Below the pieces are notes generated by a model that saw only the letters and a list, made by a program, of their open reading frames with translations, did no database searches and was not told the origin of the DNA. From contig NZ_JAVFJJ010000021.1 in the NCBI RefSeq assembly GCF_030908245.1, positions 589 through 59,342 of the forward strand: a DNA stretch of 58,754 nucleotides, read 5' to 3'. The DNA is from Sinomonas sp. ASV322. GTDB lineage: Bacteria; Actinomycetota; Actinomycetes; Actinomycetales; Micrococcaceae. The position numbers were made by a program, and so were the translations under genes. Every line of letters begins with the position of its first letter. Positions within the stretch are counted from its first letter, which is position 1. Positions 1 through 58,754 of the stretch are shown here, one piece after another.

Positions 1-96
1 CGGTGGGGGACCCGCGGGTGGTGACCCCTGAACGGTGGGGGACCCGCGGGTGGTGACCCCTGAACGGTGGGGGACCCGCGGGAGGTGACCCCTGAA
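1..96. repeat. Three 32-bp tandem repeats
   Basis: Three head-to-tail copies at 1-32, 33-64 and 65-96. Each unit carries the 10-bp palindrome ACCCGCGGGT flanked by GGTGGGGG and GGTGACCCC; the third copy has one T-to-A change that breaks the palindrome. The tract runs off the left edge, so the true copy number is unknown. It lies just upstream of the probable rplY promoter. There are no unique spacers, so this is not a CRISPR array. Confidence 0.9.
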
Positions 97-104
97 CGAG
101 GAGG

Positions 105-139
105 TGACGGCGCACGGGGCGGGGACCCTCTGGTAGGAT
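105..139 (+). promoter_or_regulatory. Probable rplY promoter (-10 TAGGAT)
   Basis: TAGGAT at 134-139 matches the actinobacterial TAnnnT -10 consensus. The -35 is weak: TGACGG at 105-110 is too far away, so only the -10 is convincing. It would give a leader of about 175 nt before the rplY start codon, containing several GC-rich self-complementary stretches. I see no other gene in 97-320. Confidence 0.4.
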
Positions 140-320
140 GGACGGCGAACCTTGGCGAGGGACTGCGCCGCTCCGTGGGCTGATGCTCATGGGACGCGCA
201 GAGCCGTGATCGACTGGGTCTGAGACTCCTTCTGCGGCGCACTTGCGGCGCTCGAGGTGTGCGGGCCGGTTGTGGGCCGCCCTCGCGCCAGGCCACACAA
301 GACCATGAAGGAGCATTGTT

Positions 321-911
321 ATGAGCGAGAAGCTCGCCGTCCAGAAGCGCACCGAGTTCGGCAAGGGCTATGCCCGCCGCGCCCGCGCCGCCGGCAAGAT
401 CCCCGCAGTCATCTACGGCCACGGTGCCGAGCCGCTGCACGTCAACCTCCCGGGCCGCGAGACGACGCTCGCCGTGCGCGTCGCGAACGCCCTCCTGACG
501 CTTGACGTCGAGGGCACGGAGCACCTCGCGCTCGTCAAGGACATCCAGCGCGACCCGGTCCGCCAGATCATCGAGCACATCGACCTCCTCACGGTCCGTC
601 GTGGCGAGAAGGTCCAGGTTGACGTCCCCGTGCACCTCGCCGGCGAGGCCGCTCCGGGTACCGTCGTGAACCAGGAGGCCGTGACCGTGACGGTGGAGGC
701 CGAGGCGACCCACCTCCCGTCCGCGCTCGAGGTGAGCATCGAGGGCCGCGAGGCGGGCCAGCACGTCCACGCGTCCGACGTCGAGCTCCCGAAGAACGTC
801 GTCCTCGTGACCGAGGCCGAGACGATCGTCGTCAACATCTCCGAGGCCGTCGCTGCGGCGGAGGAGACCGCGGCCGAGGGCGCCGAGGCGTCTGCCGAGG
901 CGGCGGAGTAA
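321..911 (+). CDS. rplY: 50S ribosomal protein L25/general stress protein Ctc
   Basis: This 196-residue protein is the long, Ctc-type form of ribosomal protein L25, which binds 5S rRNA in the large subunit. The L25 domain covers roughly residues 5-90 (reading VQKRTEFGKGYARR and IPAVIYGHG). The TL5-type beta domain covers about 95-180 (VQVDVPVHLAGEA). The tail after about 180 is low-complexity Ala/Glu. The start at 321 follows an AAGGAGC ribosome-binding site at about 306-312. It is followed by a strong hairpin terminator and then pth, the usual actinobacterial rplY-pth order. The length and both domains are normal for the long form. Confidence 0.96.
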   Translation: MSEKLAVQKRTEFGKGYARRARAAGKIPAVIYGHGAEPLHVNLPGRETTLAVRVANALLTLDVEGTEHLALVKDIQRDPVRQIIEHIDLLTVRRGEKVQVDVPVHLAGEAAPGTVVNQEAVTVTVEAEATHLPSALEVSIEGREAGQHVHASDVELPKNVVLVTEAETIVVNISEAVAAAEETAAEGAEASAEAAE

Positions 912-940
912 GCAGGTAGTAGCCTGCTGGCAGAACCTCA

Positions 941-970
941 GGCGGCCCGTCCCCGGTGGGGCGGGCCGCC
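941..970 (+). terminator. Hairpin terminator after rplY
   Basis: A GC stem of about 13 bp (GGCGGCCCGTCCCC pairing with GGGGCGGGCCGCC) around a short GTG-containing loop, then TTCTG. There is no long U-tract, which is common for high-GC actinobacteria. It sits 30 nt after the rplY stop and 94 nt before the pth start, so pth may have its own promoter or depend on read-through. Confidence 0.75.
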
Positions 971-1063
971 TTCTGCGTTGCGTTCGCCGTCCCGTGCGGT
1001 CGGCGTCCGCATTTCACCCCGCCCTTACCCGCCCATACACGTCCCCAAGGAGCATCGACCCTG

Positions 1064-1648
1064 ATGGCAGAGACCTGGCTCATCGTCGGCCTCGGCAACC
1101 CCGGCCCGAAGTACAGCGGGAACCGGCACAACGTGGGCCAGATGGTCCTCGATGAGCTCGCCGGCCGGATCGGCGGGTCCTTCTCGTCGCACCGCTCGCG
1201 CGCCATGGTGCTCGAGGGGCGCTTCGGCATCGGCGGGCCGCGCGTCGTCCTCGCGAAGCCCGTCACGTACATGAACGAATCCGGCGGGCCGGTCTCCGGC
1301 GCGGCGAAGTTCTTCGGGATCGTGCCGGATCACGTCGTCGTCATTCACGACGAGCTCGACGTCCCGTTCGACGCCGTGCGGCTCAAGCTGGGCGGGGGAG
1401 AGGGCGGGCACAACGGCCTCCGGGACATCACGAAGGCGCTCGGCACGAAGGACTACTACCGCGTGCGGGTCGGCGTCGGCCGCCCACCGGGACGCATGGA
1501 CGCCGCCGACCACGTGCTCCGCGACTTCTCCACCGCCGAGCGCAAGGACCTTCCGTTCGTCCTCTCGGAGGCCGCCGACGCCGTCGAACTCCTCGTGCGG
1601 GACGGCCTCCTGACCGCCCAGCAGAAGCACCACCCCGCCAAGGCCTGA
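1064..1648 (+). CDS. pth: Peptidyl-tRNA hydrolase
   Basis: A 194-residue cytoplasmic enzyme that releases tRNA from drop-off peptidyl-tRNA. The family signatures are clear: GLGNPGPKY with Asn12, NRHNVG with catalytic His22, KPVTYMNESGG, and IHDELDVPF with Asp96, the expected counterpart of E. coli Asp93. I chose ATG 1064 because AAGGAGC at 1048-1054 precedes it. The frame is open upstream to 956, but that would add a non-conserved Pro/Arg-rich stretch and run into the terminator. The length is normal. In many actinobacteria mfd follows closely; here it lies about 44.5 kb downstream. Confidence 0.97.
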   Translation: MAETWLIVGLGNPGPKYSGNRHNVGQMVLDELAGRIGGSFSSHRSRAMVLEGRFGIGGPRVVLAKPVTYMNESGGPVSGAAKFFGIVPDHVVVIHDELDVPFDAVRLKLGGGEGGHNGLRDITKALGTKDYYRVRVGVGRPPGRMDAADHVLRDFSTAERKDLPFVLSEAADAVELLVRDGLLTAQQKHHPAKA

Positions 1649-1678
1649 GCTCCCCTCGCGTCCTCGGCGTCACAAATG

Positions 1679-1706
1679 TGACCCAATTCGTCCCTCAAGT
1701 GGGTCA
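1679..1706. promoter_or_regulatory. Inverted repeat upstream of LAL1
   Basis: TGACCCA (1679-1685) and TGGGTCA (1700-1706) form a perfect 7-bp inverted repeat, centre to centre 21 bp, two helical turns apart. It lies 107 bp before the LAL1 start. Half-sites on the same helix face suggest a dimeric regulator, possibly LAL1 itself, but no binding protein is identified. The same sequence is not visible before LAL3. Confidence 0.4.
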
Positions 1707-1812
1707 TATCCGCCTCACGTGGAACGGATTTGGCGACAGACCCTGCCGGAGTGTCCCGGAGAAGGGGTATCTTGTGCACACTGCATGCGCGGAGGCCATA
1801 TGGGGAGGGGCT

Positions 1813-4530
1813 ATGCGGTGGACTAGTGGTGTCTCCGAGCGCCGTCAGACCGGCGCTCGGTCATTCTCTGCTGACCGGGTCCAGTGGGCCCGGAATGTCC
1901 GCACCGACGAACTCCGTACCGCACAGGACGCGCTCCGGGACTCCCACAGCTACGGCGTCGTGATCACGGGCGAGCGGGACATCGGCAAAGGCGCGTTCCA
2001 GACGGCGCTCGTCCGCTCGCTCGCCCCGGACATCTACGCACAGACCCTGCGCAGCACGATGGTGGGCACCGAGACGCCGTACGGTGCGCTCGCCCCGCTC
2101 CTGGCCCGCCTCCCCGACGAGGACCTCGAAAGTCCCAGCGCAACGATGCGCGGGATCATGGAGACCCTGCGCGAAGACGCGGACGGCCGTCCGGCCGTCA
2201 TCGCCCTCGAAACACCCGGCGGGCTCGACGAGCTGAGCACGGCGACGCTCGTCAACCTCATGATGACCGGCACGGCGAAGGTCATCGTCGTCGCCAACCG
2301 CACGAGCGACCTCCCTGAGGACTTCCACTGGATGCTCACGGAACAGCGCATCCGCGAGATCCAGCTCGATCTCGTACCCTCGGAGAAGACCGAGGACGTG
2401 CTTCGGGAAGCCCTTGGTGGAATCGTGCCGAGGACCGTTGCCCAGATGCTCCACGCGATGGCCCACGGCAACCCCGAGATCCTCTATCGGATCGTGGGGG
2501 ACTTCCTCCTCTCCGAGCAGCTGCGCTCGACCGATGGGGTCTGGACCCTCGCCGACGACGCCGAGTCGGCCCGCAGCCGCGAGATCGACGACGTCGTCCG
2601 CACCCGCGTCGAGCGCGAGCCTCCCGAGGTGCAGACGGGAATCGAGGCGCTCGCGTGCGCCCGCAGGCTTCCCCTCGATCGACTCACGGCGGTCTTCGGC
2701 GTCTCGACGGTCGCCGCGATGGACGAATCCGGCCTCATCCAGGTCGAGGACGCAGACCGACACTCGGTTTCGCTCGCGGACCCGGTCATGGCCGACGTGG
2801 TCCGCGGGTGGCTGAGCATTCCGCGACGGCGCGAGCTGCGCGCGCTCGTGATCGGCCCCGAGGAGCCCCCGCTCGCGACGCTCGGCGTCGTCGAGCTCCT
2901 CGGCTACGCGGCCTGGACACGCGAATGCCAGACCGTGCTCCCGGCGGCCCACGCGATCGCCGCGGCCATCGCGGCGCTCAAGCTCAACGACCCGCGCTTC
3001 GCGCTCGACTGCCTCGAGGGTCTCCCGCACGTGTGCGCGCTGTGGGCTACCGTGCAGCGGCTCCGCGCCAACGCGCACCTCTCCCTCGGCCTCCCCATCC
3101 AGGCGCATGCCTTCCTCGAGCAGGTCTCCGAGGATGAGCTCGCCGCGCTTTCGCCCGTGGACTTTGCCGCGTTTGTCGAGTCCCTCGCCGCCGTCAAGCG
3201 CTCGACGCCGGGGCGGAGCGCCGAAGTGCCCGCGCTCATTGTCGAATCGCGCACGCGGCTCCTCGTGACCTCGGGCCTGAGCGACGTGGACGACGACGAG
3301 GTCCGGCACGCGATGGCGATGCTCGAGCTTGTCGAGTTCACCGACGCCGCAGCGAGGGGCGATTTCGCGCCGATCCTCGAACGCCTCGAGCTCGCCGCGG
3401 CCGGCGCTCCGGGCTGGGACGATGAGCTCCGCCTGAGGGCCGCGTGCCTCCTCATGCAGGCCCAAGTCATGCTCGGGCGCGAGGACGAGGCGCTCGCGAC
3501 GCTCCACCGGGTCTCGAGCGAGCTCGGCGGCCCCGCCGGGACCGCACGCGTGCGGCACGAGTTCGCGGACCGGGCGTTCGACGTGCTCCTCTACAACGGG
3601 CATTGGCGCCAGTGCCTCGCGCTCGTCCGCTCGGCCGGCCACACGACCGTCCCGAGCCTGCGCATCGAAGGCGCCAAGTATGAGCTCGCGGCCGGAGTTG
3701 CCCTCGTCTACGCGGGCCGCGGCTCCGAGGCCCTTTCGCTGCTCCTTGCGGCGATCGTCCAGCTCGAACAGGGCCGCGGCCGCCCGTACCTGGGCTGCGC
3801 GTACGCCGCGGCGGCGTTTGCGTTCGCCCAACAGGGGGACGCCGCGGCGGCGCGCACCTATCTCGACAAGGTCGAAGGCTGGGTGTGGCCCTGCAGCTAT
3901 TCGGTCGCCGCGTCGATGGAGTTCTGCGCCGACATGGCCCGCCGATGGATCGGCGAGCGTGGCGCCGCAGCGCGCCTCGTGGAGGCCGCGCGCGAGGACA
4001 TCCGAGCGGGCCGGTGGACGATGGCCGGCATCAAGCTCGTCGGTGCCACGGTGGACGCGGGCCTCGACGAGCTCGCGCTCCTCGAGGAGGTGTGCGAACA
4101 CCGCCAAGGGGCCCTCGCAGAACTCGGGCGGAGGCTCGCGCGCGGAACCCGCCTGCGCAGCCTTCCGGACCTCGTCGCCGCTTCCGATCTGTCCGCGGGG
4201 CTCGAACTCGACACGCTCGAGTCGCGCTGCACCGCCGTCGCCCTCGACATTGCCCGGGACACGGGCGACGTCCGCTCCGCGCGCATCCTGCAGGCGAGGC
4301 TCGACCGGCTCACGGGCCTGGTCGAGGTGCTCCCGGTGGTGCCCCAAAGCCTCGGTCCGCTGCTCACCGCGAGGGAGCGCGAGGTCGCAGTCCTCGCGGC
4401 GCGCGGCGAGTCGAACCGAACGATTGCCGAGGAGATGGGGCTTTCTGTGCGAACGGTCGAAGGCCATCTGTACCAGGTGTTCTCGAAGCTGGGGATCACG
4501 TCCCGCGCCGAGCTCGGCGGACTCCTGTGA
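1813..4530 (+). CDS. LAL1: large LuxR-type regulator with degenerate P-loop
   Basis: 905 residues. The C-terminal 55 residues (about 851-905) form a LuxR/GerE helix-turn-helix (NRTIAEEMGLSVRTVEGHLYQVFSKLG). An N-terminal STAND-like ATPase region is followed by a long Ala/Leu-rich helical repeat region (about 380-840) without recognisable sensor domains. The Walker A position reads GERDIGKG (53-60), with Gly in place of the Ser/Thr that follows Lys, and the Walker B position reads VIALETPG instead of an Asp-Asp motif, so ATP hydrolysis may be lost. ATG 1813 follows GGGGAGGGG; an upstream in-frame ATG at 1678 lacks a good site and overlaps the inverted repeat. The stop overlaps the LAL2 start by one base. 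It is paralogous to LAL3, sharing a GTAK...DLP-DF stretch. Its target is unknown. Confidence 0.85.
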   Translation: MRWTSGVSERRQTGARSFSADRVQWARNVRTDELRTAQDALRDSHSYGVVITGERDIGKGAFQTALVRSLAPDIYAQTLRSTMVGTETPYGALAPLLARLPDEDLESPSATMRGIMETLREDADGRPAVIALETPGGLDELSTATLVNLMMTGTAKVIVVANRTSDLPEDFHWMLTEQRIREIQLDLVPSEKTEDVLREALGGIVPRTVAQMLHAMAHGNPEILYRIVGDFLLSEQLRSTDGVWTLADDAESARSREIDDVVRTRVEREPPEVQTGIEALACARRLPLDRLTAVFGVSTVAAMDESGLIQVEDADRHSVSLADPVMADVVRGWLSIPRRRELRALVIGPEEPPLATLGVVELLGYAAWTRECQTVLPAAHAIAAAIAALKLNDPRFALDCLEGLPHVCALWATVQRLRANAHLSLGLPIQAHAFLEQVSEDELAALSPVDFAAFVESLAAVKRSTPGRSAEVPALIVESRTRLLVTSGLSDVDDDEVRHAMAMLELVEFTDAAARGDFAPILERLELAAAGAPGWDDELRLRAACLLMQAQVMLGREDEALATLHRVSSELGGPAGTARVRHEFADRAFDVLLYNGHWRQCLALVRSAGHTTVPSLRIEGAKYELAAGVALVYAGRGSEALSLLLAAIVQLEQGRGRPYLGCAYAAAAFAFAQQGDAAAARTYLDKVEGWVWPCSYSVAASMEFCADMARRWIGERGAAARLVEAAREDIRAGRWTMAGIKLVGATVDAGLDELALLEEVCEHRQGALAELGRRLARGTRLRSLPDLVAASDLSAGLELDTLESRCTAVALDIARDTGDVRSARILQARLDRLTGLVEVLPVVPQSLGPLLTAREREVAVLAARGESNRTIAEEMGLSVRTVEGHLYQVFSKLGITSRAELGGLL

Positions 4531-7181
4531 TGGCCCGAGGGCCGCAGGGCGCGCTCCTCATCGGGCGCGAGCGCGAGACCGCCCGGTGCGCGGCCATGCT
4601 GCGCAGTCGCGTACCCGCGGTCCTGCTCCTCGGGGAGACAGGCGTGGGGAAGTCGGCCCTCGTCGCGGCCGTCCGCGAGGAGCTCTCCGACTACGCCGAG
4701 ACGTTCGAGATCCACGGAAGCCCGTCGCTCCAGCGCGTGCCCTACGGCGTGCTCGCCCCGTTCCTGGGCGGCCTGCCGACCCAGCAGGCCGGCTCGCGGA
4801 TCGCCGTTCTTAGGGCGTTCTGGCGCCGGGTCGAGGAGCTCAGGAATGAGAGCGAGGGCAGCCTCATCCTCGTGATCGACGACGCCCACTCGATCGACGC
4901 GCTGAGTGCCGAGGTCATCGCGGAGCTCGTCGGCGCGGGCTGGGCCCAGGCCCTCGTGACGTCCCCGGACGGCGCCCTGCTCCCGCCCCCGCTCATGCAG
5001 CTGTGGATCGATGGAGGTGCCGAACGCCTCGACCTCGAGCCGTTCACGGAGGCCGAGGCGACGAGCTTCCTCGAGGCCACGTTGGGCAGCCGGGTCCTGC
5101 CGTCCACGGCGCGGCGTCTCTGGCGCGACTCCCAAGGCAATCCCCTGCTCCTGCGCTGCCTCATGGACGAGGCGAGGCGTGCGGGGGCCCTCATCGAGCA
5201 GCGCGGCACGTGGGTCCTCGCATCCGAGCTCGAGCGGCGTGGAGACGGCCTCGTGGGGCTCGTCCGCGACCAGCTCCAGCGACTCTCGTCCGAGGAGCGC
5301 GAGGCGCTCATGCTCGTCGCAGTCGCGCAGCCCGCCGCGCTAGGCCTCGTCGAGGGGCAGTTCGGGGCCGACGTCGTGCGCAGCCTCGTCGCGAAGCGCC
5401 TCGTGCAGCCTCCCACGGGAGCGGACGGCTCGCTGCGGCTGCGGCACGTCGTGTACGGGGACGCGATCTATCAGCTCATTCCGCTGAGCCGCTCGCTCTG
5501 GCTCCAGCAGCTCGCGACGGAGCATCGCGCGCGCCAGCTCGCGACGGCGGACGGCCTCCTGTGCGCCGTCTCGTGGGCGCTCGGCTGCGGACTCCAGCTC
5601 GATGACACGACCTATCTCCGAGCCGCCCAGCTCGCGGCTCGGCTCGGGGAGAATTCACTAGCCCTCCGGGCCGTCGACGAGGTCCGCTCGCCCGAGCACG
5701 CGGCCGACGCGCGGCTCGTCCGCGGCCTCGTCGCCTACAGCAGGAACCACCACGCCGACGCCGTCGAGCTCCTTGAGCCCACCCGCGAGCTCGACGCCGA
5801 AGGGGTCCTCGCCTCAGGCCTCCTGTGGCTCTACAGCCGAGACACCCTCGGGCATCCGCACGACGAGATCGCGCGAGACATCCGACGCCTCGCGGCCGAG
5901 GGCGGCGGCGGCCCCTGGGATCTCCTGCGCCTCGTGTACCTCTCCCTCACGGGTGACTACGCGGGCCTCGAAGTGGGCCTCGCCGCGTGGCGCGGGGCCG
6001 AGGCGACCGAGCGCTCGGCGGTGGAGCGCGGGGTGGCCGCGGCGCTCGAGGCCGAGGTCCTTGCCTGCCGCGGGCTCCTCCTCGAGAGCATGACCGACGC
6101 GGCGCGCGCGATCGAGCTGCTCGCCCCGACCGAGTTCACGGGGTGCCTCTCCGAGTTCGCCGCCCTCCGGTATGTGTATGCGGGCGTGACGGCCGGGCAG
6201 TGGGACGCCGTCGAGTCCATTCCGGTGCGCTTCGCCGCCCCGCCGCTCGAAGAGGCGTCGTTCCAGTTCACGGCGACGCTCCAGTGCGCGCGGGGGCTCG
6301 CGCTTTTGCGGCAGGGCCGATTCGGGCCGGCCCTCGCGATCCTCGAGCCGACGCTCGAGGAGCTCCGCGTGAGCGATGCCCAGCACGTTTTCCGCCTCTG
6401 CGCGGCGGCCGCAGCCTACTGCGCCGCAAAGCTCGGCGATTGGGGCCAGGCCGCCGACTTCCTCGAGGACTCGAGGAACCGGGGGCGGGTCTCGGCGTCG
6501 ATCGTCCGCCCCATCGCGGAGCTCTTCGAGGCCGCCGCCACGTGCGCGATCGAGCCCGATGAGCATTCGATGGCCGTGTTCGAGACGATCATCGACGCCG
6601 CGACCCGCGGGGCCCGGCGCGATGTGTGCCTCCAGGCGCTCTTCCTGTGGTTCGAGGCCGGCCAGCGGGACCGGCTCGACGAGCTCCTCGGGGTCGCGTG
6701 GCCCATGGAGGGGGAGTGGGCCGAGGCGGCCGTCCTCCTCGGGGCCGCGTTCGCCGAGGGCAGCGCGGACTCCCTCCGCTCGGCAGCCGATGCACTCCGC
6801 AGCGCGCTCTACCCCCGGCTCGCGCGAGAGTGCTACGCCGAGGCGTTCGCGCTGCTCGAGAACACCCCGGCCCGCAACGAGGCGCGGGCCGTATGGGAGG
6901 GGCAGCGGGCGTGCGAGGCGGAGCTCGGGGAAACCGAGGTGCAGCCCCAGCCGTCCGCGTCCGCGGGCGAGCTCACACGCCGTGAGCGTCAGATCGTCGC
7001 GCTCGCGATCAGCGGCCTGAGCGACCGCGACATTGCGGACCGCCTGACCGTCTCGGTCCGCACGGTCGAGGGCCATCTCTACCGCGCCTATTCGAAGCTC
7101 GGGGTGAGCAGCAGGGAGCAGCTTTCCTCCGCCGTCGGGCTCGCTCCTGAGAATGAGTACACCGCGCCGCGCAGCAAGTAG
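4530..7181 (+). CDS. LAL2: large ATP-binding LuxR-type regulator
   Basis: 883 residues. It has an intact Walker A, GETGVGKS (35-42), and Walker B, LILVIDDAH (Asp117-Asp118), so it should bind and hydrolyse ATP, unlike its partner LAL1. A LuxR/GerE helix-turn-helix lies at about 815-869 (DRDIADRLTVSVRTVEGHLYRAYSKLG), followed by a short 14-residue tail. The central region is helical, tetratricopeptide-like in composition. ATG 4530 overlaps the LAL1 stop (TGATG), so the two are translationally coupled and probably made in equal amounts. It is closest in layout and HTH sequence to LAL4. The family (MalT-like LAL) activates transcription on a small-molecule or protein signal; which signal is not visible here. 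Confidence 0.88.
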   Translation: MARGPQGALLIGRERETARCAAMLRSRVPAVLLLGETGVGKSALVAAVREELSDYAETFEIHGSPSLQRVPYGVLAPFLGGLPTQQAGSRIAVLRAFWRRVEELRNESEGSLILVIDDAHSIDALSAEVIAELVGAGWAQALVTSPDGALLPPPLMQLWIDGGAERLDLEPFTEAEATSFLEATLGSRVLPSTARRLWRDSQGNPLLLRCLMDEARRAGALIEQRGTWVLASELERRGDGLVGLVRDQLQRLSSEEREALMLVAVAQPAALGLVEGQFGADVVRSLVAKRLVQPPTGADGSLRLRHVVYGDAIYQLIPLSRSLWLQQLATEHRARQLATADGLLCAVSWALGCGLQLDDTTYLRAAQLAARLGENSLALRAVDEVRSPEHAADARLVRGLVAYSRNHHADAVELLEPTRELDAEGVLASGLLWLYSRDTLGHPHDEIARDIRRLAAEGGGGPWDLLRLVYLSLTGDYAGLEVGLAAWRGAEATERSAVERGVAAALEAEVLACRGLLLESMTDAARAIELLAPTEFTGCLSEFAALRYVYAGVTAGQWDAVESIPVRFAAPPLEEASFQFTATLQCARGLALLRQGRFGPALAILEPTLEELRVSDAQHVFRLCAAAAAYCAAKLGDWGQAADFLEDSRNRGRVSASIVRPIAELFEAAATCAIEPDEHSMAVFETIIDAATRGARRDVCLQALFLWFEAGQRDRLDELLGVAWPMEGEWAEAAVLLGAAFAEGSADSLRSAADALRSALYPRLARECYAEAFALLENTPARNEARAVWEGQRACEAELGETEVQPQPSASAGELTRRERQIVALAISGLSDRDIADRLTVSVRTVEGHLYRAYSKLGVSSREQLSSAVGLAPENEYTAPRSK

Positions 7182-9377
<2,196 letters not shown>

Positions 9378-9443
9378 CTCGCAGTTCGGCGGACGTCGCC
9401 GCGGCGTTCGAGGGCCTCCGTAGGGCCTTGCTAGGGGAAATCT

Positions 9444-9458
9444 CCTCCCGCCGGGAGG
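9444..9458. promoter_or_regulatory. 15-bp palindrome between sufU and LAL3
   Basis: CCTCCCG-C-CGGGAGG is a perfect palindrome about 67 nt after sufU and 107 nt before LAL3. It could be a compact operator, or the stem of a very short terminator for sufSU. No U-tract follows. The rest of 9378-9565 shows only the GGGGGGAGG site of LAL3. Confidence 0.35.
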
Positions 9459-9565
9459 TCCCGATAGTAGGACTCACGGTTCCCTGTTGCGCAGGACCCA
9501 CTTCGGCGTACGCTATGCCTGAACTCGGGCGGCGTGTCGCAGCCGCCACCGGGGGGAGGCATGAC

Positions 9566-12292
9566 ATGCTGAGGGATTCTGCCGTCTCGGTGCTGCCGCG
9601 ACGGACCGTCAAGCCGTCGCCTGAATCAGCCGAACGGCAGGCGGATCGCCTCCGCTGGGCAATGCTCGTCCGTCAGGGCGAACTCGACGCGGCAGTCCAG
9701 GCCCTCACGGATCGCCACTCTCTCGGCACGGTCGTCACGGGCCCTCCCGGCGTCGGGAAGTCCTTTCTCGCGAGTGCCGTCCTGAATTCGCTCGGCTCCG
9801 AGATCTACCCGCTGCGCCTGCGCACCTCGACGACCGGACCGACGTCGGACTATGCGTGCCTCGGCGCGCTCCTCGCGCGCCTGCCCAAGGGGGCGTCGTC
9901 GTCGCCCACGGGCCTCATGCTCGCCGTCGAACGCATGCTGCGCGAAGACTCCGGGGGGCATCCCGCGGTGCTCGTCGTCGAATTCTCGGGGGTCCTCGAC
10001 GAGGGAAGCATCGGCGTCCTCCTCCATCTGCTCCTGAGCGGCACGGCCAAGCTCCTCGCGGTCGCCCAGCGCGCGACGGACCTTCCTGCCGACTTCCTGC
10101 GGCTCGTCCGGCGGAGCCGGCTCGCGGAGGTGCCGCTCCGGGGGATTGGGATTCCCGAGACCCGGCTCCTCGTCTCGACCCTCGTCGAGGGGCGCGTCGC
10201 GTCCTCGGCGGTGGGGGAGCTGCACCACGCGTGCGGCGGGAACCCCTCCGCGGTGCAGGGCATCGTGCGCCGCGAGCGGGCGACGGGCAATCTCCACCGG
10301 CGGGGCGGGGTGTGGACGCTCGACGGCGCGGTCGAACCGGAGCAGGGAAGCGGCACGGACGAGATCATCCGTGCCCGGTGGGCCCGCGAGCCGCAGGACG
10401 TCCGCGAGGTCATCGAGCACCTCGCCGTGGCCCGGCGGGTCCCTATCGCGGGACTCGCCGGGCTTTTCGGTTCCGAGGTGCTCGTCGACATGGAGGACCG
10501 CGCACTGATCGCCGTCGACGCGAGCGAGCACCGCTGCGCGTACCTGCGCGAGCCGCGCATGGCCGAGCTCGTGCGCGAGCGGCTCGGGCCCGATCGGCAC
10601 CGCGAGCTCGCGTCGCTCACGTCGCTTGGCGGGGCCGCCGAGGAGTCCGGGCTCGACCGCGAAGACCTCGTCTCCTACGTCGAGTGGACGCTCGGGGTCG
10701 GCGGCACCGCGAACGCGGACCTCGTCGTCCACGCCGCGCGCGCCGCGATCGCCCTGTTCGAGCCGCGCCGCGCCCTCGACCTGCTCGACCGCGCGGGCGA
10801 GCACGACGGGCACGCCGTCGTCGAGGCCGCATTCCAGCGCGCGGCCGCGCTCTCGCTCCTCGAACGGCGCGACGAGGCCCTCACGGTGCTCGATTCGGTG
10901 CCTCGCGCCCGGCTCGACGAGCTCGGCCCCGCGGACCTAGCCCGGCACGCGGCCGCGAAGTCCGAGCTCCTCGCGTGGCTCCCGGAGCGGGGCGAGGCCC
11001 GCGAACCGCTCCACGTCGCGTGGGACTCGCTCGCTCTCCGCGAGGAGGCCGACGCCTCCGAGCTCCGCGGCGCTGCCGAGGTCCTCGACCTCGCCGAGTA
11101 CCGCATGCACGCGTTCCGGGGCGACTTCGCCCCCGTCCTCGACGCCCTCGAGGCCGCGTCCCGCCGGACGGGCTCGAGCGAGGAATTCCGGCGCGAGGCC
11201 TCGCTCCTGCTCGCCCAGGCCTGGGCCGCGTGCGGGCGCGAGGCGGATGCGGCGGCCCTCATGTCCGCCTTCGGCTTCGGTCCCATGGGCCTGGCATCGG
11301 CCCAGCACCCGGACGACGACGCCTACCTCACCGCGGCGTTCTTCGTGTGGATCGCCAACGGAGATTGGAAGCGCTGCGTCGACCTCTTCGAGGGCTACGT
11401 GGACCGGGGCGGCCGGCGGCTGAGCCTGCGCGGCGGGATCGCCGAGCTCTTCCTCGCGATGGCCTACGTCATGGCCGGCCGGGGCGGGTCCGCGCTCGAG
11501 CCCGCCCTCAACGCCGTCGCCCAGCTCGAGGAATTCCCGGCAAGGAACGCTCTCCGTGCGGCCTACGCGACGACGGCCTTCGCCTACGCGCAGGTCGGCG
11601 ACTCGGGCGAGGCCTCGACCTTCCTCGAACGTGCGGCCGGCTGCGAGGCCCTCGCGCCATGGCTCTTTGCGTTCATCTCGGAGTTCTGCGAAGGCATGGC
11701 GCGTCGCTGGCTCGGCGAGCCCGGCGCCGCCGAGCTGCTCCTCGGCCGTGCCGAGGAAGACGAGGCCGCGGGCCGCATGTCCGCGGCCGGCATCAGGGTT
11801 TTCGGGGCGAGCATCCCGGGCACCGATCGCGAGTTCCTGTGGATCGAGCGGCTCGGGCACCGGCGCCAGGGACCGCTCGCGCACCTCATGGCCGCGGTCG
11901 CGGCGGCGTCGCGGCGCAAGGACGCCGAGGCGCTTCTCGACGCGGCCGAGTTCGCCTACGAGATGGAGCTCGACGCGGTCGAAGCCCGCTGCGCGGCCCT
12001 TGCCCTCGATTTCGCGCGCGACCGCGGCGAATCTGCCGCCGCCGGCCGGGCACAGACGCGGCTCGACCGGCTCACTCGGATCCTGCCGACGCTCCCGCTC
12101 GTGCCCCAGGTCCCGGCACCCGTCCTCACCGAGCGTGAGCGGCAGATCGCGGTCATGGCGGCCTCGGGCGCATCGAACCGCGACATCGCCGACGCCGTGG
12201 GCGTCTCGGTGCGAACGGTCGAGGGGCACCTGTACCAGGTGTTCATGAAACTCGGGGTCTCCTCGCGGAGCGGGCTCGACGGGCTGGTCTGA
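9566..12292 (+). CDS. LAL3: large LuxR-type regulator, paralogue of LAL1
   Basis: 908 residues. It has an intact Walker A, GPPGVGKS (59-66), but a Walker B position reading VLVVEFSG without the Asp-Asp, so nucleotide may bind without normal hydrolysis. The C-terminal LuxR/GerE helix-turn-helix (about 854-908) reads NRDIADAVGVSVRTVEGHLYQVFMKLG, nearly the LAL1 version. The N-terminal domain matches LAL1 along its length, for example SGTAKLLAVAQRATDLPADF against a TGTAK...DLPEDF stretch in LAL1. ATG 9566 follows GGGGGGAGG at 9551-9559 by 6 nt. Earlier in-frame codons reaching into sufU were rejected. It is followed 2 nt later by LAL4. Ligand and targets are unknown. Confidence 0.85.
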   Translation: MLRDSAVSVLPRRTVKPSPESAERQADRLRWAMLVRQGELDAAVQALTDRHSLGTVVTGPPGVGKSFLASAVLNSLGSEIYPLRLRTSTTGPTSDYACLGALLARLPKGASSSPTGLMLAVERMLREDSGGHPAVLVVEFSGVLDEGSIGVLLHLLLSGTAKLLAVAQRATDLPADFLRLVRRSRLAEVPLRGIGIPETRLLVSTLVEGRVASSAVGELHHACGGNPSAVQGIVRRERATGNLHRRGGVWTLDGAVEPEQGSGTDEIIRARWAREPQDVREVIEHLAVARRVPIAGLAGLFGSEVLVDMEDRALIAVDASEHRCAYLREPRMAELVRERLGPDRHRELASLTSLGGAAEESGLDREDLVSYVEWTLGVGGTANADLVVHAARAAIALFEPRRALDLLDRAGEHDGHAVVEAAFQRAAALSLLERRDEALTVLDSVPRARLDELGPADLARHAAAKSELLAWLPERGEAREPLHVAWDSLALREEADASELRGAAEVLDLAEYRMHAFRGDFAPVLDALEAASRRTGSSEEFRREASLLLAQAWAACGREADAAALMSAFGFGPMGLASAQHPDDDAYLTAAFFVWIANGDWKRCVDLFEGYVDRGGRRLSLRGGIAELFLAMAYVMAGRGGSALEPALNAVAQLEEFPARNALRAAYATTAFAYAQVGDSGEASTFLERAAGCEALAPWLFAFISEFCEGMARRWLGEPGAAELLLGRAEEDEAAGRMSAAGIRVFGASIPGTDREFLWIERLGHRRQGPLAHLMAAVAAASRRKDAEALLDAAEFAYEMELDAVEARCAALALDFARDRGESAAAGRAQTRLDRLTRILPTLPLVPQVPAPVLTERERQIAVMAASGASNRDIADAVGVSVRTVEGHLYQVFMKLGVSSRSGLDGLV

Positions 12293-12294
12293 CG

Positions 12295-15003
12295 GTGCTG
12301 GGGAGCATGGGGGTGACGTTGGCGGAGAAGGCGGGGATCCAGTCCCTCGTCGAGACGACGCGGCGGGACATCGCGGCCGCCGCAACCGACGCGCTGCGCC
12401 GGGAGGGTGCCGGCGCCGTCCTCGTCGTGGGGGAGGGCGGCTCGGGCAAGACCCACGTCCTCGACGCCGTCGTGGGCTCGCTCGGGAACGACGTCGAGGT
12501 GCTCGAGATCAGCACGGGCCGGAGCCTGCGGTCCGTCATGTACGCGGCCCTCATCGAATGCCTCCCGAAGCTCGCTCCCGAAGAGGTCCAGGACCGCATC
12601 GGCGTCCTGCGCGCGCTGTGGGCTGAGCTGCACCGCCGCTCGGGCGAGGCCGAGCGGCCGATCGTCCTCGTCGTCGACGACGCGCAGGATCTCGACGACG
12701 GCTCGGCGGGCCTCATCGCGGAGGCGGTCGCGTCGTCGTGGGTCAGGCTCCTCGCAGCGGCGACGACGCGGGGCGGGCTCCCGCGGGACTTCCTCGACAT
12801 GTGGCACGACGGGATCGCCGAACGCGTCGAGCTCGCGCCCCTCGGCCTCGCCGAGAGCAAGGCCGCGGCCCAAGAACACCTCGGGGGAAGCCTCTCGGTC
12901 ACGGCTGCTGGGGTGCTGCACGGCCTCAGCGGCGGCAATCCGCTCCACCTCCTCTCACTCATCGACGAATCGGTCGCGGCCGGGACTCTCGTGCGCAAGC
13001 GCGGCATCTGGCTCCTCACGGGCGCGTTCTCGAGCAGCGGCGACGCCCTCGCCGAGTCCGTGCGCAGCAGCATGGAGGCCCTCGCCCCCCCCGAGCGGGA
13101 CCTGCTCATCCTCGTCGCCCTCACCGAGCCCCTCCCGCGCTCCGCCGCACGCGTGCTCGCGGACCGCGAGATCCTCGACCGGCTGACGGACCTCGGCTGG
13201 TTCGTCGAGGGTGCCGACGGGCTGTGCATCCGGCATGCGCTCGAAGCGGACGCCGTGCGTCGCATGACGTCGGCGACCCGGCGGCTGCATCTCTACCGGC
13301 GCGCGCTCGCGCTCGGCGGCGACGAGCTCCGGCAGCCGGCCAACGAGCTGCGCCTCCTCGAACTCGCCCTCGACACGGGCGCGACCCTCCCCGCCGCGGA
13401 ACTCGTCCGCGGCGCGGCCGCCGCGGTGCGCAGCTTCCGGAATGAGCTCGGCCTCCGCGCGGCGTCGCTCGTGGACCGGGCGGCGGAGCGGTCGCTCGCG
13501 CGCGGCATCGTCGCCCGCGCCCACCTCAACCTCGGCGACCCGTCGGCGGCCCTCTCCGCCGTCTCCTCGGGCCCGGCCGTGGCGTCCGACGTGCAGGATG
13601 TGCTCGCGGGAACCCTCGTCAAGTTCACGGCGCGGCTCGCCCTCGGGGAGCTCTCACAGGTCGAGGACGACGTCGCGGATCTCGAGAAGGCCGCCGCCGG
13701 CGTGGACCGGCGCACGGGATCCGGCGGCGTCCCGTACGGCCCGGGCGCGAGGGACGCCGTCCTGCGCAGGGCCCGGCTCATCCGTGCCCTCGCCGCCGCC
13801 GAACGCGCGGACTTCGTCGCGGTCAGTGCGGCGCTCGACCAGGACGGGAAGCTCCCGCACGCGATCGCGGCCCCCGCGATCGAGCGGAACCTCTGGCTCG
13901 TGCTCGACTCCGCCGTGCAATGCGCCGCGGGGCATTTCGATGCCTCGGCCCGCACCGCGGGGCTCGCGCTCTCCGACCCGGACCTCGACGACGAACACTT
14001 CCCGTTCGAGGAGCGCGGGCTCGTGCGGTATCTCGTCGCGTCGCTCCTGGCGGGGGACTGGTCGAGCGTCGACGGCGTCCTCACGGCCTATCCGAATACC
14101 CACCTGCGCTCGATCGTCGTCTTTGGGCCCGGCCTCTATTGCGCGAGGGCGTTCGCGCTCGTACGGCAGGGCCGGGAGCCCGAGGCCGAGTCCATCCTGC
14201 GCGACGTCGTCGAGAACCTCGAGCTCGCGGACCCGCTCCAGCTCCTCGGCGTCGCCTCCGCGATCGCGGCGCGTGCCGCGGCGGGGGCCGGAAACGCGAC
14301 AGCGGCCCGCCAGCATCTCGCGCGGGCCGAGGCGACGGCGGGGCTCGGGAGCGCCGACCTGCGTGACCTCGCCGCGATGCATCGTGCCGGGGCCCTCGAG
14401 CTGGTCGAACCGGGCGCCGGGCTTCCCGCCCTCGAGGCGATCGCCGAGGAAAATCGTGCCGCGGGCCGTCCCGGCTGGGAGCTCGTAGCGCGCATCCTCG
14501 CGTTCGAGCTGGGGGCCGCTGACGCGAACGGCCGCGGCGCCGACCTCGCGGGCTCGGCGGAAGGGCCGTGGGCGGGCGCGTGGGGGGCGTGGGCCCGCGC
14601 GGAGGCCACCGACAACGCCGAGGGCTACCTCGCGGCCGGAGAGCTCTTCCATGGGCTCGGGATGTTCCGGCGGGCTAGGGCCGCGTACGCGCGGGCAGCC
14701 GGCTGCTTCGACCTGGACGGCGACCGGGCGGCGGCCCGGCACGCGGGCGCCCTGGCACGCACGTGCGAGGGCCTGCCCGGATCCGGCGAGGCCGGCGAGA
14801 AGGAAGAGGCGATCCTCTCCTCCCTGCGACTCAGCCGGCGCGAGCAGGACGTCGTGGACCTCGCCGTCGAAGGCCTGAGCGACCGCCAGATCGCCGACGA
14901 GCTCCACCTCTCGGTGCGTACCGTCGAGGGCCACCTCCACCGCAGCTACGCGAAGCTCGGAATCCGCAGCCGCGACGAGCTCCGGGACGCCGTCGACGAG
15001 TGA
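12295..15003 (+). CDS. LAL4: large ATP-binding LuxR-type regulator, paralogue of LAL2
   Basis: 902 residues if the GTG at 12295 is used; an ATG four codons on (12307) is a reasonable alternative and the ribosome-binding site does not decide. Walker A GEGGSGKT (46-53) and Walker B PIVLVVDDAQ (Asp128-Asp129) are intact. The C-terminal LuxR/GerE domain (about 846-902) reads DRQIADELHLSVRTVEGHLHRSYAKLG, close to LAL2. The start lies 2 nt after the LAL3 stop, so the two are coupled. It ends 285 bp before the exopolysaccharide operon, on the same strand, which makes it a candidate regulator of that operon. Confidence 0.87.
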   Translation: MLGSMGVTLAEKAGIQSLVETTRRDIAAAATDALRREGAGAVLVVGEGGSGKTHVLDAVVGSLGNDVEVLEISTGRSLRSVMYAALIECLPKLAPEEVQDRIGVLRALWAELHRRSGEAERPIVLVVDDAQDLDDGSAGLIAEAVASSWVRLLAAATTRGGLPRDFLDMWHDGIAERVELAPLGLAESKAAAQEHLGGSLSVTAAGVLHGLSGGNPLHLLSLIDESVAAGTLVRKRGIWLLTGAFSSSGDALAESVRSSMEALAPPERDLLILVALTEPLPRSAARVLADREILDRLTDLGWFVEGADGLCIRHALEADAVRRMTSATRRLHLYRRALALGGDELRQPANELRLLELALDTGATLPAAELVRGAAAAVRSFRNELGLRAASLVDRAAERSLARGIVARAHLNLGDPSAALSAVSSGPAVASDVQDVLAGTLVKFTARLALGELSQVEDDVADLEKAAAGVDRRTGSGGVPYGPGARDAVLRRARLIRALAAAERADFVAVSAALDQDGKLPHAIAAPAIERNLWLVLDSAVQCAAGHFDASARTAGLALSDPDLDDEHFPFEERGLVRYLVASLLAGDWSSVDGVLTAYPNTHLRSIVVFGPGLYCARAFALVRQGREPEAESILRDVVENLELADPLQLLGVASAIAARAAAGAGNATAARQHLARAEATAGLGSADLRDLAAMHRAGALELVEPGAGLPALEAIAEENRAAGRPGWELVARILAFELGAADANGRGADLAGSAEGPWAGAWGAWARAEATDNAEGYLAAGELFHGLGMFRRARAAYARAAGCFDLDGDRAAARHAGALARTCEGLPGSGEAGEKEEAILSSLRLSRREQDVVDLAVEGLSDRQIADELHLSVRTVEGHLHRSYAKLGIRSRDELRDAVDE

Positions 15004-15141
15004 TCCGCGAGTGATCCGGCCCTGAGTGGCCGTGTGCGCTTCACCTGCCCCTGACGAGGGAAGACACCGTCCCGGCGAGTAGTGCCGGTGCCCCCGAAAA
15101 GCCGACTGCGCAGTGTACGCGTGGTACTTGGTGGCCTGCTT

Positions 15142-15231
15142 GCGTACTCGCCAAGGGTTCGCCCCCGTAGAGGCCGAGAAAGCTCGGGTACCGACTACTG
15201 GTGATTTGCCGTTCCGCGAGGTCTGTACTGG
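15142..15231 (+). promoter_or_regulatory. Three-block shared regulatory element, copy 1 (exopolysaccharide operon)
   Basis: Block 1 is GCGTACTCGCC (15142-15152). Block 2 is CGGGTACCGACTACTGGTGA (15185-15204). After exactly 18 nt comes block 3, CTGTACTGG (15223-15231). All three recur in the same order at 41361-41449 with a total length differing by 1 bp. The surrounding 15004-15288 has no gene but further TACT-N-G boxes: TACTTG at 15125 and an inverted CGAGTA at 15076. Block 3 lies 57 nt before the first gene of the operon, a plausible -10 position, with block 2 as activator or -35 site. Confidence 0.75.
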
Positions 15232-15288
15232 TTGGCGGGAGGGACCGGCAATCACGCGGGTCCCGAATGGGGAATCCGAGGAGCTGTC

Positions 15289-16821
15289 ATGTCGGTCGGC
15301 ACGCAGCAGCAGGTAACGCATTCGATCTCGTCATGGGCGCCGCGCCTCTGGTCTGCCGTGGGGCTCGGGAACTCCGCGGCGCGCATCGCCCGCTCCGCCA
15401 AGGCCCAGGCGTGGCCCAGGCGCTACGCCGTCTACCTGTGGGGTGCCGACACGACCGTCGTCCTCGCCGCGGCGACGGCAGGCCTCGTCTTCGGCGACGC
15501 AAGGCCGCAGACCGCGGGGGCACTCGCCGTCGTCGTCGGGCTCTGGCCCCTCGTGCTCGGCCTGTACGGCACCCGGGAGGTTTCGGTCCTCGGCATCGGC
15601 GCCGAGGAGTACCGCCGGGTGGTCGCCGCGTCGTTCCAGTTCTTCGCGGTCCTCGCGATCGCGGTGCTTCTCCTCGGGGACTCGCTCCCGGCGCTCTCCG
15701 TCGTCAACTGGCTTCCCGCGCGCGTCGCCGTCGTCGTCTTCGGCAGCGGCCTCGTCGGGCTCCTCGCGCTCCGCTGGGGCAGCCGCCGCTGGCTGAACCG
15801 CCAGCGGCACATCGGGCTCTACCTGACCCCCGCCGTCGTCGTCGGAGAGGCCGACGACGTGCGGTACGTCGTGCGCCGCATCGCCGCGAGCGAAGGCGCC
15901 CCCTACAACGTGCTCGGCGCGATCCTCCCGGGCGGGCGCCGCGGGCAGTCGCTCACCGTCGACGGCAACCGGCTTCCCGTGCTGAGCTCGACGGACGACG
16001 TCGTCCGGACGGTCGCGCTCAAGAAGGCCGCCGCGGTGATCATCGCCGGGCCGGTCCCGGGCGGGAACAAGTACGTTCGCGAACTCGGCTGGAACCTCGA
16101 GCAGCACGACGCCGAGCTCGTCCTAGCGTCCTCTCTCACGAACGTCGCGGGGCCGCGCATCCACTGGCGGCCCGTCCAGGGCCTCCCGCTCATGGAGGTC
16201 GACCTCCCGCACTACACGGGCGCGAAGCACGTCGTGAAGCGCGCGATGGACCTCGTGCTCGCCGGGGCCGCCCTCGCGGTCCTCGCCCCCCTGCTCGCGG
16301 CCCTCGCGCTCATCGTGCACTTCGACTCCCCGGGACCGATCCTGTTCCGGCAGGAGCGCATCGGCAAGGACGGGCTGCCGTTCGCGATGCTCAAGTTCCG
16401 CTCGATGGTCAAGGACGCCGAGAAGAAGCTCGACGCGCTGGCCTCCGACAACGAGGGCGCGGGAGTGCTGTTCAAGGTCAAGGACGATCCCCGGGTGACC
16501 CGCTGCGGAAAGTGGATGCGGAAGTACTCGCTCGACGAGCTGCCCCAGTTCGTCAACGTCCTCAAGGGCCAGATGAGCCTCGTCGGGCCGCGGCCGCCGC
16601 TCGCACGGGAGGTCGGCGAATACGAGCGCTTCACGCGCCGCCGGATGCTCATCAAGCCCGGGATCACGGGCCTGTGGCAGATCAGCGGCCGCTCGGACCT
16701 CGACTGGGACGACTCGGTCCGCCTCGACCTCTACTACGTCGAGAACTGGTCGATCATGGGCGACCTCATGATCCTGTGGCGCACGTTCCGCGCCGTCATC
16801 GCCCCGGTCGGGGCCTACTGA
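15289..16821 (+). CDS. Polyprenyl-phosphate glycosyl-1-phosphate transferase (EPS priming enzyme)
   Basis: 510-residue membrane enzyme that transfers a sugar-1-phosphate to undecaprenyl phosphate and so starts repeat-unit synthesis. About four N-terminal membrane helices (roughly 45-66, 75-93, 113-131, 144-162) are followed by a CoA-binding-like cytoplasmic part (about 180-300). The catalytic bacterial sugar transferase domain (about 316-510) has KRAMDL, FRQERIGKDG, FRSM, YSLDELPQ, LVGPRPPL and KPGITGLWQ. This is the WbaP/WcaJ/CpsE architecture. ATG 15289 follows GAGGAG; an earlier in-frame ATG at 15232 lacks one. It is the first gene of the thirteen-gene operon and lies behind the shared regulatory element. 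Confidence 0.93.
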   Translation: MSVGTQQQVTHSISSWAPRLWSAVGLGNSAARIARSAKAQAWPRRYAVYLWGADTTVVLAAATAGLVFGDARPQTAGALAVVVGLWPLVLGLYGTREVSVLGIGAEEYRRVVAASFQFFAVLAIAVLLLGDSLPALSVVNWLPARVAVVVFGSGLVGLLALRWGSRRWLNRQRHIGLYLTPAVVVGEADDVRYVVRRIAASEGAPYNVLGAILPGGRRGQSLTVDGNRLPVLSSTDDVVRTVALKKAAAVIIAGPVPGGNKYVRELGWNLEQHDAELVLASSLTNVAGPRIHWRPVQGLPLMEVDLPHYTGAKHVVKRAMDLVLAGAALAVLAPLLAALALIVHFDSPGPILFRQERIGKDGLPFAMLKFRSMVKDAEKKLDALASDNEGAGVLFKVKDDPRVTRCGKWMRKYSLDELPQFVNVLKGQMSLVGPRPPLAREVGEYERFTRRRMLIKPGITGLWQISGRSDLDWDDSVRLDLYYVENWSIMGDLMILWRTFRAVIAPVGAY

Positions 16822-16875
16822 TCCGGCCGCTGCACAGTGTCGCAGACCGCATCGCACCTGCCGAGAGGAGAGGCT

Positions 16876-18033
16876 ATGCCAGACCCGCATTCGCTCATCC
16901 CATTCCGGGGATCGGGCGCCGGGAGCCCGGGGAGCCGAATCCCCGGCGCTCCGCTTGGCGTCGCCGTCGTCGGGGCCGGCTACTGGGGGCCTAACCTCGC
17001 GCGGAACTTCCATCGCTCCGAGGAATGGGACCTGAGGGCGGTCTGCGACCTCGACCTCGACCGCGCCGCGGCGCTCGCGGGCCTCTACGGCGCGCGGGCC
17101 TTCGGCTCGCTCGACGAGGCGCTCGACACGGTCGACGTCGACGCCGTCGCCATCGCGACGCCCGCGAGGACGCACCACGGTGTGGCGCTCACGGCCCTCG
17201 GGGCCGGCAAGCACGTGCTCGTCGAGAAGCCCCTCGCCGACCGCTGGGACAAGGGCGCGGACATGGTGCGGATCGCCGGCGAGCGCGGGCTCGTGCTCAT
17301 GGCGGACCACACGTACTGCTACACGCCGGCCGTGCAGAAGATGCGGGAGCTGCTCCTCGGGGGCGAGCTCGGCGACATCCTGTACGTGGACTCGGTGCGG
17401 ATCAACCTCGGGCTTGTCCAGCCGGACGTGGACGTCTTCTGGGACCTCGCCCCGCACGACCTCTCGATCCTCGACTTCATCCTGCCCGATGGGCTGACCC
17501 CGGAGGCGGTCTCGGCGCACGGCGCCGACCCGCTCGGAACGGGGCACGATTGCGTGGGCCACCTCTCCTTTGATCTGCCCGATGGAGCGATGGCCCACAT
17601 CCACGTCAACTGGCTGAGCCCGACGAAGATCCGGCAGATGGTCGTCGGCGGCACGCGGCGCACGCTCGTGTGGGACGACCTCAATCCGCAGCAGCGGCTC
17701 AGCGTGTACGACCGCGGCGTCCAGCTTCCGAAGCACGGGAACCACAGTTCGCGCAACGGGACAGACCGGCGCGACGCCGCCATCTCGTACCGCCTGGGCG
17801 ACACGTGGTCGCCTGCCCTGCCGGAACGCGAGGCCCTCGGACAGATGGTGGCCGAGTTCGCGGCATCCATCACGGCGGGCCGGCCATCGGCGACGAGCGG
17901 GACCTCGGCCCTCAGGGTCCTCGGCGTGCTCGAGGCCACGAGCCGCAGCCTCCAAGCGGGAGGCGCACAGGCATCGATCGAGCTCGAGGGGAGTTCGCTC
18001 TCGGGTGAGCTCAGGCAGGAGGCGGGAGCGTGA
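16876..18033 (+). CDS. Gfo/Idh/MocA-family sugar dehydrogenase (WlbA-like)
   Basis: 385 residues. The Rossmann motif GAGYWGPN begins at residue 33, the EKP signature is at 117-119, and the conserved histidine is His194 in LAPHDLSILDF. Members of this family next to a DegT aminotransferase and a hexapeptide acetyltransferase usually oxidise a nucleotide-sugar at C3 (WlbA/WbpB). I infer that role here from context. ATG 16876 follows GAGAGGAGAGG at 16863-16873; an in-frame ATG at 16837 is less likely. The first 25 residues are a low-complexity extension. It overlaps the next gene by 4 bp (GTGA). Confidence 0.88.
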   Translation: MPDPHSLIPFRGSGAGSPGSRIPGAPLGVAVVGAGYWGPNLARNFHRSEEWDLRAVCDLDLDRAAALAGLYGARAFGSLDEALDTVDVDAVAIATPARTHHGVALTALGAGKHVLVEKPLADRWDKGADMVRIAGERGLVLMADHTYCYTPAVQKMRELLLGGELGDILYVDSVRINLGLVQPDVDVFWDLAPHDLSILDFILPDGLTPEAVSAHGADPLGTGHDCVGHLSFDLPDGAMAHIHVNWLSPTKIRQMVVGGTRRTLVWDDLNPQQRLSVYDRGVQLPKHGNHSSRNGTDRRDAAISYRLGDTWSPALPEREALGQMVAEFAASITAGRPSATSGTSALRVLGVLEATSRSLQAGGAQASIELEGSSLSGELRQEAGA

Positions 18034-19025
18034 CAGTCTTGGCGGGAGCCCATGTGCTCGTGACCGGCGGGGCCGGGACGATCGGCTCGACGATCGTGGA
18101 CCAGCTCCTCGACGCGGGCGTCGACCATGTCGACGTGCTCGACAATCTCACGCGAGGACGCCTCGCGAACCTCGACCACGCGCTCGCGACGGGCCGCGTG
18201 CGCCTCATCGAGGCAGATCTGCGCAACCGGGACGCCGTCCACGACGCGACCGTCGGGAAGGACCTCGTGTTCCACCAGGCGGCCATCCGCATCACGCAGT
18301 GCGCGGAGGAGCCGCGGCTCGCGCTCGAAGTCCTCGTCGACGGGACGTTCACCGTGCTCGAGGCCGCGAGCCAGCACGCCGTCGACAAGGTCGTCCTGGC
18401 CTCGAGTGCGTCCGTCTACGGCGCCGCGGACGAGTTCCCGACCCGGGAGATCCATCACCACCACAACAACGACACGCTCTATGGCGCCGCCAAGAGCTTC
18501 AACGAGGGCCTCGCCCGCAGCTACCGGGCGATGTACGGGCTCGACTACGTGGCGCTGCGGTACTTCAACGTCTACGGGCCGCGCATGGACGTGCACGGCC
18601 TCTACACCGAAGTCCTCGTCCGCTGGATGGAGCGCATCGCGGACGGGCGGCCGCCGCTCGTGTACGGCAACGGCGAGCAGACGATGGACTTCGTCTACAC
18701 GACCGACGTCGCGCGGGCCAACATCTACGCGGCCGAGTCCGCGGTGCGCGAGGGCGTCTACAACGTCGCGAGCGGAACCGAGACGAGCCTGCTGGCTCTC
18801 GCCGTCGCACTCCTCGCGGCGATGGACTCGAACCTCTCGGTCGAATTCGGCCCCGAGCGGAAGGTCAACGCGGTCACGCGCCGGCTCGCCGACACTGCTG
18901 CGGCCTCGCGAGACCTCGGCTTCCGGGCCCAGATGCCGCTCGACGAGGGGCTCAGACGTCTCGTCGCGTGGTGGAGGCCGCTGCGCGAAGAGATCGCCGC
19001 CGCGCGGGTGGTGGCGGCGTCATGA
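18030..19025 (+). CDS. NAD-dependent nucleotide-sugar epimerase/dehydratase (extended SDR)
   Basis: 331 residues. The N-terminal GGAGTIG motif (13-19) binds NAD. The catalytic Tyr151-x3-Lys155 pair lies in YGAAKSFNE, preceded by SSASVYG. The ending YFNVYGPRMD stretch is typical of UDP-sugar 4-epimerases and UDP-glucuronate decarboxylase relatives. Exact substrate cannot be told from sequence. It starts with GTG overlapping the previous stop and ends overlapping the next ATG, so it is tightly embedded in the operon. It probably supplies a 4-epimer or keto-sugar for the repeat unit. Confidence 0.9.
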   Translation: MTVLAGAHVLVTGGAGTIGSTIVDQLLDAGVDHVDVLDNLTRGRLANLDHALATGRVRLIEADLRNRDAVHDATVGKDLVFHQAAIRITQCAEEPRLALEVLVDGTFTVLEAASQHAVDKVVLASSASVYGAADEFPTREIHHHHNNDTLYGAAKSFNEGLARSYRAMYGLDYVALRYFNVYGPRMDVHGLYTEVLVRWMERIADGRPPLVYGNGEQTMDFVYTTDVARANIYAAESAVREGVYNVASGTETSLLALAVALLAAMDSNLSVEFGPERKVNAVTRRLADTAAASRDLGFRAQMPLDEGLRRLVAWWRPLREEIAAARVVAAS

Positions 19026-20233
19026 CGGCCGAGGCCACGCGCCCCACCGGCCCGGGAACTGCGGGCCCCGAAGCGCACGAGACAACTCGCATCAACGTCA
19101 TGAAGCCGTGGGTCGGGCTCGAGGAGTCCGCCGCGGTCGCGGACGTCATCGCGTCCGGCTGGCTTGCCCAGGGGCCGCGCGTCGCGGAGTTCGAGGCGGC
19201 GTTCGCGAAGGCCCACGGCGTGACGAACGGCGTCGCGGCATCGAGCTGCACCGCCGCGCTGCACCTCGCCCTGCTCGTCGTGGGGATCGAGCCGGGGGAC
19301 GAGGTCGTCGTGCCGTCGCTCTCGTTCATCGCGACCGCCAACGCCCCGCGCTACGTGGACGCCGAGCCCGTCTTCGCGGACGTCGACCCCGTCACCGGCA
19401 ACCTCACCGCGGAAACGATCGCCGCCGTGCTCGGGCCGCGCACGCGAGCCGTCGTCGTCGTCGACCAAGGCGGCCTCCCCGTGGACCTCGGGCCGATCGC
19501 CGAGCTGTGCGAAGATCGCGGGATCGCGATCATCGAGGACGCGGCGTGCGCCGTCGGCTCGCGCTACCGCGGGCACCCCGTCGGCGTGGGCGCGGACGTC
19601 GCGGCGTGGTCCTTCCACCCGCGCAAGCTCCTCACGACGGGCGAGGGCGGCATGCTCACGACCGACCGCCTCGCGTGGGCCCAGCGTGCGCGGCGCCTGC
19701 GGCAGCACGCGGCGAGCGTCTCGGCGTCGGAGCGGCACGAGGCGGCGCTCCGCGCTTCCGTGCGGGAGCAGTACACGGAACTCGGCTTCAACTTCCGCAT
19801 GACTGACATCCAGGCGGCGATCGGGCTCGTGCAGCTGCGCCGCCTCCCGGCGATGGTCGCCCAGCGCAGGGCGCTCGCCGCGCTCTATCGCGAGGCGCTC
19901 GACGGCGTCCCCGGGCTTCGGCTCGTCGAGGACCCGGCGGAGGGCGAATCGAACTTCCAGTCGTTCTGGGCCGAGGTCGGCGACGAATTCCCCCTGAGCC
20001 GCGACGGCCTCCTCGACGCGCTCGCGGAGGAGGGCATCTCGGCCCGGCCCGGCATCATGGCCGCCCACTTGGAACCCGCGTTCGCGGACGTCCCCCTCCG
20101 CGTCCCGCTTCCCGCGACGGAAAGGCTCACGTCCCGAACCCTCATCCTGCCGCTGTACCACGAGCTCGGCGAGAGCGGCGTCCTGCGCATCTGTGACGCG
20201 CTTCGACGTGCGCAGTCAGGGGAGCCGAGGTGA
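19022..20233 (+). CDS. DegT/DnrJ/EryC1/StrS-family sugar aminotransferase 1
   Basis: 403-residue PLP enzyme that aminates a keto nucleotide-sugar. Visible features are SSCTAALHLAL for phosphate binding, FIATANA, the AIIEDAAC segment and the Schiff-base Lys202 in FHPRKLLTTGEGG. The full-length fold is present. ATG 19022 overlaps the stop of the epimerase gene (ATGA), and the gene ends in a GTGA overlap with the acetyltransferase gene. The Lys context (HPRK) differs from that of aminotransferase 2 (YPGK), so the two are not recent copies and probably act on different sugars or positions. Confidence 0.92.
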   Translation: MTAEATRPTGPGTAGPEAHETTRINVMKPWVGLEESAAVADVIASGWLAQGPRVAEFEAAFAKAHGVTNGVAASSCTAALHLALLVVGIEPGDEVVVPSLSFIATANAPRYVDAEPVFADVDPVTGNLTAETIAAVLGPRTRAVVVVDQGGLPVDLGPIAELCEDRGIAIIEDAACAVGSRYRGHPVGVGADVAAWSFHPRKLLTTGEGGMLTTDRLAWAQRARRLRQHAASVSASERHEAALRASVREQYTELGFNFRMTDIQAAIGLVQLRRLPAMVAQRRALAALYREALDGVPGLRLVEDPAEGESNFQSFWAEVGDEFPLSRDGLLDALAEEGISARPGIMAAHLEPAFADVPLRVPLPATERLTSRTLILPLYHELGESGVLRICDALRRAQSGEPR

Positions 20234-20895
20234 CCGAGCTCCTCATCGTCGCTGCGAGTGGCCTGGCCCGTGAGGTCATGGCCCTCGTGCGCGGGGGTGA
20301 CGACTTCGACCTCCTGGGCATCCTCGACGACGATCCGGTCCGCGTCGGGAGCCTCCTCGACGGCGCACACGTCCTCGGCCCGCTTGCCGAGGTCCGCAAG
20401 CATCCCAACGCGCGGCTCGTCGTGTGCGTCGGGAGCGGGGCAATCCGCGCCGACATCGTGCGGCGCCTCGCCGCGCTCGGGCTCCCGCCGGGCCGTTTCG
20501 CGACGATCATCCACCCGAGCGCGATCATCCCCGAGGGGTGCTCGGTGGGCGAGGGGAGCATCCTGCTCGCGAACGTCGTCATGACGGCGGCCGTCACGCT
20601 CGGGCGGCACGTCGTCGTCATGCCCGGGGTGACTCTCACGCACGGCGACTTCGTGGACGACTACGCGACGTTCGGCGCGGGCGTCGCGGTCGGCGGCTCC
20701 GTCGTCGTCGGTCGGGCCGCCTACCTCGGCATGAACAGCAGCATCCGGCAGCGCACGCGCGTGGGCGCGCGCGCCGTCGTCGGCATGGGCGCGGCCGTTG
20801 TCTCGGACGTGCCCGAAGGGCAGACATGGGTCGGTGTCCCCGCCCGACCCATGTCTGGTGTCGTGGCGGGGCCGACGCGAGGGGTGGAACCGTGA
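20230..20895 (+). CDS. NeuD/PglD-family sugar O- or N-acetyltransferase
   Basis: 221 residues. The N-terminal Rossmann-like part (about 1-85: LLIVAASGLAREV, ILDDDP) is followed by a left-handed beta-helix of hexapeptide repeats (about 95-210: IHPSAIIPEGCSVGEGS, VVVMPGVTLTHGDFV). This layout is that of PglD and NeuD, which acetylate amino sugars on nucleotide carriers. It lies between two DegT aminotransferase genes, each joined by GTGA overlaps, so acetylation of a freshly made amino sugar is the likely job. The exact acceptor is not determined. Confidence 0.88.
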   Translation: MTELLIVAASGLAREVMALVRGGDDFDLLGILDDDPVRVGSLLDGAHVLGPLAEVRKHPNARLVVCVGSGAIRADIVRRLAALGLPPGRFATIIHPSAIIPEGCSVGEGSILLANVVMTAAVTLGRHVVVMPGVTLTHGDFVDDYATFGAGVAVGGSVVVGRAAYLGMNSSIRQRTRVGARAVVGMGAAVVSDVPEGQTWVGVPARPMSGVVAGPTRGVEP

Positions 20896-22019
20896 CTACG
20901 GAGGCGCAGGCAGGAAGAGTGCTCAGGGTCCCGTTCGTGGACCTCGCGGCGCAGCAGCGCGAGGTGAGCGCCGACGTCGTCCCCGAGGTCGTGCGCGCCC
21001 TCGACACCGGTGCGTTCATCGGCGGACCCCACGTGACCGCGTTCGAGGACGAGTACGCCGAGTTCGTGGGGGTCCGCGCCTGCATCGGGGTGGCCAACGG
21101 CACGGATGCGCTCGAGCTCGCCCTGCGCGCCGTCGGTGTGGGGCCCGGCGGCGAGGTGATCCTGCCGGCCAACACGTTTGTCGCGACCGCCGAAGCAGTG
21201 GTGCGCGCGGGGGCACGCCCCGTGCTCGTCGACGTCGATCCGGAGACGCTGCTCATCGACGCGAGCCTGGTGGGCCGGGCGGTGGGGCCTAGGACTCAGG
21301 CCATCGTCCCGGTCCACCTGTTCGGCCAGACGGCACCCGTCGAGGCCCTCGTGCCGCTCGCCGCCCGCCGTGGCCTCGCCGTCGTCGAGGACGCGGCGCA
21401 GGCCCAGGGGGCTCGCCGCTACGGCCGCCACGCCGGCTCGCTCGGGCATATCGCCGCGACGAGCTTCTACCCCGGGAAGAACCTCGGCGCGGCCGGGGAC
21501 GCCGGGGCCGTCACGACCAACGACCTGATCCTCGCCGACATGGTGCGCCTCTTGGCCGCGCATGGCAGCGCGGTCAAGTACGTGCACGAGATCGTGGGCT
21601 TCAACTCGCGCCTCGACGCCGTCCAGGCGATCGTCCTGCGCGCCAAACTGCGCCGGCTCGCCGAATGGAACGCACGACGGCGTGCGGCGGCACGGCTCTA
21701 CGAGGAGCTTCTCGAGGGGGTCGCCGGGGTCCGCACGCCGCACAGCCAGCCCGGCAACGAGGACGTGTGGCACCTCTACGCGATCCGCGCCGAGGAGCGC
21801 GACCGGGTCCAGAGCGCACTCGCCGCGGCCGGGATCGCGACCGGCATCCACTACCCGACGCCCGTGCACCTCACGGACGCGTTCTCCTACCTCGACCACC
21901 GCCCGGGCGATTTCCCGGTCGCCGAGGAGGCCGCTTCACAGCTGCTTTCGCTGCCCATGTTCCCCCACATCACGCCCGAGCAGCAGCGGCTCGTCGCCGA
22001 GGTGGTGCGGGGATGCTGA
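20892..22019 (+). CDS. DegT/DnrJ/EryC1/StrS-family sugar aminotransferase 2 (WlbE/WbpE-like)
   Basis: 375-residue PLP aminotransferase. Features are FVDLAAQQ at the N terminus, GVANGTDALELAL, PANTFVATAEA, VEDAAQAQGA and Schiff-base Lys196 in FYPGKNLGAAGDAG. The FYPGKNLG context and GFNSRLDAVQA are typical of the subgroup acting at C3 (WlbE, FdtB, QdtB). With the Gfo/Idh gene and the minus-strand WlbB-like gene it would complete a route to a 2,3-diamino sugar acid. GTG 20892 overlaps the previous stop. Its 3' end overlaps the next gene by 7 bp. Confidence 0.92.
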   Translation: MTTEAQAGRVLRVPFVDLAAQQREVSADVVPEVVRALDTGAFIGGPHVTAFEDEYAEFVGVRACIGVANGTDALELALRAVGVGPGGEVILPANTFVATAEAVVRAGARPVLVDVDPETLLIDASLVGRAVGPRTQAIVPVHLFGQTAPVEALVPLAARRGLAVVEDAAQAQGARRYGRHAGSLGHIAATSFYPGKNLGAAGDAGAVTTNDLILADMVRLLAAHGSAVKYVHEIVGFNSRLDAVQAIVLRAKLRRLAEWNARRRAAARLYEELLEGVAGVRTPHSQPGNEDVWHLYAIRAEERDRVQSALAAAGIATGIHYPTPVHLTDAFSYLDHRPGDFPVAEEAASQLLSLPMFPHITPEQQRLVAEVVRGC

Positions 22020-23065
22020 GGCTGGGGGCGACGCCGTTGCAGGGCCGGCCACGCGTATCGGTCGTGGTGCCGTGCTACAACTACGGCCGCTTCCTTCCCG
22101 AAGCCGTCGGGAGCGCACTCGACCAGCCCGGCGTCGACGTCGACGTGATCATCGTCGACGACGCGTCGACGGACGGCAGCGCCGAGGTCGCGGAGGCCCT
22201 CGCGGCCGCCGACAGCCGCGTGACCCTCGTCCGCCACGAGAGGAACCGAGGGCACATCGCGACGTACAACGACGGGCTGTCGCGGGTCAGCGGCGACCTC
22301 GCGGTGCTGCTCTCGGCCGACGACGTCCTGGCCGCCGGCTCCCTCGCCCGCTCTGCGGCCCTGTTCGAGGCCCGTCCCGACGTCGGCCTCGTCTACGGAT
22401 ACGCGCCGTCGTTCGACTCGGAGAGTCCGCCCACCGCGCGGCGCGACGCCGGGATCACCTGGAGCGTGTGGAGCGGCGCGGAATGGACGCGGCGCGTGTG
22501 CGAGCGCGGGACCAATCTCATCGTCAACCCGGAAGCGGTCGTGCGCCGCCCGGTCCTCGAGTCCATCGGCGGATACGACCCTGCGCAGCCGCACGCCGCG
22601 GACATGCATTTCTGGCTCAGGGCCGCCGCGCTCGGGGGAGTCGGGCGGGTCAACGGCGCGGCCCAGGCCCACTACCGGGTCCACGGCGGCAACATGCACC
22701 TCGGAGCCTTCGAGGGTCAGTACCGGGACGCCCTCGAGCGGCGCATCGTCTTCGACTCGCTCCTCCGCGACGGGCTGCTGTCGCGACGGGCCCACGGAAC
22801 CGCGCTCACCTCCGTGGCCCGCGAATCCCTGAGGGCCGCCCGCAGGGGCCTCGCCGAGGGGTCCGCCGCAGGGCGCGAGCGTGCCGCGGACTTCGAGGCG
22901 CTCGCCCTCGACTGCGATCCGGGAATCAGATGGGGCCCCCGGTGGGCGCTGTACAAGGCGCTCGGCGGTGCCCGCGCCCGGGGCCCGCTCTCCCGGGCTG
23001 AGGCCTTCGTCGACAGGGTCCGGTGGTCCGTCGCGTGGCGCCGCTGGAGGAGGTATGGGACGTGA
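22013..23065 (+). CDS. Family 2 glycosyltransferase A
   Basis: 350 residues. The GT-A nucleotide-sugar-binding start (SVVVPCYNYGRFLPEAV) begins near residue 16. A VDDASTDGS stretch follows, and the metal-binding acidic motif is seen in LLSADDVLA. It adds one sugar to the lipid-linked repeat unit on the cytoplasmic face. It is clearly paralogous to glycosyltransferase B (24498-25592), which shares the P-CYNYGRFL-EAVGSAL segment, so the two flank the flippase gene as a duplicated pair. The start ATG lies inside the previous gene; the stop is in a GTGA overlap with the flippase start. Confidence 0.9.
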   Translation: MLRLGATPLQGRPRVSVVVPCYNYGRFLPEAVGSALDQPGVDVDVIIVDDASTDGSAEVAEALAAADSRVTLVRHERNRGHIATYNDGLSRVSGDLAVLLSADDVLAAGSLARSAALFEARPDVGLVYGYAPSFDSESPPTARRDAGITWSVWSGAEWTRRVCERGTNLIVNPEAVVRRPVLESIGGYDPAQPHAADMHFWLRAAALGGVGRVNGAAQAHYRVHGGNMHLGAFEGQYRDALERRIVFDSLLRDGLLSRRAHGTALTSVARESLRAARRGLAEGSAAGRERAADFEALALDCDPGIRWGPRWALYKALGGARARGPLSRAEAFVDRVRWSVAWRRWRRYGT

Positions 23066-24501
23066 GCGCCCTCGTCCACCGCGTCCGGCGCGGCCTTGCC
23101 TGGAGTTCGGCGTCGAACCTGCTCTTGCGAGTGGGGAGCCTCGCCGTCGGCATCGTGCTCGCCCGCCTGCTGGCTCCGGACCAGTTCGGCGTGTACGCCG
23201 TCGCGCTGACCGTCCAGTCGATCCTCATGACGCTCGCCGACCCCGGGCTCACGGCGCTCCTCATCAGGTCTGAGGAGCACGCGCGGCTTGCTCCCACGAC
23301 GGCGACGATCGGGATGCTCTGCGGCGCGGGCCTTGCCGCGATCATGGCCGCCGCGTCCCCCCTCATCGCGTCGGTGATGGGGGCGCCCTCCGCGGCGCCG
23401 ATCATCGCGCTCCTGTCCCTCACGCTCGCGCTGGCGGGGGCGGGCGTCGTGCCGCTCGCGACGCTCCAGCGCTCGTTCGCCCAGCAGAAGGTCTTCGCCG
23501 CCTCGGCGGCCGATTTCGCGGTGAGCACGGCGGCGACGTTGCTACTTGTGCTGGGCGGCGCTGGGCCGATCGCCCTTGCGGTGGGCCGGGTGCTCGGCCA
23601 GACGGTCAGCACCTCGCTGCAATTCGTGCTCGCGAAGGAGCGCCCGGCGTTCGGATGGGACCGCCGGCAGCTCGGACTGCTCGTCTCCTTCGGCGCCCCC
23701 CTCGCGGGCGCGAACCTCGTCTCGTGGATCGTGATCAACCTCGACAACGTCGTGATTGCCCGCATGCTCGGCCCCACGGCCCTGGGCTTCTACGTCCTCG
23801 CGTTCAACATCGCGAGCTGGCCCATGAACGCGCTCGGCCAGGCGGTGCGAGCGGTCGCCCTGCCGGGGTTCGCGCAGAGCGAGGACGCTCCCCGGGCCCT
23901 TCGGGAGGCGGTCGCCCTGACGTGGGCGGGTGCGGCCGGTGCGGGAGCGCTCCTCGCGGCCCTCGCGGTGCCGCTCATCGCCGTCGTGTACGGGGACGTC
24001 TGGCTCCCGGCCGCGCCCGTGCTGGCCGCCCTCGCGGTGTTCGGGGCGATGCGCGCGGTGTTCGACCTGTTCGCGGGCTACCTCATGGCCCGAGGCCGCT
24101 CGGGGAGCGTTCTCGCGGTGCAGGTCGTGTGGGGCGTCGTCCTTGTTCCGGCCCTCGTCGTCGGAATCCGGCTCTCGGGCGTTGCGGGCGCCGGGTGGGC
24201 CCACGTGATCGTCGGAGCCGCTGTTCTCGGGGCCTACGGGGTGGTGCTGCGCGGGGCCCGCGTGGGCCAGATGCTGGGCACGAGCGTCTACCCGAGCTTG
24301 GTAGGGCTGGCCGCGGGCGCGGCCGCGTTCGGGGCGTCGGCTGTGCTTCCCGGATCCATCGCCCGCCTTGTGGGCGGCGGCGCGGCTGGCCTGATCGTGC
24401 TCGGCGCCGCGCTGTGGCCCTGGGCCGCCTCGCGCCTTCGGACGGGCGCCGCGCTGTCCCCGGCGAAACGGGAAGAGCCGCTAGTTGAGGAGAAGCCGTG
24501 A
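23062..24501 (+). CDS. Wzx-type polysaccharide flippase
   Basis: 479-residue multi-pass membrane protein of the MOP/PST superfamily, with about 12-14 predicted helices. It starts with GLAWSSASNLLLRVGSLAVG, typical of these transporters, and has LARLLAPDQFGVYAVA. It should flip the undecaprenyl-linked repeat unit across the membrane. I chose GTG 23062 because GGAGGAGG at 23046-23053 precedes it by 8 nt and it forms the GTGA overlap seen across this operon. Earlier in-frame GTG codons (23023) would lengthen the overlap with glycosyltransferase A without a site. Polymerase and chain-length genes follow in the same operon. Confidence 0.9.
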   Translation: MSALVHRVRRGLAWSSASNLLLRVGSLAVGIVLARLLAPDQFGVYAVALTVQSILMTLADPGLTALLIRSEEHARLAPTTATIGMLCGAGLAAIMAAASPLIASVMGAPSAAPIIALLSLTLALAGAGVVPLATLQRSFAQQKVFAASAADFAVSTAATLLLVLGGAGPIALAVGRVLGQTVSTSLQFVLAKERPAFGWDRRQLGLLVSFGAPLAGANLVSWIVINLDNVVIARMLGPTALGFYVLAFNIASWPMNALGQAVRAVALPGFAQSEDAPRALREAVALTWAGAAGAGALLAALAVPLIAVVYGDVWLPAAPVLAALAVFGAMRAVFDLFAGYLMARGRSGSVLAVQVVWGVVLVPALVVGIRLSGVAGAGWAHVIVGAAVLGAYGVVLRGARVGQMLGTSVYPSLVGLAAGAAAFGASAVLPGSIARLVGGGAAGLIVLGAALWPWAASRLRTGAALSPAKREEPLVEEKP

Positions 24502-25592
24502 GCCGTGCCGAGCGCACTGTCCGAGTCAAGCCGCGCGAGACGGCGGGCGTCGCGGGATCGGAGACCGTGAGCGTCGTCATCCCGTGCTACAACTACGGCC
24601 GGTTCCTCGGAGAAGCGGTGGGCAGCGCCCTGTCCCAGCGTTCGGCAGACGTCCGCGTGATTGTCGTGGACGACAGGTCGACCGACGACAGTCTGGCCGT
24701 CGCGACTGCGATCGCCGACCGGGATCCACGGGTGACCGTCATCGCGAACGAGCGCAACTCGGGCATGGTGGAGACGTTCAACCGCGGGCTCCGCGCCGCC
24801 GCGGGAGACTTCCTCGTCCGGCTCGACGCCGATGACCTGCTGACTCCCGGTGCCCTCGAGCGGGCCCTCGCCGTGTTCCGTGCCTACCCCTCCGTCGGCC
24901 TCGTGTACGGCCATCCGCTGCATTTCGAGGGGACCCGGCTCCCGGAGCCCCGGACGGCGGCCACGGCGTGGACCGTGTGGCCGGGCCGCCGCTGGCTCGC
25001 CGATCGCTGTGCCTCCGGGGTGAACGTCATCACCTCCCCGGAAGTGGTCATGCGCATGTCCACGGTCCGCGAGGCCGGCCCCCAGATGCCTCTCAAGCAC
25101 ACGCCCGACATGGAAATGTGGCTCAGGCTCGCGGCCTTTGCCGACGTCGCCTATATCCAGGGGGCAGATCAGGCGTGGCATCGGGAGCACGCGGCGAGCA
25201 TGTCGGCGACGGAGGTCGACGACGTCGTCGACCTTGTGGAACGCGGCGAGGCCTTCGAGGTCCTGTTCTCCGGCCCCGTGGGGCGCCTGCCGGAGGCGGA
25301 GGAACTGCACGCGGCAGCGCTCACAGCGTTGGCGCGCGAGGCCCTCATGCGCGCGGCTCGGGAATACGACCGAGGACGCGGAAACTCGCCCGCGGCGGCC
25401 GAGTTCATTCGGCTTGCAGGGCAGTTCATCCCGGATACGGCCCGCGTTTCCGGCTGGCGCAGGCTCCAGCGCCGGATCAGGCGAGGTTCGAGGTTCCCGC
25501 AGAGGAGCCTCCAATCTCTTGGCGCGCGCCTAGCCCGGCGCACGGCGAGCGAGCTCAAATGGCGCCGCTGGCGGCGCGAAGGGGTCTTCTGA
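24498..25592 (+). CDS. Family 2 glycosyltransferase B
   Basis: 364 residues, GT-A fold. Key parts are VSVVIPCYNYGRFLGEAV (about 24-41), VVDDRSTDDS and the metal-binding RLDADDLLT. It is a paralogue of glycosyltransferase A two genes upstream, with an extended C-terminal basic tail rich in Arg and Trp that may contact the membrane. It is probably one of the repeat-unit assembly transferases. GTG start in a 4-bp overlap with the flippase stop. Confidence 0.9.
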   Translation: MSRAERTVRVKPRETAGVAGSETVSVVIPCYNYGRFLGEAVGSALSQRSADVRVIVVDDRSTDDSLAVATAIADRDPRVTVIANERNSGMVETFNRGLRAAAGDFLVRLDADDLLTPGALERALAVFRAYPSVGLVYGHPLHFEGTRLPEPRTAATAWTVWPGRRWLADRCASGVNVITSPEVVMRMSTVREAGPQMPLKHTPDMEMWLRLAAFADVAYIQGADQAWHREHAASMSATEVDDVVDLVERGEAFEVLFSGPVGRLPEAEELHAAALTALAREALMRAAREYDRGRGNSPAAAEFIRLAGQFIPDTARVSGWRRLQRRIRRGSRFPQRSLQSLGARLARRTASELKWRRWRREGVF

Positions 25593-25618
25593 CGGTTTCG
25601 ACAGAGAAAGGAATGACC

Positions 25619-26845
25619 ATGACGGGCTGGGGGATTTTGCGTCGCCTGGTGGCGGAGTGGCGCGAGGGCGGATCGGGCGGCCTTCGTGCGAGCGGCACGC
25701 GTTGGCTTCGGCGAAAGCTCGGCTCGGAGGGGGAGGATCTTCACCTCAGGACCGGGGACTTCGCGACGGCGCCCGAGCCATGGCGGCTGCGGGCGCGCGA
25801 TGGGTCGCGGCCGCTGAGCGTCACGTGGCTTGTGACGCCTCCCGGACCGGGCTCGGGAGGGCACACGACCATCTTCCGCATGGTCCGTGCGCTCGAAGAC
25901 GCCGGGCATGCGTGTCGACTCGCCGTCTATGACGGCCGAGGTCGGCCCGCGTCCCTCTACGCGGAGACCATTCGCCAGTGGTGGCCCGCCGTGCGGGCAC
26001 CCGTCGTCGACGTCGACGCCGGCACCGAGGGGACCGACGTCTTTGTCGCGACCGCCTGGCAGACGGCCCACGTCCTCGCCAACGTGACGGCCGACGGGGC
26101 ACGCCTCTACTTCGCGCAGGACTACGAGCCGTGGTTCTACGCCCAGGGTGCGGTCTCCGAACTGGCCGATCGGACGTACGGTTTCGGCTTCGAGACGTTC
26201 ACCGTCGGGCAGGCCATCGCGGACGAGCTGTCGCGTCGGCACGGCGTCGAGCCGACCGTCATTCCCTACGGCTGCGACCACGAGGTCTACGGCGTCGACG
26301 AGAGCGCCGGCCGCGACAGCGTCGTCTTCTACTCGCGGCCCGGTGTCGCGCGGCGGGGCTTCGAGATCGCCCTTCCCGCGCTCGAGCGTTTCCACGGCCT
26401 CAGGCCCGACGTCGAGATCCACGTCGTCGGCCCGCTTCCGCGCGCCGGGTTTCCCGCCGTCGTCCACAGCACGGTGACCCCGGCGGAACTCAACCGCCTC
26501 TACCAGCGCTGCGCGGCGGGCCTCGCGCTCTCGTACACCAACGTGTCGCTGCTCCCGTTCGAACTGCTCGCCTCGGGCGTCGTGCCCGTCATGAACGACT
26601 GGGCCCCGGCGCGGACCGACCTCGACGATCCGAGCATCGTCTGGGCCGCCTCCGATCCGGAGTCCCTCGCCCAAGGGCTCTGCAGGGCGCTCGAGGTCCA
26701 GGCCGCCCGCGGGCCGAAGGCCGTTGCGGCCGGCGTCGCGGACAGGACCTGGAGCGAGAGCGGCCGGGTCTTCGTGAGCGCGGTCGAACGGTCCTGTTCG
26801 CGGCCCGCCGCGGTGTCGGCCAGGACGGAAGGAGGCCTGTCATGA
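25619..26845 (+). CDS. Family 4-like glycosyltransferase
   Basis: 408 residues, GT-B fold. VTWLVTPPGPGSGGHTTIFRM near the N terminus, LYFAQDYEPWFY in the middle, VIPYGCDHEVY and SLLPFELLASGVVPVMND in the C-terminal donor-binding half resemble WsaF-type rhamnosyltransferases and other GT4 enzymes. The linkage is not predictable. Two ATG codons lie six bases apart (25613, 25619); the second has the better distance from AAAGGA. A 26-nt gap before it is the longest intergenic gap after the second gene of the operon. Overlaps the next gene by 4 bp. Confidence 0.85.
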   Translation: MTGWGILRRLVAEWREGGSGGLRASGTRWLRRKLGSEGEDLHLRTGDFATAPEPWRLRARDGSRPLSVTWLVTPPGPGSGGHTTIFRMVRALEDAGHACRLAVYDGRGRPASLYAETIRQWWPAVRAPVVDVDAGTEGTDVFVATAWQTAHVLANVTADGARLYFAQDYEPWFYAQGAVSELADRTYGFGFETFTVGQAIADELSRRHGVEPTVIPYGCDHEVYGVDESAGRDSVVFYSRPGVARRGFEIALPALERFHGLRPDVEIHVVGPLPRAGFPAVVHSTVTPAELNRLYQRCAAGLALSYTNVSLLPFELLASGVVPVMNDWAPARTDLDDPSIVWAASDPESLAQGLCRALEVQAARGPKAVAAGVADRTWSESGRVFVSAVERSCSRPAAVSARTEGGLS

Positions 26846-27651
26846 CGCTCAAGTCCTTCGTCGCCATGCTCCGCCGCTTCATCTGGCTCGTGGTCATCGG
26901 CGTCGTCCTTGCGGGAGGCGCCGGCGCGGCGGGGTTCCTCGTGTCCCCCAAGGGCTACGAGATGACGGCGCGATTCCTCCTGCTCTCCCCGCTGCGCAAC
27001 GCCGAAGGACAGGTGGGGAACCCCTTCCTCGATCTCGGCAATGGCGTCGCGAGCCTCGCCGAAGTGGTTTCCACCTCGCTCACCGACGACGCGACCGTGC
27101 TGAACTACCGGGACAAATACCCCGGCCTCGAGTACGCCGTCGCGCGCGACGTCGGCACCAACGCGCCCGTCATCATCGTCAAGGTGGACGCCTCGAAGGA
27201 GGCGGAGGCCAAAGCCGCGCTCGAGGACCTGTCCGAGGCCGTCCCCGGCAAGATCTCCGACCTCCAGAAGGGCGCGGGGGCCCCGCAGAACCTGTGGGTG
27301 ACCTCGACGACGCTCACGCGCGACACCCGGGCCAAGCCCATCTACACCGTTCCGCTCCGGACGGGGATCAGCGCCGGCGCGGGAGTCCTCCTGGTCGACC
27401 TGCTCATCGTCGCGCTCCTCGAGCGCCGCAGGGCACGGCGCGCGGCCACCGCGAGCGCGGGGGCTCCCGCCGCGGTGCCCACGAGCGCCGCGACCGGGTC
27501 CGGCACAGTCGTCGTGACACCGGTCGACGGCGACACCGCCCGCGGTCGACGTCTCAGGTCCGCGTCGCGGGAGCCGGCCCGCGCCTCGACCGGGACAGAG
27601 GACACGTCGGGAAGCCAGCCTGAGCCGGTGTCCTTGGGGAGGATCCGCTAG
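26842..27651 (+). CDS. Wzz/co-polymerase-like chain-length protein
   Basis: 269 residues with the layout of polysaccharide co-polymerases: a membrane helix at about 14-35 (FIWLVVIGVVLAGGAGAAG), an extracellular mixed domain, a second helix at about 178-198, then a basic, low-complexity cytoplasmic tail of about 70 residues. There is no tyrosine-kinase domain and no obvious Tyr-rich cluster, so a separate BY-kinase, if used, is not here. It should control polymer length with the Wzy protein encoded next. Family assignment rests on topology and position more than on motifs. Confidence 0.75.
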   Translation: MTLKSFVAMLRRFIWLVVIGVVLAGGAGAAGFLVSPKGYEMTARFLLLSPLRNAEGQVGNPFLDLGNGVASLAEVVSTSLTDDATVLNYRDKYPGLEYAVARDVGTNAPVIIVKVDASKEAEAKAALEDLSEAVPGKISDLQKGAGAPQNLWVTSTTLTRDTRAKPIYTVPLRTGISAGAGVLLVDLLIVALLERRRARRAATASAGAPAAVPTSAATGSGTVVVTPVDGDTARGRRLRSASREPARASTGTEDTSGSQPEPVSLGRIR

Positions 27652-29651
27652 TGGTCACCGTGGTCGGGGTCGACCCGCGGCAGGGCGGGCGGAAAGCTGT
27701 CGACGGACCAGCCGTCGGCACGCGCCCCCATCTGCGAGTCTCCCTCGACCCGCTGCCGGTCCTCCGGCTGTATCTCGTCGCGCTGATCTTCTCCCCGCCG
27801 GTGTACGTCGTCGGGCCGCTGGGAGCCGCCGGCACTCCGGCCGGCATCATCGGCGTCGTCATGCTCGTGCTGTGGTTCGTCGGGCGCCTCACGAAGGCGA
27901 CGTCGATTCAGAGGCCGACCGCCCTCCATTGGGCTGTCGCGGGATTCGTCGTCGCGTGCCTCCTGAGCTTCGTTGCCGCCATGGATCGGCCCGCCTCGGC
28001 TGCGGAGGTGATGGGAGCCGACCGCGGCCTCATCGCCGTGGCGTCCTGGGCGGGCGTCATCCTGTTCACCGCCGACTGCGTCCGCGTCCGCGAGCGGTTC
28101 GACGCGCTGCTCCGCTTCACCGTCCTGCTGGGGGCGTGCCTCGGCGCGATGGCGATCATCCAGTTCTTCACGCACATCGACTTCATCCACCTGCTGCACC
28201 TCCCCGGCCTCACGCAGAACACCGACGTCGGCGGCCTGTACCAGAGGTCGGGGTATGTTCGCGTCACCGCCACCGCGGAGCACTCGATCGAGCTGGCCAC
28301 GGTGCTCGGCCTCGTGCTGCCGCTCGCGTTCTATCGGGTCTCGACGAAGCCGCGCCGGTATCTCGCCGCGTGGACTCAGCTGCTCCTGATCCTGGGTGCC
28401 TTTCCCCTCACGGTTTCCCGCAGCGGGACGATTGCGCTCTTCCTCGGCGTCGTCTACGGGCTCATCGTCCTCGGGCCGAGACAGCGGATCGTCGTATTGC
28501 TGGCCGGAGCGCTCGGCGCCGTCGTGTTCCGCAACGCGCTCCCCGGCCTGCTGGGGACGATCGTCAACCTGTTCGCCGCCGCAGGGCAGGACACGTCCGT
28601 CTCGGCGCGCCAGCTCGACTATTCGGTCGCGTGGGACTATTTCACCAAGTCCCCCATCACGGGGCGCGGGCTCTTCACGTTCATCCCGTCGATGTACCGA
28701 ACGTTCGACAATCAGTATCTGGGGACCCTGGTCGAGATGGGCGCGGTGGGCGCCGCCGCGCTCATCGCGCTCGTGTTCGTGCCCGTCGCCGCGTGTTTCG
28801 CACTCCGGCGTGAGAGCGAGTTTCCGTGGCAATGCAGGGCCGCGGTCGGCGCCTCGCTCGCCATCGGGGGAGTCCTCCTGTTCACGTTCGATGCGATGGC
28901 CTTTCCCATGGCGATGGGGATGCTGACCCTCGTCCTCGGCCTCTCTCGCGGCGTGTGGCCTGTCCGAGCCGTCGACGGGGACAACGGGGACAGGGAAGGC
29001 CCCGAGCCCCGCTTCCCGTGGGATGGCTCCAGATCGCCGCGGGCCATGCTCGCGTCGCCTCTCACGGTGGTCCTCGCCGCCGCGGTGGTGACGTTCACGG
29101 TGGGCGCGGCGTCGGCGTTCCGGGCCAGGGAGGTCTACCAGGCGGTCGGCTCGTTTGTCGTGCGTGTCCCGGACGTGGCCGTGCACAACGTGTACCACGA
29201 GCGCAACGACACCTACGGGGTGTCCTATCTGCTGTCCCTCGCGATGCAGAGCCAGGACCAGAAGGACGCGCTCGCGGACGTCGGTGTGGCCGATTACACG
29301 ATCGCCGTCGGCACGGGGAGCCTCGAGCACGGCACGGACGTTCGCGGCTACGGCGACACGATGCGCTATCGGGTCGTCTCGCCCGATCCCAACCGGGTCG
29401 AGCAGGACGCCCGCGAGGTGCTGGCCGCGTCGGTGTCCCGACTGTACAACCTCCAGACGGACGGCCAGCCGACGCAGCCGAGCCCCCTCGTCGTCGTCGG
29501 CGACGCGACCGCGCCGACGGTCGCGCCGCTCCCCGTGCACCGGGCGCCGGCACTGGCCGGCGTCGCCCTTCTTTCCGCGCTCGTGCTGCAGCTCGGGCTC
29601 GTGCTGGCAGGGATTCGGCGAAGAGGGCTGCGGCCATGGCGAGCGAGATAA
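27651..29651 (+). CDS. O-antigen ligase/Wzy-type polysaccharide polymerase
   Basis: 666-residue multi-pass membrane protein. About ten or more hydrophobic helices lie between residues 35 and 440, with a large loop and an O-antigen-ligase-like segment (about 210-370) containing FPLTVSRSGTIALFLG and the SPITGRGLFTF stretch. A soluble domain of about 140 residues and a last helix (ALAGVALLSALVLQLGLVLAG) follow, longer than simple Wzy proteins. It should join repeat units outside the membrane. GTG 27651 shares one base with the preceding TAG, with GGGGAGGA well placed. WaaL-type ligation is the alternative; no lipid A exists in this group, so polymerase is favoured. Confidence 0.83.
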   Translation: MVTVVGVDPRQGGRKAVDGPAVGTRPHLRVSLDPLPVLRLYLVALIFSPPVYVVGPLGAAGTPAGIIGVVMLVLWFVGRLTKATSIQRPTALHWAVAGFVVACLLSFVAAMDRPASAAEVMGADRGLIAVASWAGVILFTADCVRVRERFDALLRFTVLLGACLGAMAIIQFFTHIDFIHLLHLPGLTQNTDVGGLYQRSGYVRVTATAEHSIELATVLGLVLPLAFYRVSTKPRRYLAAWTQLLLILGAFPLTVSRSGTIALFLGVVYGLIVLGPRQRIVVLLAGALGAVVFRNALPGLLGTIVNLFAAAGQDTSVSARQLDYSVAWDYFTKSPITGRGLFTFIPSMYRTFDNQYLGTLVEMGAVGAAALIALVFVPVAACFALRRESEFPWQCRAAVGASLAIGGVLLFTFDAMAFPMAMGMLTLVLGLSRGVWPVRAVDGDNGDREGPEPRFPWDGSRSPRAMLASPLTVVLAAAVVTFTVGAASAFRAREVYQAVGSFVVRVPDVAVHNVYHERNDTYGVSYLLSLAMQSQDQKDALADVGVADYTIAVGTGSLEHGTDVRGYGDTMRYRVVSPDPNRVEQDAREVLAASVSRLYNLQTDGQPTQPSPLVVVGDATAPTVAPLPVHRAPALAGVALLSALVLQLGLVLAGIRRRGLRPWRAR

Positions 29652-30799
29652 CGGAGCCGCAGGGGACGGTCGACGGCGTCGCGGCGCGGCCGCGCGTCGA
29701 GTGGCTCGACGGCGTCCGGGGTGCCGCCGCCTTCTACGTCGTCCTCCACCACACGTGGCTCCTCTCGTTCCGAGGCTTCCCCGACAACGCCGGACCAGGC
29801 TGGACGGGGTGGATGACCTACGGCCACCTCGCCGTGGCCGTGTTCATCGTCGTCTCGGGGTTCTCGCTCTCGCTCGCGCCGGTGGCCCGCGGGTACAGGC
29901 TCAAGGAAGGGACTCTGGGATTCATCCGACGCAGGTTCTGGCGCATCGTGCCGCCCTTCTGGGCCGCGCTCGCGCTCGCCTCCATCCTCGTCTGGGCGGG
30001 GCTCATCCCCACGCCGAGCGGCGAGCCCCTCGCGTGGCGGGACGTCCTCGTCCACGCACTCATCCTGCACGACACGATCGGGAACGTGAGCCCCAACGGG
30101 GTGTTCTGGTCGATCGCCGTCGAATGGCACATCTACTTCCTGTTCCCCCTCATCCTCCTCGCGGCCCGGCGGTGGGGAAGCGCCGTCGCGGGCACGCTCG
30201 TCGCCGGCGCCGTGCTCGCGCAGCACCTCGCGGCCCCCTTCGTGCCCCTCGCGGCGTTCTTCGACCGCTTCACCCCGCAGTTCCTCGCCCTGTTCGTGGC
30301 CGGCGTGTTCGCCGTCGCGCTCGCACGCGACAGCCGGGCGTCCCGCTGGGCCGGCATCGCGGGCGCCCTCGGCTGGGCCGCCTTCCCTGTCCTGGCGGCC
30401 TCGGTGGGCGCCCGGGCCGTCGTCGCCAACTTCTTCTGGGTGGACCTCTGGATCGGACTGTGCACCGCGGGACTGTTCGCCGCCATGGCGGCGGGGCACC
30501 TCCGACCGCTTCGCTGGGTCTTGGCCTCACGCCCCCTGAGGTCGCTCGGAACCTTCGCGTTCAGCCTCTACCTCGTCCATGCTCCGATGCTCGAGCTCGT
30601 CCGAGGCGTGGGGGAGAGCGTGTGGGGCTTCGATCACGCCCAGACTTTTGCGTTCCTGCTCGTCGTGGGCGTTCCCGTCGCCGTGGCCGCGAGCTTCGGC
30701 TTCTACGTGGTGTTCGAGAAGGTCTTCGTCACGGCACGGAGCCTCTCCGCGGTCATCGACGCGGTCCGGCCCTCGCGGAGGCAGCCTGAGGCCGCGTGA
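29636..30799 (+). CDS. Acyltransferase family 3 membrane protein
   Basis: 387 residues, about ten helices. It has the family start VEWLDGVRGAAAFYVVLHHTWL with the conserved His, the FRRFWRI-type RRRFWRIVPPFW motif and a C-terminal FSLYLVHAPM stretch. Such proteins (OafA, NolX and succinyl/acetyl transferases of exopolysaccharides) place acetyl or other acyl groups on sugars outside the membrane. It overlaps the polymerase gene by 16 bp and is the last gene of the operon. Its stop lies only 19 bp from the end of the convergent minus-strand operon. Confidence 0.9.
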   Translation: MASEITEPQGTVDGVAARPRVEWLDGVRGAAAFYVVLHHTWLLSFRGFPDNAGPGWTGWMTYGHLAVAVFIVVSGFSLSLAPVARGYRLKEGTLGFIRRRFWRIVPPFWAALALASILVWAGLIPTPSGEPLAWRDVLVHALILHDTIGNVSPNGVFWSIAVEWHIYFLFPLILLAARRWGSAVAGTLVAGAVLAQHLAAPFVPLAAFFDRFTPQFLALFVAGVFAVALARDSRASRWAGIAGALGWAAFPVLAASVGARAVVANFFWVDLWIGLCTAGLFAAMAAGHLRPLRWVLASRPLRSLGTFAFSLYLVHAPMLELVRGVGESVWGFDHAQTFAFLLVVGVPVAVAASFGFYVVFEKVFVTARSLSAVIDAVRPSRRQPEAA

Positions 30800-30818
30800 G
30801 CGCGGGCACGGGAACGGA

Positions 30819-32309
30819 TCAGGACGCCTTCCCCGTGTAGCAGGCCAAGGACGTGGGCGGCGCGTTCACGTGCAGGCTCCCCTGCTCGAACGCGGCCGAG
30901 GGTCCGGGCGTCGCCCCGCCCGCGTCCGGCGCGCCCACGGGGCTTTCCACCGTGCTGTTGAGCCCGCCCGACCACGGGGCGCTTACCGTCACCGTGGCCG
31001 GGCCGCCGGCCTGCGACCCGAGCACGAGGACCGAGACCTTTCCCGATGCAGGGTCCGCAAAGACGGATGCACCGTCCGCGCCGGCCCCCGAGACAGCGGC
31101 CTGGATTCGGATGGATCCCGGGGTGACGCATTGCGCGAGCACGGCCAGGACGCCGAACGTCCACCGCGGCGAGTACGTCCCCGCAGACGGGTCGTAGCTG
31201 AGGGCGCCCCAATAGCCCATGCTCCCGTGGTGCTCGTAGTACCCGTCCCACGCGTCGTAGAACTCGAGCCCGCTCGCCCCCTGGTCCAGCAGCTTCTGGG
31301 CTTGAACGGCCGACGCGCGGGCCGTGCTGGCGTCGTTGGGGTTCGGCGCACCATTGTCGCAGCCGGGGCAGGGCCCCGAGAATTCCGTGACCACGACCGG
31401 CTTGTTGATCCCCGCCGCGGCGAGCCTCTTGGGCGCGCCGGCGAGATCGCCGCTGTACGTGTGCACGCCCCACGCGGCGAGGCGGCCCGTGACCACGGGA
31501 TCGTTGGCGAGCGCGGGCAGGTACTGGTCGAGGCCCTTCGACGGGTCGGCGGTGTCTGGCGCGACGAGCCGGATGTCGCTGATCCCTAGGGAGTCGAGCC
31601 GCTCGAGGAGCTTGTGCGTGAGCCGGACGTACTGGTCCGGCGGTACCTGGGGGCCTTCGATGCCGTTCCAGTCCACCTCGTTCATGGGGGCCACGAGCTT
31701 GAAGTCCAGCTTTTCGACGTTCCGCCCGTAGGCGATCATCGTCGCCATGGTCCGGACCCAGTAGTCCTCCTTGTCGGGGAGGATCCGTGATCCGCCCATC
31801 CATGGGGGAACCCCGCCCATGACGTTGAGGATCACTGTCTGGCCCGGCGAGGCCGAGATGTAGCGGATCGTGTTCCAGAGGTCGGCCATCTTGCCGGTGC
31901 TGTAGATCTTGCCGTACGCGTTCCAGTCGACGTCGGTGGGCGAGCCGGGAAGCTGGGTCCGTTCCCAGTCGCCGCGATCGATGATCACGCGCCAGACGAG
32001 CGGTCCCAGCCCCGTGTAGCGGTCGATCGCGGGCTTGAGCTGCCCATCCTTCCAGCTGTGGACGTTGGCATTGACCCCGATGCCGGAGATCGTCTGGTAC
32101 TGGGTCACACCGCCGAGCTGCAGGCGGGACCCCGAGCCCGACTTGGAAGGGCTGGGGCCCAAGGCGCCCGCCCCCTCGCTCACGGTGGGGGACGGGGAAC
32201 CCGTGGGGCTCTGGGGGATCTCCTGGCAGCTGCCCAGAGAGAGCAGCAAGCCGACCGTCAGGATCACGGCGCTCGCCGCGCGGGCGGGCGTCGCGCGGCG
32301 CGCAGTCAC
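30819..32309 (-). CDS. Secreted lipoprotein, clan GH-A glycoside hydrolase-like
   Basis: 496 residues. An N-terminal signal with lipobox LGSC places the lipidated Cys at residue 28, followed by a Pro/Ser linker to about 60. The catalytic TIM-barrel-like domain has the clan GH-A signature: acid/base Glu211 in APMNEVDW, preceded by Asn210, and nucleophile Glu309 in VVVTEFSG. A C-terminal beta domain (about 395-496) follows. Hydrolases of GH39 or GH5 type sit in other exopolysaccharide clusters (PslG in Pseudomonas) and trim or release polymer; that is the likely role. The family number is not certain. Starts with GTG in a 4-bp overlap with the upstream gene. Confidence 0.8.
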   Translation of the reverse strand: MTARRATPARAASAVILTVGLLLSLGSCQEIPQSPTGSPSPTVSEGAGALGPSPSKSGSGSRLQLGGVTQYQTISGIGVNANVHSWKDGQLKPAIDRYTGLGPLVWRVIIDRGDWERTQLPGSPTDVDWNAYGKIYSTGKMADLWNTIRYISASPGQTVILNVMGGVPPWMGGSRILPDKEDYWVRTMATMIAYGRNVEKLDFKLVAPMNEVDWNGIEGPQVPPDQYVRLTHKLLERLDSLGISDIRLVAPDTADPSKGLDQYLPALANDPVVTGRLAAWGVHTYSGDLAGAPKRLAAAGINKPVVVTEFSGPCPGCDNGAPNPNDASTARASAVQAQKLLDQGASGLEFYDAWDGYYEHHGSMGYWGALSYDPSAGTYSPRWTFGVLAVLAQCVTPGSIRIQAAVSGAGADGASVFADPASGKVSVLVLGSQAGGPATVTVSAPWSGGLNSTVESPVGAPDAGGATPGPSAAFEQGSLHVNAPPTSLACYTGKAS

Positions 32310-35300
32310 GGTGTCGTGAATACGAGGTCGACCCAGTAGTTCGTTGCGTTGTAGCTGCTTGTCGGGAAGCCTGACGACGTCCCGTACCGGTAGACCCCGT
32401 TGAGATGGCTCGACGTGCTCTGGAGGCCGTGGAGCGGCGGCGCGTCGGCCGACGACGTGAAGTAGCTGCCGTTTGCCGAGTAGTTGCCGCTCGGTGCGTA
32501 GTACGAGACGACGTACGTCGTGTTGGCCGAGATCGCCACAGGGCTCGAGAGCGTCGCCGTCTGCCATCCGCTCGCGGTCTCGCCGCTGAACGTCACCGTC
32601 GCGAGGAGGGTGCCGCTCGCGCTCCACAGGTTCCCGACATGGGTCCCCGTGTTCTGGGAGCCCTTGTAGAACTTGATGCCCGTGACGGATCCGGAGACGT
32701 CGGCCGTGAACTGCATGCCGAGCTCGACCCCGTTCGGATCGTTGACCGTCACCGTGGCTGGCACCGCCGAGGACCCGAAGACGCTGCACGGGCACGAGTA
32801 CCCAGAGCCGCCGGTGGTGAAGCTCCAGCTGTAGGAGGACGGCATCGCCTGGCCGGTTGCACTCTTCACGCCGGACACGGTGGCCGTGTACGTCGTGTTG
32901 CCCGAGAGCGACACGGTCGGCGTGAACGTGTACGTCCCGGTTGCGGAGAGCGACCCGGTGGACCCGAGCACGGGCAGGATGCCTGCCGCGAGCGAGAACG
33001 ACGCCGACGACGTGTCGATGGCCTGGTCGAACGTCGCCGATACCGTCGTGGTGACGGGGACGCCGGTCGCGCCCTGGCCGGGTGCGGTGCTCAGGACCGC
33101 GGGCGCCGCGGGCGCTCCGGGGTTGAAGACCGCATCGACCCAGTAGTTGGTCGCGTTGTACGAGCTGCTCGGGAACGCCGACGCCGCGCCGTACGCGTAC
33201 ACGCCGTTCCCGCCGAACGACCCGTTCGCAACGCCCACGATCGGCGCGGATCCCTGCTGCGAGGAGAAGCCGTTGCCCGTGTACGAGTAGTTGCCGTTCG
33301 GAGCGTAGTACGAGATGACGTACGTGGTGTTGGCCGTGACCGAAACAGGCGTCGAGAAGTAGGCCTGCTGCCAGCCGGAGGCCGACTCGTTGACGAACGT
33401 CACGGTCGCGAGCTTCGTTCCGCCCGACGACCACAGGTTGCCCACGTGGGTTCCCGTGTTGCCGGAGCCCTTGTAGAACCGGACGCCGGTGATCTGCCCG
33501 CTCGTGGTCGTCTGGAGCTTCATGCCCAGCTCGACGCCGTTCGGGTCGTTTCCGTTGACGGTGGCGGGCGTCGAGTTCGCGGGGAACACGCTGCACGGGC
33601 ACGCGTACGACGGCACGGTCGTGAAGCTCCAGCTGTACGGGGACATCGTCTGGCCCGTCGAGTTGGTGGCTCCGCTCACCGTCGCGGTGTACTGCGTGTT
33701 GTGGTCCAGGGGCGACGTCGGCGTGAACGTCGCCGTCGTCGTCGCGCTCGAGTAGGAGACAGACCCGGCCATGCTGACCCCGCCCGGGTTCTTGAGCACG
33801 AACTGGATGGACGAGGCGGTGACGTCCTGGCTGAACGTCGCGCTCACGACCGAGGAGACGGAAACCCCCGTCGCGCCGGGTGAGGGATTGGTTGAGGAGA
33901 CGTTCGGGGCGGGCGGCGCGGTCGCGGTCGTGAACGACCACGAGTACGGGCTCGCCATGGTCTGGCCGGTCGAGTTGGCCGCCCCGCTCACGGTCGCCGT
34001 GTAGGACGTGTTGTAGGCAAGGGCGGACGACGGCGTGAACGTCGCCACGGTGCCCGAGCTGTCAAGCGACGTTGTGCCCGACACGGCGACGTTGGCCGAG
34101 GTCTTGAGCGTGAACGTCACCGAGGAGGCCGTGACGGCCTGGTTGAACGTCGCACTCGGCGCCACCGAGACGGCGACGCCCGTCGCGTTCGAGGCAGGGC
34201 TCGTCGAGGTGACCGCCGGCGCGGGCGGCGCCGCCGCGGTCGTGAACGACCACGAGTACGGACTCGACATGGCTTGTCCGGTTGCATTGGTCGCTCCGCT
34301 GACCGTCGCCGTGTAGGTCGTGCTGTAGGCAAGGGCGGACGACGGCGTGAACGTCACCACGGTGTTCGCGCTGTTGAACGATGCGGCGCCGCTCACGCTG
34401 GTCCCTGCCCCGTTCTTGAGCGTGAACGTCACCGAGGAGGGCGTGACGGCCTGGTTGAACGTCGCGCTCGGGGCGGCGGTGACAGCGACCCCCGTTGCGC
34501 CCGAAGCCGGCGTCGTCGTGGTCACTGCCGGGACCGGGTTCGCGGACGGCGAGAAGACCGGATCGACCCAGTAGTACTCGGCGTCGTAGATCTGGTTCGG
34601 GAAGGCCGAGCTTGCGTTGTAGACGTAGAAGCCGTTCGGCGCCCCGGGTACGCTGCGCGTGAAGTGCAGCGGGACCGAGTCCACCGAGCCGGAGCCTGCC
34701 GGCGGCGGCGACGGATTGTTGTAGAAGTACGCGCTTGTCTGGGTGTAGTGGCCCTTGGGAGCGAAGTACGAGATGACATACTTCGTGCCCGCCGTAATCG
34801 TCACGGGCTGAGAGAACGTGGCGGTCTGCCAGCCCGATCCGGTCTCGCCCGTGAACGTCACGCTGGCAAGATTGGTGCCCGACGCGGTCCACAGGTTGCC
34901 GATGTGCGTTCCCGTGTTCGTGCTCGCCTTGTAGAATCGCAGGCCCGTGATCGTTCCTGCGACGTCGGAGTAGAACTGGGCCCCGACCTCGACCGAGTTG
35001 GTGTCTCCCGCGTCTGCGACGGCGGGCTTCGTGTTGGTCCCGAAGATCGAGCAGGGGCACGTGACGGACACCGAGTTCCCCGAGCCGGGGGTCTCGATGT
35101 TCCCGCTGTCGTCCACCGCACGGGACTTGATCGTCGTGGAGGGGTTGCCGTGCGCAATCCACGAGTAGGTCCAGCTCGTGGTGCCCGTCGCCGGGTGCCA
35201 GGTCGTGCCGCCGTCGGTCGACACCTCGACGCCCGCGACGACGCCGCCTCCGGTGTCGGCGGCGGTGCCCTGAACCGTGACCGCCGCGCCGTCCGCCACG

Positions 35301-37030
35301 GTGGATCCCGTGGCGGGCGAGGTGATCGCGGAGGTCGGGGCCGCCGTGTCGGTCGAAGCCGTCGCGGCGACGAGGCCCGAGATCAGCGTGACGGGCTGGA
35401 CGCCCATGTCGGCGAACAGGTTGACAGTGGCCTGTTGCATCGTCGGGTCAGCGGCCTTGCCGGTCGTGAAGCCATCGAGGCCCCAGGACCATTGGACGGT
35501 GCCTGCACCGAAGACGAGGGCGCCGCTCTTGGCCCGATACTCGGTCAGGCTGTGAGTTGCGCTCTGTCCGTCGGCAGTGGAACTGCCATAGTCCGTGAAG
35601 ACCTGGGCGTTCGTATTTGTGGTCGACGAGAGGTCGAAGAGGCCCGCGGGGCGGAAGCCGTTGTCCGCGTCGAGGTCCCATTCATAGCCGAGAGTCCCGA
35701 GCCCGGCTCCGAGCGTGACGGTCTGGCTGCCCGTGAGATTCGCGACGGGAGTGTTCCGCCACAACCGGAGCTTGGCGTATTGCGCGGGCACCGTGATGTC
35801 CGTGGTTCCCGAGTTCACGTTGAAGAACTGCCCGCTCAGGGAGTTCTGCGGGTTTCCGCCGCCGTTTGCGGTCCCGAAGCGTGGGTCGGCGTACGTGCCG
35901 GTCCACGTGACGGGGTCGGTCGGCGCGTTGAAGTGGGTGTCCTTGTAGCAGACCAACGTGCGTCCCGCCGTCGTCGGCCCGGCCTGGCTGTTCTCCCACC
36001 GCGTGCGCCAGAAGACCTCGTTGCCCGTGAACATCGCGATGTTGACGCCCTTGTCCCTCGCCGCCTCGATGTTGGCGCGCTGGTCATAGGAGACGTATTC
36101 GTCGTGTCCCGCGGTGAGGAAGATCTTGTGGTTCGTCAGGAGCGAGCCACGCGTCGCCGCGTCGACGCCCGCCATATAGCTCACGTCGTAGCCGTTGGCC
36201 TCGAGGAAGCGGATCATCGGCATCTCGGCGTAGGTGATCCAGCTCCGGCCGGCGTCGTCCAGCGCGGTGTGGAACGGCCGGTTGTAGGAGACCTTGAAGG
36301 CGCCCTTGTACGCCAGCGGAGAGCCCGGCGGGCACGCGACGGTGCACGAGTACAGGCTATTGCCCCCGTAGGTGTTGTAGGCCTGCCAGGTCTCGTCCGA
36401 CGTCTGCATCACCATCGCGGTCTTGGCCGCGTCGTTGCGGACGACAAACGGGATCCAGCTGCTGCCTCCCGTGTCCTCGCGCACGAGGTGCGCGATGTAC
36501 AGGCCGGAGACCGCGGTCGTGGGGATGGTCCACGAGGCCGATACGGCCCAGTTGCCGCAGTCGATGAGGCCCGTGTCGGAGAATGTCTGGCATGCGGGCT
36601 GGTTCTGGGGAAGCGCCGCGCTCGGCTTGAGGCTGGCCGCGATCTTGCGGGCCCCGTTCCCCTGGTAGTAGCCGAGCCGGAGGATGTCGAAGTGGTAGTT
36701 CTTCGCGTTCGTGCTGACCTTGAAGGACACGGTGTCGCCCAGATTCGCGCTGATCTGGGTCGCGTACCCCTGGATGGTCGAATCGCCCGCGCCGGAGACG
36801 AGCCAGTCGCTCTGCGGGTCGCCGGCCTGCGTGTTCTCGCACGCGACGGCGCTGACCACTGGGGCAGCACAGGGATCCGCCGCTGCCTGAGCAGTCAGCG
36901 GCGCGGCAATCGGTTCCGCCGCGACGAGAACTGCCGCGACGAGGAGCGCCGGGGACCACATCGCGACGAGACGTCGCGCGGCGCGGTGCACGGAGCGGAG
37001 GCGTGATCGGGTTGCTGGTTGCTGGCCCAC
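32306..37030 (-). CDS. Large secreted protein: N,N-dimethylformamidase-like domain with DUF4082 and Ig-like repeats
   Basis: 1574 residues. A signal sequence (about 20-50, ending AQAAA) is followed by an N,N-dimethylformamidase beta-subunit-like domain (about 55-545) with the family motif TAGHDEYVSYDQ and GNEVFWRTRWE. Then come an Ig-like domain (about 560-650), a DUF4082 domain starting CPCSIFGTN (about 657), three SbsA/Big_5-type Ig-like domains (about 830, 938, 1038), DUF4082 (about 1143), a fourth Ig-like domain (about 1308) and DUF4082 (about 1410). DUF4082 is often linked to carbohydrate-active proteins. The first domain could be an amidase/deacetylase-like enzyme acting on the polymer; that is inference. 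GTG 37030 follows GAGGAG. Ends in a GTGA overlap with the lipoprotein gene. Confidence 0.85.
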   Translation of the reverse strand: MGQQPATRSRLRSVHRAARRLVAMWSPALLVAAVLVAAEPIAAPLTAQAAADPCAAPVVSAVACENTQAGDPQSDWLVSGAGDSTIQGYATQISANLGDTVSFKVSTNAKNYHFDILRLGYYQGNGARKIAASLKPSAALPQNQPACQTFSDTGLIDCGNWAVSASWTIPTTAVSGLYIAHLVREDTGGSSWIPFVVRNDAAKTAMVMQTSDETWQAYNTYGGNSLYSCTVACPPGSPLAYKGAFKVSYNRPFHTALDDAGRSWITYAEMPMIRFLEANGYDVSYMAGVDAATRGSLLTNHKIFLTAGHDEYVSYDQRANIEAARDKGVNIAMFTGNEVFWRTRWENSQAGPTTAGRTLVCYKDTHFNAPTDPVTWTGTYADPRFGTANGGGNPQNSLSGQFFNVNSGTTDITVPAQYAKLRLWRNTPVANLTGSQTVTLGAGLGTLGYEWDLDADNGFRPAGLFDLSSTTNTNAQVFTDYGSSTADGQSATHSLTEYRAKSGALVFGAGTVQWSWGLDGFTTGKAADPTMQQATVNLFADMGVQPVTLISGLVAATASTDTAAPTSAITSPATGSTVADGAAVTVQGTAADTGGGVVAGVEVSTDGGTTWHPATGTTSWTYSWIAHGNPSTTIKSRAVDDSGNIETPGSGNSVSVTCPCSIFGTNTKPAVADAGDTNSVEVGAQFYSDVAGTITGLRFYKASTNTGTHIGNLWTASGTNLASVTFTGETGSGWQTATFSQPVTITAGTKYVISYFAPKGHYTQTSAYFYNNPSPPPAGSGSVDSVPLHFTRSVPGAPNGFYVYNASSAFPNQIYDAEYYWVDPVFSPSANPVPAVTTTTPASGATGVAVTAAPSATFNQAVTPSSVTFTLKNGAGTSVSGAASFNSANTVVTFTPSSALAYSTTYTATVSGATNATGQAMSSPYSWSFTTAAAPPAPAVTSTSPASNATGVAVSVAPSATFNQAVTASSVTFTLKTSANVAVSGTTSLDSSGTVATFTPSSALAYNTSYTATVSGAANSTGQTMASPYSWSFTTATAPPAPNVSSTNPSPGATGVSVSSVVSATFSQDVTASSIQFVLKNPGGVSMAGSVSYSSATTTATFTPTSPLDHNTQYTATVSGATNSTGQTMSPYSWSFTTVPSYACPCSVFPANSTPATVNGNDPNGVELGMKLQTTTSGQITGVRFYKGSGNTGTHVGNLWSSGGTKLATVTFVNESASGWQQAYFSTPVSVTANTTYVISYYAPNGNYSYTGNGFSSQQGSAPIVGVANGSFGGNGVYAYGAASAFPSSSYNATNYWVDAVFNPGAPAAPAVLSTAPGQGATGVPVTTTVSATFDQAIDTSSASFSLAAGILPVLGSTGSLSATGTYTFTPTVSLSGNTTYTATVSGVKSATGQAMPSSYSWSFTTGGSGYSCPCSVFGSSAVPATVTVNDPNGVELGMQFTADVSGSVTGIKFYKGSQNTGTHVGNLWSASGTLLATVTFSGETASGWQTATLSSPVAISANTTYVVSYYAPSGNYSANGSYFTSSADAPPLHGLQSTSSHLNGVYRYGTSSGFPTSSYNATNYWVDLVFTTP

Positions 37031-37042
37031 GGTGACTCCTCG

Positions 37043-37474
37043 TCAGGACCTGGTGGAGCTCTCGGACAGGGATGACCCCGCGTCGGCGGGGTGTTGGGGC
37101 TCGCGTGGCCTTCTCAGCCGCAGCCACAGCGATGCGAGCACAGCGCCGATGAGGGCGCCGGTCGTATTGGTGATCACGTCCCGGACGTTGCCGGAACGGT
37201 CGGTCAGCATGATCCACTGGACGATCTCGATGAATGTCGAGAGCGCACAGCACGCCGCGACGGCCAGCCAGCGCCAGCCGCGCGGGAGGAGCAGCGCGAC
37301 GAGGAGGCCGACTGGCACGAAGACCGCGACGTTCGCGGCCGCCCCAATGGCCCCGGCATGCAGCCACGACGGCAGATGAACGCCCTTGAGGCTCGGCCCC
37401 ACCGGCGCGAACACGAGGACCGAGAGGGCCACTCCATAGAGCCCGAGGGCCCCCACCACGGTCTTCCGTCTCAT
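37043..37474 (-). CDS. VanZ-family membrane protein
   Basis: 143 residues with four hydrophobic helices. VFAPVGPSLKG near the N terminus, FVPVGLLVALLLPRG, STFIEIVQW and RSGNVRDVITNTTGALIGA are the VanZ-like signature, including the conserved Glu and the Asp-x-x-x-Asn/Thr region. The function of most VanZ-like proteins is unknown; some affect cell-envelope lipids or glycopeptide tolerance. It overlaps the glycosyltransferase gene by 4 bp upstream and lies 12 bp before the large secreted protein gene, so it is part of the same operon. A role in surface polymer handling is inferred. Confidence 0.88.
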   Translation of the reverse strand: MRRKTVVGALGLYGVALSVLVFAPVGPSLKGVHLPSWLHAGAIGAAANVAVFVPVGLLVALLLPRGWRWLAVAACCALSTFIEIVQWIMLTDRSGNVRDVITNTTGALIGAVLASLWLRLRRPREPQHPADAGSSLSESSTRS

Positions 37475-40386
37475 CGCCGGCTGCTTTCGTCGCGTTCCCA
37501 GAGATGACCGTGGGCGCTGTGCGCCCGTCCCGGCTGACGTCGGCCGGCCAGCGCGAACGACGCGTAGACGGCGGCGTCGAGCGCCGACAGCGGGCCCCGC
37601 ACCGAGGCGGCGAGCCCCGCGAGGGTCCGCATCGGTGCTGTGCCGGGGCCCGCCGGGCCTCGTAGGGCGGCGCGTGAGGCCGCGCCCGCCCCAGCGCCGG
37701 GGGAGGAGCCGACGGCGGATGTCGCCGCGCCGGGGGAGGAGCCGACGGCGGATGTCGCCGCGCCGACGGCGGACCCCGCGGCGCCCGCGGAAGCTGGCGC
37801 CCGGTAGACCCGATGCAGGGTATGGACGAGGGACGAGGCCGTGCGCGGAGGGCGCACGACGACCGGCTCGCCACCGAGCAGGATCCTGTGCCCGGGGGAG
37901 AAGACCGTGTCGACGTAGAAGTCGTCCGCGGCGTCCTCCGGGAATACGCCGAGGAGCCGGTGCCCCTCCTCGGTCATGGCATAGCAGCCCGCGCCCCACA
38001 GCGCGGCCCGGTTCGAGGGGATCCGCACGCGCGCGCGGTAGTACGCAGCGACGAGCGGATCGCAGCCTGACGTGTCATAGCGGAAGTCGGGCCGCCCGGC
38101 AAGGAAACGCCCCCGGCCGAGCTCCTCGAGGATCGCCGCGACTGCGGCGGGCGGGATCTCGATGTCAGCATCGAGGTAGACGCGCGGCCAGCGGGTCGCG
38201 ACGGCGTCCGCGGCGTTGAGGGCCCGCGCCTTGCCGGGCTCGGGCAGCTCGAGGACGCGCACGCCGGGAAAGCGCGCGGCGATCTCCGCCGTCCGATCCG
38301 TGCAGGCGTTGCACGCGACGATCACCTCGACTCGCCCGCTCTCGAGCGCGGGCCGGAGCCCCTCGAGCGTGCGGGCGATGACGTCGGCCTCGTTGTGCGC
38401 GGGGATCACGATGCTTCCCTCGGGATGCATTGCTCCCTCGGGATGCGTCGCTCCCTTGGCAAGCGCGCCCGGGACGGCCTCGCCGTCGGACGCGCCGAAG
38501 GGGGACCCGCCGAAGGGGGACCCGCCGTCGTCGTCTGCAGGATGCGTCGCGTGCCCGCTCGCGTGCGGCAGCGCATCCCAGCGGCCGGGGCGCATGAGCA
38601 CGGCGAGCGCGTGACGATGCTCGGCGTCGCGCACCCGGATTGCCTCGCGGGCGACGACGGCGGCCGACGCGAGCGCCGCAGGCGCCCCCGGGTGGTGCTT
38701 GCGCATGTAGCGGATCTTGTTGACGGCCATGAGGGCCGCGAGATCGTGCGAGGATCCGCTTCCCGCGCCCGAGTGCATGACCTTCGCGGCGGGCTCGAAC
38801 CACACGTCGTAACCGCGCTCGCGGAGGGCGCGGCAGTAGTCGGTTTCCTCCGAGTACATGAAGAAGCGCTCGTCCCAGGGCCCAGCGTCGCGGGCGGCCT
38901 CGGCGGAGACCATGAGCGCCGCGCCCGTCGCCCAGTCCACGGTGTGCGCGTGGGCGTAGCTTTCGGCGTCGTAGTCGGTCTCGGCGATCCATTGCGGGCG
39001 CCGGGGGAGGTGGGCGCCGAAGAGCGCGTCGCCCCACGCGCGCACGGCGCTCGGCTCGCGTCGGAGCGAGGGGAAGCGGGCGCCGTCGTCCGTCAGCATG
39101 AGCGGCACGACGGCCCCGGCCCCGCTCGCGCGGAGCCTCGCGAGCATCGCGTCGACCGCGCCGGGCAGAAGCTGGGTGTCGGGGTTGAGGATGAGGAATG
39201 CCTCGGCGGCTCCCGCCGCCGCGGTGGCCGCGTTGATGGCTCCCGCGTAGCCCAAGTTGCCTCCCGTGCGGAACGCGACGACGTCGGGGTACGCCGCGAG
39301 GGCGTCGAGTGTGTGCCGGTCGGGAGAGTTGTCCGCGACGACGACGCGGAGCCGCACGCTGCGCGCGGCCTCGCGCAGCGACGCGAGGAGAGGGCCGATC
39401 GCGTCCGCGCTGTTGTAGGTCGCGACGAGGACGGCGACGTCGACGGGCTCACCCGATTCCGCGAAGCCGCCCTCCGCGGCATCCGGCCGGGGGGCTGAGG
39501 GGGAGAGCCCGCGCCCGGCCGGATGGGCCATGCGTGCCGAGGCGCGTGCGGCCGCGGCCCGCGCCGCCGCCGAGAGCGCGACGTCGCCCCGGCTCGACGA
39601 GGCGCTGTACCGGCGAAGCCGCACGTACGCCTCGGGCCCCTGCACAAGGTACCGCTCGGAGAGCCGCGCAGGCTCGAGCGCGAGCCGCCAGGCCCATTCG
39701 AGCCCGTGGCCTGAAACCCACGCGGGTGCCCGCTGGATCCGCTCGGCGAGGAAGTCGACGACGGCGCCGAACGCCAAGAGCACGCGCGCGCCCGTGCGGC
39801 GGCCGTGCTCGGCGATCCAGAGCTCCTGCCGCGGCTTGCCGAGCCCGACGACGAGGACGTCGGTGCTCGCCGCCGCGATGGAGCCGGCGACGACGGCGGA
39901 CATCGCGGGGTCCTCGAGCTCGCCCCGGCTCGGCGACCAGAAGCCCGCGACCCTCAGCTGGGGGCGGCGTTCGGCGAGGCGGCCGCGGAGGAGCACCTGG
40001 GCGTCGGGGCTCCCGCCGAGGAATCCGATGCTCAGCCCGTCCGCCTCCGCGCGGTCGAGGATCGGGCCGATGAGGTCGCTCCCCGCGAGGCGGGGCCAGG
40101 GCCGCCCCGTGACGCGCTGGGCCTGGACGGCGAGGGGAGCGCCGTCGAGCAGCGTGAGCCACTCGACGCCGTCGGCCATTCTGAGCGAGCGCTCCCAGCG
40201 GCCGCCCGCACCGAAGTGGTACACGTGGTCGAGGTTCGCGGAGACGACGGCGAGCGGCGCCGTGCGCTCGCGGCAGCCTCCGAGGACGGCGTCGACGGCG
40301 TCCTCGGCGGCGAGCAGCGTGACGTCGGTCCCGCCGAGTGTTACGTGTGCTGGAAACTCCGCTCGCGGAAGAGCCTCTGCGCTCAT
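37471..40386 (-). CDS. Three-module glycosyltransferase: GT26 (WecG/TagA/CpsF) - GT2 - GT2
   Basis: 971 residues with three transferase domains in one chain. Module 1 (about 18-260) is a WecG/TagA/CpsF enzyme: SANLDHVYHF, GFLGGSPDAQ, VVGLGKPRQELWI. Module 2 (about 315-600) is a rhamnosyltransferase-like GT2: VLVATYNSAD, NLGYAGAINA, LNPDTQLLPGA, EETDYCRALRERG. Module 3 (about 657-860) is a second GT2: IPAHNEADVI, ACNACTDRT, YLDADIEIP. Low-complexity linkers (270-312, 610-655) join them, and a tail with an 11-residue tandem repeat (about 876-897) follows. ATG 40386 overlaps the preceding stop (ATGA), and the 3' end overlaps the VanZ gene. It probably adds up to three sugars to the lipid-linked intermediate in sequence. 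Confidence 0.87.
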   Translation of the reverse strand: MSAEALPRAEFPAHVTLGGTDVTLLAAEDAVDAVLGGCRERTAPLAVVSANLDHVYHFGAGGRWERSLRMADGVEWLTLLDGAPLAVQAQRVTGRPWPRLAGSDLIGPILDRAEADGLSIGFLGGSPDAQVLLRGRLAERRPQLRVAGFWSPSRGELEDPAMSAVVAGSIAAASTDVLVVGLGKPRQELWIAEHGRRTGARVLLAFGAVVDFLAERIQRAPAWVSGHGLEWAWRLALEPARLSERYLVQGPEAYVRLRRYSASSSRGDVALSAAARAAAARASARMAHPAGRGLSPSAPRPDAAEGGFAESGEPVDVAVLVATYNSADAIGPLLASLREAARSVRLRVVVADNSPDRHTLDALAAYPDVVAFRTGGNLGYAGAINAATAAAGAAEAFLILNPDTQLLPGAVDAMLARLRASGAGAVVPLMLTDDGARFPSLRREPSAVRAWGDALFGAHLPRRPQWIAETDYDAESYAHAHTVDWATGAALMVSAEAARDAGPWDERFFMYSEETDYCRALRERGYDVWFEPAAKVMHSGAGSGSSHDLAALMAVNKIRYMRKHHPGAPAALASAAVVAREAIRVRDAEHRHALAVLMRPGRWDALPHASGHATHPADDDGGSPFGGSPFGASDGEAVPGALAKGATHPEGAMHPEGSIVIPAHNEADVIARTLEGLRPALESGRVEVIVACNACTDRTAEIAARFPGVRVLELPEPGKARALNAADAVATRWPRVYLDADIEIPPAAVAAILEELGRGRFLAGRPDFRYDTSGCDPLVAAYYRARVRIPSNRAALWGAGCYAMTEEGHRLLGVFPEDAADDFYVDTVFSPGHRILLGGEPVVVRPPRTASSLVHTLHRVYRAPASAGAAGSAVGAATSAVGSSPGAATSAVGSSPGAGAGAASRAALRGPAGPGTAPMRTLAGLAASVRGPLSALDAAVYASFALAGRRQPGRAHSAHGHLWERDESSRR
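37696..37761 (-). repeat. 33-bp tandem repeat inside the three-module glycosyltransferase gene
   Basis: Two perfect 33-bp copies (37696-37728 and 37729-37761) followed by a partial third. They encode an 11-residue unit, AATSAVGSSPG in essence, in the C-terminal tail. Unit length is a multiple of three, so copy-number change would keep the frame. A second short in-frame repeat (GGSPFGGSPFG) lies in the linker near 38505-38530. Confidence 0.9.
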
Positions 40387-40997
40387 GAGTCCGCCCTCTC
40401 GAGCCGACCGTCGCGTTCGACGTATCGAGTGCCCGTCGCCGGGCACAGCCAGGTGCGGTCGGTGTGCGGAACCTGGGAGCTGCCGTCCTCCTTGAGCCGG
40501 TGGCCCGACTCGCCGACCCACCCGATCTGCCGCGCCGGGACGCCCGCTACGAGTGCGTAGTCCGGGACGTCCCTGACGACGACGGCGCCCGCGGCGACCG
40601 TTGCCCACGCGCCGATGCGCACGGGAGCCACGCACACAGCCCTCGCGCCGATCGAAGCCCCGGTACCCACCGAGACGCCGACGGCGTCCCAGTCTTCGGC
40701 GGCCTTGAGCGAGCCGTCCGGGTTGACGGCCCGGGGGTTCAGATCGTTCGTGAACACCACGCCGGGGCCGATGAAGACGCCGTCCTCGACCACAGCCGGC
40801 TCATAGACGAGGGCGTAGTTCTGGATTTTGCAGCGGTTCCCGATCCTGGCACCTGGCCCGATGTACACGCCTCGGCCCACAACGCATTCGCGCCCCACTC
40901 GGGCCCCCGACCGGACGTGCGCGAAGTGCCACACGACCGTTCCGTCGCCGACCACCGCTCCGTCCTCGATCTCCGCGGACGCGTGGTTCCGGATCAT
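40383..40997 (-). CDS. WlbB/WbpD-like hexapeptide N-acetyltransferase
   Basis: 204 residues, left-handed beta-helix. The N-terminal repeats (VWHFAHVRSGARVGREC, GVYIGPGARIGNRCKIQNYALVYE, FIGPGVVFTNDLNPRAVN) closely follow WlbB/WbpD, which acetylate the 3-amino group of UDP-2-acetamido-3-amino-glucuronate. The usual length is about 190-200. The last 40 residues (HTDRTWLCPATGTRYVERDG) are a common C-terminal extension. With the Gfo/Idh and DegT genes on the other strand this suggests a 2,3-diacetamido uronic acid in the polymer. ATG 40997 follows GGAGGGG. First gene of the minus-strand operon. Confidence 0.88.
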   Translation of the reverse strand: MIRNHASAEIEDGAVVGDGTVVWHFAHVRSGARVGRECVVGRGVYIGPGARIGNRCKIQNYALVYEPAVVEDGVFIGPGVVFTNDLNPRAVNPDGSLKAAEDWDAVGVSVGTGASIGARAVCVAPVRIGAWATVAAGAVVVRDVPDYALVAGVPARQIGWVGESGHRLKEDGSSQVPHTDRTWLCPATGTRYVERDGRLERADS

Positions 40998-41162
40998 GAG
41001 CACCCCTCCAGTCCCCGGCTCTGGCACAGATCTGGCCTGTGCCGCACTTCCACGGTCGGAACTGGCCCCTCGAGTGGACAAGATGTCTCGGCCGAATCGG
41101 GGATCTACGAGGCTGGATTCGGGTGGTCCGGTCGCGCCCGAGGATCGGCCCCGCGTAGGGGC

Positions 41163-41184
41163 CAAGTAGCGGGCAAGTAGTCGG
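41163..41184 (-). promoter_or_regulatory. Two phased CAAGTAG boxes (CTACTTG on the minus strand)
   Basis: CAAGTAG occurs at 41163 and again at 41174, exactly 11 bp (one helical turn) apart. Read on the minus strand, the second box is CCGACTACTTG, 10 of 11 matching the core CCGACTACTGG of block 2 of the shared element. It lies about 165 bp upstream of the WlbB-like gene, so the same factor may also control the minus-strand operon. Confidence 0.45.
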
Positions 41185-41217
41185 CAGAGGGTGCCGCGGG
41201 GCCGTTGCGTACCCAAC

Positions 41218-41279
41218 CGTTGCGCCGTCACCTCGCGCGGGTGCGGGGGCGTTGCGCCGTCACCTCGTGCGGGTGCGGG
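41218..41279. repeat. Two-copy 32-bp-period direct repeat
   Basis: The 30-bp unit that starts CGTTGCGCCGTCACCTCG and ends GGTGCGGG occurs at about 41218-41247 and 41250-41279 with one mismatch. CCGTTGCG also appears once more just upstream near 41202. No coding or structural role is evident. It is unrelated in sequence to the 32-bp repeat at the left edge. Confidence 0.8.
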
Positions 41280-41360
41280 TGCCCGCGTAGCCGCCCGGGC
41301 CGCCCACGAGGTGCCGCGCCGCTCCTTGCGACTACTTGAGTACCCGCCGTCGTCCTTTGC

Positions 41361-41449
41361 GCGTACTCGCCCGCGGGACCGCGGCAGGGCCGAACTGAAA
41401 GCCGGGTACCGACTACTGGTGACCGGCTCGGATCCGGCCGCTGTACTGG
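41361..41449 (+). promoter_or_regulatory. Three-block shared regulatory element, copy 2 (surface-protein pair)
   Basis: Block 1 GCGTACTCGCC at 41361-41371, block 2 CGGGTACCGACTACTGGTGA at 41403-41422, then 18 nt, and block 3 CTGTACTGG at 41441-41449. All blocks are identical to copy 1 at 15142-15231, and the spacer between blocks 1 and 2 is 1 bp shorter. An extra CGACTACTTG box lies at 41329-41338. The next gene starts 130 nt downstream. Confidence 0.75.
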
Positions 41450-41578
41450 ATATGTGAAGTTCGGTATTCAGCCGGATTCGTCGGGCCGAGAGAATTTTCT
41501 GGGAATTCCCTCGACCGGAAATGTCCGCGGTCAAGCAATTTGGCCGCGGCGCATCGATAAGGGGAGTCGAGGTGCATC

Positions 41579-42331
41579 ATGCGGTGGGCAGTCGGGCAGC
41601 GCGGGAGCCGGAGAGCATTCAGAATGCTCACCTTCGGTTTCGCCGCTGTGCTCGCTGCGACCGCCGTCGCGCATCAGCTGGGGTTGGATGCGCACGAGCA
41701 GCTCCGGGCCGAAGCGGCGCAGCAGCTGGCCGTCTCGGTCCCGGAGCCCTCGACCGCTGTTCCCTCGACGTCGGGGCCCACGGCGCCCATGCCCTCGGCG
41801 CCAGGGTCTCCGGCGTCGAGCATTGGCGCCGGCCCGTCGTCGTCCTTGTCGGCGGTGCATCGCGCGGTGGCCGCCATGCCGCCCACGAAGTTTGCGTGGC
41901 CCGCAGCGGGACTCTCGGTCGACGTCGTCCCCGCAGAGTGGAGCCCGGATCAGCTTGTCGATCCGATCCTCGACTCGAACAACTTCGACCCGGTGGCCCA
42001 CTGGCTCGAGGGTACTGGGCAAGGCGGGGTGGTGCGTCCCGTCGTGCTTGCGGCGCACTCGTGCCATGCCGCCGTGGCGCTGTGCACGGACGCAACGTTC
42101 CCCTTCAACCGCCTCAGCTACTCGGGCTGGGCGCTTGGCCAGCCGGCATCGCTCACCGATGCCGCGGGCCGCGTGATTTCCTGCTCGCTCGACAGTCGAA
42201 GAATCGTCGACAAAACACAGGAATTCTCCTTCCCGAACGATCCGTGCCTCGTCGTCGCATTCTCGTGCAATTACGAGAACCCGGACGCGCAGATTGTACT
42301 TCTGACCTTCCACTGCGGTCAGTGCACTTGA
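41579..42331 (+). CDS. Secreted sortase-fold-like protein, atypical active site
   Basis: 250 residues. A membrane anchor or signal lies at about 17-33, then an Ala/Pro/Ser linker to about 100, then a domain whose order of features resembles class E/F sortases: RPVVLAAHSCH (candidate catalytic His), FNRLSYSGWALGQ, AGRVISCSLDSRRIVDK and LLTFHC (candidate Cys) near the C terminus. The chain ends four residues after that Cys, so the strand carrying the usual catalytic Arg is missing. The domain also has extra Cys residues that could form disulfides. It may be a diverged sortase or a non-catalytic relative; I could not confirm this. It shares a regulatory element with the exopolysaccharide operon and precedes a wall-spanning protein gene. 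Confidence 0.55.
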   Translation: MRWAVGQRGSRRAFRMLTFGFAAVLAATAVAHQLGLDAHEQLRAEAAQQLAVSVPEPSTAVPSTSGPTAPMPSAPGSPASSIGAGPSSSLSAVHRAVAAMPPTKFAWPAAGLSVDVVPAEWSPDQLVDPILDSNNFDPVAHWLEGTGQGGVVRPVVLAAHSCHAAVALCTDATFPFNRLSYSGWALGQPASLTDAAGRVISCSLDSRRIVDKTQEFSFPNDPCLVVAFSCNYENPDAQIVLLTFHCGQCT

Positions 42332-42387
42332 TATTCGACACCCGGGCGCATTTGCCCGGAACTTGAGTTTGAAAGGAGGCGAGCAGC

Positions 42388-43644
42388 ATGAAGCCGATGT
42401 CCCTGTTCTCGGCCAAATACGCGAGCGGCCTGTTCGCGGCCGGGGCCATGGCGCTCGTGGCCGCCGGGGTTGCGACGAGTCCTGCGCTCGCCGCCCCGGG
42501 GGCTGCCGAGGCCAAATCCATCCCCGTCTGCCACCGCACGGACTCCGCGTCCAACCCCTGGGTTCTCATCATGACGGCGAAAGACTCGGTCGTGAGCTCG
42601 CGCCCGCGATACGCAAACGACGTCTTCCCGCCGTTCGCCTATACCGACGAGGACGGCACGGTGACCGACATCCCGGGCCAGAACTGGGACTCGGCCGGCA
42701 TGGCGCTCTACGCTCACGGCTGCTCTGCACCCCAGGCAAGCCCCTCGCCGAGCCCCACCACGACGCCCGTCACGCCCCCGACGTCGAGTGCGCCCGCGAG
42801 CGTGCCGGTCCCGAGTGATCCGGCCCCCTCGTCGTCGGCTCCCGCGCCGAGCTCGCCGGTCCCGAGCGTGCCGCCCACTGTGCCGGTTCCGAGCGTGCCG
42901 GTCCCGGGTGTCCCGGTCCCGAGTACTCCGCAGTCGTCAGCGCCGGTCCCGAGCGTGCCGGCTCCGAGCTCTCCGCCGTCGTCCGCGCCGGTCCCGAGCG
43001 TGCCGGCTCCGAGCGTGCCGGTCCCGAGCGCGCCGGTCCCGGGTGATCCGGCCCCCTCGTCGTCGGCTCCCGCGCCGAGTTCGTCGGCGCCGAGCGTCCC
43101 GCCCACGGTGCCAGCCCCGAGCGTGCCGGCTCCGAGCGTGCCGGCTCCGAGTACTCCGCCGTCGTCCGCGCCAGCCCCGAGCAGCCCGGCCCCGAGCACT
43201 CCGTCTGACCCGCCGTCGAGCCCTGCGGCCAGCTCTACGGCGCCGACCGAGGCCGCCCCGCTTCCCGATCCGTCGTCCCCGCCGTCGGATCCCGGGAAGT
43301 CCCCGACGGCGGCGACACCTGCGGTACTGCCCGGCGTAGGTGCCCCGCCGTCGACGGATCCCCCGCGTGCCGCCGACCCGGCGCCATCGTCGAGCGCTCC
43401 GGCCGACCCGCCGTCGTCCGATCCGGCCATCACGGGGGCCGCACCTGCGGCATCGGCCCAGTCTGTCCAGGCGCAGCAGGCCGCGGGTGGCGAGGGCCTC
43501 GTGAGCCTCCGGGCCCAGACGGCCGCCAGCGCTCCCGCGCCAGACGCTACCGTCTCGAACCTCTTCTTCGCCTCGGGCGCCCTGCTCCTCCTCGGCGCGT
43601 TCGGCCCGGGCATGAGGAACCGCCGCCGCGGGCGCCACGTATAG
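42388..43644 (+). CDS. Secreted Pro/Ser-rich wall-spanning protein with CHRT-type N-terminal domain
   Basis: 418 residues. A signal peptide ends at about ALA (residue 35). A small domain (about 43-112: IPVCHRTDSASNPWVLI ... DIPGQNWDSAGMALYAHGC) resembles an uncharacterised actinobacterial secreted module with a CH-T-S-NP-V pattern. A 240-residue Pro/Ser/Ala/Val repeat region could span the cell wall. The C terminus is a hydrophobic helix (NLFFASGALLLLGAFGPG) and a basic tail, like a sorting signal, but without LPxTG; the residues before the helix read APAPDATVS. A strong AAAGGAGG site precedes ATG 42388. Probably co-transcribed with the sortase-like gene 56 nt upstream. Confidence 0.8.
   Translation: MKPMSLFSAKYASGLFAAGAMALVAAGVATSPALAAPGAAEAKSIPVCHRTDSASNPWVLIMTAKDSVVSSRPRYANDVFPPFAYTDEDGTVTDIPGQNWDSAGMALYAHGCSAPQASPSPSPTTTPVTPPTSSAPASVPVPSDPAPSSSAPAPSSPVPSVPPTVPVPSVPVPGVPVPSTPQSSAPVPSVPAPSSPPSSAPVPSVPAPSVPVPSAPVPGDPAPSSSAPAPSSSAPSVPPTVPAPSVPAPSVPAPSTPPSSAPAPSSPAPSTPSDPPSSPAASSTAPTEAAPLPDPSSPPSDPGKSPTAATPAVLPGVGAPPSTDPPRAADPAPSSSAPADPPSSDPAITGAAPAASAQSVQAQQAAGGEGLVSLRAQTAASAPAPDATVSNLFFASGALLLLGAFGPGMRNRRRGRHV
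42780..43240 (+). repeat. Pro/Ser-encoding short repeats
   Basis: Degenerate 12-bp units, mostly GTCCCGAGCGTG or GCTCCGAGCGTG, encode runs of VPSVPAPS. A longer block (DPAPSSSAPAPSS plus VPPTVP) occurs twice, near 42820 and 43050. Such in-frame repeats are prone to length variation. Confidence 0.85.
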
Positions 43645-43658
43645 CGACTGGGGGGACT

Positions 43659-43687
43659 GCCGCCTCGGCGCTGGGCGCCGGGGCGGC
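43659..43687. terminator. Hairpin between convergent genes
   Basis: GCCGCCTCGGCGC and GCGCCGGGGCGGC pair, with one mismatch, around a TGG loop. It lies 15 nt after the wall-protein stop and 17 nt before the end of the convergent nhaA, so it can serve both directions. Confidence 0.7.
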
Positions 43688-43703
43688 GGCGCGCCGAGTC
43701 AGC

Positions 43704-45032
43704 TCACGATTCGAAGGCGTCCGGCACGCCGTCGCCATCCGCGTCGACGCTCTCTGCCTTCTCGACCCGCCGGTAGTGCCGATTCCGCGCGCGAAGGACG
43801 ACGGCGGCGAGCGCTGCCGCTGCCAGGGAACCGGCGAGGACGGCGACCGTCGCGTGCTCGTCATGGGGCGACCCGGCGCCGAAGCCGAGCCCGGCCACGA
43901 GGAGTGAGACGGTGAAGCCGACGCCCGCGAGGAGAGAGAGGCCGAACACGTCGATCCACGCGATGTCCGGATCGAGATCGGCGTGCCGGGACTTCGTCAC
44001 GAGCCACGTTGCGCCGAAGACGCCGATCGCCTTCCCGAGCACGAGCCCCACGACGATGCCCACCGCGACGGAGTCTGCGAGAGCGTTCAGCAGGCCGCCG
44101 GGTCCGCCCACGGCGACGCCCGCCGAGAAGAAGGCGAAGACAGGGACTGCGACGCCGGCCGAAAGCGGCCTGAACCGGTGTTCGAACTCTTCGGCCAGAC
44201 CTGGGCCGGAGTCGGATCCCCCGCCCGCCCGGGGAAGCACAGGAATGGCGAAGCCCAGCAGAACGCCGGCGACCGTCGCGTGGATTCCCGACGCGTGCAC
44301 GAGCGCCCACGTCGCGACCGCGAGCGGAGCAAGCACGTACCACGCGTGGACGCGCCGCTGCACGAGCCACGTGAAGGCCGCGAGCGGGACGAGGGCGAGG
44401 CCGAGGGCCGCGAAGTTGAGGCCGTCGCTGTAGAAGAGGGCGATGATGACGATCGCGAGGAGATCGTCGACGACGGCGAGAGTGAGGAGGAAGGCGCGCA
44501 GGGCCGCCGGGAGGTGGGTGCTGATGACGGCCAGGACGGCGAGGGCGAACGCGATGTCCGTCGCGGTCGGCACGGCCCAGCCTCTGAGCGCATCGCCGCC
44601 AGCGCCGAGGTTCACGAGCGTGAACAGGATGGCGGGCACCGCGACGCCGCCGCATGCGGCGACGACCGGCACGATCGCGGTCGCGGGCCGTCGGAGGTCC
44701 CCTGCCACGAGTTCGCGCTTGAGCTCAAGGCCCGCGACGAAGAAGAAGATCGCGAGGAGCCCGTCACCGGCCCACTCGCCGAGCGTGAGGTCAAGGTGCC
44801 AGGGCTCGTACCCGAGCCGCAGCTCTCGCAGCGCGAAATAGCCGGACGACCACGGCGAATTTGCCCACACGAGAGCCGCGATCGCGGCCGCGAGGAGCAG
44901 TGCGCCGCCCACGGTTTCGCGGCGGAGGATCTCGGCGATGCGCCGGTACTCGGGGTAGCTGCCGCGCGCGAGGCTCCCGAGCCGGCGGGCGGGCGATTGA
45001 CGCGGAACGGGGGAGTGCGCGGGACCGGGCAT
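43704..45032 (-). CDS. nhaA: Na+/H+ antiporter NhaA with a C-terminal calcium-loop-like tail
   Basis: 442-residue antiporter with about 11-12 helices. [11 protein letters not shown], the [17 protein letters not shown] segment, [17 protein letters not shown] and [16 protein letters not shown] (the Asp-Asp ion-binding pair) are all present. It exchanges Na+ or Li+ for H+ in the plasma membrane. ATG 45032 follows GAGGAG; in-frame codons further upstream lack a site. The odd part is the last 15 residues, [15 protein letters not shown], which match a thrombospondin type 3/EF-hand-like Ca2+ loop (Asp430, 432, 434, 438). This tail is not part of classical NhaA. Confidence 0.95.
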
Positions 45033-45099
45033 CGTGGCTCCTCGTGTCTGGGGGTCGATCGAACGACGCCGACCAGACTTCCCGGCACACCTTTCCTTC

Positions 45100-45105
45100 A
45101 TTTTA
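45100..45105 (-). promoter_or_regulatory. Possible nhaA -10 element
   Basis: TAAAAT on the minus strand, about 70 nt before the nhaA start, is a good -10 match in otherwise GC-rich DNA. The matching -35 (near 45123-45128) is weak and lies in the left arm of the nested inverted repeat. Confidence 0.35.
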
Positions 45106-45114
45106 CCGTTGCGG

Positions 45115-45194
45115 GCATGACCGTCCCGAAGCCGCACAACCGTCCCCCGCGTGGGGGCAGAGGGGACGGTTGTGTCATCGAGGGACGGTCATGC
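45115..45194. repeat. Nested perfect inverted repeats (80 bp)
   Basis: The outer arms GCATGACCGTCCC (45115-45127) and GGGACGGTCATGC (45182-45194) and inner arms CACAACCGTCCCC (45135-45147) and GGGGACGGTTGTG (45162-45174) are each perfect over 13 bp. They are separated by 7-nt internal loops, giving one 80-nt hairpin. All four arms contain ACCGTCCC or its complement. It may terminate the DUF2505-SCO4848 transcript on the minus strand, ahead of nhaA. Confidence 0.85.
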
Positions 45195-45203
45195 GGGAGG
45201 CAC

Positions 45204-45425
45204 CTAGGCGAACAGCGTCCGCACTCCCACGATCGCGACGGCAACGCCGAGCGTCACCGAGATCGTCACGAGGAACATGTGCACGGTGAGGAACCGGGTC
45301 GCTCGGCCGGATTCGTCCTTCGCCCGCGGGTCCTTCATGACACGGCGAAGGAACTGCGGCCACACGACGACGCTCCACACTCCCGCGACAATGAGGAGCC
45401 ACGAGAGCGCTGCAGGAAGCTGCAT
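45204..45425 (-). CDS. SCO4848-family small membrane protein
   Basis: 73 residues with two hydrophobic helices (about 6-24 and 49-70) around a basic loop (PQFLRRVMKDPRAKDESGRATRF). Length and layout match the SCO4848-type membrane proteins of actinobacteria; the function is unknown. ATG 45425 shares one base with the DUF2505 stop (TGATG), so the pair is translationally coupled, an arrangement I recall as common in the phylum. Followed by the nested inverted repeat. Confidence 0.8.
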   Translation of the reverse strand: MQLPAALSWLLIVAGVWSVVVWPQFLRRVMKDPRAKDESGRATRFLTVHMFLVTISVTLGVAVAIVGVRTLFA

Positions 45426-45928
45426 CAGACGATCTCGCCCGCGAGCCACGCGGCCGCCTGCGTGGCCTCGAGGTTGAGGGCCTTGCCGACCATCGGCTCG
45501 GCGGCCTCGGCGATCTTGCCGCCGAGGAACGGGACGGAGCTCGACACGGTGCCCGTGAGCTCAATCCGCGTGGTCCCGCCGTCGGCCGCGAGGCGCTGGA
45601 CGGCCGCGACGTCGACGGGGGCACCCGCGACCTTGACCGTGATGTCCGCCTGGCGCGAGCCATCCGCGTCGGGCGCCGTCCACGTCTCGAACTGCGTGAC
45701 GTTGAGGTACTCGCCCACGAACTTCTTCGCGATCTCGGGGAGGCGCCCCGTGGGGACCTGGCGGACGACCGTCGCCTTGAACGCACCGGCGACATCGCCG
45801 TCGACCGTGAACGATTCGAGCTTTCCGCCCACGAGTTCGCTCACGTGGCGCTGGAACGCCTCGTCCGCGAAGACGGCGGCGACCTGGTCGACGGGGTAGT
45901 TGAGGGTGGTGTTTGCTTCGAGCGCCAT
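45425..45928 (-). CDS. DUF2505-family protein
   Basis: 167 residues. The sequence starts with NTTLNYPVDQVAAVFADEAFQRH and contains FETWTAPDADGSRQADITVKVAG and LTGTVSSSVPFLGGKIAEAAEPMV, which fit DUF2505, a START/SRPBCC-like family of actinobacteria probably able to bind a hydrophobic ligand. No function is established. ATG 45928 follows GGAAGGA. Divergent from mfd and coupled to the SCO4848-like gene downstream. Confidence 0.85.
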   Translation of the reverse strand: MALEANTTLNYPVDQVAAVFADEAFQRHVSELVGGKLESFTVDGDVAGAFKATVVRQVPTGRLPEIAKKFVGEYLNVTQFETWTAPDADGSRQADITVKVAGAPVDVAAVQRLAADGGTTRIELTGTVSSSVPFLGGKIAEAAEPMVGKALNLEATQAAAWLAGEIV

Positions 45929-45971
45929 GGAGTCCTTCCAATCTGGACTGGTGGGGAGGGTGGCCCCCACC

Positions 45972-45977
45972 ATCCTA
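45972..45977 (-). promoter_or_regulatory. Possible -10 (TAGGAT) for the DUF2505 gene
   Basis: TAGGAT on the minus strand, 44 nt before the start codon. A small inverted repeat (GGTGGGG 45950-45956, CCCCACC 45965-45971) lies just downstream in the leader. The -35 is not clear. Confidence 0.4.
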
Positions 45978-46100
45978 GAGGCCCGATGTGACCGCCCCGC
46001 CGTCCATGACGTCGCCGCAGCGGCCAGACAGGCCGGCTGGCGGTGGCGGTGGGGACCGGCATCGCGCCATGCTACCGGGGCCTACGCCGGGGCGACGCGC

Positions 46101-46106
46101 TAGGCT
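46101..46106 (+). promoter_or_regulatory. Possible -10 (TAGGCT) for mfd
   Basis: TAGGCT fits the actinobacterial TAnnnT pattern, 61 nt before the mfd GTG. No convincing -35. The rest of the 238-bp divergent gap (45929-46166) shows nothing else I can assign. Confidence 0.35.
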
Positions 46107-46166
46107 AGGTGCATCCCCCGGACTCTCGCGAGCTGCCGGGTTTCTGTGCTGCCCTGGAGGAATCAC

Positions 46167-49100
46167 GTGTCTGTGGACGTGCTACGACCCGCATCGCTCG
46201 AGGGGCTCCGCCGCGCGGTGGCCGAAGACCCCACCGTCGCTCGGCTCCGCGACTACGCGTCCAAGCCCGCCGCGCGCCGCAGCCAGGACCTCCAGGTGGC
46301 GGCGCCTGCGGGCATGCGGCCCGTCATCGTCGCCGAGATCCTCGAATGCGTCCCGGACGAGGGCGCAGTCGTCCTCGCCGTGACCGCGACCGGACGCGAG
46401 GCCGAGGACCTCGTCGACGCACTCGGCGCGTACCTTCCGGCCGATTCCGTGGCACTCTTCCCGAGCTGGGAGACCCTCCCGCACGAGCGTCTTTCGCCAC
46501 GTTCCGACACGGTCGGCCGCCGCCTCGCCGTCCTGCGCCGCCTCGCCCACCCCGGGACGGCGGGCAGTGAGCTCCGCGTCGTCGTCGCGCCCATTCGGGC
46601 CGTGCTCCAGCCGCTCGTCGCGGGCCTCGGCGACCTCGCACCGGTCTCCCTCGCCGTCGGGCAGGAACGCTCGTTCGACGACGTCGTGCGCTCGCTCGCC
46701 GCGGCCGCCTATGCGCGCGTCGACATGGTGACCCACCGCGGCGAGTTCGCCGTGCGCGGCGGGATCATCGACGTCTTCCCGCCGACCGAGGACCACCCCG
46801 TGCGCGTCGAGTTCTTCGGCGACGAGGTCGAGCAGATGCGCTGGTTCGCGGTCGCCGACCAGCGCTCGCTCACGGGCCCGCACGTCCACCACCCGGGCGC
46901 GCTCTTCGCGCCGCCGTGCCGCGAACTGCTCATCACGCCGTCCGTCATGAGCCGGGCCGCGAAACTCAAGGGCTCGCTCCCCGCGGCCGAGGACATGCTC
47001 GAGAAGATCGCGGGCGGCATCGCGGTCGAGGGCATGGAGTCCTTGGCGCCGCTCCTCGTCGACGCAATGGTGCCATTCGTCGACGAGCTTCCCGGGGGCT
47101 CGGTCGCGCTCGTCCTCGAGCCAGAGAAGGTGCGAACCCGCGCGCACGACCTCGCCGCGACCAACGACGAATTCCTCGCCGCCGCGTGGGCCACCGCGTC
47201 CGACGGCGGGGCGGCGCCTTTGGATCTGAGCGTCGCGGCGGGCGCTGGCTCCGGCCAGGATACAGCTGCGCACGCGGGTCGCCTTGAGGACGCGAGCTTC
47301 GCCTCCCTCGCGGACACCCGGGCAGCCGCGCTCACGCGGTCCGTCTCGTGGTGGTCCGTGACGTCGCTCGGCGTCGACGAGGAGACCGTCCTCGACATCG
47401 ACACGCTCTCGATCGCGGCGCGCGAGCCGCGTGGGTACCACGGCGACGTCGGCGAGATGATGCAGTTCATCGGCTCGCGGGTCGCCGACCAGTGGCGCAT
47501 CGTCGTCGCGACGGACGGCCCCGGGCCCGCGCAGCGCCTCGCCGAGCTGTTCCACGACGCCGATATTCCGTGCACGCGGCTCGAAGGCCTCGAGGGCGAG
47601 CCCGAGGCGGGCATCATCGAGATCACGACGGCGACCGCCGGCAAGGGCTTCGTCCTCGACGGCCTCAAGCTCGGCCTGCTGACGGAGGCGGACCTCCTCG
47701 GCCGGGCGAGCGCCTCGGGGACCCGCGACATGCGCAAGATGCCCTCGCGCCGCCGCAACGCCGTCGACCCCCTCCAGCTCCACGCGGGCGACTTCGTGGT
47801 GCACGAGCAGCATGGGATTGGGAAGTTCGTCGAGCTCGTGCAGCGGCGGGCCGGGGGCGCCGGGACCGACGCGATGCGCGAGTACCTCGTCCTCGAATAC
47901 GCGTCCTCCAAGCGCGGCGCGCCCGGCGACCGCCTCTTCGTGCCCACCGACCAGCTCGACCAGGTGACCCGCTACGTGGGCGGGGACACGCCGTCGCTCT
48001 CGAAGATGGGCGGCGCGGACTGGGCGGCGACGAAGTCGAAGGCCAAGAAGGCTGTCAAGGAGATCGCGGGCGAGCTCATCCGCCTCTACTCCGCCCGGAT
48101 GGCCTCGCGAGGCCACGCGTTCGGGCCGGACACCCCGTGGCAGCGCGAGCTCGAGGAGGCGTTTCCGTACATTGAGACGCCGGACCAGCTCACGACCATC
48201 AACGAGGTCAAGGCGGACATGGAGCGCGAGGTGCCCATGGACCGCCTCGTCTCGGGCGACGTCGGCTATGGCAAGACCGAGATCGCCGTCCGCGCCGCGT
48301 TCAAGGCCGTCCAGGACGGCAAGCAGGTAGCGGTCCTCGTCCCGACGACGCTTCTCGCGCAGCAGCACTTCGAGACGTTCTCGGAGCGCTTCTCGGGCTT
48401 CCCCGTGCGCGTGCAGGCCCTGAGCCGCTTCCAGACGGGGTCGGAGGCGAAGGAGGCCGTCGACGGCCTCAAGAGCGGCGCGGTCGACGTCGTCATCGGG
48501 ACGCATCGGCTCCTTTCGAAGGAGGTCGAGTTCAAGGACCTCGGGCTCGTGATCGTGGACGAGGAGCAGCGCTTCGGCGTCGAGCACAAGGAGGCGCTCA
48601 AGAAGATGCGCACGAACGTGGACGTCCTCGCGATGTCCGCGACGCCGATCCCGCGCACGCTCGAGATGTCACTCACCGGCATCCGCGAGACGTCGACCCT
48701 CGCGACCCCGCCCGAGGAGCGCCACCCTGTGCTCACCTACGTGGGCCCGTACACGGACAAGCAGGTCTCGGCCGCGATCCGGCGCGAGCTCATGCGCGAG
48801 GGCCAGGTCTTCTTCGTCCACAACCGCGTTTCGTCGATCGAGAAGACGGCGGCCGCGATCCGCGAGCTCGTGCCCGAGGCGCGCGTCGAGGTTGCGCACG
48901 GTCAGATGTCGGAGCACCGCCTCGAGCAGATCATCGTGGACTTCTGGGAGAAGCGCTTCGACGTGCTCGTGTGCACGACGATCATCGAGACCGGCCTCGA
49001 CATCTCGAACGCGAACACTCTCATCATCGACCGCTCGGATTCGTACGGTCTCTCGCAGCTCCACCAGCTCCGCGGGCGCGTGGGCCGCGGCCGCGAGCGG

Positions 49101-49811
49101 GCCTACGCGTACTTCCTCTACCCGTCCGAGAAGCCGCTCGGCGAGGTCGCGCTCGAGCGCCTCAAGGCCGTTGCGGCGCACAACGAGCTCGGCGCGGGCA
49201 TGCAGCTCGCCATGAAGGACCTCGAGATCCGCGGCGCGGGCAACCTGCTCGGCGGCGAGCAGTCCGGGCACATCGCGGGGGTCGGGTTCGACCTCTACAT
49301 CCGGCTCGTCGGGGAGGCCGTCGCGGACTTCCGGGGCGAGGCCGAGGAGAAGGCCGCGGAGATGAAGATCGAGCTCCCGGTCAACGCTCACCTCCCGCAC
49401 GATTACGTCCCGGGGGAGCGGCTCAGGCTCGAGGCCTACCGCAAGCTCGCAGCCGCGAACGACGACGGCGCGATCGCCGAGGTCGTGGACGAGCTCACCG
49501 ACCGCTACGGCGAGCCGCCCGCGCCCGTGGCGAACCTTGCCGCCGTCGCCCGCTTCCGTGTGCGGGCCCGCGCGGCCGGGCTGACCGACGTCGCGCTTCA
49601 GGGGAACATGGTGAGGTTCGCGCCAGCGGACCTGCCCGAGTCGAAGGTCATGCGGCTCACGCGCATGTACAAGGGGGCGCAGTACAAGGCCGCGCTCAAC
49701 GCGGTGCTCATCCCGAAGCCGAAGTCGGCACCGATTGGCGGCCGGGATCTGCAGGACAAGGAGATCCTCGACTGGGCCGACCAGGTGGTGACGGCCATCT
49801 TCACCGACTGA
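46167..49811 (+). CDS. mfd: Transcription-repair coupling factor Mfd
   Basis: 1214-residue DNA translocase that removes RNA polymerase stalled at lesions and recruits the UvrABC repair enzymes. The N-terminal UvrB-homology region includes VTHRGEFAVRGGIIDVFPP (about 190). The CarD-like RNA-polymerase-binding domain begins near 538 (GDFVVHEQHGIGKFVEL). RecG-like motor motifs are GDVGYGKTEIA (Walker A, about 697), DEEQRFGVEHKE (about 797) and ATPIPRTLEMSLTG. The TRCF C-terminal domain ends the protein. GTG 46167 is 6 nt after GGAGG; an in-frame GTG at 46146 is less well placed. Full length and intact. Confidence 0.97.
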   Translation: MSVDVLRPASLEGLRRAVAEDPTVARLRDYASKPAARRSQDLQVAAPAGMRPVIVAEILECVPDEGAVVLAVTATGREAEDLVDALGAYLPADSVALFPSWETLPHERLSPRSDTVGRRLAVLRRLAHPGTAGSELRVVVAPIRAVLQPLVAGLGDLAPVSLAVGQERSFDDVVRSLAAAAYARVDMVTHRGEFAVRGGIIDVFPPTEDHPVRVEFFGDEVEQMRWFAVADQRSLTGPHVHHPGALFAPPCRELLITPSVMSRAAKLKGSLPAAEDMLEKIAGGIAVEGMESLAPLLVDAMVPFVDELPGGSVALVLEPEKVRTRAHDLAATNDEFLAAAWATASDGGAAPLDLSVAAGAGSGQDTAAHAGRLEDASFASLADTRAAALTRSVSWWSVTSLGVDEETVLDIDTLSIAAREPRGYHGDVGEMMQFIGSRVADQWRIVVATDGPGPAQRLAELFHDADIPCTRLEGLEGEPEAGIIEITTATAGKGFVLDGLKLGLLTEADLLGRASASGTRDMRKMPSRRRNAVDPLQLHAGDFVVHEQHGIGKFVELVQRRAGGAGTDAMREYLVLEYASSKRGAPGDRLFVPTDQLDQVTRYVGGDTPSLSKMGGADWAATKSKAKKAVKEIAGELIRLYSARMASRGHAFGPDTPWQRELEEAFPYIETPDQLTTINEVKADMEREVPMDRLVSGDVGYGKTEIAVRAAFKAVQDGKQVAVLVPTTLLAQQHFETFSERFSGFPVRVQALSRFQTGSEAKEAVDGLKSGAVDVVIGTHRLLSKEVEFKDLGLVIVDEEQRFGVEHKEALKKMRTNVDVLAMSATPIPRTLEMSLTGIRETSTLATPPEERHPVLTYVGPYTDKQVSAAIRRELMREGQVFFVHNRVSSIEKTAAAIRELVPEARVEVAHGQMSEHRLEQIIVDFWEKRFDVLVCTTIIETGLDISNANTLIIDRSDSYGLSQLHQLRGRVGRGRERAYAYFLYPSEKPLGEVALERLKAVAAHNELGAGMQLAMKDLEIRGAGNLLGGEQSGHIAGVGFDLYIRLVGEAVADFRGEAEEKAAEMKIELPVNAHLPHDYVPGERLRLEAYRKLAAANDDGAIAEVVDELTDRYGEPPAPVANLAAVARFRVRARAAGLTDVALQGNMVRFAPADLPESKVMRLTRMYKGAQYKAALNAVLIPKPKSAPIGGRDLQDKEILDWADQVVTAIFTD

Positions 49812-49832
49812 CCCCGACGCTCCCGTCGGAAA

Positions 49833-49916
49833 CTCACCACGATCAAAGCCGACGACGGCGCGACTCGCCGACGTCTGGCGGCGCCACGCCGTCGGACGCG
49901 GAGAGAAACTGGTGAG
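49833..49916. terminator. Weak nested inverted repeat between mfd and the patatin-like gene
   Basis: CTCACCA (49833-49839) and TGGTGAG (49910-49916) enclose CGACGGCG (49853-49860) and CGCCGTCG (49887-49894). The genes on either side converge, so a bidirectional terminator is plausible. Loops are long and no U-tract is seen. Confidence 0.3.
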
Positions 49917-49947
49917 ATTCCGACACCCGCGAGAGGCGGCGGGTTGG

Positions 49948-51291
49948 TCAGGCGCCGAACAGCTCGCGCAGGCCCCGCGCCGCGAAGCCCGCGACGGCGG
50001 CCGCCCGGTCGGCCACGCCGTGCACGCCCACGGGTTCGACCGACCCGAGGAGCGCGGCGACGTCGCCGAGGCCCATCGAGACATCAATCGCGATGCGTCC
50101 GCCGATCTCGAGCCGCGCATGCCGCGCGTCGTGCCACCCGTCGAGCGCGCCGTCGTCGAACGTCCGCGTGAGCCGGAAATCTGCCCACTCGCCGTCGACT
50201 CGGACACGGCCGCGGTAGGAGATCCGCTCGCCGCTGGACTCGACGGCGCCGTCGGCGAGGAAGACACGGGACCCGAACGGCGCGAAGTCGATGTAGCCCG
50301 TGACCTCCGGCGTCTGCACGCCGTCGTGCGTCGGCACCACGAGGGTGACCCGGAGCGAGAGCGGCTGCCCCTCGGCCGAGCCGTGGAGCGCTTCGTTGAA
50401 GCGGACGCCGGGGACACGGTCGATCATCGCGGTGCAGGACTCATCGTGCGCGACGCCACCGGGATTCAGGGTGCCGAGGTACGCGCGGGCGTCCCGGTAT
50501 CCCATGCCGATCAGGGCGTCCGCATCGATGCGGCCGACGTAGAACTCGGGGTCGAGCGGAAGCGGATGCTCGGGCCGGATGACGTGCAGCACGAACTCGC
50601 GCCCCGCCGCGGCGGCCTCGGCGAAGTCGGCGAGAAGGGCGCCCATCGCGCTCATCTCGATCATGTGCACGTACGCCTCGAACAGCCCGTCGCCCCACGA
50701 GGGCGAGTTGCCGATGCACCACACGAGCCACACCTCGTCGGCGCCGCGGCGCAGCGCCTCCCGCACGTTCGCGTCGCGCATCCAGACGGCGTCGGTCCAG
50801 ACCTGCCCGTCCCGTTCGAGCGGAGTGACGAAGAGGGCGAGGGACATGCCGGCGGCCATGAGTTCGGCGTCGATGTGCTGAGCGTCGATCGCGTGGGCGA
50901 CCTTGTGTGTGAATTCGGCGACGTTGAACGTGCCTTCGACCGCGCCGGGGAGGCCAGCGCGCCGTCGAATCTCGTCGGCGTCGATCCCGAGCGCCGGGAA
51001 GACCTTCCGCAGGATGCCGTCGGCGTCGCCGAGCGCCGGGAGGGCGCCGGGACCCTTGAGATAGTCGCCGATCGGAAGCGCCGAGCTGAAGTCCTTGACG
51101 TCCAGACGCGACCATCGGCTGCACATCTCGTCGGGGGTGACCCCCGAGAGGAGCATCCCGGTGCCGAGGATTCCGCCCGACGATCCGTCGATGTGGTCGA
51201 ACTCGATGCCTTCCTCGGCGAGCGCGCGCACGACGCCGGCCTGCCACGCGACGCGCATCCCGCCTCCCGCAAGCACGAGCGAGCGCTTCAC
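49948..51291 (-). CDS. Patatin-like phospholipase/acyl hydrolase
   Basis: 447 residues. The patatin start is visible: LVLAGGGMRVAWQAGVV with the oxyanion GGGMR at 9-13, and the nucleophile elbow GSSGG at 36-40 with Ser38. The usual Asp of the DG-motif is probably Asp167 in WTDAVWMRDANV, but this is not canonical. The C-terminal part (about 280-447) has a beta-rich region not typical of short patatins. It is the last gene of the six-gene minus operon, in a GTGA overlap with the preceding gene. It probably releases acyl groups from the lipid handled by the operon. Confidence 0.82.
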   Translation of the reverse strand: MKRSLVLAGGGMRVAWQAGVVRALAEEGIEFDHIDGSSGGILGTGMLLSGVTPDEMCSRWSRLDVKDFSSALPIGDYLKGPGALPALGDADGILRKVFPALGIDADEIRRRAGLPGAVEGTFNVAEFTHKVAHAIDAQHIDAELMAAGMSLALFVTPLERDGQVWTDAVWMRDANVREALRRGADEVWLVWCIGNSPSWGDGLFEAYVHMIEMSAMGALLADFAEAAAAGREFVLHVIRPEHPLPLDPEFYVGRIDADALIGMGYRDARAYLGTLNPGGVAHDESCTAMIDRVPGVRFNEALHGSAEGQPLSLRVTLVVPTHDGVQTPEVTGYIDFAPFGSRVFLADGAVESSGERISYRGRVRVDGEWADFRLTRTFDDGALDGWHDARHARLEIGGRIAIDVSMGLGDVAALLGSVEPVGVHGVADRAAAVAGFAARGLRELFGA

Positions 51292-51746
51292 GGCCGGAGC
51301 CTCCGCACACGCGGGAGCTTCCTCAGGTAGACGAAGCACAGGATCCCGGTGACGAAGTCGAACGAGGCGACGGCCAGGGCGAGCGGCGCGAAGGCAGCGG
51401 TTGCGACGCCGATGCCGACGGCGGCCGCGGCACCGACCTTCTGGAGGCCGCACCACAGGAGCACCGGGCGGGACGCCGTCGACGTCGCGAGCGTGTGCAG
51501 GAGCAGCCCGCCCACGACGACCATGAACATGCCGATCGTCCCGAAGAGCTGCCGCTCGACGAGCCCGGGGGTGACGCCGAGGAAGCGGAGGACGACGTCG
51601 CCGAGCGGGATCTGCGCGGCACCGGAGACTATCGTGACGACGGCGATGGCCGCGAGGAGCGCGCGCAGAGGATCTGCCGAGGCCCACGCGAGGAGGCCGC
51701 GCCCGTTGCGGTCGGGCGCGATCCGCCCGAGGTCCGCGGCGCTCAC
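51288..51746 (-). CDS. Small membrane protein of unknown function A
   Basis: 152 residues with about four hydrophobic helices (LRALLAAIAVVTIVSGAAQIPL, QLFGTIGMFMVVVGGLLLHTLA, PVLLWCGLQKVGAAAAVGIGVA, APLALAVASFDFVTGILCFVYL). I do not recognise the family with certainty. GTG 51746 forms a GTGA overlap with membrane protein B, and the stop overlaps the patatin-like gene start. A membrane partner for the operon's lipid-active enzymes is likely, but no function can be read from it. Confidence 0.65.
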   Translation of the reverse strand: MSAADLGRIAPDRNGRGLLAWASADPLRALLAAIAVVTIVSGAAQIPLGDVVLRFLGVTPGLVERQLFGTIGMFMVVVGGLLLHTLATSTASRPVLLWCGLQKVGAAAAVGIGVATAAFAPLALAVASFDFVTGILCFVYLRKLPRVRRLRP

Positions 51747-52225
51747 GCGAAGGACCCCAGGAGGTGCCCACGCACCACGAGGATCCACACCATCGATAGC
51801 CACGTGATCGTCGAGACGTAGAAGCGGATGTCGTTGAGCATCATCCAGCGGATGAGCATGCTCCGGAGCTCGTTGTCGTCCGCGAAGTCGCCGCTGCGGA
51901 TCTTGATGTTGATGGGGATGATGAGCCCCTGGCCCACGATCGTGAGCGCGATGATGCCCGCCTCGCAGATGAAGGCCGGGATGATGCGCGTCGTGCCCCA
52001 TTCGGCCCAGATCATGACGGCGCCGGCGATGAACATGATGGGCACGACGACGGTGAAGAACGCGGTGGCCCGCTTGGTCGGGACGCCGAAGTGCATGTCG
52101 ACGTTGCTGCGGTCGAGCGAGCGCCACGTGGGGTAGAGGAACCACTTGAGCACCCACATGGTGCCGACGTACATCGTGGCCCCGAATAGGAAGTAGAGCT
52201 CGTCGAGCAGGAGCAGCCAGTTCAT
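51743..52225 (-). CDS. Small membrane protein of unknown function B
   Basis: 160 residues with four hydrophobic stretches (YFLFGATMYVGTMWVLKWF, FFTVVVPIMFIAGAVMIWAEWG, CEAGIIALTIVGQGLIIPINIKI, FYVSTITWLSMVWILVV). The layout resembles DUF1772-like small membrane proteins, but I cannot assign it firmly. ATG 52225 overlaps the decarboxylase-like gene stop by 4 bp. Like its neighbour it is embedded without gaps in the operon. Confidence 0.65.
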   Translation of the reverse strand: MNWLLLLDELYFLFGATMYVGTMWVLKWFLYPTWRSLDRSNVDMHFGVPTKRATAFFTVVVPIMFIAGAVMIWAEWGTTRIIPAFICEAGIIALTIVGQGLIIPINIKIRSGDFADDNELRSMLIRWMMLNDIRFYVSTITWLSMVWILVVRGHLLGSFA

Positions 52226-53187
52226 GATGCCTGCCCTCCGACGGTGAGGCGGTCCGCCGCGGTGAGCGAGCGGTCGGGCGGTGCGAGCCACTTCTGGCTC
52301 TTGCCGAGGCCCACGACGCTCTCGAGGCCTTCGCCGCCGTCGAGCGACGCGAGGGCCGCGTGGCTCTCTGCCGTGAGGAACCATGCCTCGAAGTGGTCGT
52401 CGAGCACGCCGTGCGTCTGCGGGAGCCACGCCGTGAAGAGCGGACTGCTCCCGACGCCGAGGGTCTTGAAGGGCGCGACCCGGGGCGAGTCGCCGAAGAC
52501 AATCCGTCCCTTGGCCTTGCGCCCGAAGGCAACGTCGGCGACGGCCTCGAAATAGATGTCCGACTTCCAGAGCATTCCTCGGAACGCGCAATAGTTGGAG
52601 GCCGCCATCTTGAGGGGCAGCCCCATGGGCTCGGGCTTTTCGATCTCGACGTAGCAGCCGAGTTTTCCGTCGAGATCGTATTGGGCCGAGACGGTGGTCT
52701 CGTCGATGACGAAGTCAAGGTTGGCCTGATGCTTCGGCATGCCCCAGATGCCCTTCCCGCCCTTGACGGAGATCTCGGTGCTCACGGGGAGGTCGACGAC
52801 GAACTGTCCCATTCCCATGCTCTTCTGGAAAACGAACGGCAAGAGCGGCGGGCGCGGCTTGAGTCCGTGGGTGACGGCGATCGCGAGCGAGTATTCGATG
52901 TATTTCCCGATGTTCGTCGATTCGTAGTTGACGATCGTGACCATGAGGATCCCCTTTCCTCCGATGGTCAGCGGGTGGAGCTCCTTTCCGGGCAGGAGCG
53001 CCGCGGCGGCCCTCGCGTTGACGGGGAACGCCGCCATGAGGACGGGGGAGTGATGCGAATTCACGGGCATGACGAATTCGATCGTGTCCGCCGAGGCGTA
53101 TTGGCCGCGGAGCTCGTTCTGGCGTTCGGGGAGCGTCGATGGCATGAGCTTGACGAGCGGAGTGAGGAGCCGTGCGAGGGAATTCAT
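52222..53187 (-). CDS. Acetoacetate decarboxylase-family protein
   Basis: 321 residues. The family core is visible: LMVTIVNYES, LPVSTEISVKGGKGIWGMPKHQANLDF with Lys152 in the G-PK motif at the Schiff-base position, and a C-terminal WLPQTHGVLDDHFEAWFL. Members outside solvent-forming Clostridia have diverse or unknown reactions on keto acids or lactones; this one is longer than ADC (about 245). ATG 53187 overlaps the hydrolase stop (ATGA). In context it may process an oxidised product of the GMC enzyme. Confidence 0.85.
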   Translation of the reverse strand: MNSLARLLTPLVKLMPSTLPERQNELRGQYASADTIEFVMPVNSHHSPVLMAAFPVNARAAAALLPGKELHPLTIGGKGILMVTIVNYESTNIGKYIEYSLAIAVTHGLKPRPPLLPFVFQKSMGMGQFVVDLPVSTEISVKGGKGIWGMPKHQANLDFVIDETTVSAQYDLDGKLGCYVEIEKPEPMGLPLKMAASNYCAFRGMLWKSDIYFEAVADVAFGRKAKGRIVFGDSPRVAPFKTLGVGSSPLFTAWLPQTHGVLDDHFEAWFLTAESHAALASLDGGEGLESVVGLGKSQKWLAPPDRSLTAADRLTVGGQAS

Positions 53188-54221
53188 GAGTTCAACTCCT
53201 TGACGATGATCGGGAAGGTGTCCTGCCAGGCATTGGCCCCGAAGAAGACATCGAGATGCCCGTAGCCGGGAATGAGGTGGAGCGTGTCCCGGCCGGGCCG
53301 GTGGCGTCCGAGGAATTCGTAGGTGCGTTCCTGGCTTTCCGGGAGGAAACACAGGTTGTCGAGTCCCGCGAGGAGGGCGAAGCGCGCGTCGGTCCGGGGC
53401 GCCTGGGCCCCGAAGTCATCGGGGAGCTCGGGGTGGTGTCCGACCGTCACGAGGCTCCCCGCCCTGATGCAGCGGGCCATTTCGGTGAAGAAGCTCAGCG
53501 GCACTTCGGCGAATTCGCCCTGGATCCACGAATGGGTCGCCTCGTCGAGATTCTCGTGCCGCCAGAGCGCCGGCCGCCCGCTCCCGTACGTGAAGCTCAC
53601 GAGCTTGCACACCGTGTTGTCGCATTCGTGGTGGCTCGCCTTGACGATCGCGCGCACCACCCGGCTGAAATACCCCTCCGAGCGGATTCCCCACGCGGGG
53701 GAGATGAACGGGCTGAAATGCTGCACAAGCGGGGCGAGGCGTTCGATTTTGAATCGCGAGAAGCCCGGAACCACGGGATGCAGCGAAACGGCGTTCGAGA
53801 CGATCGTGTCGACGCGCGGGAGCAGGCCTGCCGCCGCAGACATCGCGAATGAGGTGGACCCCTGGCAGTGGATCACCGCCTTGAGCGTCTCGGCGCCGGT
53901 CTCGTCGAGGACGCGGTCGACGGCGGCCGGGTGGTCGTAGACGGCGGCGTCGGCGAGGGTCCACGCAACCGGGGCGAGGTCGATCGACGCGCGCCAGTTG
54001 AGCATCCACACGTCCCACCCGTCCTCGAGGAGGACGTCGACGAGGGTGGTCGCGACCGGCGGCCGGAACAGCTCGGCGCGGACCCCTGCGCCGTGGACGA
54101 GCAGGACGGGCCCCTTCGACGGCGCGATCGGGGACGTCACGTGGACGAGGCTGAGGGGGCGGCCGTCTCGTGCCCTGAACGGGATGATGGTGGTCACATG
54201 GTCGGCGCGGGTGATGTCCAT
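53184..54221 (-). CDS. Alpha/beta hydrolase with Cys at the nucleophile position
   Basis: 345 residues. VLLVHGAGVRAELFRPP (oxyanion region, 40-56) and GYGHLDVFFG with catalytic His322 are the hydrolase-fold landmarks. The nucleophile elbow reads VIHCQGS, so Cys119 occupies the place where lipases have Ser, as in PHA synthases. Related hydrolases occur next to, or fused with, cholesterol-oxidase-like GMC proteins in actinobacteria. Possible roles are acyl transfer or thioester chemistry rather than plain hydrolysis. ATG 54221 follows GGAAGGAG; the gene lies 61 nt after the GMC gene. Confidence 0.8.
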   Translation of the reverse strand: MDITRADHVTTIIPFRARDGRPLSLVHVTSPIAPSKGPVLLVHGAGVRAELFRPPVATTLVDVLLEDGWDVWMLNWRASIDLAPVAWTLADAAVYDHPAAVDRVLDETGAETLKAVIHCQGSTSFAMSAAAGLLPRVDTIVSNAVSLHPVVPGFSRFKIERLAPLVQHFSPFISPAWGIRSEGYFSRVVRAIVKASHHECDNTVCKLVSFTYGSGRPALWRHENLDEATHSWIQGEFAEVPLSFFTEMARCIRAGSLVTVGHHPELPDDFGAQAPRTDARFALLAGLDNLCFLPESQERTYEFLGRHRPGRDTLHLIPGYGHLDVFFGANAWQDTFPIIVKELNS

Positions 54222-54282
54222 GGCTTCGCTCCTTCCGTGGTCATGGGTCAGCGTTTCGGCGGAGCCGGCTGGGACAGCCGGA

Positions 54283-56970
54283 TCAGCTCGGCGTGGAGAG
54301 CGCGCGGCGGGCGCCCGGGCCGTACACGGTCCAGAGCTGGCCGAGGAAGAAGCGTCCGAACGTCGCGAGCGCTTCGGGCCCCGCGGGGCCGGCCGTGCGG
54401 AACGTCGTGAGCTGCTTCGCGAAGTCCGGGGGCCGGATATGCAGGATGCCGGCGCCGACGACTTCGGGCTGCTCGCCCGGCGTCGTCTCCGTCCCGTCCG
54501 CGGGAGGCGGGACGTGGCCGTGGAGGAAGGTCGCGTACAGGGTGCTTGTGTCCCGCCACAGGTTGAGCACGCCGTCCTCGCGGACGAGCTTGTGGCCCGT
54601 GAACGTGAGCTTCGTTCCGCCCGGGTCACGGACCCAGAGGCGGTACAGCATGCGCCGTGCGGGCCGCCCGCCGAAGGAGCCGTCGTCGACGAACAGGTTG
54701 AACCATCCCCGTTCCACGGGGAGGCGCCCGCCGTACTGGTCTGCCACGAGATAGCCGGTCGCGACGCCGGCGTGGCTCGGGTCCGCGACGAACTCCTCGA
54801 TGTCCGGGGCGGTGATCGTGAGCTCGAACATGACACTCTTGCCCTGCTCGCGCCCTAGGCTGCTGCCCACGGCCGGGTCTGTGGCCTCGGGGCTGAACCA
54901 GCCGTGCATCTGCTCGGTGAACGCCACGGACGTCGCCCCGGCAGGGGCGGCCGCCCGCCTTTCGGCGCGATGGCGGTCCGCGGCGTCGAGGGGCGCGCCT
55001 GGGCGTTCGCGGCGGGCGCCGAGGCCTTTGGTCGCGTCCGGCGCGAGGGACCGTGGCCCCAACGGGACCGCGGCGGGCTCGCTGGGGGCGGGCGCGTCGG
55101 CCGGGTTTGCCGCGCCATGGGCGGACGACGGCGCCGCCTCGCCCGCCGTCGTCGTCGGCGCCGGTGTGGCCGACGCGGCCGGGGACGACGCCGCCGTCGT
55201 GGGGGACGCGGATGTGGCCGACGCGGATGTGGCCGACGCGGCCGACGCGGCCGACGCGGCCGACGACGCCGACGAGAGCAGGCGCTCGCACGCCCGCTCG
55301 GCGAACGCCGCGATGGTGAGCGACGGATTTGCCCCGACGGGCCCGGGCATGGCAGCTCCGTCCACGACGTAGAGGCCCGGGTAGCCGAAGACCTCGCCGT
55401 AGGGGTCGCACACGCCGGACGAGGGGTTGTCCCCGGCCGGGGCGCCGCCGATGGGGTGAACCGTGATGACGCGCTTGGCCCACCAGAGCGGGTTGTCGAC
55501 GAATCGCCCGTCGAGCTGGCCCGCGATGTCCTCCATCGTTCCGCGGACCCGCGCGAAGTACTTCTCGGACGTCGCGATGGTCCAGTCGATCTCGAGCTTT
55601 CCCTCGGCGAGGCCCATCACGCCGTCGGGAACGTCGCGTCCCATGCCGAGCAGCGGGAGCGAGCTGGCCGAGAGGTGCCCGTCGCCGAGAGCGGCGGCGA
55701 GGTCGGACGAGATATTCGACCGCCGCGCCTCGAAGACGCGGTCCTTGAGGAGCTGCAGCGCGACCTTCGCGGTCCGCTCGGCCGTGCTGGTGAGGTCGGC
55801 GGTCTCGATGAGCCAGTTCATGAAGGCCGGGTATCCCGCGTCCTCGACGTAGTAGCCGCGGCCCGTCCCGCCGTCGACCGTGTCCGGGACGCGGATCGCT
55901 GTCGTGATGACGGGGCCGTCGCTCCCGTACAGCGTCCGGACGCCCGGCTTTTCCCCGTCTGGGCTCGGCGTCTTCGCGTCGAGGATGAAGGTGAGGAGGT
56001 CCCCGTTGCCACTGAAGCGGGTGCCGAGCGTCGAGCTGAGCCCAGGCAGGGAGCCGCGGTTTCGGAGCAGGAGGAAGTTCGTGCCGAACGTCCCGGCGCC
56101 GAGCACGAGGCGGCGGCAGCGGATGATCCGCTCAGCGAGCAGCCCGCCCGGGCCCTCGGGATCGTGAACGACGTACCGCACCTCATACCCGCCCGGCACG
56201 GGGCGGATCCCGCGCACATCGTGGAGCGTGCGCAGATCGGCCCCGGCGTATTTGGCCGCGGACAGATAGGTGTGGTCGAGGGTGTTCTTGGCGCCAGAGT
56301 TGCAGCCGAGGTCGCATTCTCCGCACAGCGTGCACGTGGTGCGGACCGCGTCCGGGCCGTGGACGCTTCCGTAGGGCGCCGGCGGAAGCGGGACGTTGGT
56401 GCGGGGTGTGCCCCCTGGGGTGGGGGAGAACGTGACGGCGATCGGCGGCCGCTGGATGTTGAGCCCGAGCGTGGCCGCGGACGCCTCCATCGCGTTCGTC
56501 TTGGGGGTGTTCTGGTAGGGGTACCGGACCGGGGTGAGCATCTGCTCGGCCCGATCGTAGTAGGGGTCGAGATCCGCCCTGGTGAAGGGCCAGTTCTCGT
56601 AGCCGCCGCCCGGGACGGGGGACTCCCGGACGAACCACTTCTCGTCCTTGCGGAGGAGGACGTTCGCGTAGATGAGCGAGCCGCCGCCGAGGCCGGCCGA
56701 GACGAGGCCTTCGAGCCCGCGGAACGTCCACGCGTCGAAGAGCCCGTACAGCTGCCGATCCGGGTCCCAGAAGTTGGCGCCCATCTGGTCCGGGTAACGG
56801 GCGAATTCCCCCGGGGCGTACGGGCGGCCCCGCTCCATGAGGACGACCGACTGCCCTGCCTCGGCAAGCCGCAGAGCCGCGACGGAGGCCCCGAATCCCG
56901 ATCCGACGATGACGGCGTCCACGGACTCGTGGTGGCGTGAACTGAGTGACGAATGTGCCAGCCCTACCAT
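54283..56970 (-). CDS. GMC-family FAD oxidoreductase (cholesterol-oxidase-like) with C-terminal extra domain
   Basis: 895 residues. The FAD motif GSGFGASVAALRLAEAG (about 23-39), SAGLGGGSLIYANVL, active-site VHPIGGAP and GANPSLTIAAFAER show a ChoD-type GMC oxidase or dehydrogenase. CTLCGECDLGC at 213-223 gives Cys213, 216, 219 and 223, a C-x2-C-x2-C-x3-C pattern that could hold an Fe-S cluster. An Ala/Ser/Thr-rich linker follows about residue 555, then a separate domain (about 690-895: FTEQMHGWFSP, GYLVADQYGGRLPVERGWFNLFV). ATG 56970 follows GAGAGGA; an ATG at 56988 lacks a site. First gene of the six-gene operon; an alcohol or sterol-like substrate is likely. Confidence 0.88.
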   Translation of the reverse strand: MVGLAHSSLSSRHHESVDAVIVGSGFGASVAALRLAEAGQSVVLMERGRPYAPGEFARYPDQMGANFWDPDRQLYGLFDAWTFRGLEGLVSAGLGGGSLIYANVLLRKDEKWFVRESPVPGGGYENWPFTRADLDPYYDRAEQMLTPVRYPYQNTPKTNAMEASAATLGLNIQRPPIAVTFSPTPGGTPRTNVPLPPAPYGSVHGPDAVRTTCTLCGECDLGCNSGAKNTLDHTYLSAAKYAGADLRTLHDVRGIRPVPGGYEVRYVVHDPEGPGGLLAERIIRCRRLVLGAGTFGTNFLLLRNRGSLPGLSSTLGTRFSGNGDLLTFILDAKTPSPDGEKPGVRTLYGSDGPVITTAIRVPDTVDGGTGRGYYVEDAGYPAFMNWLIETADLTSTAERTAKVALQLLKDRVFEARRSNISSDLAAALGDGHLSASSLPLLGMGRDVPDGVMGLAEGKLEIDWTIATSEKYFARVRGTMEDIAGQLDGRFVDNPLWWAKRVITVHPIGGAPAGDNPSSGVCDPYGEVFGYPGLYVVDGAAMPGPVGANPSLTIAAFAERACERLLSSASSAASAASAASATSASATSASPTTAASSPAASATPAPTTTAGEAAPSSAHGAANPADAPAPSEPAAVPLGPRSLAPDATKGLGARRERPGAPLDAADRHRAERRAAAPAGATSVAFTEQMHGWFSPEATDPAVGSSLGREQGKSVMFELTITAPDIEEFVADPSHAGVATGYLVADQYGGRLPVERGWFNLFVDDGSFGGRPARRMLYRLWVRDPGGTKLTFTGHKLVREDGVLNLWRDTSTLYATFLHGHVPPPADGTETTPGEQPEVVGAGILHIRPPDFAKQLTTFRTAGPAGPEALATFGRFFLGQLWTVYGPGARRALSTPS
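55205..55266 (-). repeat. Short tandem repeats encoding an Ala/Ser linker
   Basis: Units of 9 bp (GCCGACGCG) and 15 bp (GATGTGGCCGACGCG) repeat head to tail, five units in all. On the minus strand they encode the SAASAASAAS-like linker between the two domains of the GMC protein. Lengths are multiples of three, so changes stay in frame. Confidence 0.85.
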
Positions 56971-57167
56971 GGCGTTCCTCTCGACCATGATTGAAGCAAC
57001 GGGCCGTTCAGGCCGGCGAGCCCGCGCGATGACAACAAGATGGTCGCACCGAAGGACACGATTGTCCAGCGTTTGGATTTACTCAATAGGGGCGGTGGCT
57101 TAATAATCCGGTCCGCAGGGGCTTCACGCCAGAGCTGTGGCTGATGAGACGGATGTTAACGCAGAAA

Positions 57168-57339
57168 GGCGCACCTCTCGGAAGAGCGATGCGGGAGATC
57201 CCGCTCGCGCCCCGGAAGGTGCGCCGTGCCGCGTGAAAAGCTCTAGACGGTATGGAGTGACCACCACTTCGTGGGTGGTTGCGGGCCGGGGCCTCGCTCA
57301 CGCAGATTCGTGGGTTACCGGGCAGAGTCCCCTGCCCGG
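57168..57339 (+). ncRNA. Candidate IS110 bridge RNA
   Basis: Stem 1 pairs GGCGCACCT (57168-57176) with AGGTGCGCC (57217-57225). Inside it, a 14-nt left loop, a small hairpin GCGGG/CCCGC (57191-57204) and a 12-nt right loop form a stem with an open internal loop, as bridge-RNA binding loops do. Stem 2 is ACCACCAC/GTGGGTGGT (57260-57279) with GAGTG/CGCTC closing it. Stem 3 is CCGGGCAG/CTGCCCGG (57318-57339), 17 nt before the transposase ribosome-binding site. A possible -10 (TAATAAT) lies at 57101-57107. Fold inferred by eye only. Confidence 0.45.
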
Positions 57340-57366
57340 CCTATCCGACATGCGTGGGAGGCCCCG

Positions 57367-58461
57367 GTGTTCATTGAGCGTACGAGTGTTGGGCTGGATG
57401 TGCACGCCCGTTCGGTTGCCGCGGCGGCGATCGACGGCGTGACCGGCGAGCTGGTGCAGGCCAGGCTTGCCCCGTCGGAGCAGGCGATCAGGTCATGGCT
57501 GGCCTGCTTGCCAGGCCCGGTCGCCGTGGTCTATGAGGCCGGCCCGACGGGGTTCGGGCTTTGGCGGGCCTTGACCTCACGGGGGGTCAGGTGCGTGGTT
57601 GCGGCCCCGTCCCGGCTCCAGCGCCCGTCGGGGGACCGGGTGAAGACCGATGCCCGGGACGCGGTGCACCTGGCGAGGCTGCTGCGCCTGGACGAGGTCA
57701 CCCCGGTGGCGGTCCCGACCGTGGAGCAGGAGTCCGCGCGTGACCTGGTGCGGGCGCGGGAGGACTGCCGCGGGGACCTGATGCGGGCCCGGCACCGGCT
57801 CTCGAAGCTGCTGCTGCGGCACGGGATCGTCTACGACGGAGGCGATGCCTGGACCGGGGCCCATGACACGTGGCTGCGCAGGGACGCGGCCCCGGCGCTG
57901 GGCTCGAGGGCGACCCGGATGGCGTTCGACTCCGACTACGAGGCCGTGCTGACGGTCAAAGCCCGCCGCGACCGGCTCGACCGCGCGATCGAGGAGCTCG
58001 CTGCGGGCAGCGAGTTCGCCCCGGCCGTACACCGCCTGGGCTGCCTGCGCGGGGTCAGCACGCTGACCGGGTTCGCCCTCGCGGTAGAGATCGGAGACTG
58101 GCACCGGTTCACCGGGGCCACCATCGGCTCCTTCGTCGGGCTGACCCCGTCCGAGCATTCCTCGGGCGCGTCCCGGGCGCAGGGGCCGATCACCAAGACC
58201 GGCAACGCCCACGTCCGCCGCCTCCTGGTCGAGGCCGCCTGGCACCACCGTGCCCGCTACGCGGTCGGGAAGACCCTTCGGGACCGGTGGGAGCTCGCCC
58301 CGGCCGCGGCACGGGCCCGCGGCGACGAGGGCAACCAGCGCCTGCACGCCCGGTGGGTGCGGTTCCTCGAGCGGCGCAAGCGCCCGACCGTGGCCAACGT
58401 CGCCGTCGCCCGCGAGCTGGCCGGCTGGTGCTGGTCCCTGGCAGTCATGGACGACGACTGA
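57367..58461 (+). CDS. IS110-family transposase (bridge-RNA-guided DEDD recombinase)
   Basis: 364 residues. The RuvC-like DEDD domain starts with SVGLDVHARSV (Asp11), then VVYEAGPTGFGLW (Glu), then VKTDARDAVHLARLLR (two Asp). The C-terminal Transposase_20 domain reads LGCLRGVSTLTGFALAVEIGD ... FVGLTPSEHSSGASRAQGPITKTGNAHVRRLLVEAAW and contains the Ser expected to attack DNA. GTG 57367 lies 5 nt after GGGAGG. The frame is open about 30 codons upstream, but those codons overlap the RNA hairpins. The protein is intact, so the element may be active. Confidence 0.93.
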   Translation: MFIERTSVGLDVHARSVAAAAIDGVTGELVQARLAPSEQAIRSWLACLPGPVAVVYEAGPTGFGLWRALTSRGVRCVVAAPSRLQRPSGDRVKTDARDAVHLARLLRLDEVTPVAVPTVEQESARDLVRAREDCRGDLMRARHRLSKLLLRHGIVYDGGDAWTGAHDTWLRRDAAPALGSRATRMAFDSDYEAVLTVKARRDRLDRAIEELAAGSEFAPAVHRLGCLRGVSTLTGFALAVEIGDWHRFTGATIGSFVGLTPSEHSSGASRAQGPITKTGNAHVRRLLVEAAWHHRARYAVGKTLRDRWELAPAAARARGDEGNQRLHARWVRFLERRKRPTVANVAVARELAGWCWSLAVMDDD

Positions 58462-58754
58462 CTCCCGAAGGCCGCTTCGCCACGGCGCAAGGTGCCGGCG
58501 GCAGCGCGTGGAGCCACCCGCGGCGCAACTATGAACAGACCCCCTCCTGGGGCCAACGTTCGCTCCTAGACACGCGGACCGACTCCAGCCGAACCACCGC
58601 CCTGCGGTAGCCAACCCGCGCATATCAGCCTGACCGCGCGTCGCCCAACGACACGCTCGCCGGCGCCCGCCACGCGAAGCACAGAGGCGCCGCCAGGACT
58701 CCCTCCCGGCGGCGCCTCGCCATGCCCACTTGACAGCGGACTACTCCATATCAG
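58462..58754. other. Region downstream of the transposase
   Basis: No gene is visible. It contains the inverted-match octamer at 58574-58581, a strong hairpin at 58684-58718, and a consensus-like TTGACA at 58730-58735 near the window end. Part of it is the right end of the IS110 element; the border cannot be placed. Confidence 0.5.
58684..58718. terminator. Strong hairpin near the right edge
   Basis: GAGGCGCCGCC (58684-58694) and GGCGGCGCCTC (58708-58718) form a perfect 11-bp stem with a 13-nt loop. It lacks a U-tract on either side. It may end transcription from the IS or from a gene beyond the window. Confidence 0.6.

Follow-up and report, generated by a model that had tools for sequence, protein, structure and literature searches.

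According to the accessible part of PMC3282765, LAL regulators have been little studied. For the prototype, MalT, direct-repeat sites are described in enteric bacteria and a motif overlapping the −35 element in Actinoplanes (accessible part of PMC7567727). For TpdR, a LAL of Rhodococcus jostii TMP1, promoter direct repeats are placed at −79/−65 and −51/−37, the proximal one overlapping the −35 element (accessible part of PMC6099782). The promoters described here share with that of TpdR a high-GC actinobacterial host, and would share with it a LAL as regulator and direct repeats overlapping the −35 element (here a putative one), but carry TAC heptamers in place of the proposed TpdR box TnnAAnnGCGGAnTC, and TpdR serves one catabolic operon. 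From MalT promoters they differ in their target genes and in their motif: the MalT core is GGA(T/G)GA, in Actinoplanes TCATCC-5nt-GGATGA, whereas the conserved columns of 31 sites aligned here are TA-heptamers. Our preferred account of the element is a promoter that would depend on LAL activators and resemble those of MalT and TpdR in layout but not in sequence; the difference in sequence speaks against assigning the site to a LAL.

The NarL heptamer consensus begins TACY. NarL-type sites resemble the present ones in the GerE-type helix-turn-helix (HTH) and in heptamers beginning TACY, but NarL heptamers form an inverted repeat (accessible part of PMC6099782), whereas those here are direct and abutting. 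The operator of the SARP regulator PimR likewise places direct repeats of a heptamer ahead of a promoter in an actinobacterium, but these are CGGCAAG with 4-bp spacers (accessible part of PMC5930380). SARP operators have an 11-bp period, in contrast to a period of 7 bp here, and the heptamers here differ from CGGCAAG. No paper on this element was found in the literature searched, and the accessible part of PMC9659744, on LuxR-related genes of an Arthrobacter, mentions no such site.

We analyzed a window of 58,754 nucleotides from Sinomonas sp. ASV322, in which a 90-bp and an 89-bp copy of the element precede an exopolysaccharide (EPS) operon and a pair of surface-protein genes. Bit scores in the list that follows refer to R1, a profile built from 20 sites that include both copies.

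1678..4530, + strand: LAL1, GerE only, at threshold, no AAA match
4527..7181, + strand: LAL2, start codon assumed, AAA domain and GerE
9053..12292, + strand: LAL3, AAA domain and GerE
12295..15003, + strand: LAL4, candidate regulator, AAA_16 and GerE
15142..15231, + strand: whole element upstream of the EPS operon, R1 72.5 bits, R1 training site
15289..16821, + strand: EPS polyprenyl glycosylphosphotransferase, the first gene downstream of the element, PF02397 and TIGR03025
41361..41449, + strand: whole element upstream of the surface-protein pair, R1 64.8 bits, R1 training site
41579..42331, + strand: surfA, conserved secreted-looking protein with sortase-like residues only, no Pfam or NCBIfam match
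42388..43644, + strand: surfB, Pro/Ser-rich, C-terminal hydrophobic stretch and basic tail, no Pfam or NCBIfam match

GerE was thus found in all four LALs of the window and AAA domains in LAL2, LAL3 and LAL4, LAL1 having none at threshold; the four paralogues have the HTH core SVRTVEGHL in common. The first 98 nucleotides of the window (1-98) hold three near-identical 34-nt copies with 32-nt spacing.

The original prediction had described three blocks with fixed spacing at both sites, and its blocks, coordinates, spacing and spans are exact to the base; its eight TACT-N-G positions are correct too. GCGTACTCGCC starts at 15142 and at 41361. The 20-mer CGGGTACCGACTACTGGTGA occupies 15185-15204 and 41403-41422 and is the sole 20-mer common to the two regions compared, and CTGTACTGG follows it after 18 nt at both sites, at 15223 and 41441. 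The recurrence exceeds what chance would give: in the organism's own 4.34-Mb genome GACTACTGGTGA occurs at these two places only (reversed control 0), and the last 12 bases of CGGGTACCGACTACTGGTGA occur nowhere else in its 4,337,630 bases. Allowing up to three mismatches in a 19-mer added one place, C2:60992, which also has a TGTACT hexamer and precedes the gene of a protein of 427 residues whose N terminus looks signal-like; a Pfam search with this protein gave no match. Outside the blocks the two window sites share only scattered 8-9-mers. The claim that the DNA between blocks is unconserved thus holds between these two sites, but parts of that DNA (AAGGGTT, AAGCTCG) are kept among the EPS copies of the genus.

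The idea of a three-block promoter-like element stands as far as a conserved promoter-like site is concerned. Its third block reads better as a TGTACT −10-like hexamer than as a regulator box. In our reading of the sequence, the site would consist of a distal GTAC box, two heptamers that abut (TACCGAC-TACTGGT), a −35-like hexamer GTGACC overlapping them, 17-19 nt and the TGTACT −10-like hexamer.

15072..15130, + strand: extra upstream GTA boxes at offsets −116, −80 and −71, only partly conserved
15142..15152, + strand: distal box GCGTACTCGCC, TAC starting 51 bp ahead of the second heptamer
15189..15202, + strand: abutting heptamers TACCGAC and TACTGGT, EPS site
15201..15206, + strand: putative −35-like hexamer GTGATT (GTGACC in most copies)
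15224..15229, + strand: putative −10-like hexamer TGTACT, spacer 17 nt
41361..41371, + strand: distal box of the surface site, TAC starting 50 bp ahead of the second heptamer
41407..41420, + strand: abutting heptamers TACCGAC and TACTGGT, surface site
41419..41424, + strand: putative −35-like hexamer GTGACC
41442..41447, + strand: putative −10-like hexamer TGTACT, spacer 17 nt

In alignment A2 of 31 sites, whose invariant columns are not independent evidence because the sites were partly picked by resemblance (the EPS sites among them were reached by orthology), the first heptamer has T at position 1 in 31/31 and A at position 2 in 30/31. In the second heptamer, positions 3, 4 and 5 are C in 31/31, T in 30/31 and C or G in 31/31, respectively. 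The next hexamer is GTGACC-like, and the spacer to the −10-like hexamer measures 17 nt in 16 sites, 18 in 11 and 19 in four. This last hexamer keeps T1, A4 and T6 in all 31 and thus follows TnnAnT, whereas a housekeeping sigma promoter has a −10 of TAnnnT at 16-19 nt from its −35; the departure from TAnnnT counts against our reading. Both heptamers have the same orientation and abut, which sets the proximal period at 7 bp. Of 41 sites, 38 have a GTA[CG] box 49-52 bp ahead of the second heptamer; two more have it at 62-63 bp, about one helical turn further, and one is without it. The direct heptamers and, at a fixed distance, the distal box are present; the −35 is putative, assigned from the sequence.

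Within the genus, an orthologue of the EPS glycosylphosphotransferase was found by orthology, not by motif, in 14 of 15 congeners (62-100% identity), and the element lies upstream of it in all 14, strongly diverged in G004 and G011; in G009 the EPS operon is rearranged and has two copies. The remaining congener, G012, has a partial best transferase match of 45%, a best R1 score of 14.2 bits and neither the element nor a LAL4 orthologue. The pattern CTACTGGT-gap-GTACTGG gave 13 matches in eight of the 15 genomes against one for the reversed control, and R1 matched 22 sites in 14 congeners at 49 bits or more, 20 of these sites being training sites. The surface-pair copy is present in six of the eight congeners examined, exactly those with surfA/surfB; G002 and G003 have neither the pair nor its copy in the stretch compared. 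The element proposed as common to both loci is therefore kept ahead of both across the genus. All 14 element-bearing congeners have a LAL4 orthologue within ~5 kb, and LAL4 and the element show the same presence and absence over the 15 genomes, a co-occurrence that is weak evidence because LALs and EPS genes are linked in Sinomonas. For that reason, we dropped LAL4 adjacency in this genus as proof of the regulator.

Calling surfA sortase-like, as the original prediction did, reflects a residue pattern only, given that Pfam and NCBIfam returned no match. All six copies have an invariant His-x-Cys-His and a Cys near the end (TF-x-CGQC), a pattern that we take to be sortase-like; the usual downstream Arg is missing because the protein ends four residues after that Cys. 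The end of surfB resembles a cell-wall sorting signal with no visible LPXTG, and the G009 copy shares with it an APAPD stretch just ahead of the hydrophobic end. Beside the surface site, CTACTTG repeats were seen by eye near 41160-41185, and nothing convincing was found, by eye or with R2 (a second profile, of 31 sites, none from a LAL cluster), as a site for the minus-strand glycosyltransferase genes located there. On that strand, 37471-40635 encodes one long protein with a WecG/TagA-type transferase and two GT2 stretches, and 32306-37030 a large one, kept beside the EPS cluster in several congeners, in which DMFA2_C, four Big_5 and three DUF4082 stretches were recognised.

The LALs and the EPS genes come apart in relatives. 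Diverged copies of the element precede the EPS orthologues at 10/10 Arthrobacter-type loci (Arthrobacter, Pseudarthrobacter, Paenarthrobacter); R1 recognised four of 19 non-Sinomonas EPS loci (E <0.03), and the remaining Arthrobacter-type copies were identified by visual inspection; the flank of locus L258 is too short to judge. A LAL4 homologue was found at none of these ten loci within the surrounding 9.3-9.5 kb, where positive controls were found, nor at three loci of other genera. In each of the same ten genomes, three to five LAL4 matches lie together on one contig (in G480 and G481 some are partial). In G473, G478 and G482 this cluster follows L25 and Pth and precedes a class-V aminotransferase, the same neighbours as in Sinomonas, and no EPS sugar transferase was found in the 36-40 kb around it.

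R2 matched 11 of 12 LAL loci in nine of the ten genomes (13.2-24.3 bits, E ≤0.004), always on the LAL strand; G476 is the one genome with no LAL-cluster site by R2. At nine of the 11 sites the next called ORF begins 9-686 bp downstream; at L286 the called ORF starts ahead of the site, and L285 has too short a flank. AAA_16 was found in the gene following the site in 4/4 checked. A distal GTA[CG] box, which lies outside R2, occurs 49-52 bp upstream at 9/9 LAL sites (all reached by R2) against a background chance of 0.089 each, giving a nominal P of 3e-10 that ignores relatedness and is too small because the nine genomes seem to represent about four lineages. As a control, 45 loci out of a set of 68, all 45 being actinobacterial EPS loci outside the Arthrobacter type and not LAL loci of other families, scored 7.3 bits or less across 394,468 bases. 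A tree of 16 LALs places the site-preceding LAL of three Arthrobacter-type genomes in one group with LAL2 and LAL4 (support 100/98; inner order not resolved). Within our window, an R2 scan gave a match at 54512-54557 (11.7 bits) and no site ahead of LAL1, LAL2 or LAL3, an absence that, like the one in G476, counts against LAL control. The suggested tie to nearby LALs is supported by comparison, since relatives hold the site inside the LAL cluster while the EPS operon lies elsewhere.

Genome-wide R1 and R2 searches scored 150 candidates per genome. A further R2 search of 149 family genomes at E 1e-4 with stricter filters scored 29 per genome and gave matches in 12 (including G038, G044, G075, G109 and G112, with the matches of G210 falling where those of G473 do); at these numbers, the searches may have passed over weak sites. 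A strict pattern, too strict for diverged copies, matched 11 of 395 family genomes, seven of the genus and four outside it, the latter with five matches, none ending TGTACTGG. A loose TACTGG-gap-TACTGG scan of 198 relatives was uninformative, the reversed control often being equal or higher.

The target set is wider than originally predicted and includes LAL genes, BTAD regulators and glycosyltransferases. Weaker, untrained R1 sites lie ahead of six BTAD-type genes, in G008, G005, G013, G007, G009 and G006, and another such gene in G007 has a seventh site, of 13.6 bits; two of these seven genes were checked in Pfam and the rest are homologues. Two R1 sites precede membrane glycosyltransferases (PF13632) in G010 and G008, a polysaccharide deacetylase near the LAL cluster of G473 has its own site (25.2 bits), and G011 has a weak site (18.5 bits) just past its second LAL match. 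A third, weaker element class was seen ahead of glycosyltransferase-like genes upstream of the surface pair, at L079:17024-17111 (G006) and G009:C1:3018218-3018298. Separately, 11 of 26 BTAD upstream regions (L166-L175 and L178; L173, G000:C10, in the organism's own genome) share a different conserved promoter, approximately ATCCATTGACTGGATTATC, in which an inverted repeat flanks a −35-like hexamer, TTGACT.

From the conserved anatomy, its targets and its presence in LAL clusters, we infer LAL binding, activation rather than repression, and the core promoter. Both window sites are probably promoters of one regulon activated by the MalT-type LALs of the pth-linked cluster, most likely by LAL4 or an assembly of paralogues. 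Once activated, the LAL would occupy both abutting heptamers, up against the −35 hexamer, and another box some five helical turns further up, thereby bringing RNA polymerase to a promoter that is weak (GTGACC, 17-19 nt, TGTACT). The surface pair would then be expressed jointly with EPS synthesis, and in relatives the LAL genes would switch on themselves. A bolder version, which we regard as a tentative possibility, is that the four paralogous LALs form a mixed ring or filament over distal box and heptamers and so drive one positive-feedback coat switch, kept in several family genera, in which BTAD sub-regulators fire together with EPS and surface proteins, as do the LALs themselves in relatives.

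The main rival, in our judgement unlikely, is that a BTAD/SARP-type or other unlinked factor binds the site and that the LAL genes are targets, not binders. A BTAD protein could be the binder because 7 of the 27 BTAD/SARP-like loci searched (of 30 retrieved by protein homology) also carry the site, which would fit BTAD autoregulation, and SARPs too use heptameric direct repeats (accessible part of PMC5930380). The other 20 loci are without it, and its period is not that of SARP operators; G012 has a BTAD homologue at 56% yet no element, and G011 the element yet only a weak BTAD match.

That the −35/−10-like pair marks alternative sigma factor promoters, with the boxes forming part of sigma recognition, appears improbable. 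A spacing that stays at 17-19 nt and an unusual −10 invariant at three positions, in sites partly chosen by resemblance, would suit such promoters, but the distal box 50-51 bp further up would go unexplained, and the LAL-cluster sites have an ordinary-looking TTAATT, TAAATT or TAGATT at the −10 place. A recent duplication of promoter DNA, leaving two copies with no shared control, could account for the identical 20-mer and is extremely improbable: the flanks of the window sites differ, and both site classes are kept separately in six genomes, so that congeners contradict it.

Few LAL DNA sites are defined, and the regulon proposed here, with MalT-type LALs as activators, comes with an explicit site, fixed geometry, a candidate regulator and a target list. 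These soil bacteria can be cultured, and the site makes control of EPS and surface genes in Sinomonas and Arthrobacter directly testable. One promoter design ahead of coat genes and, in relatives, of presumed regulator genes suggests a self-controlled cell-surface switch.
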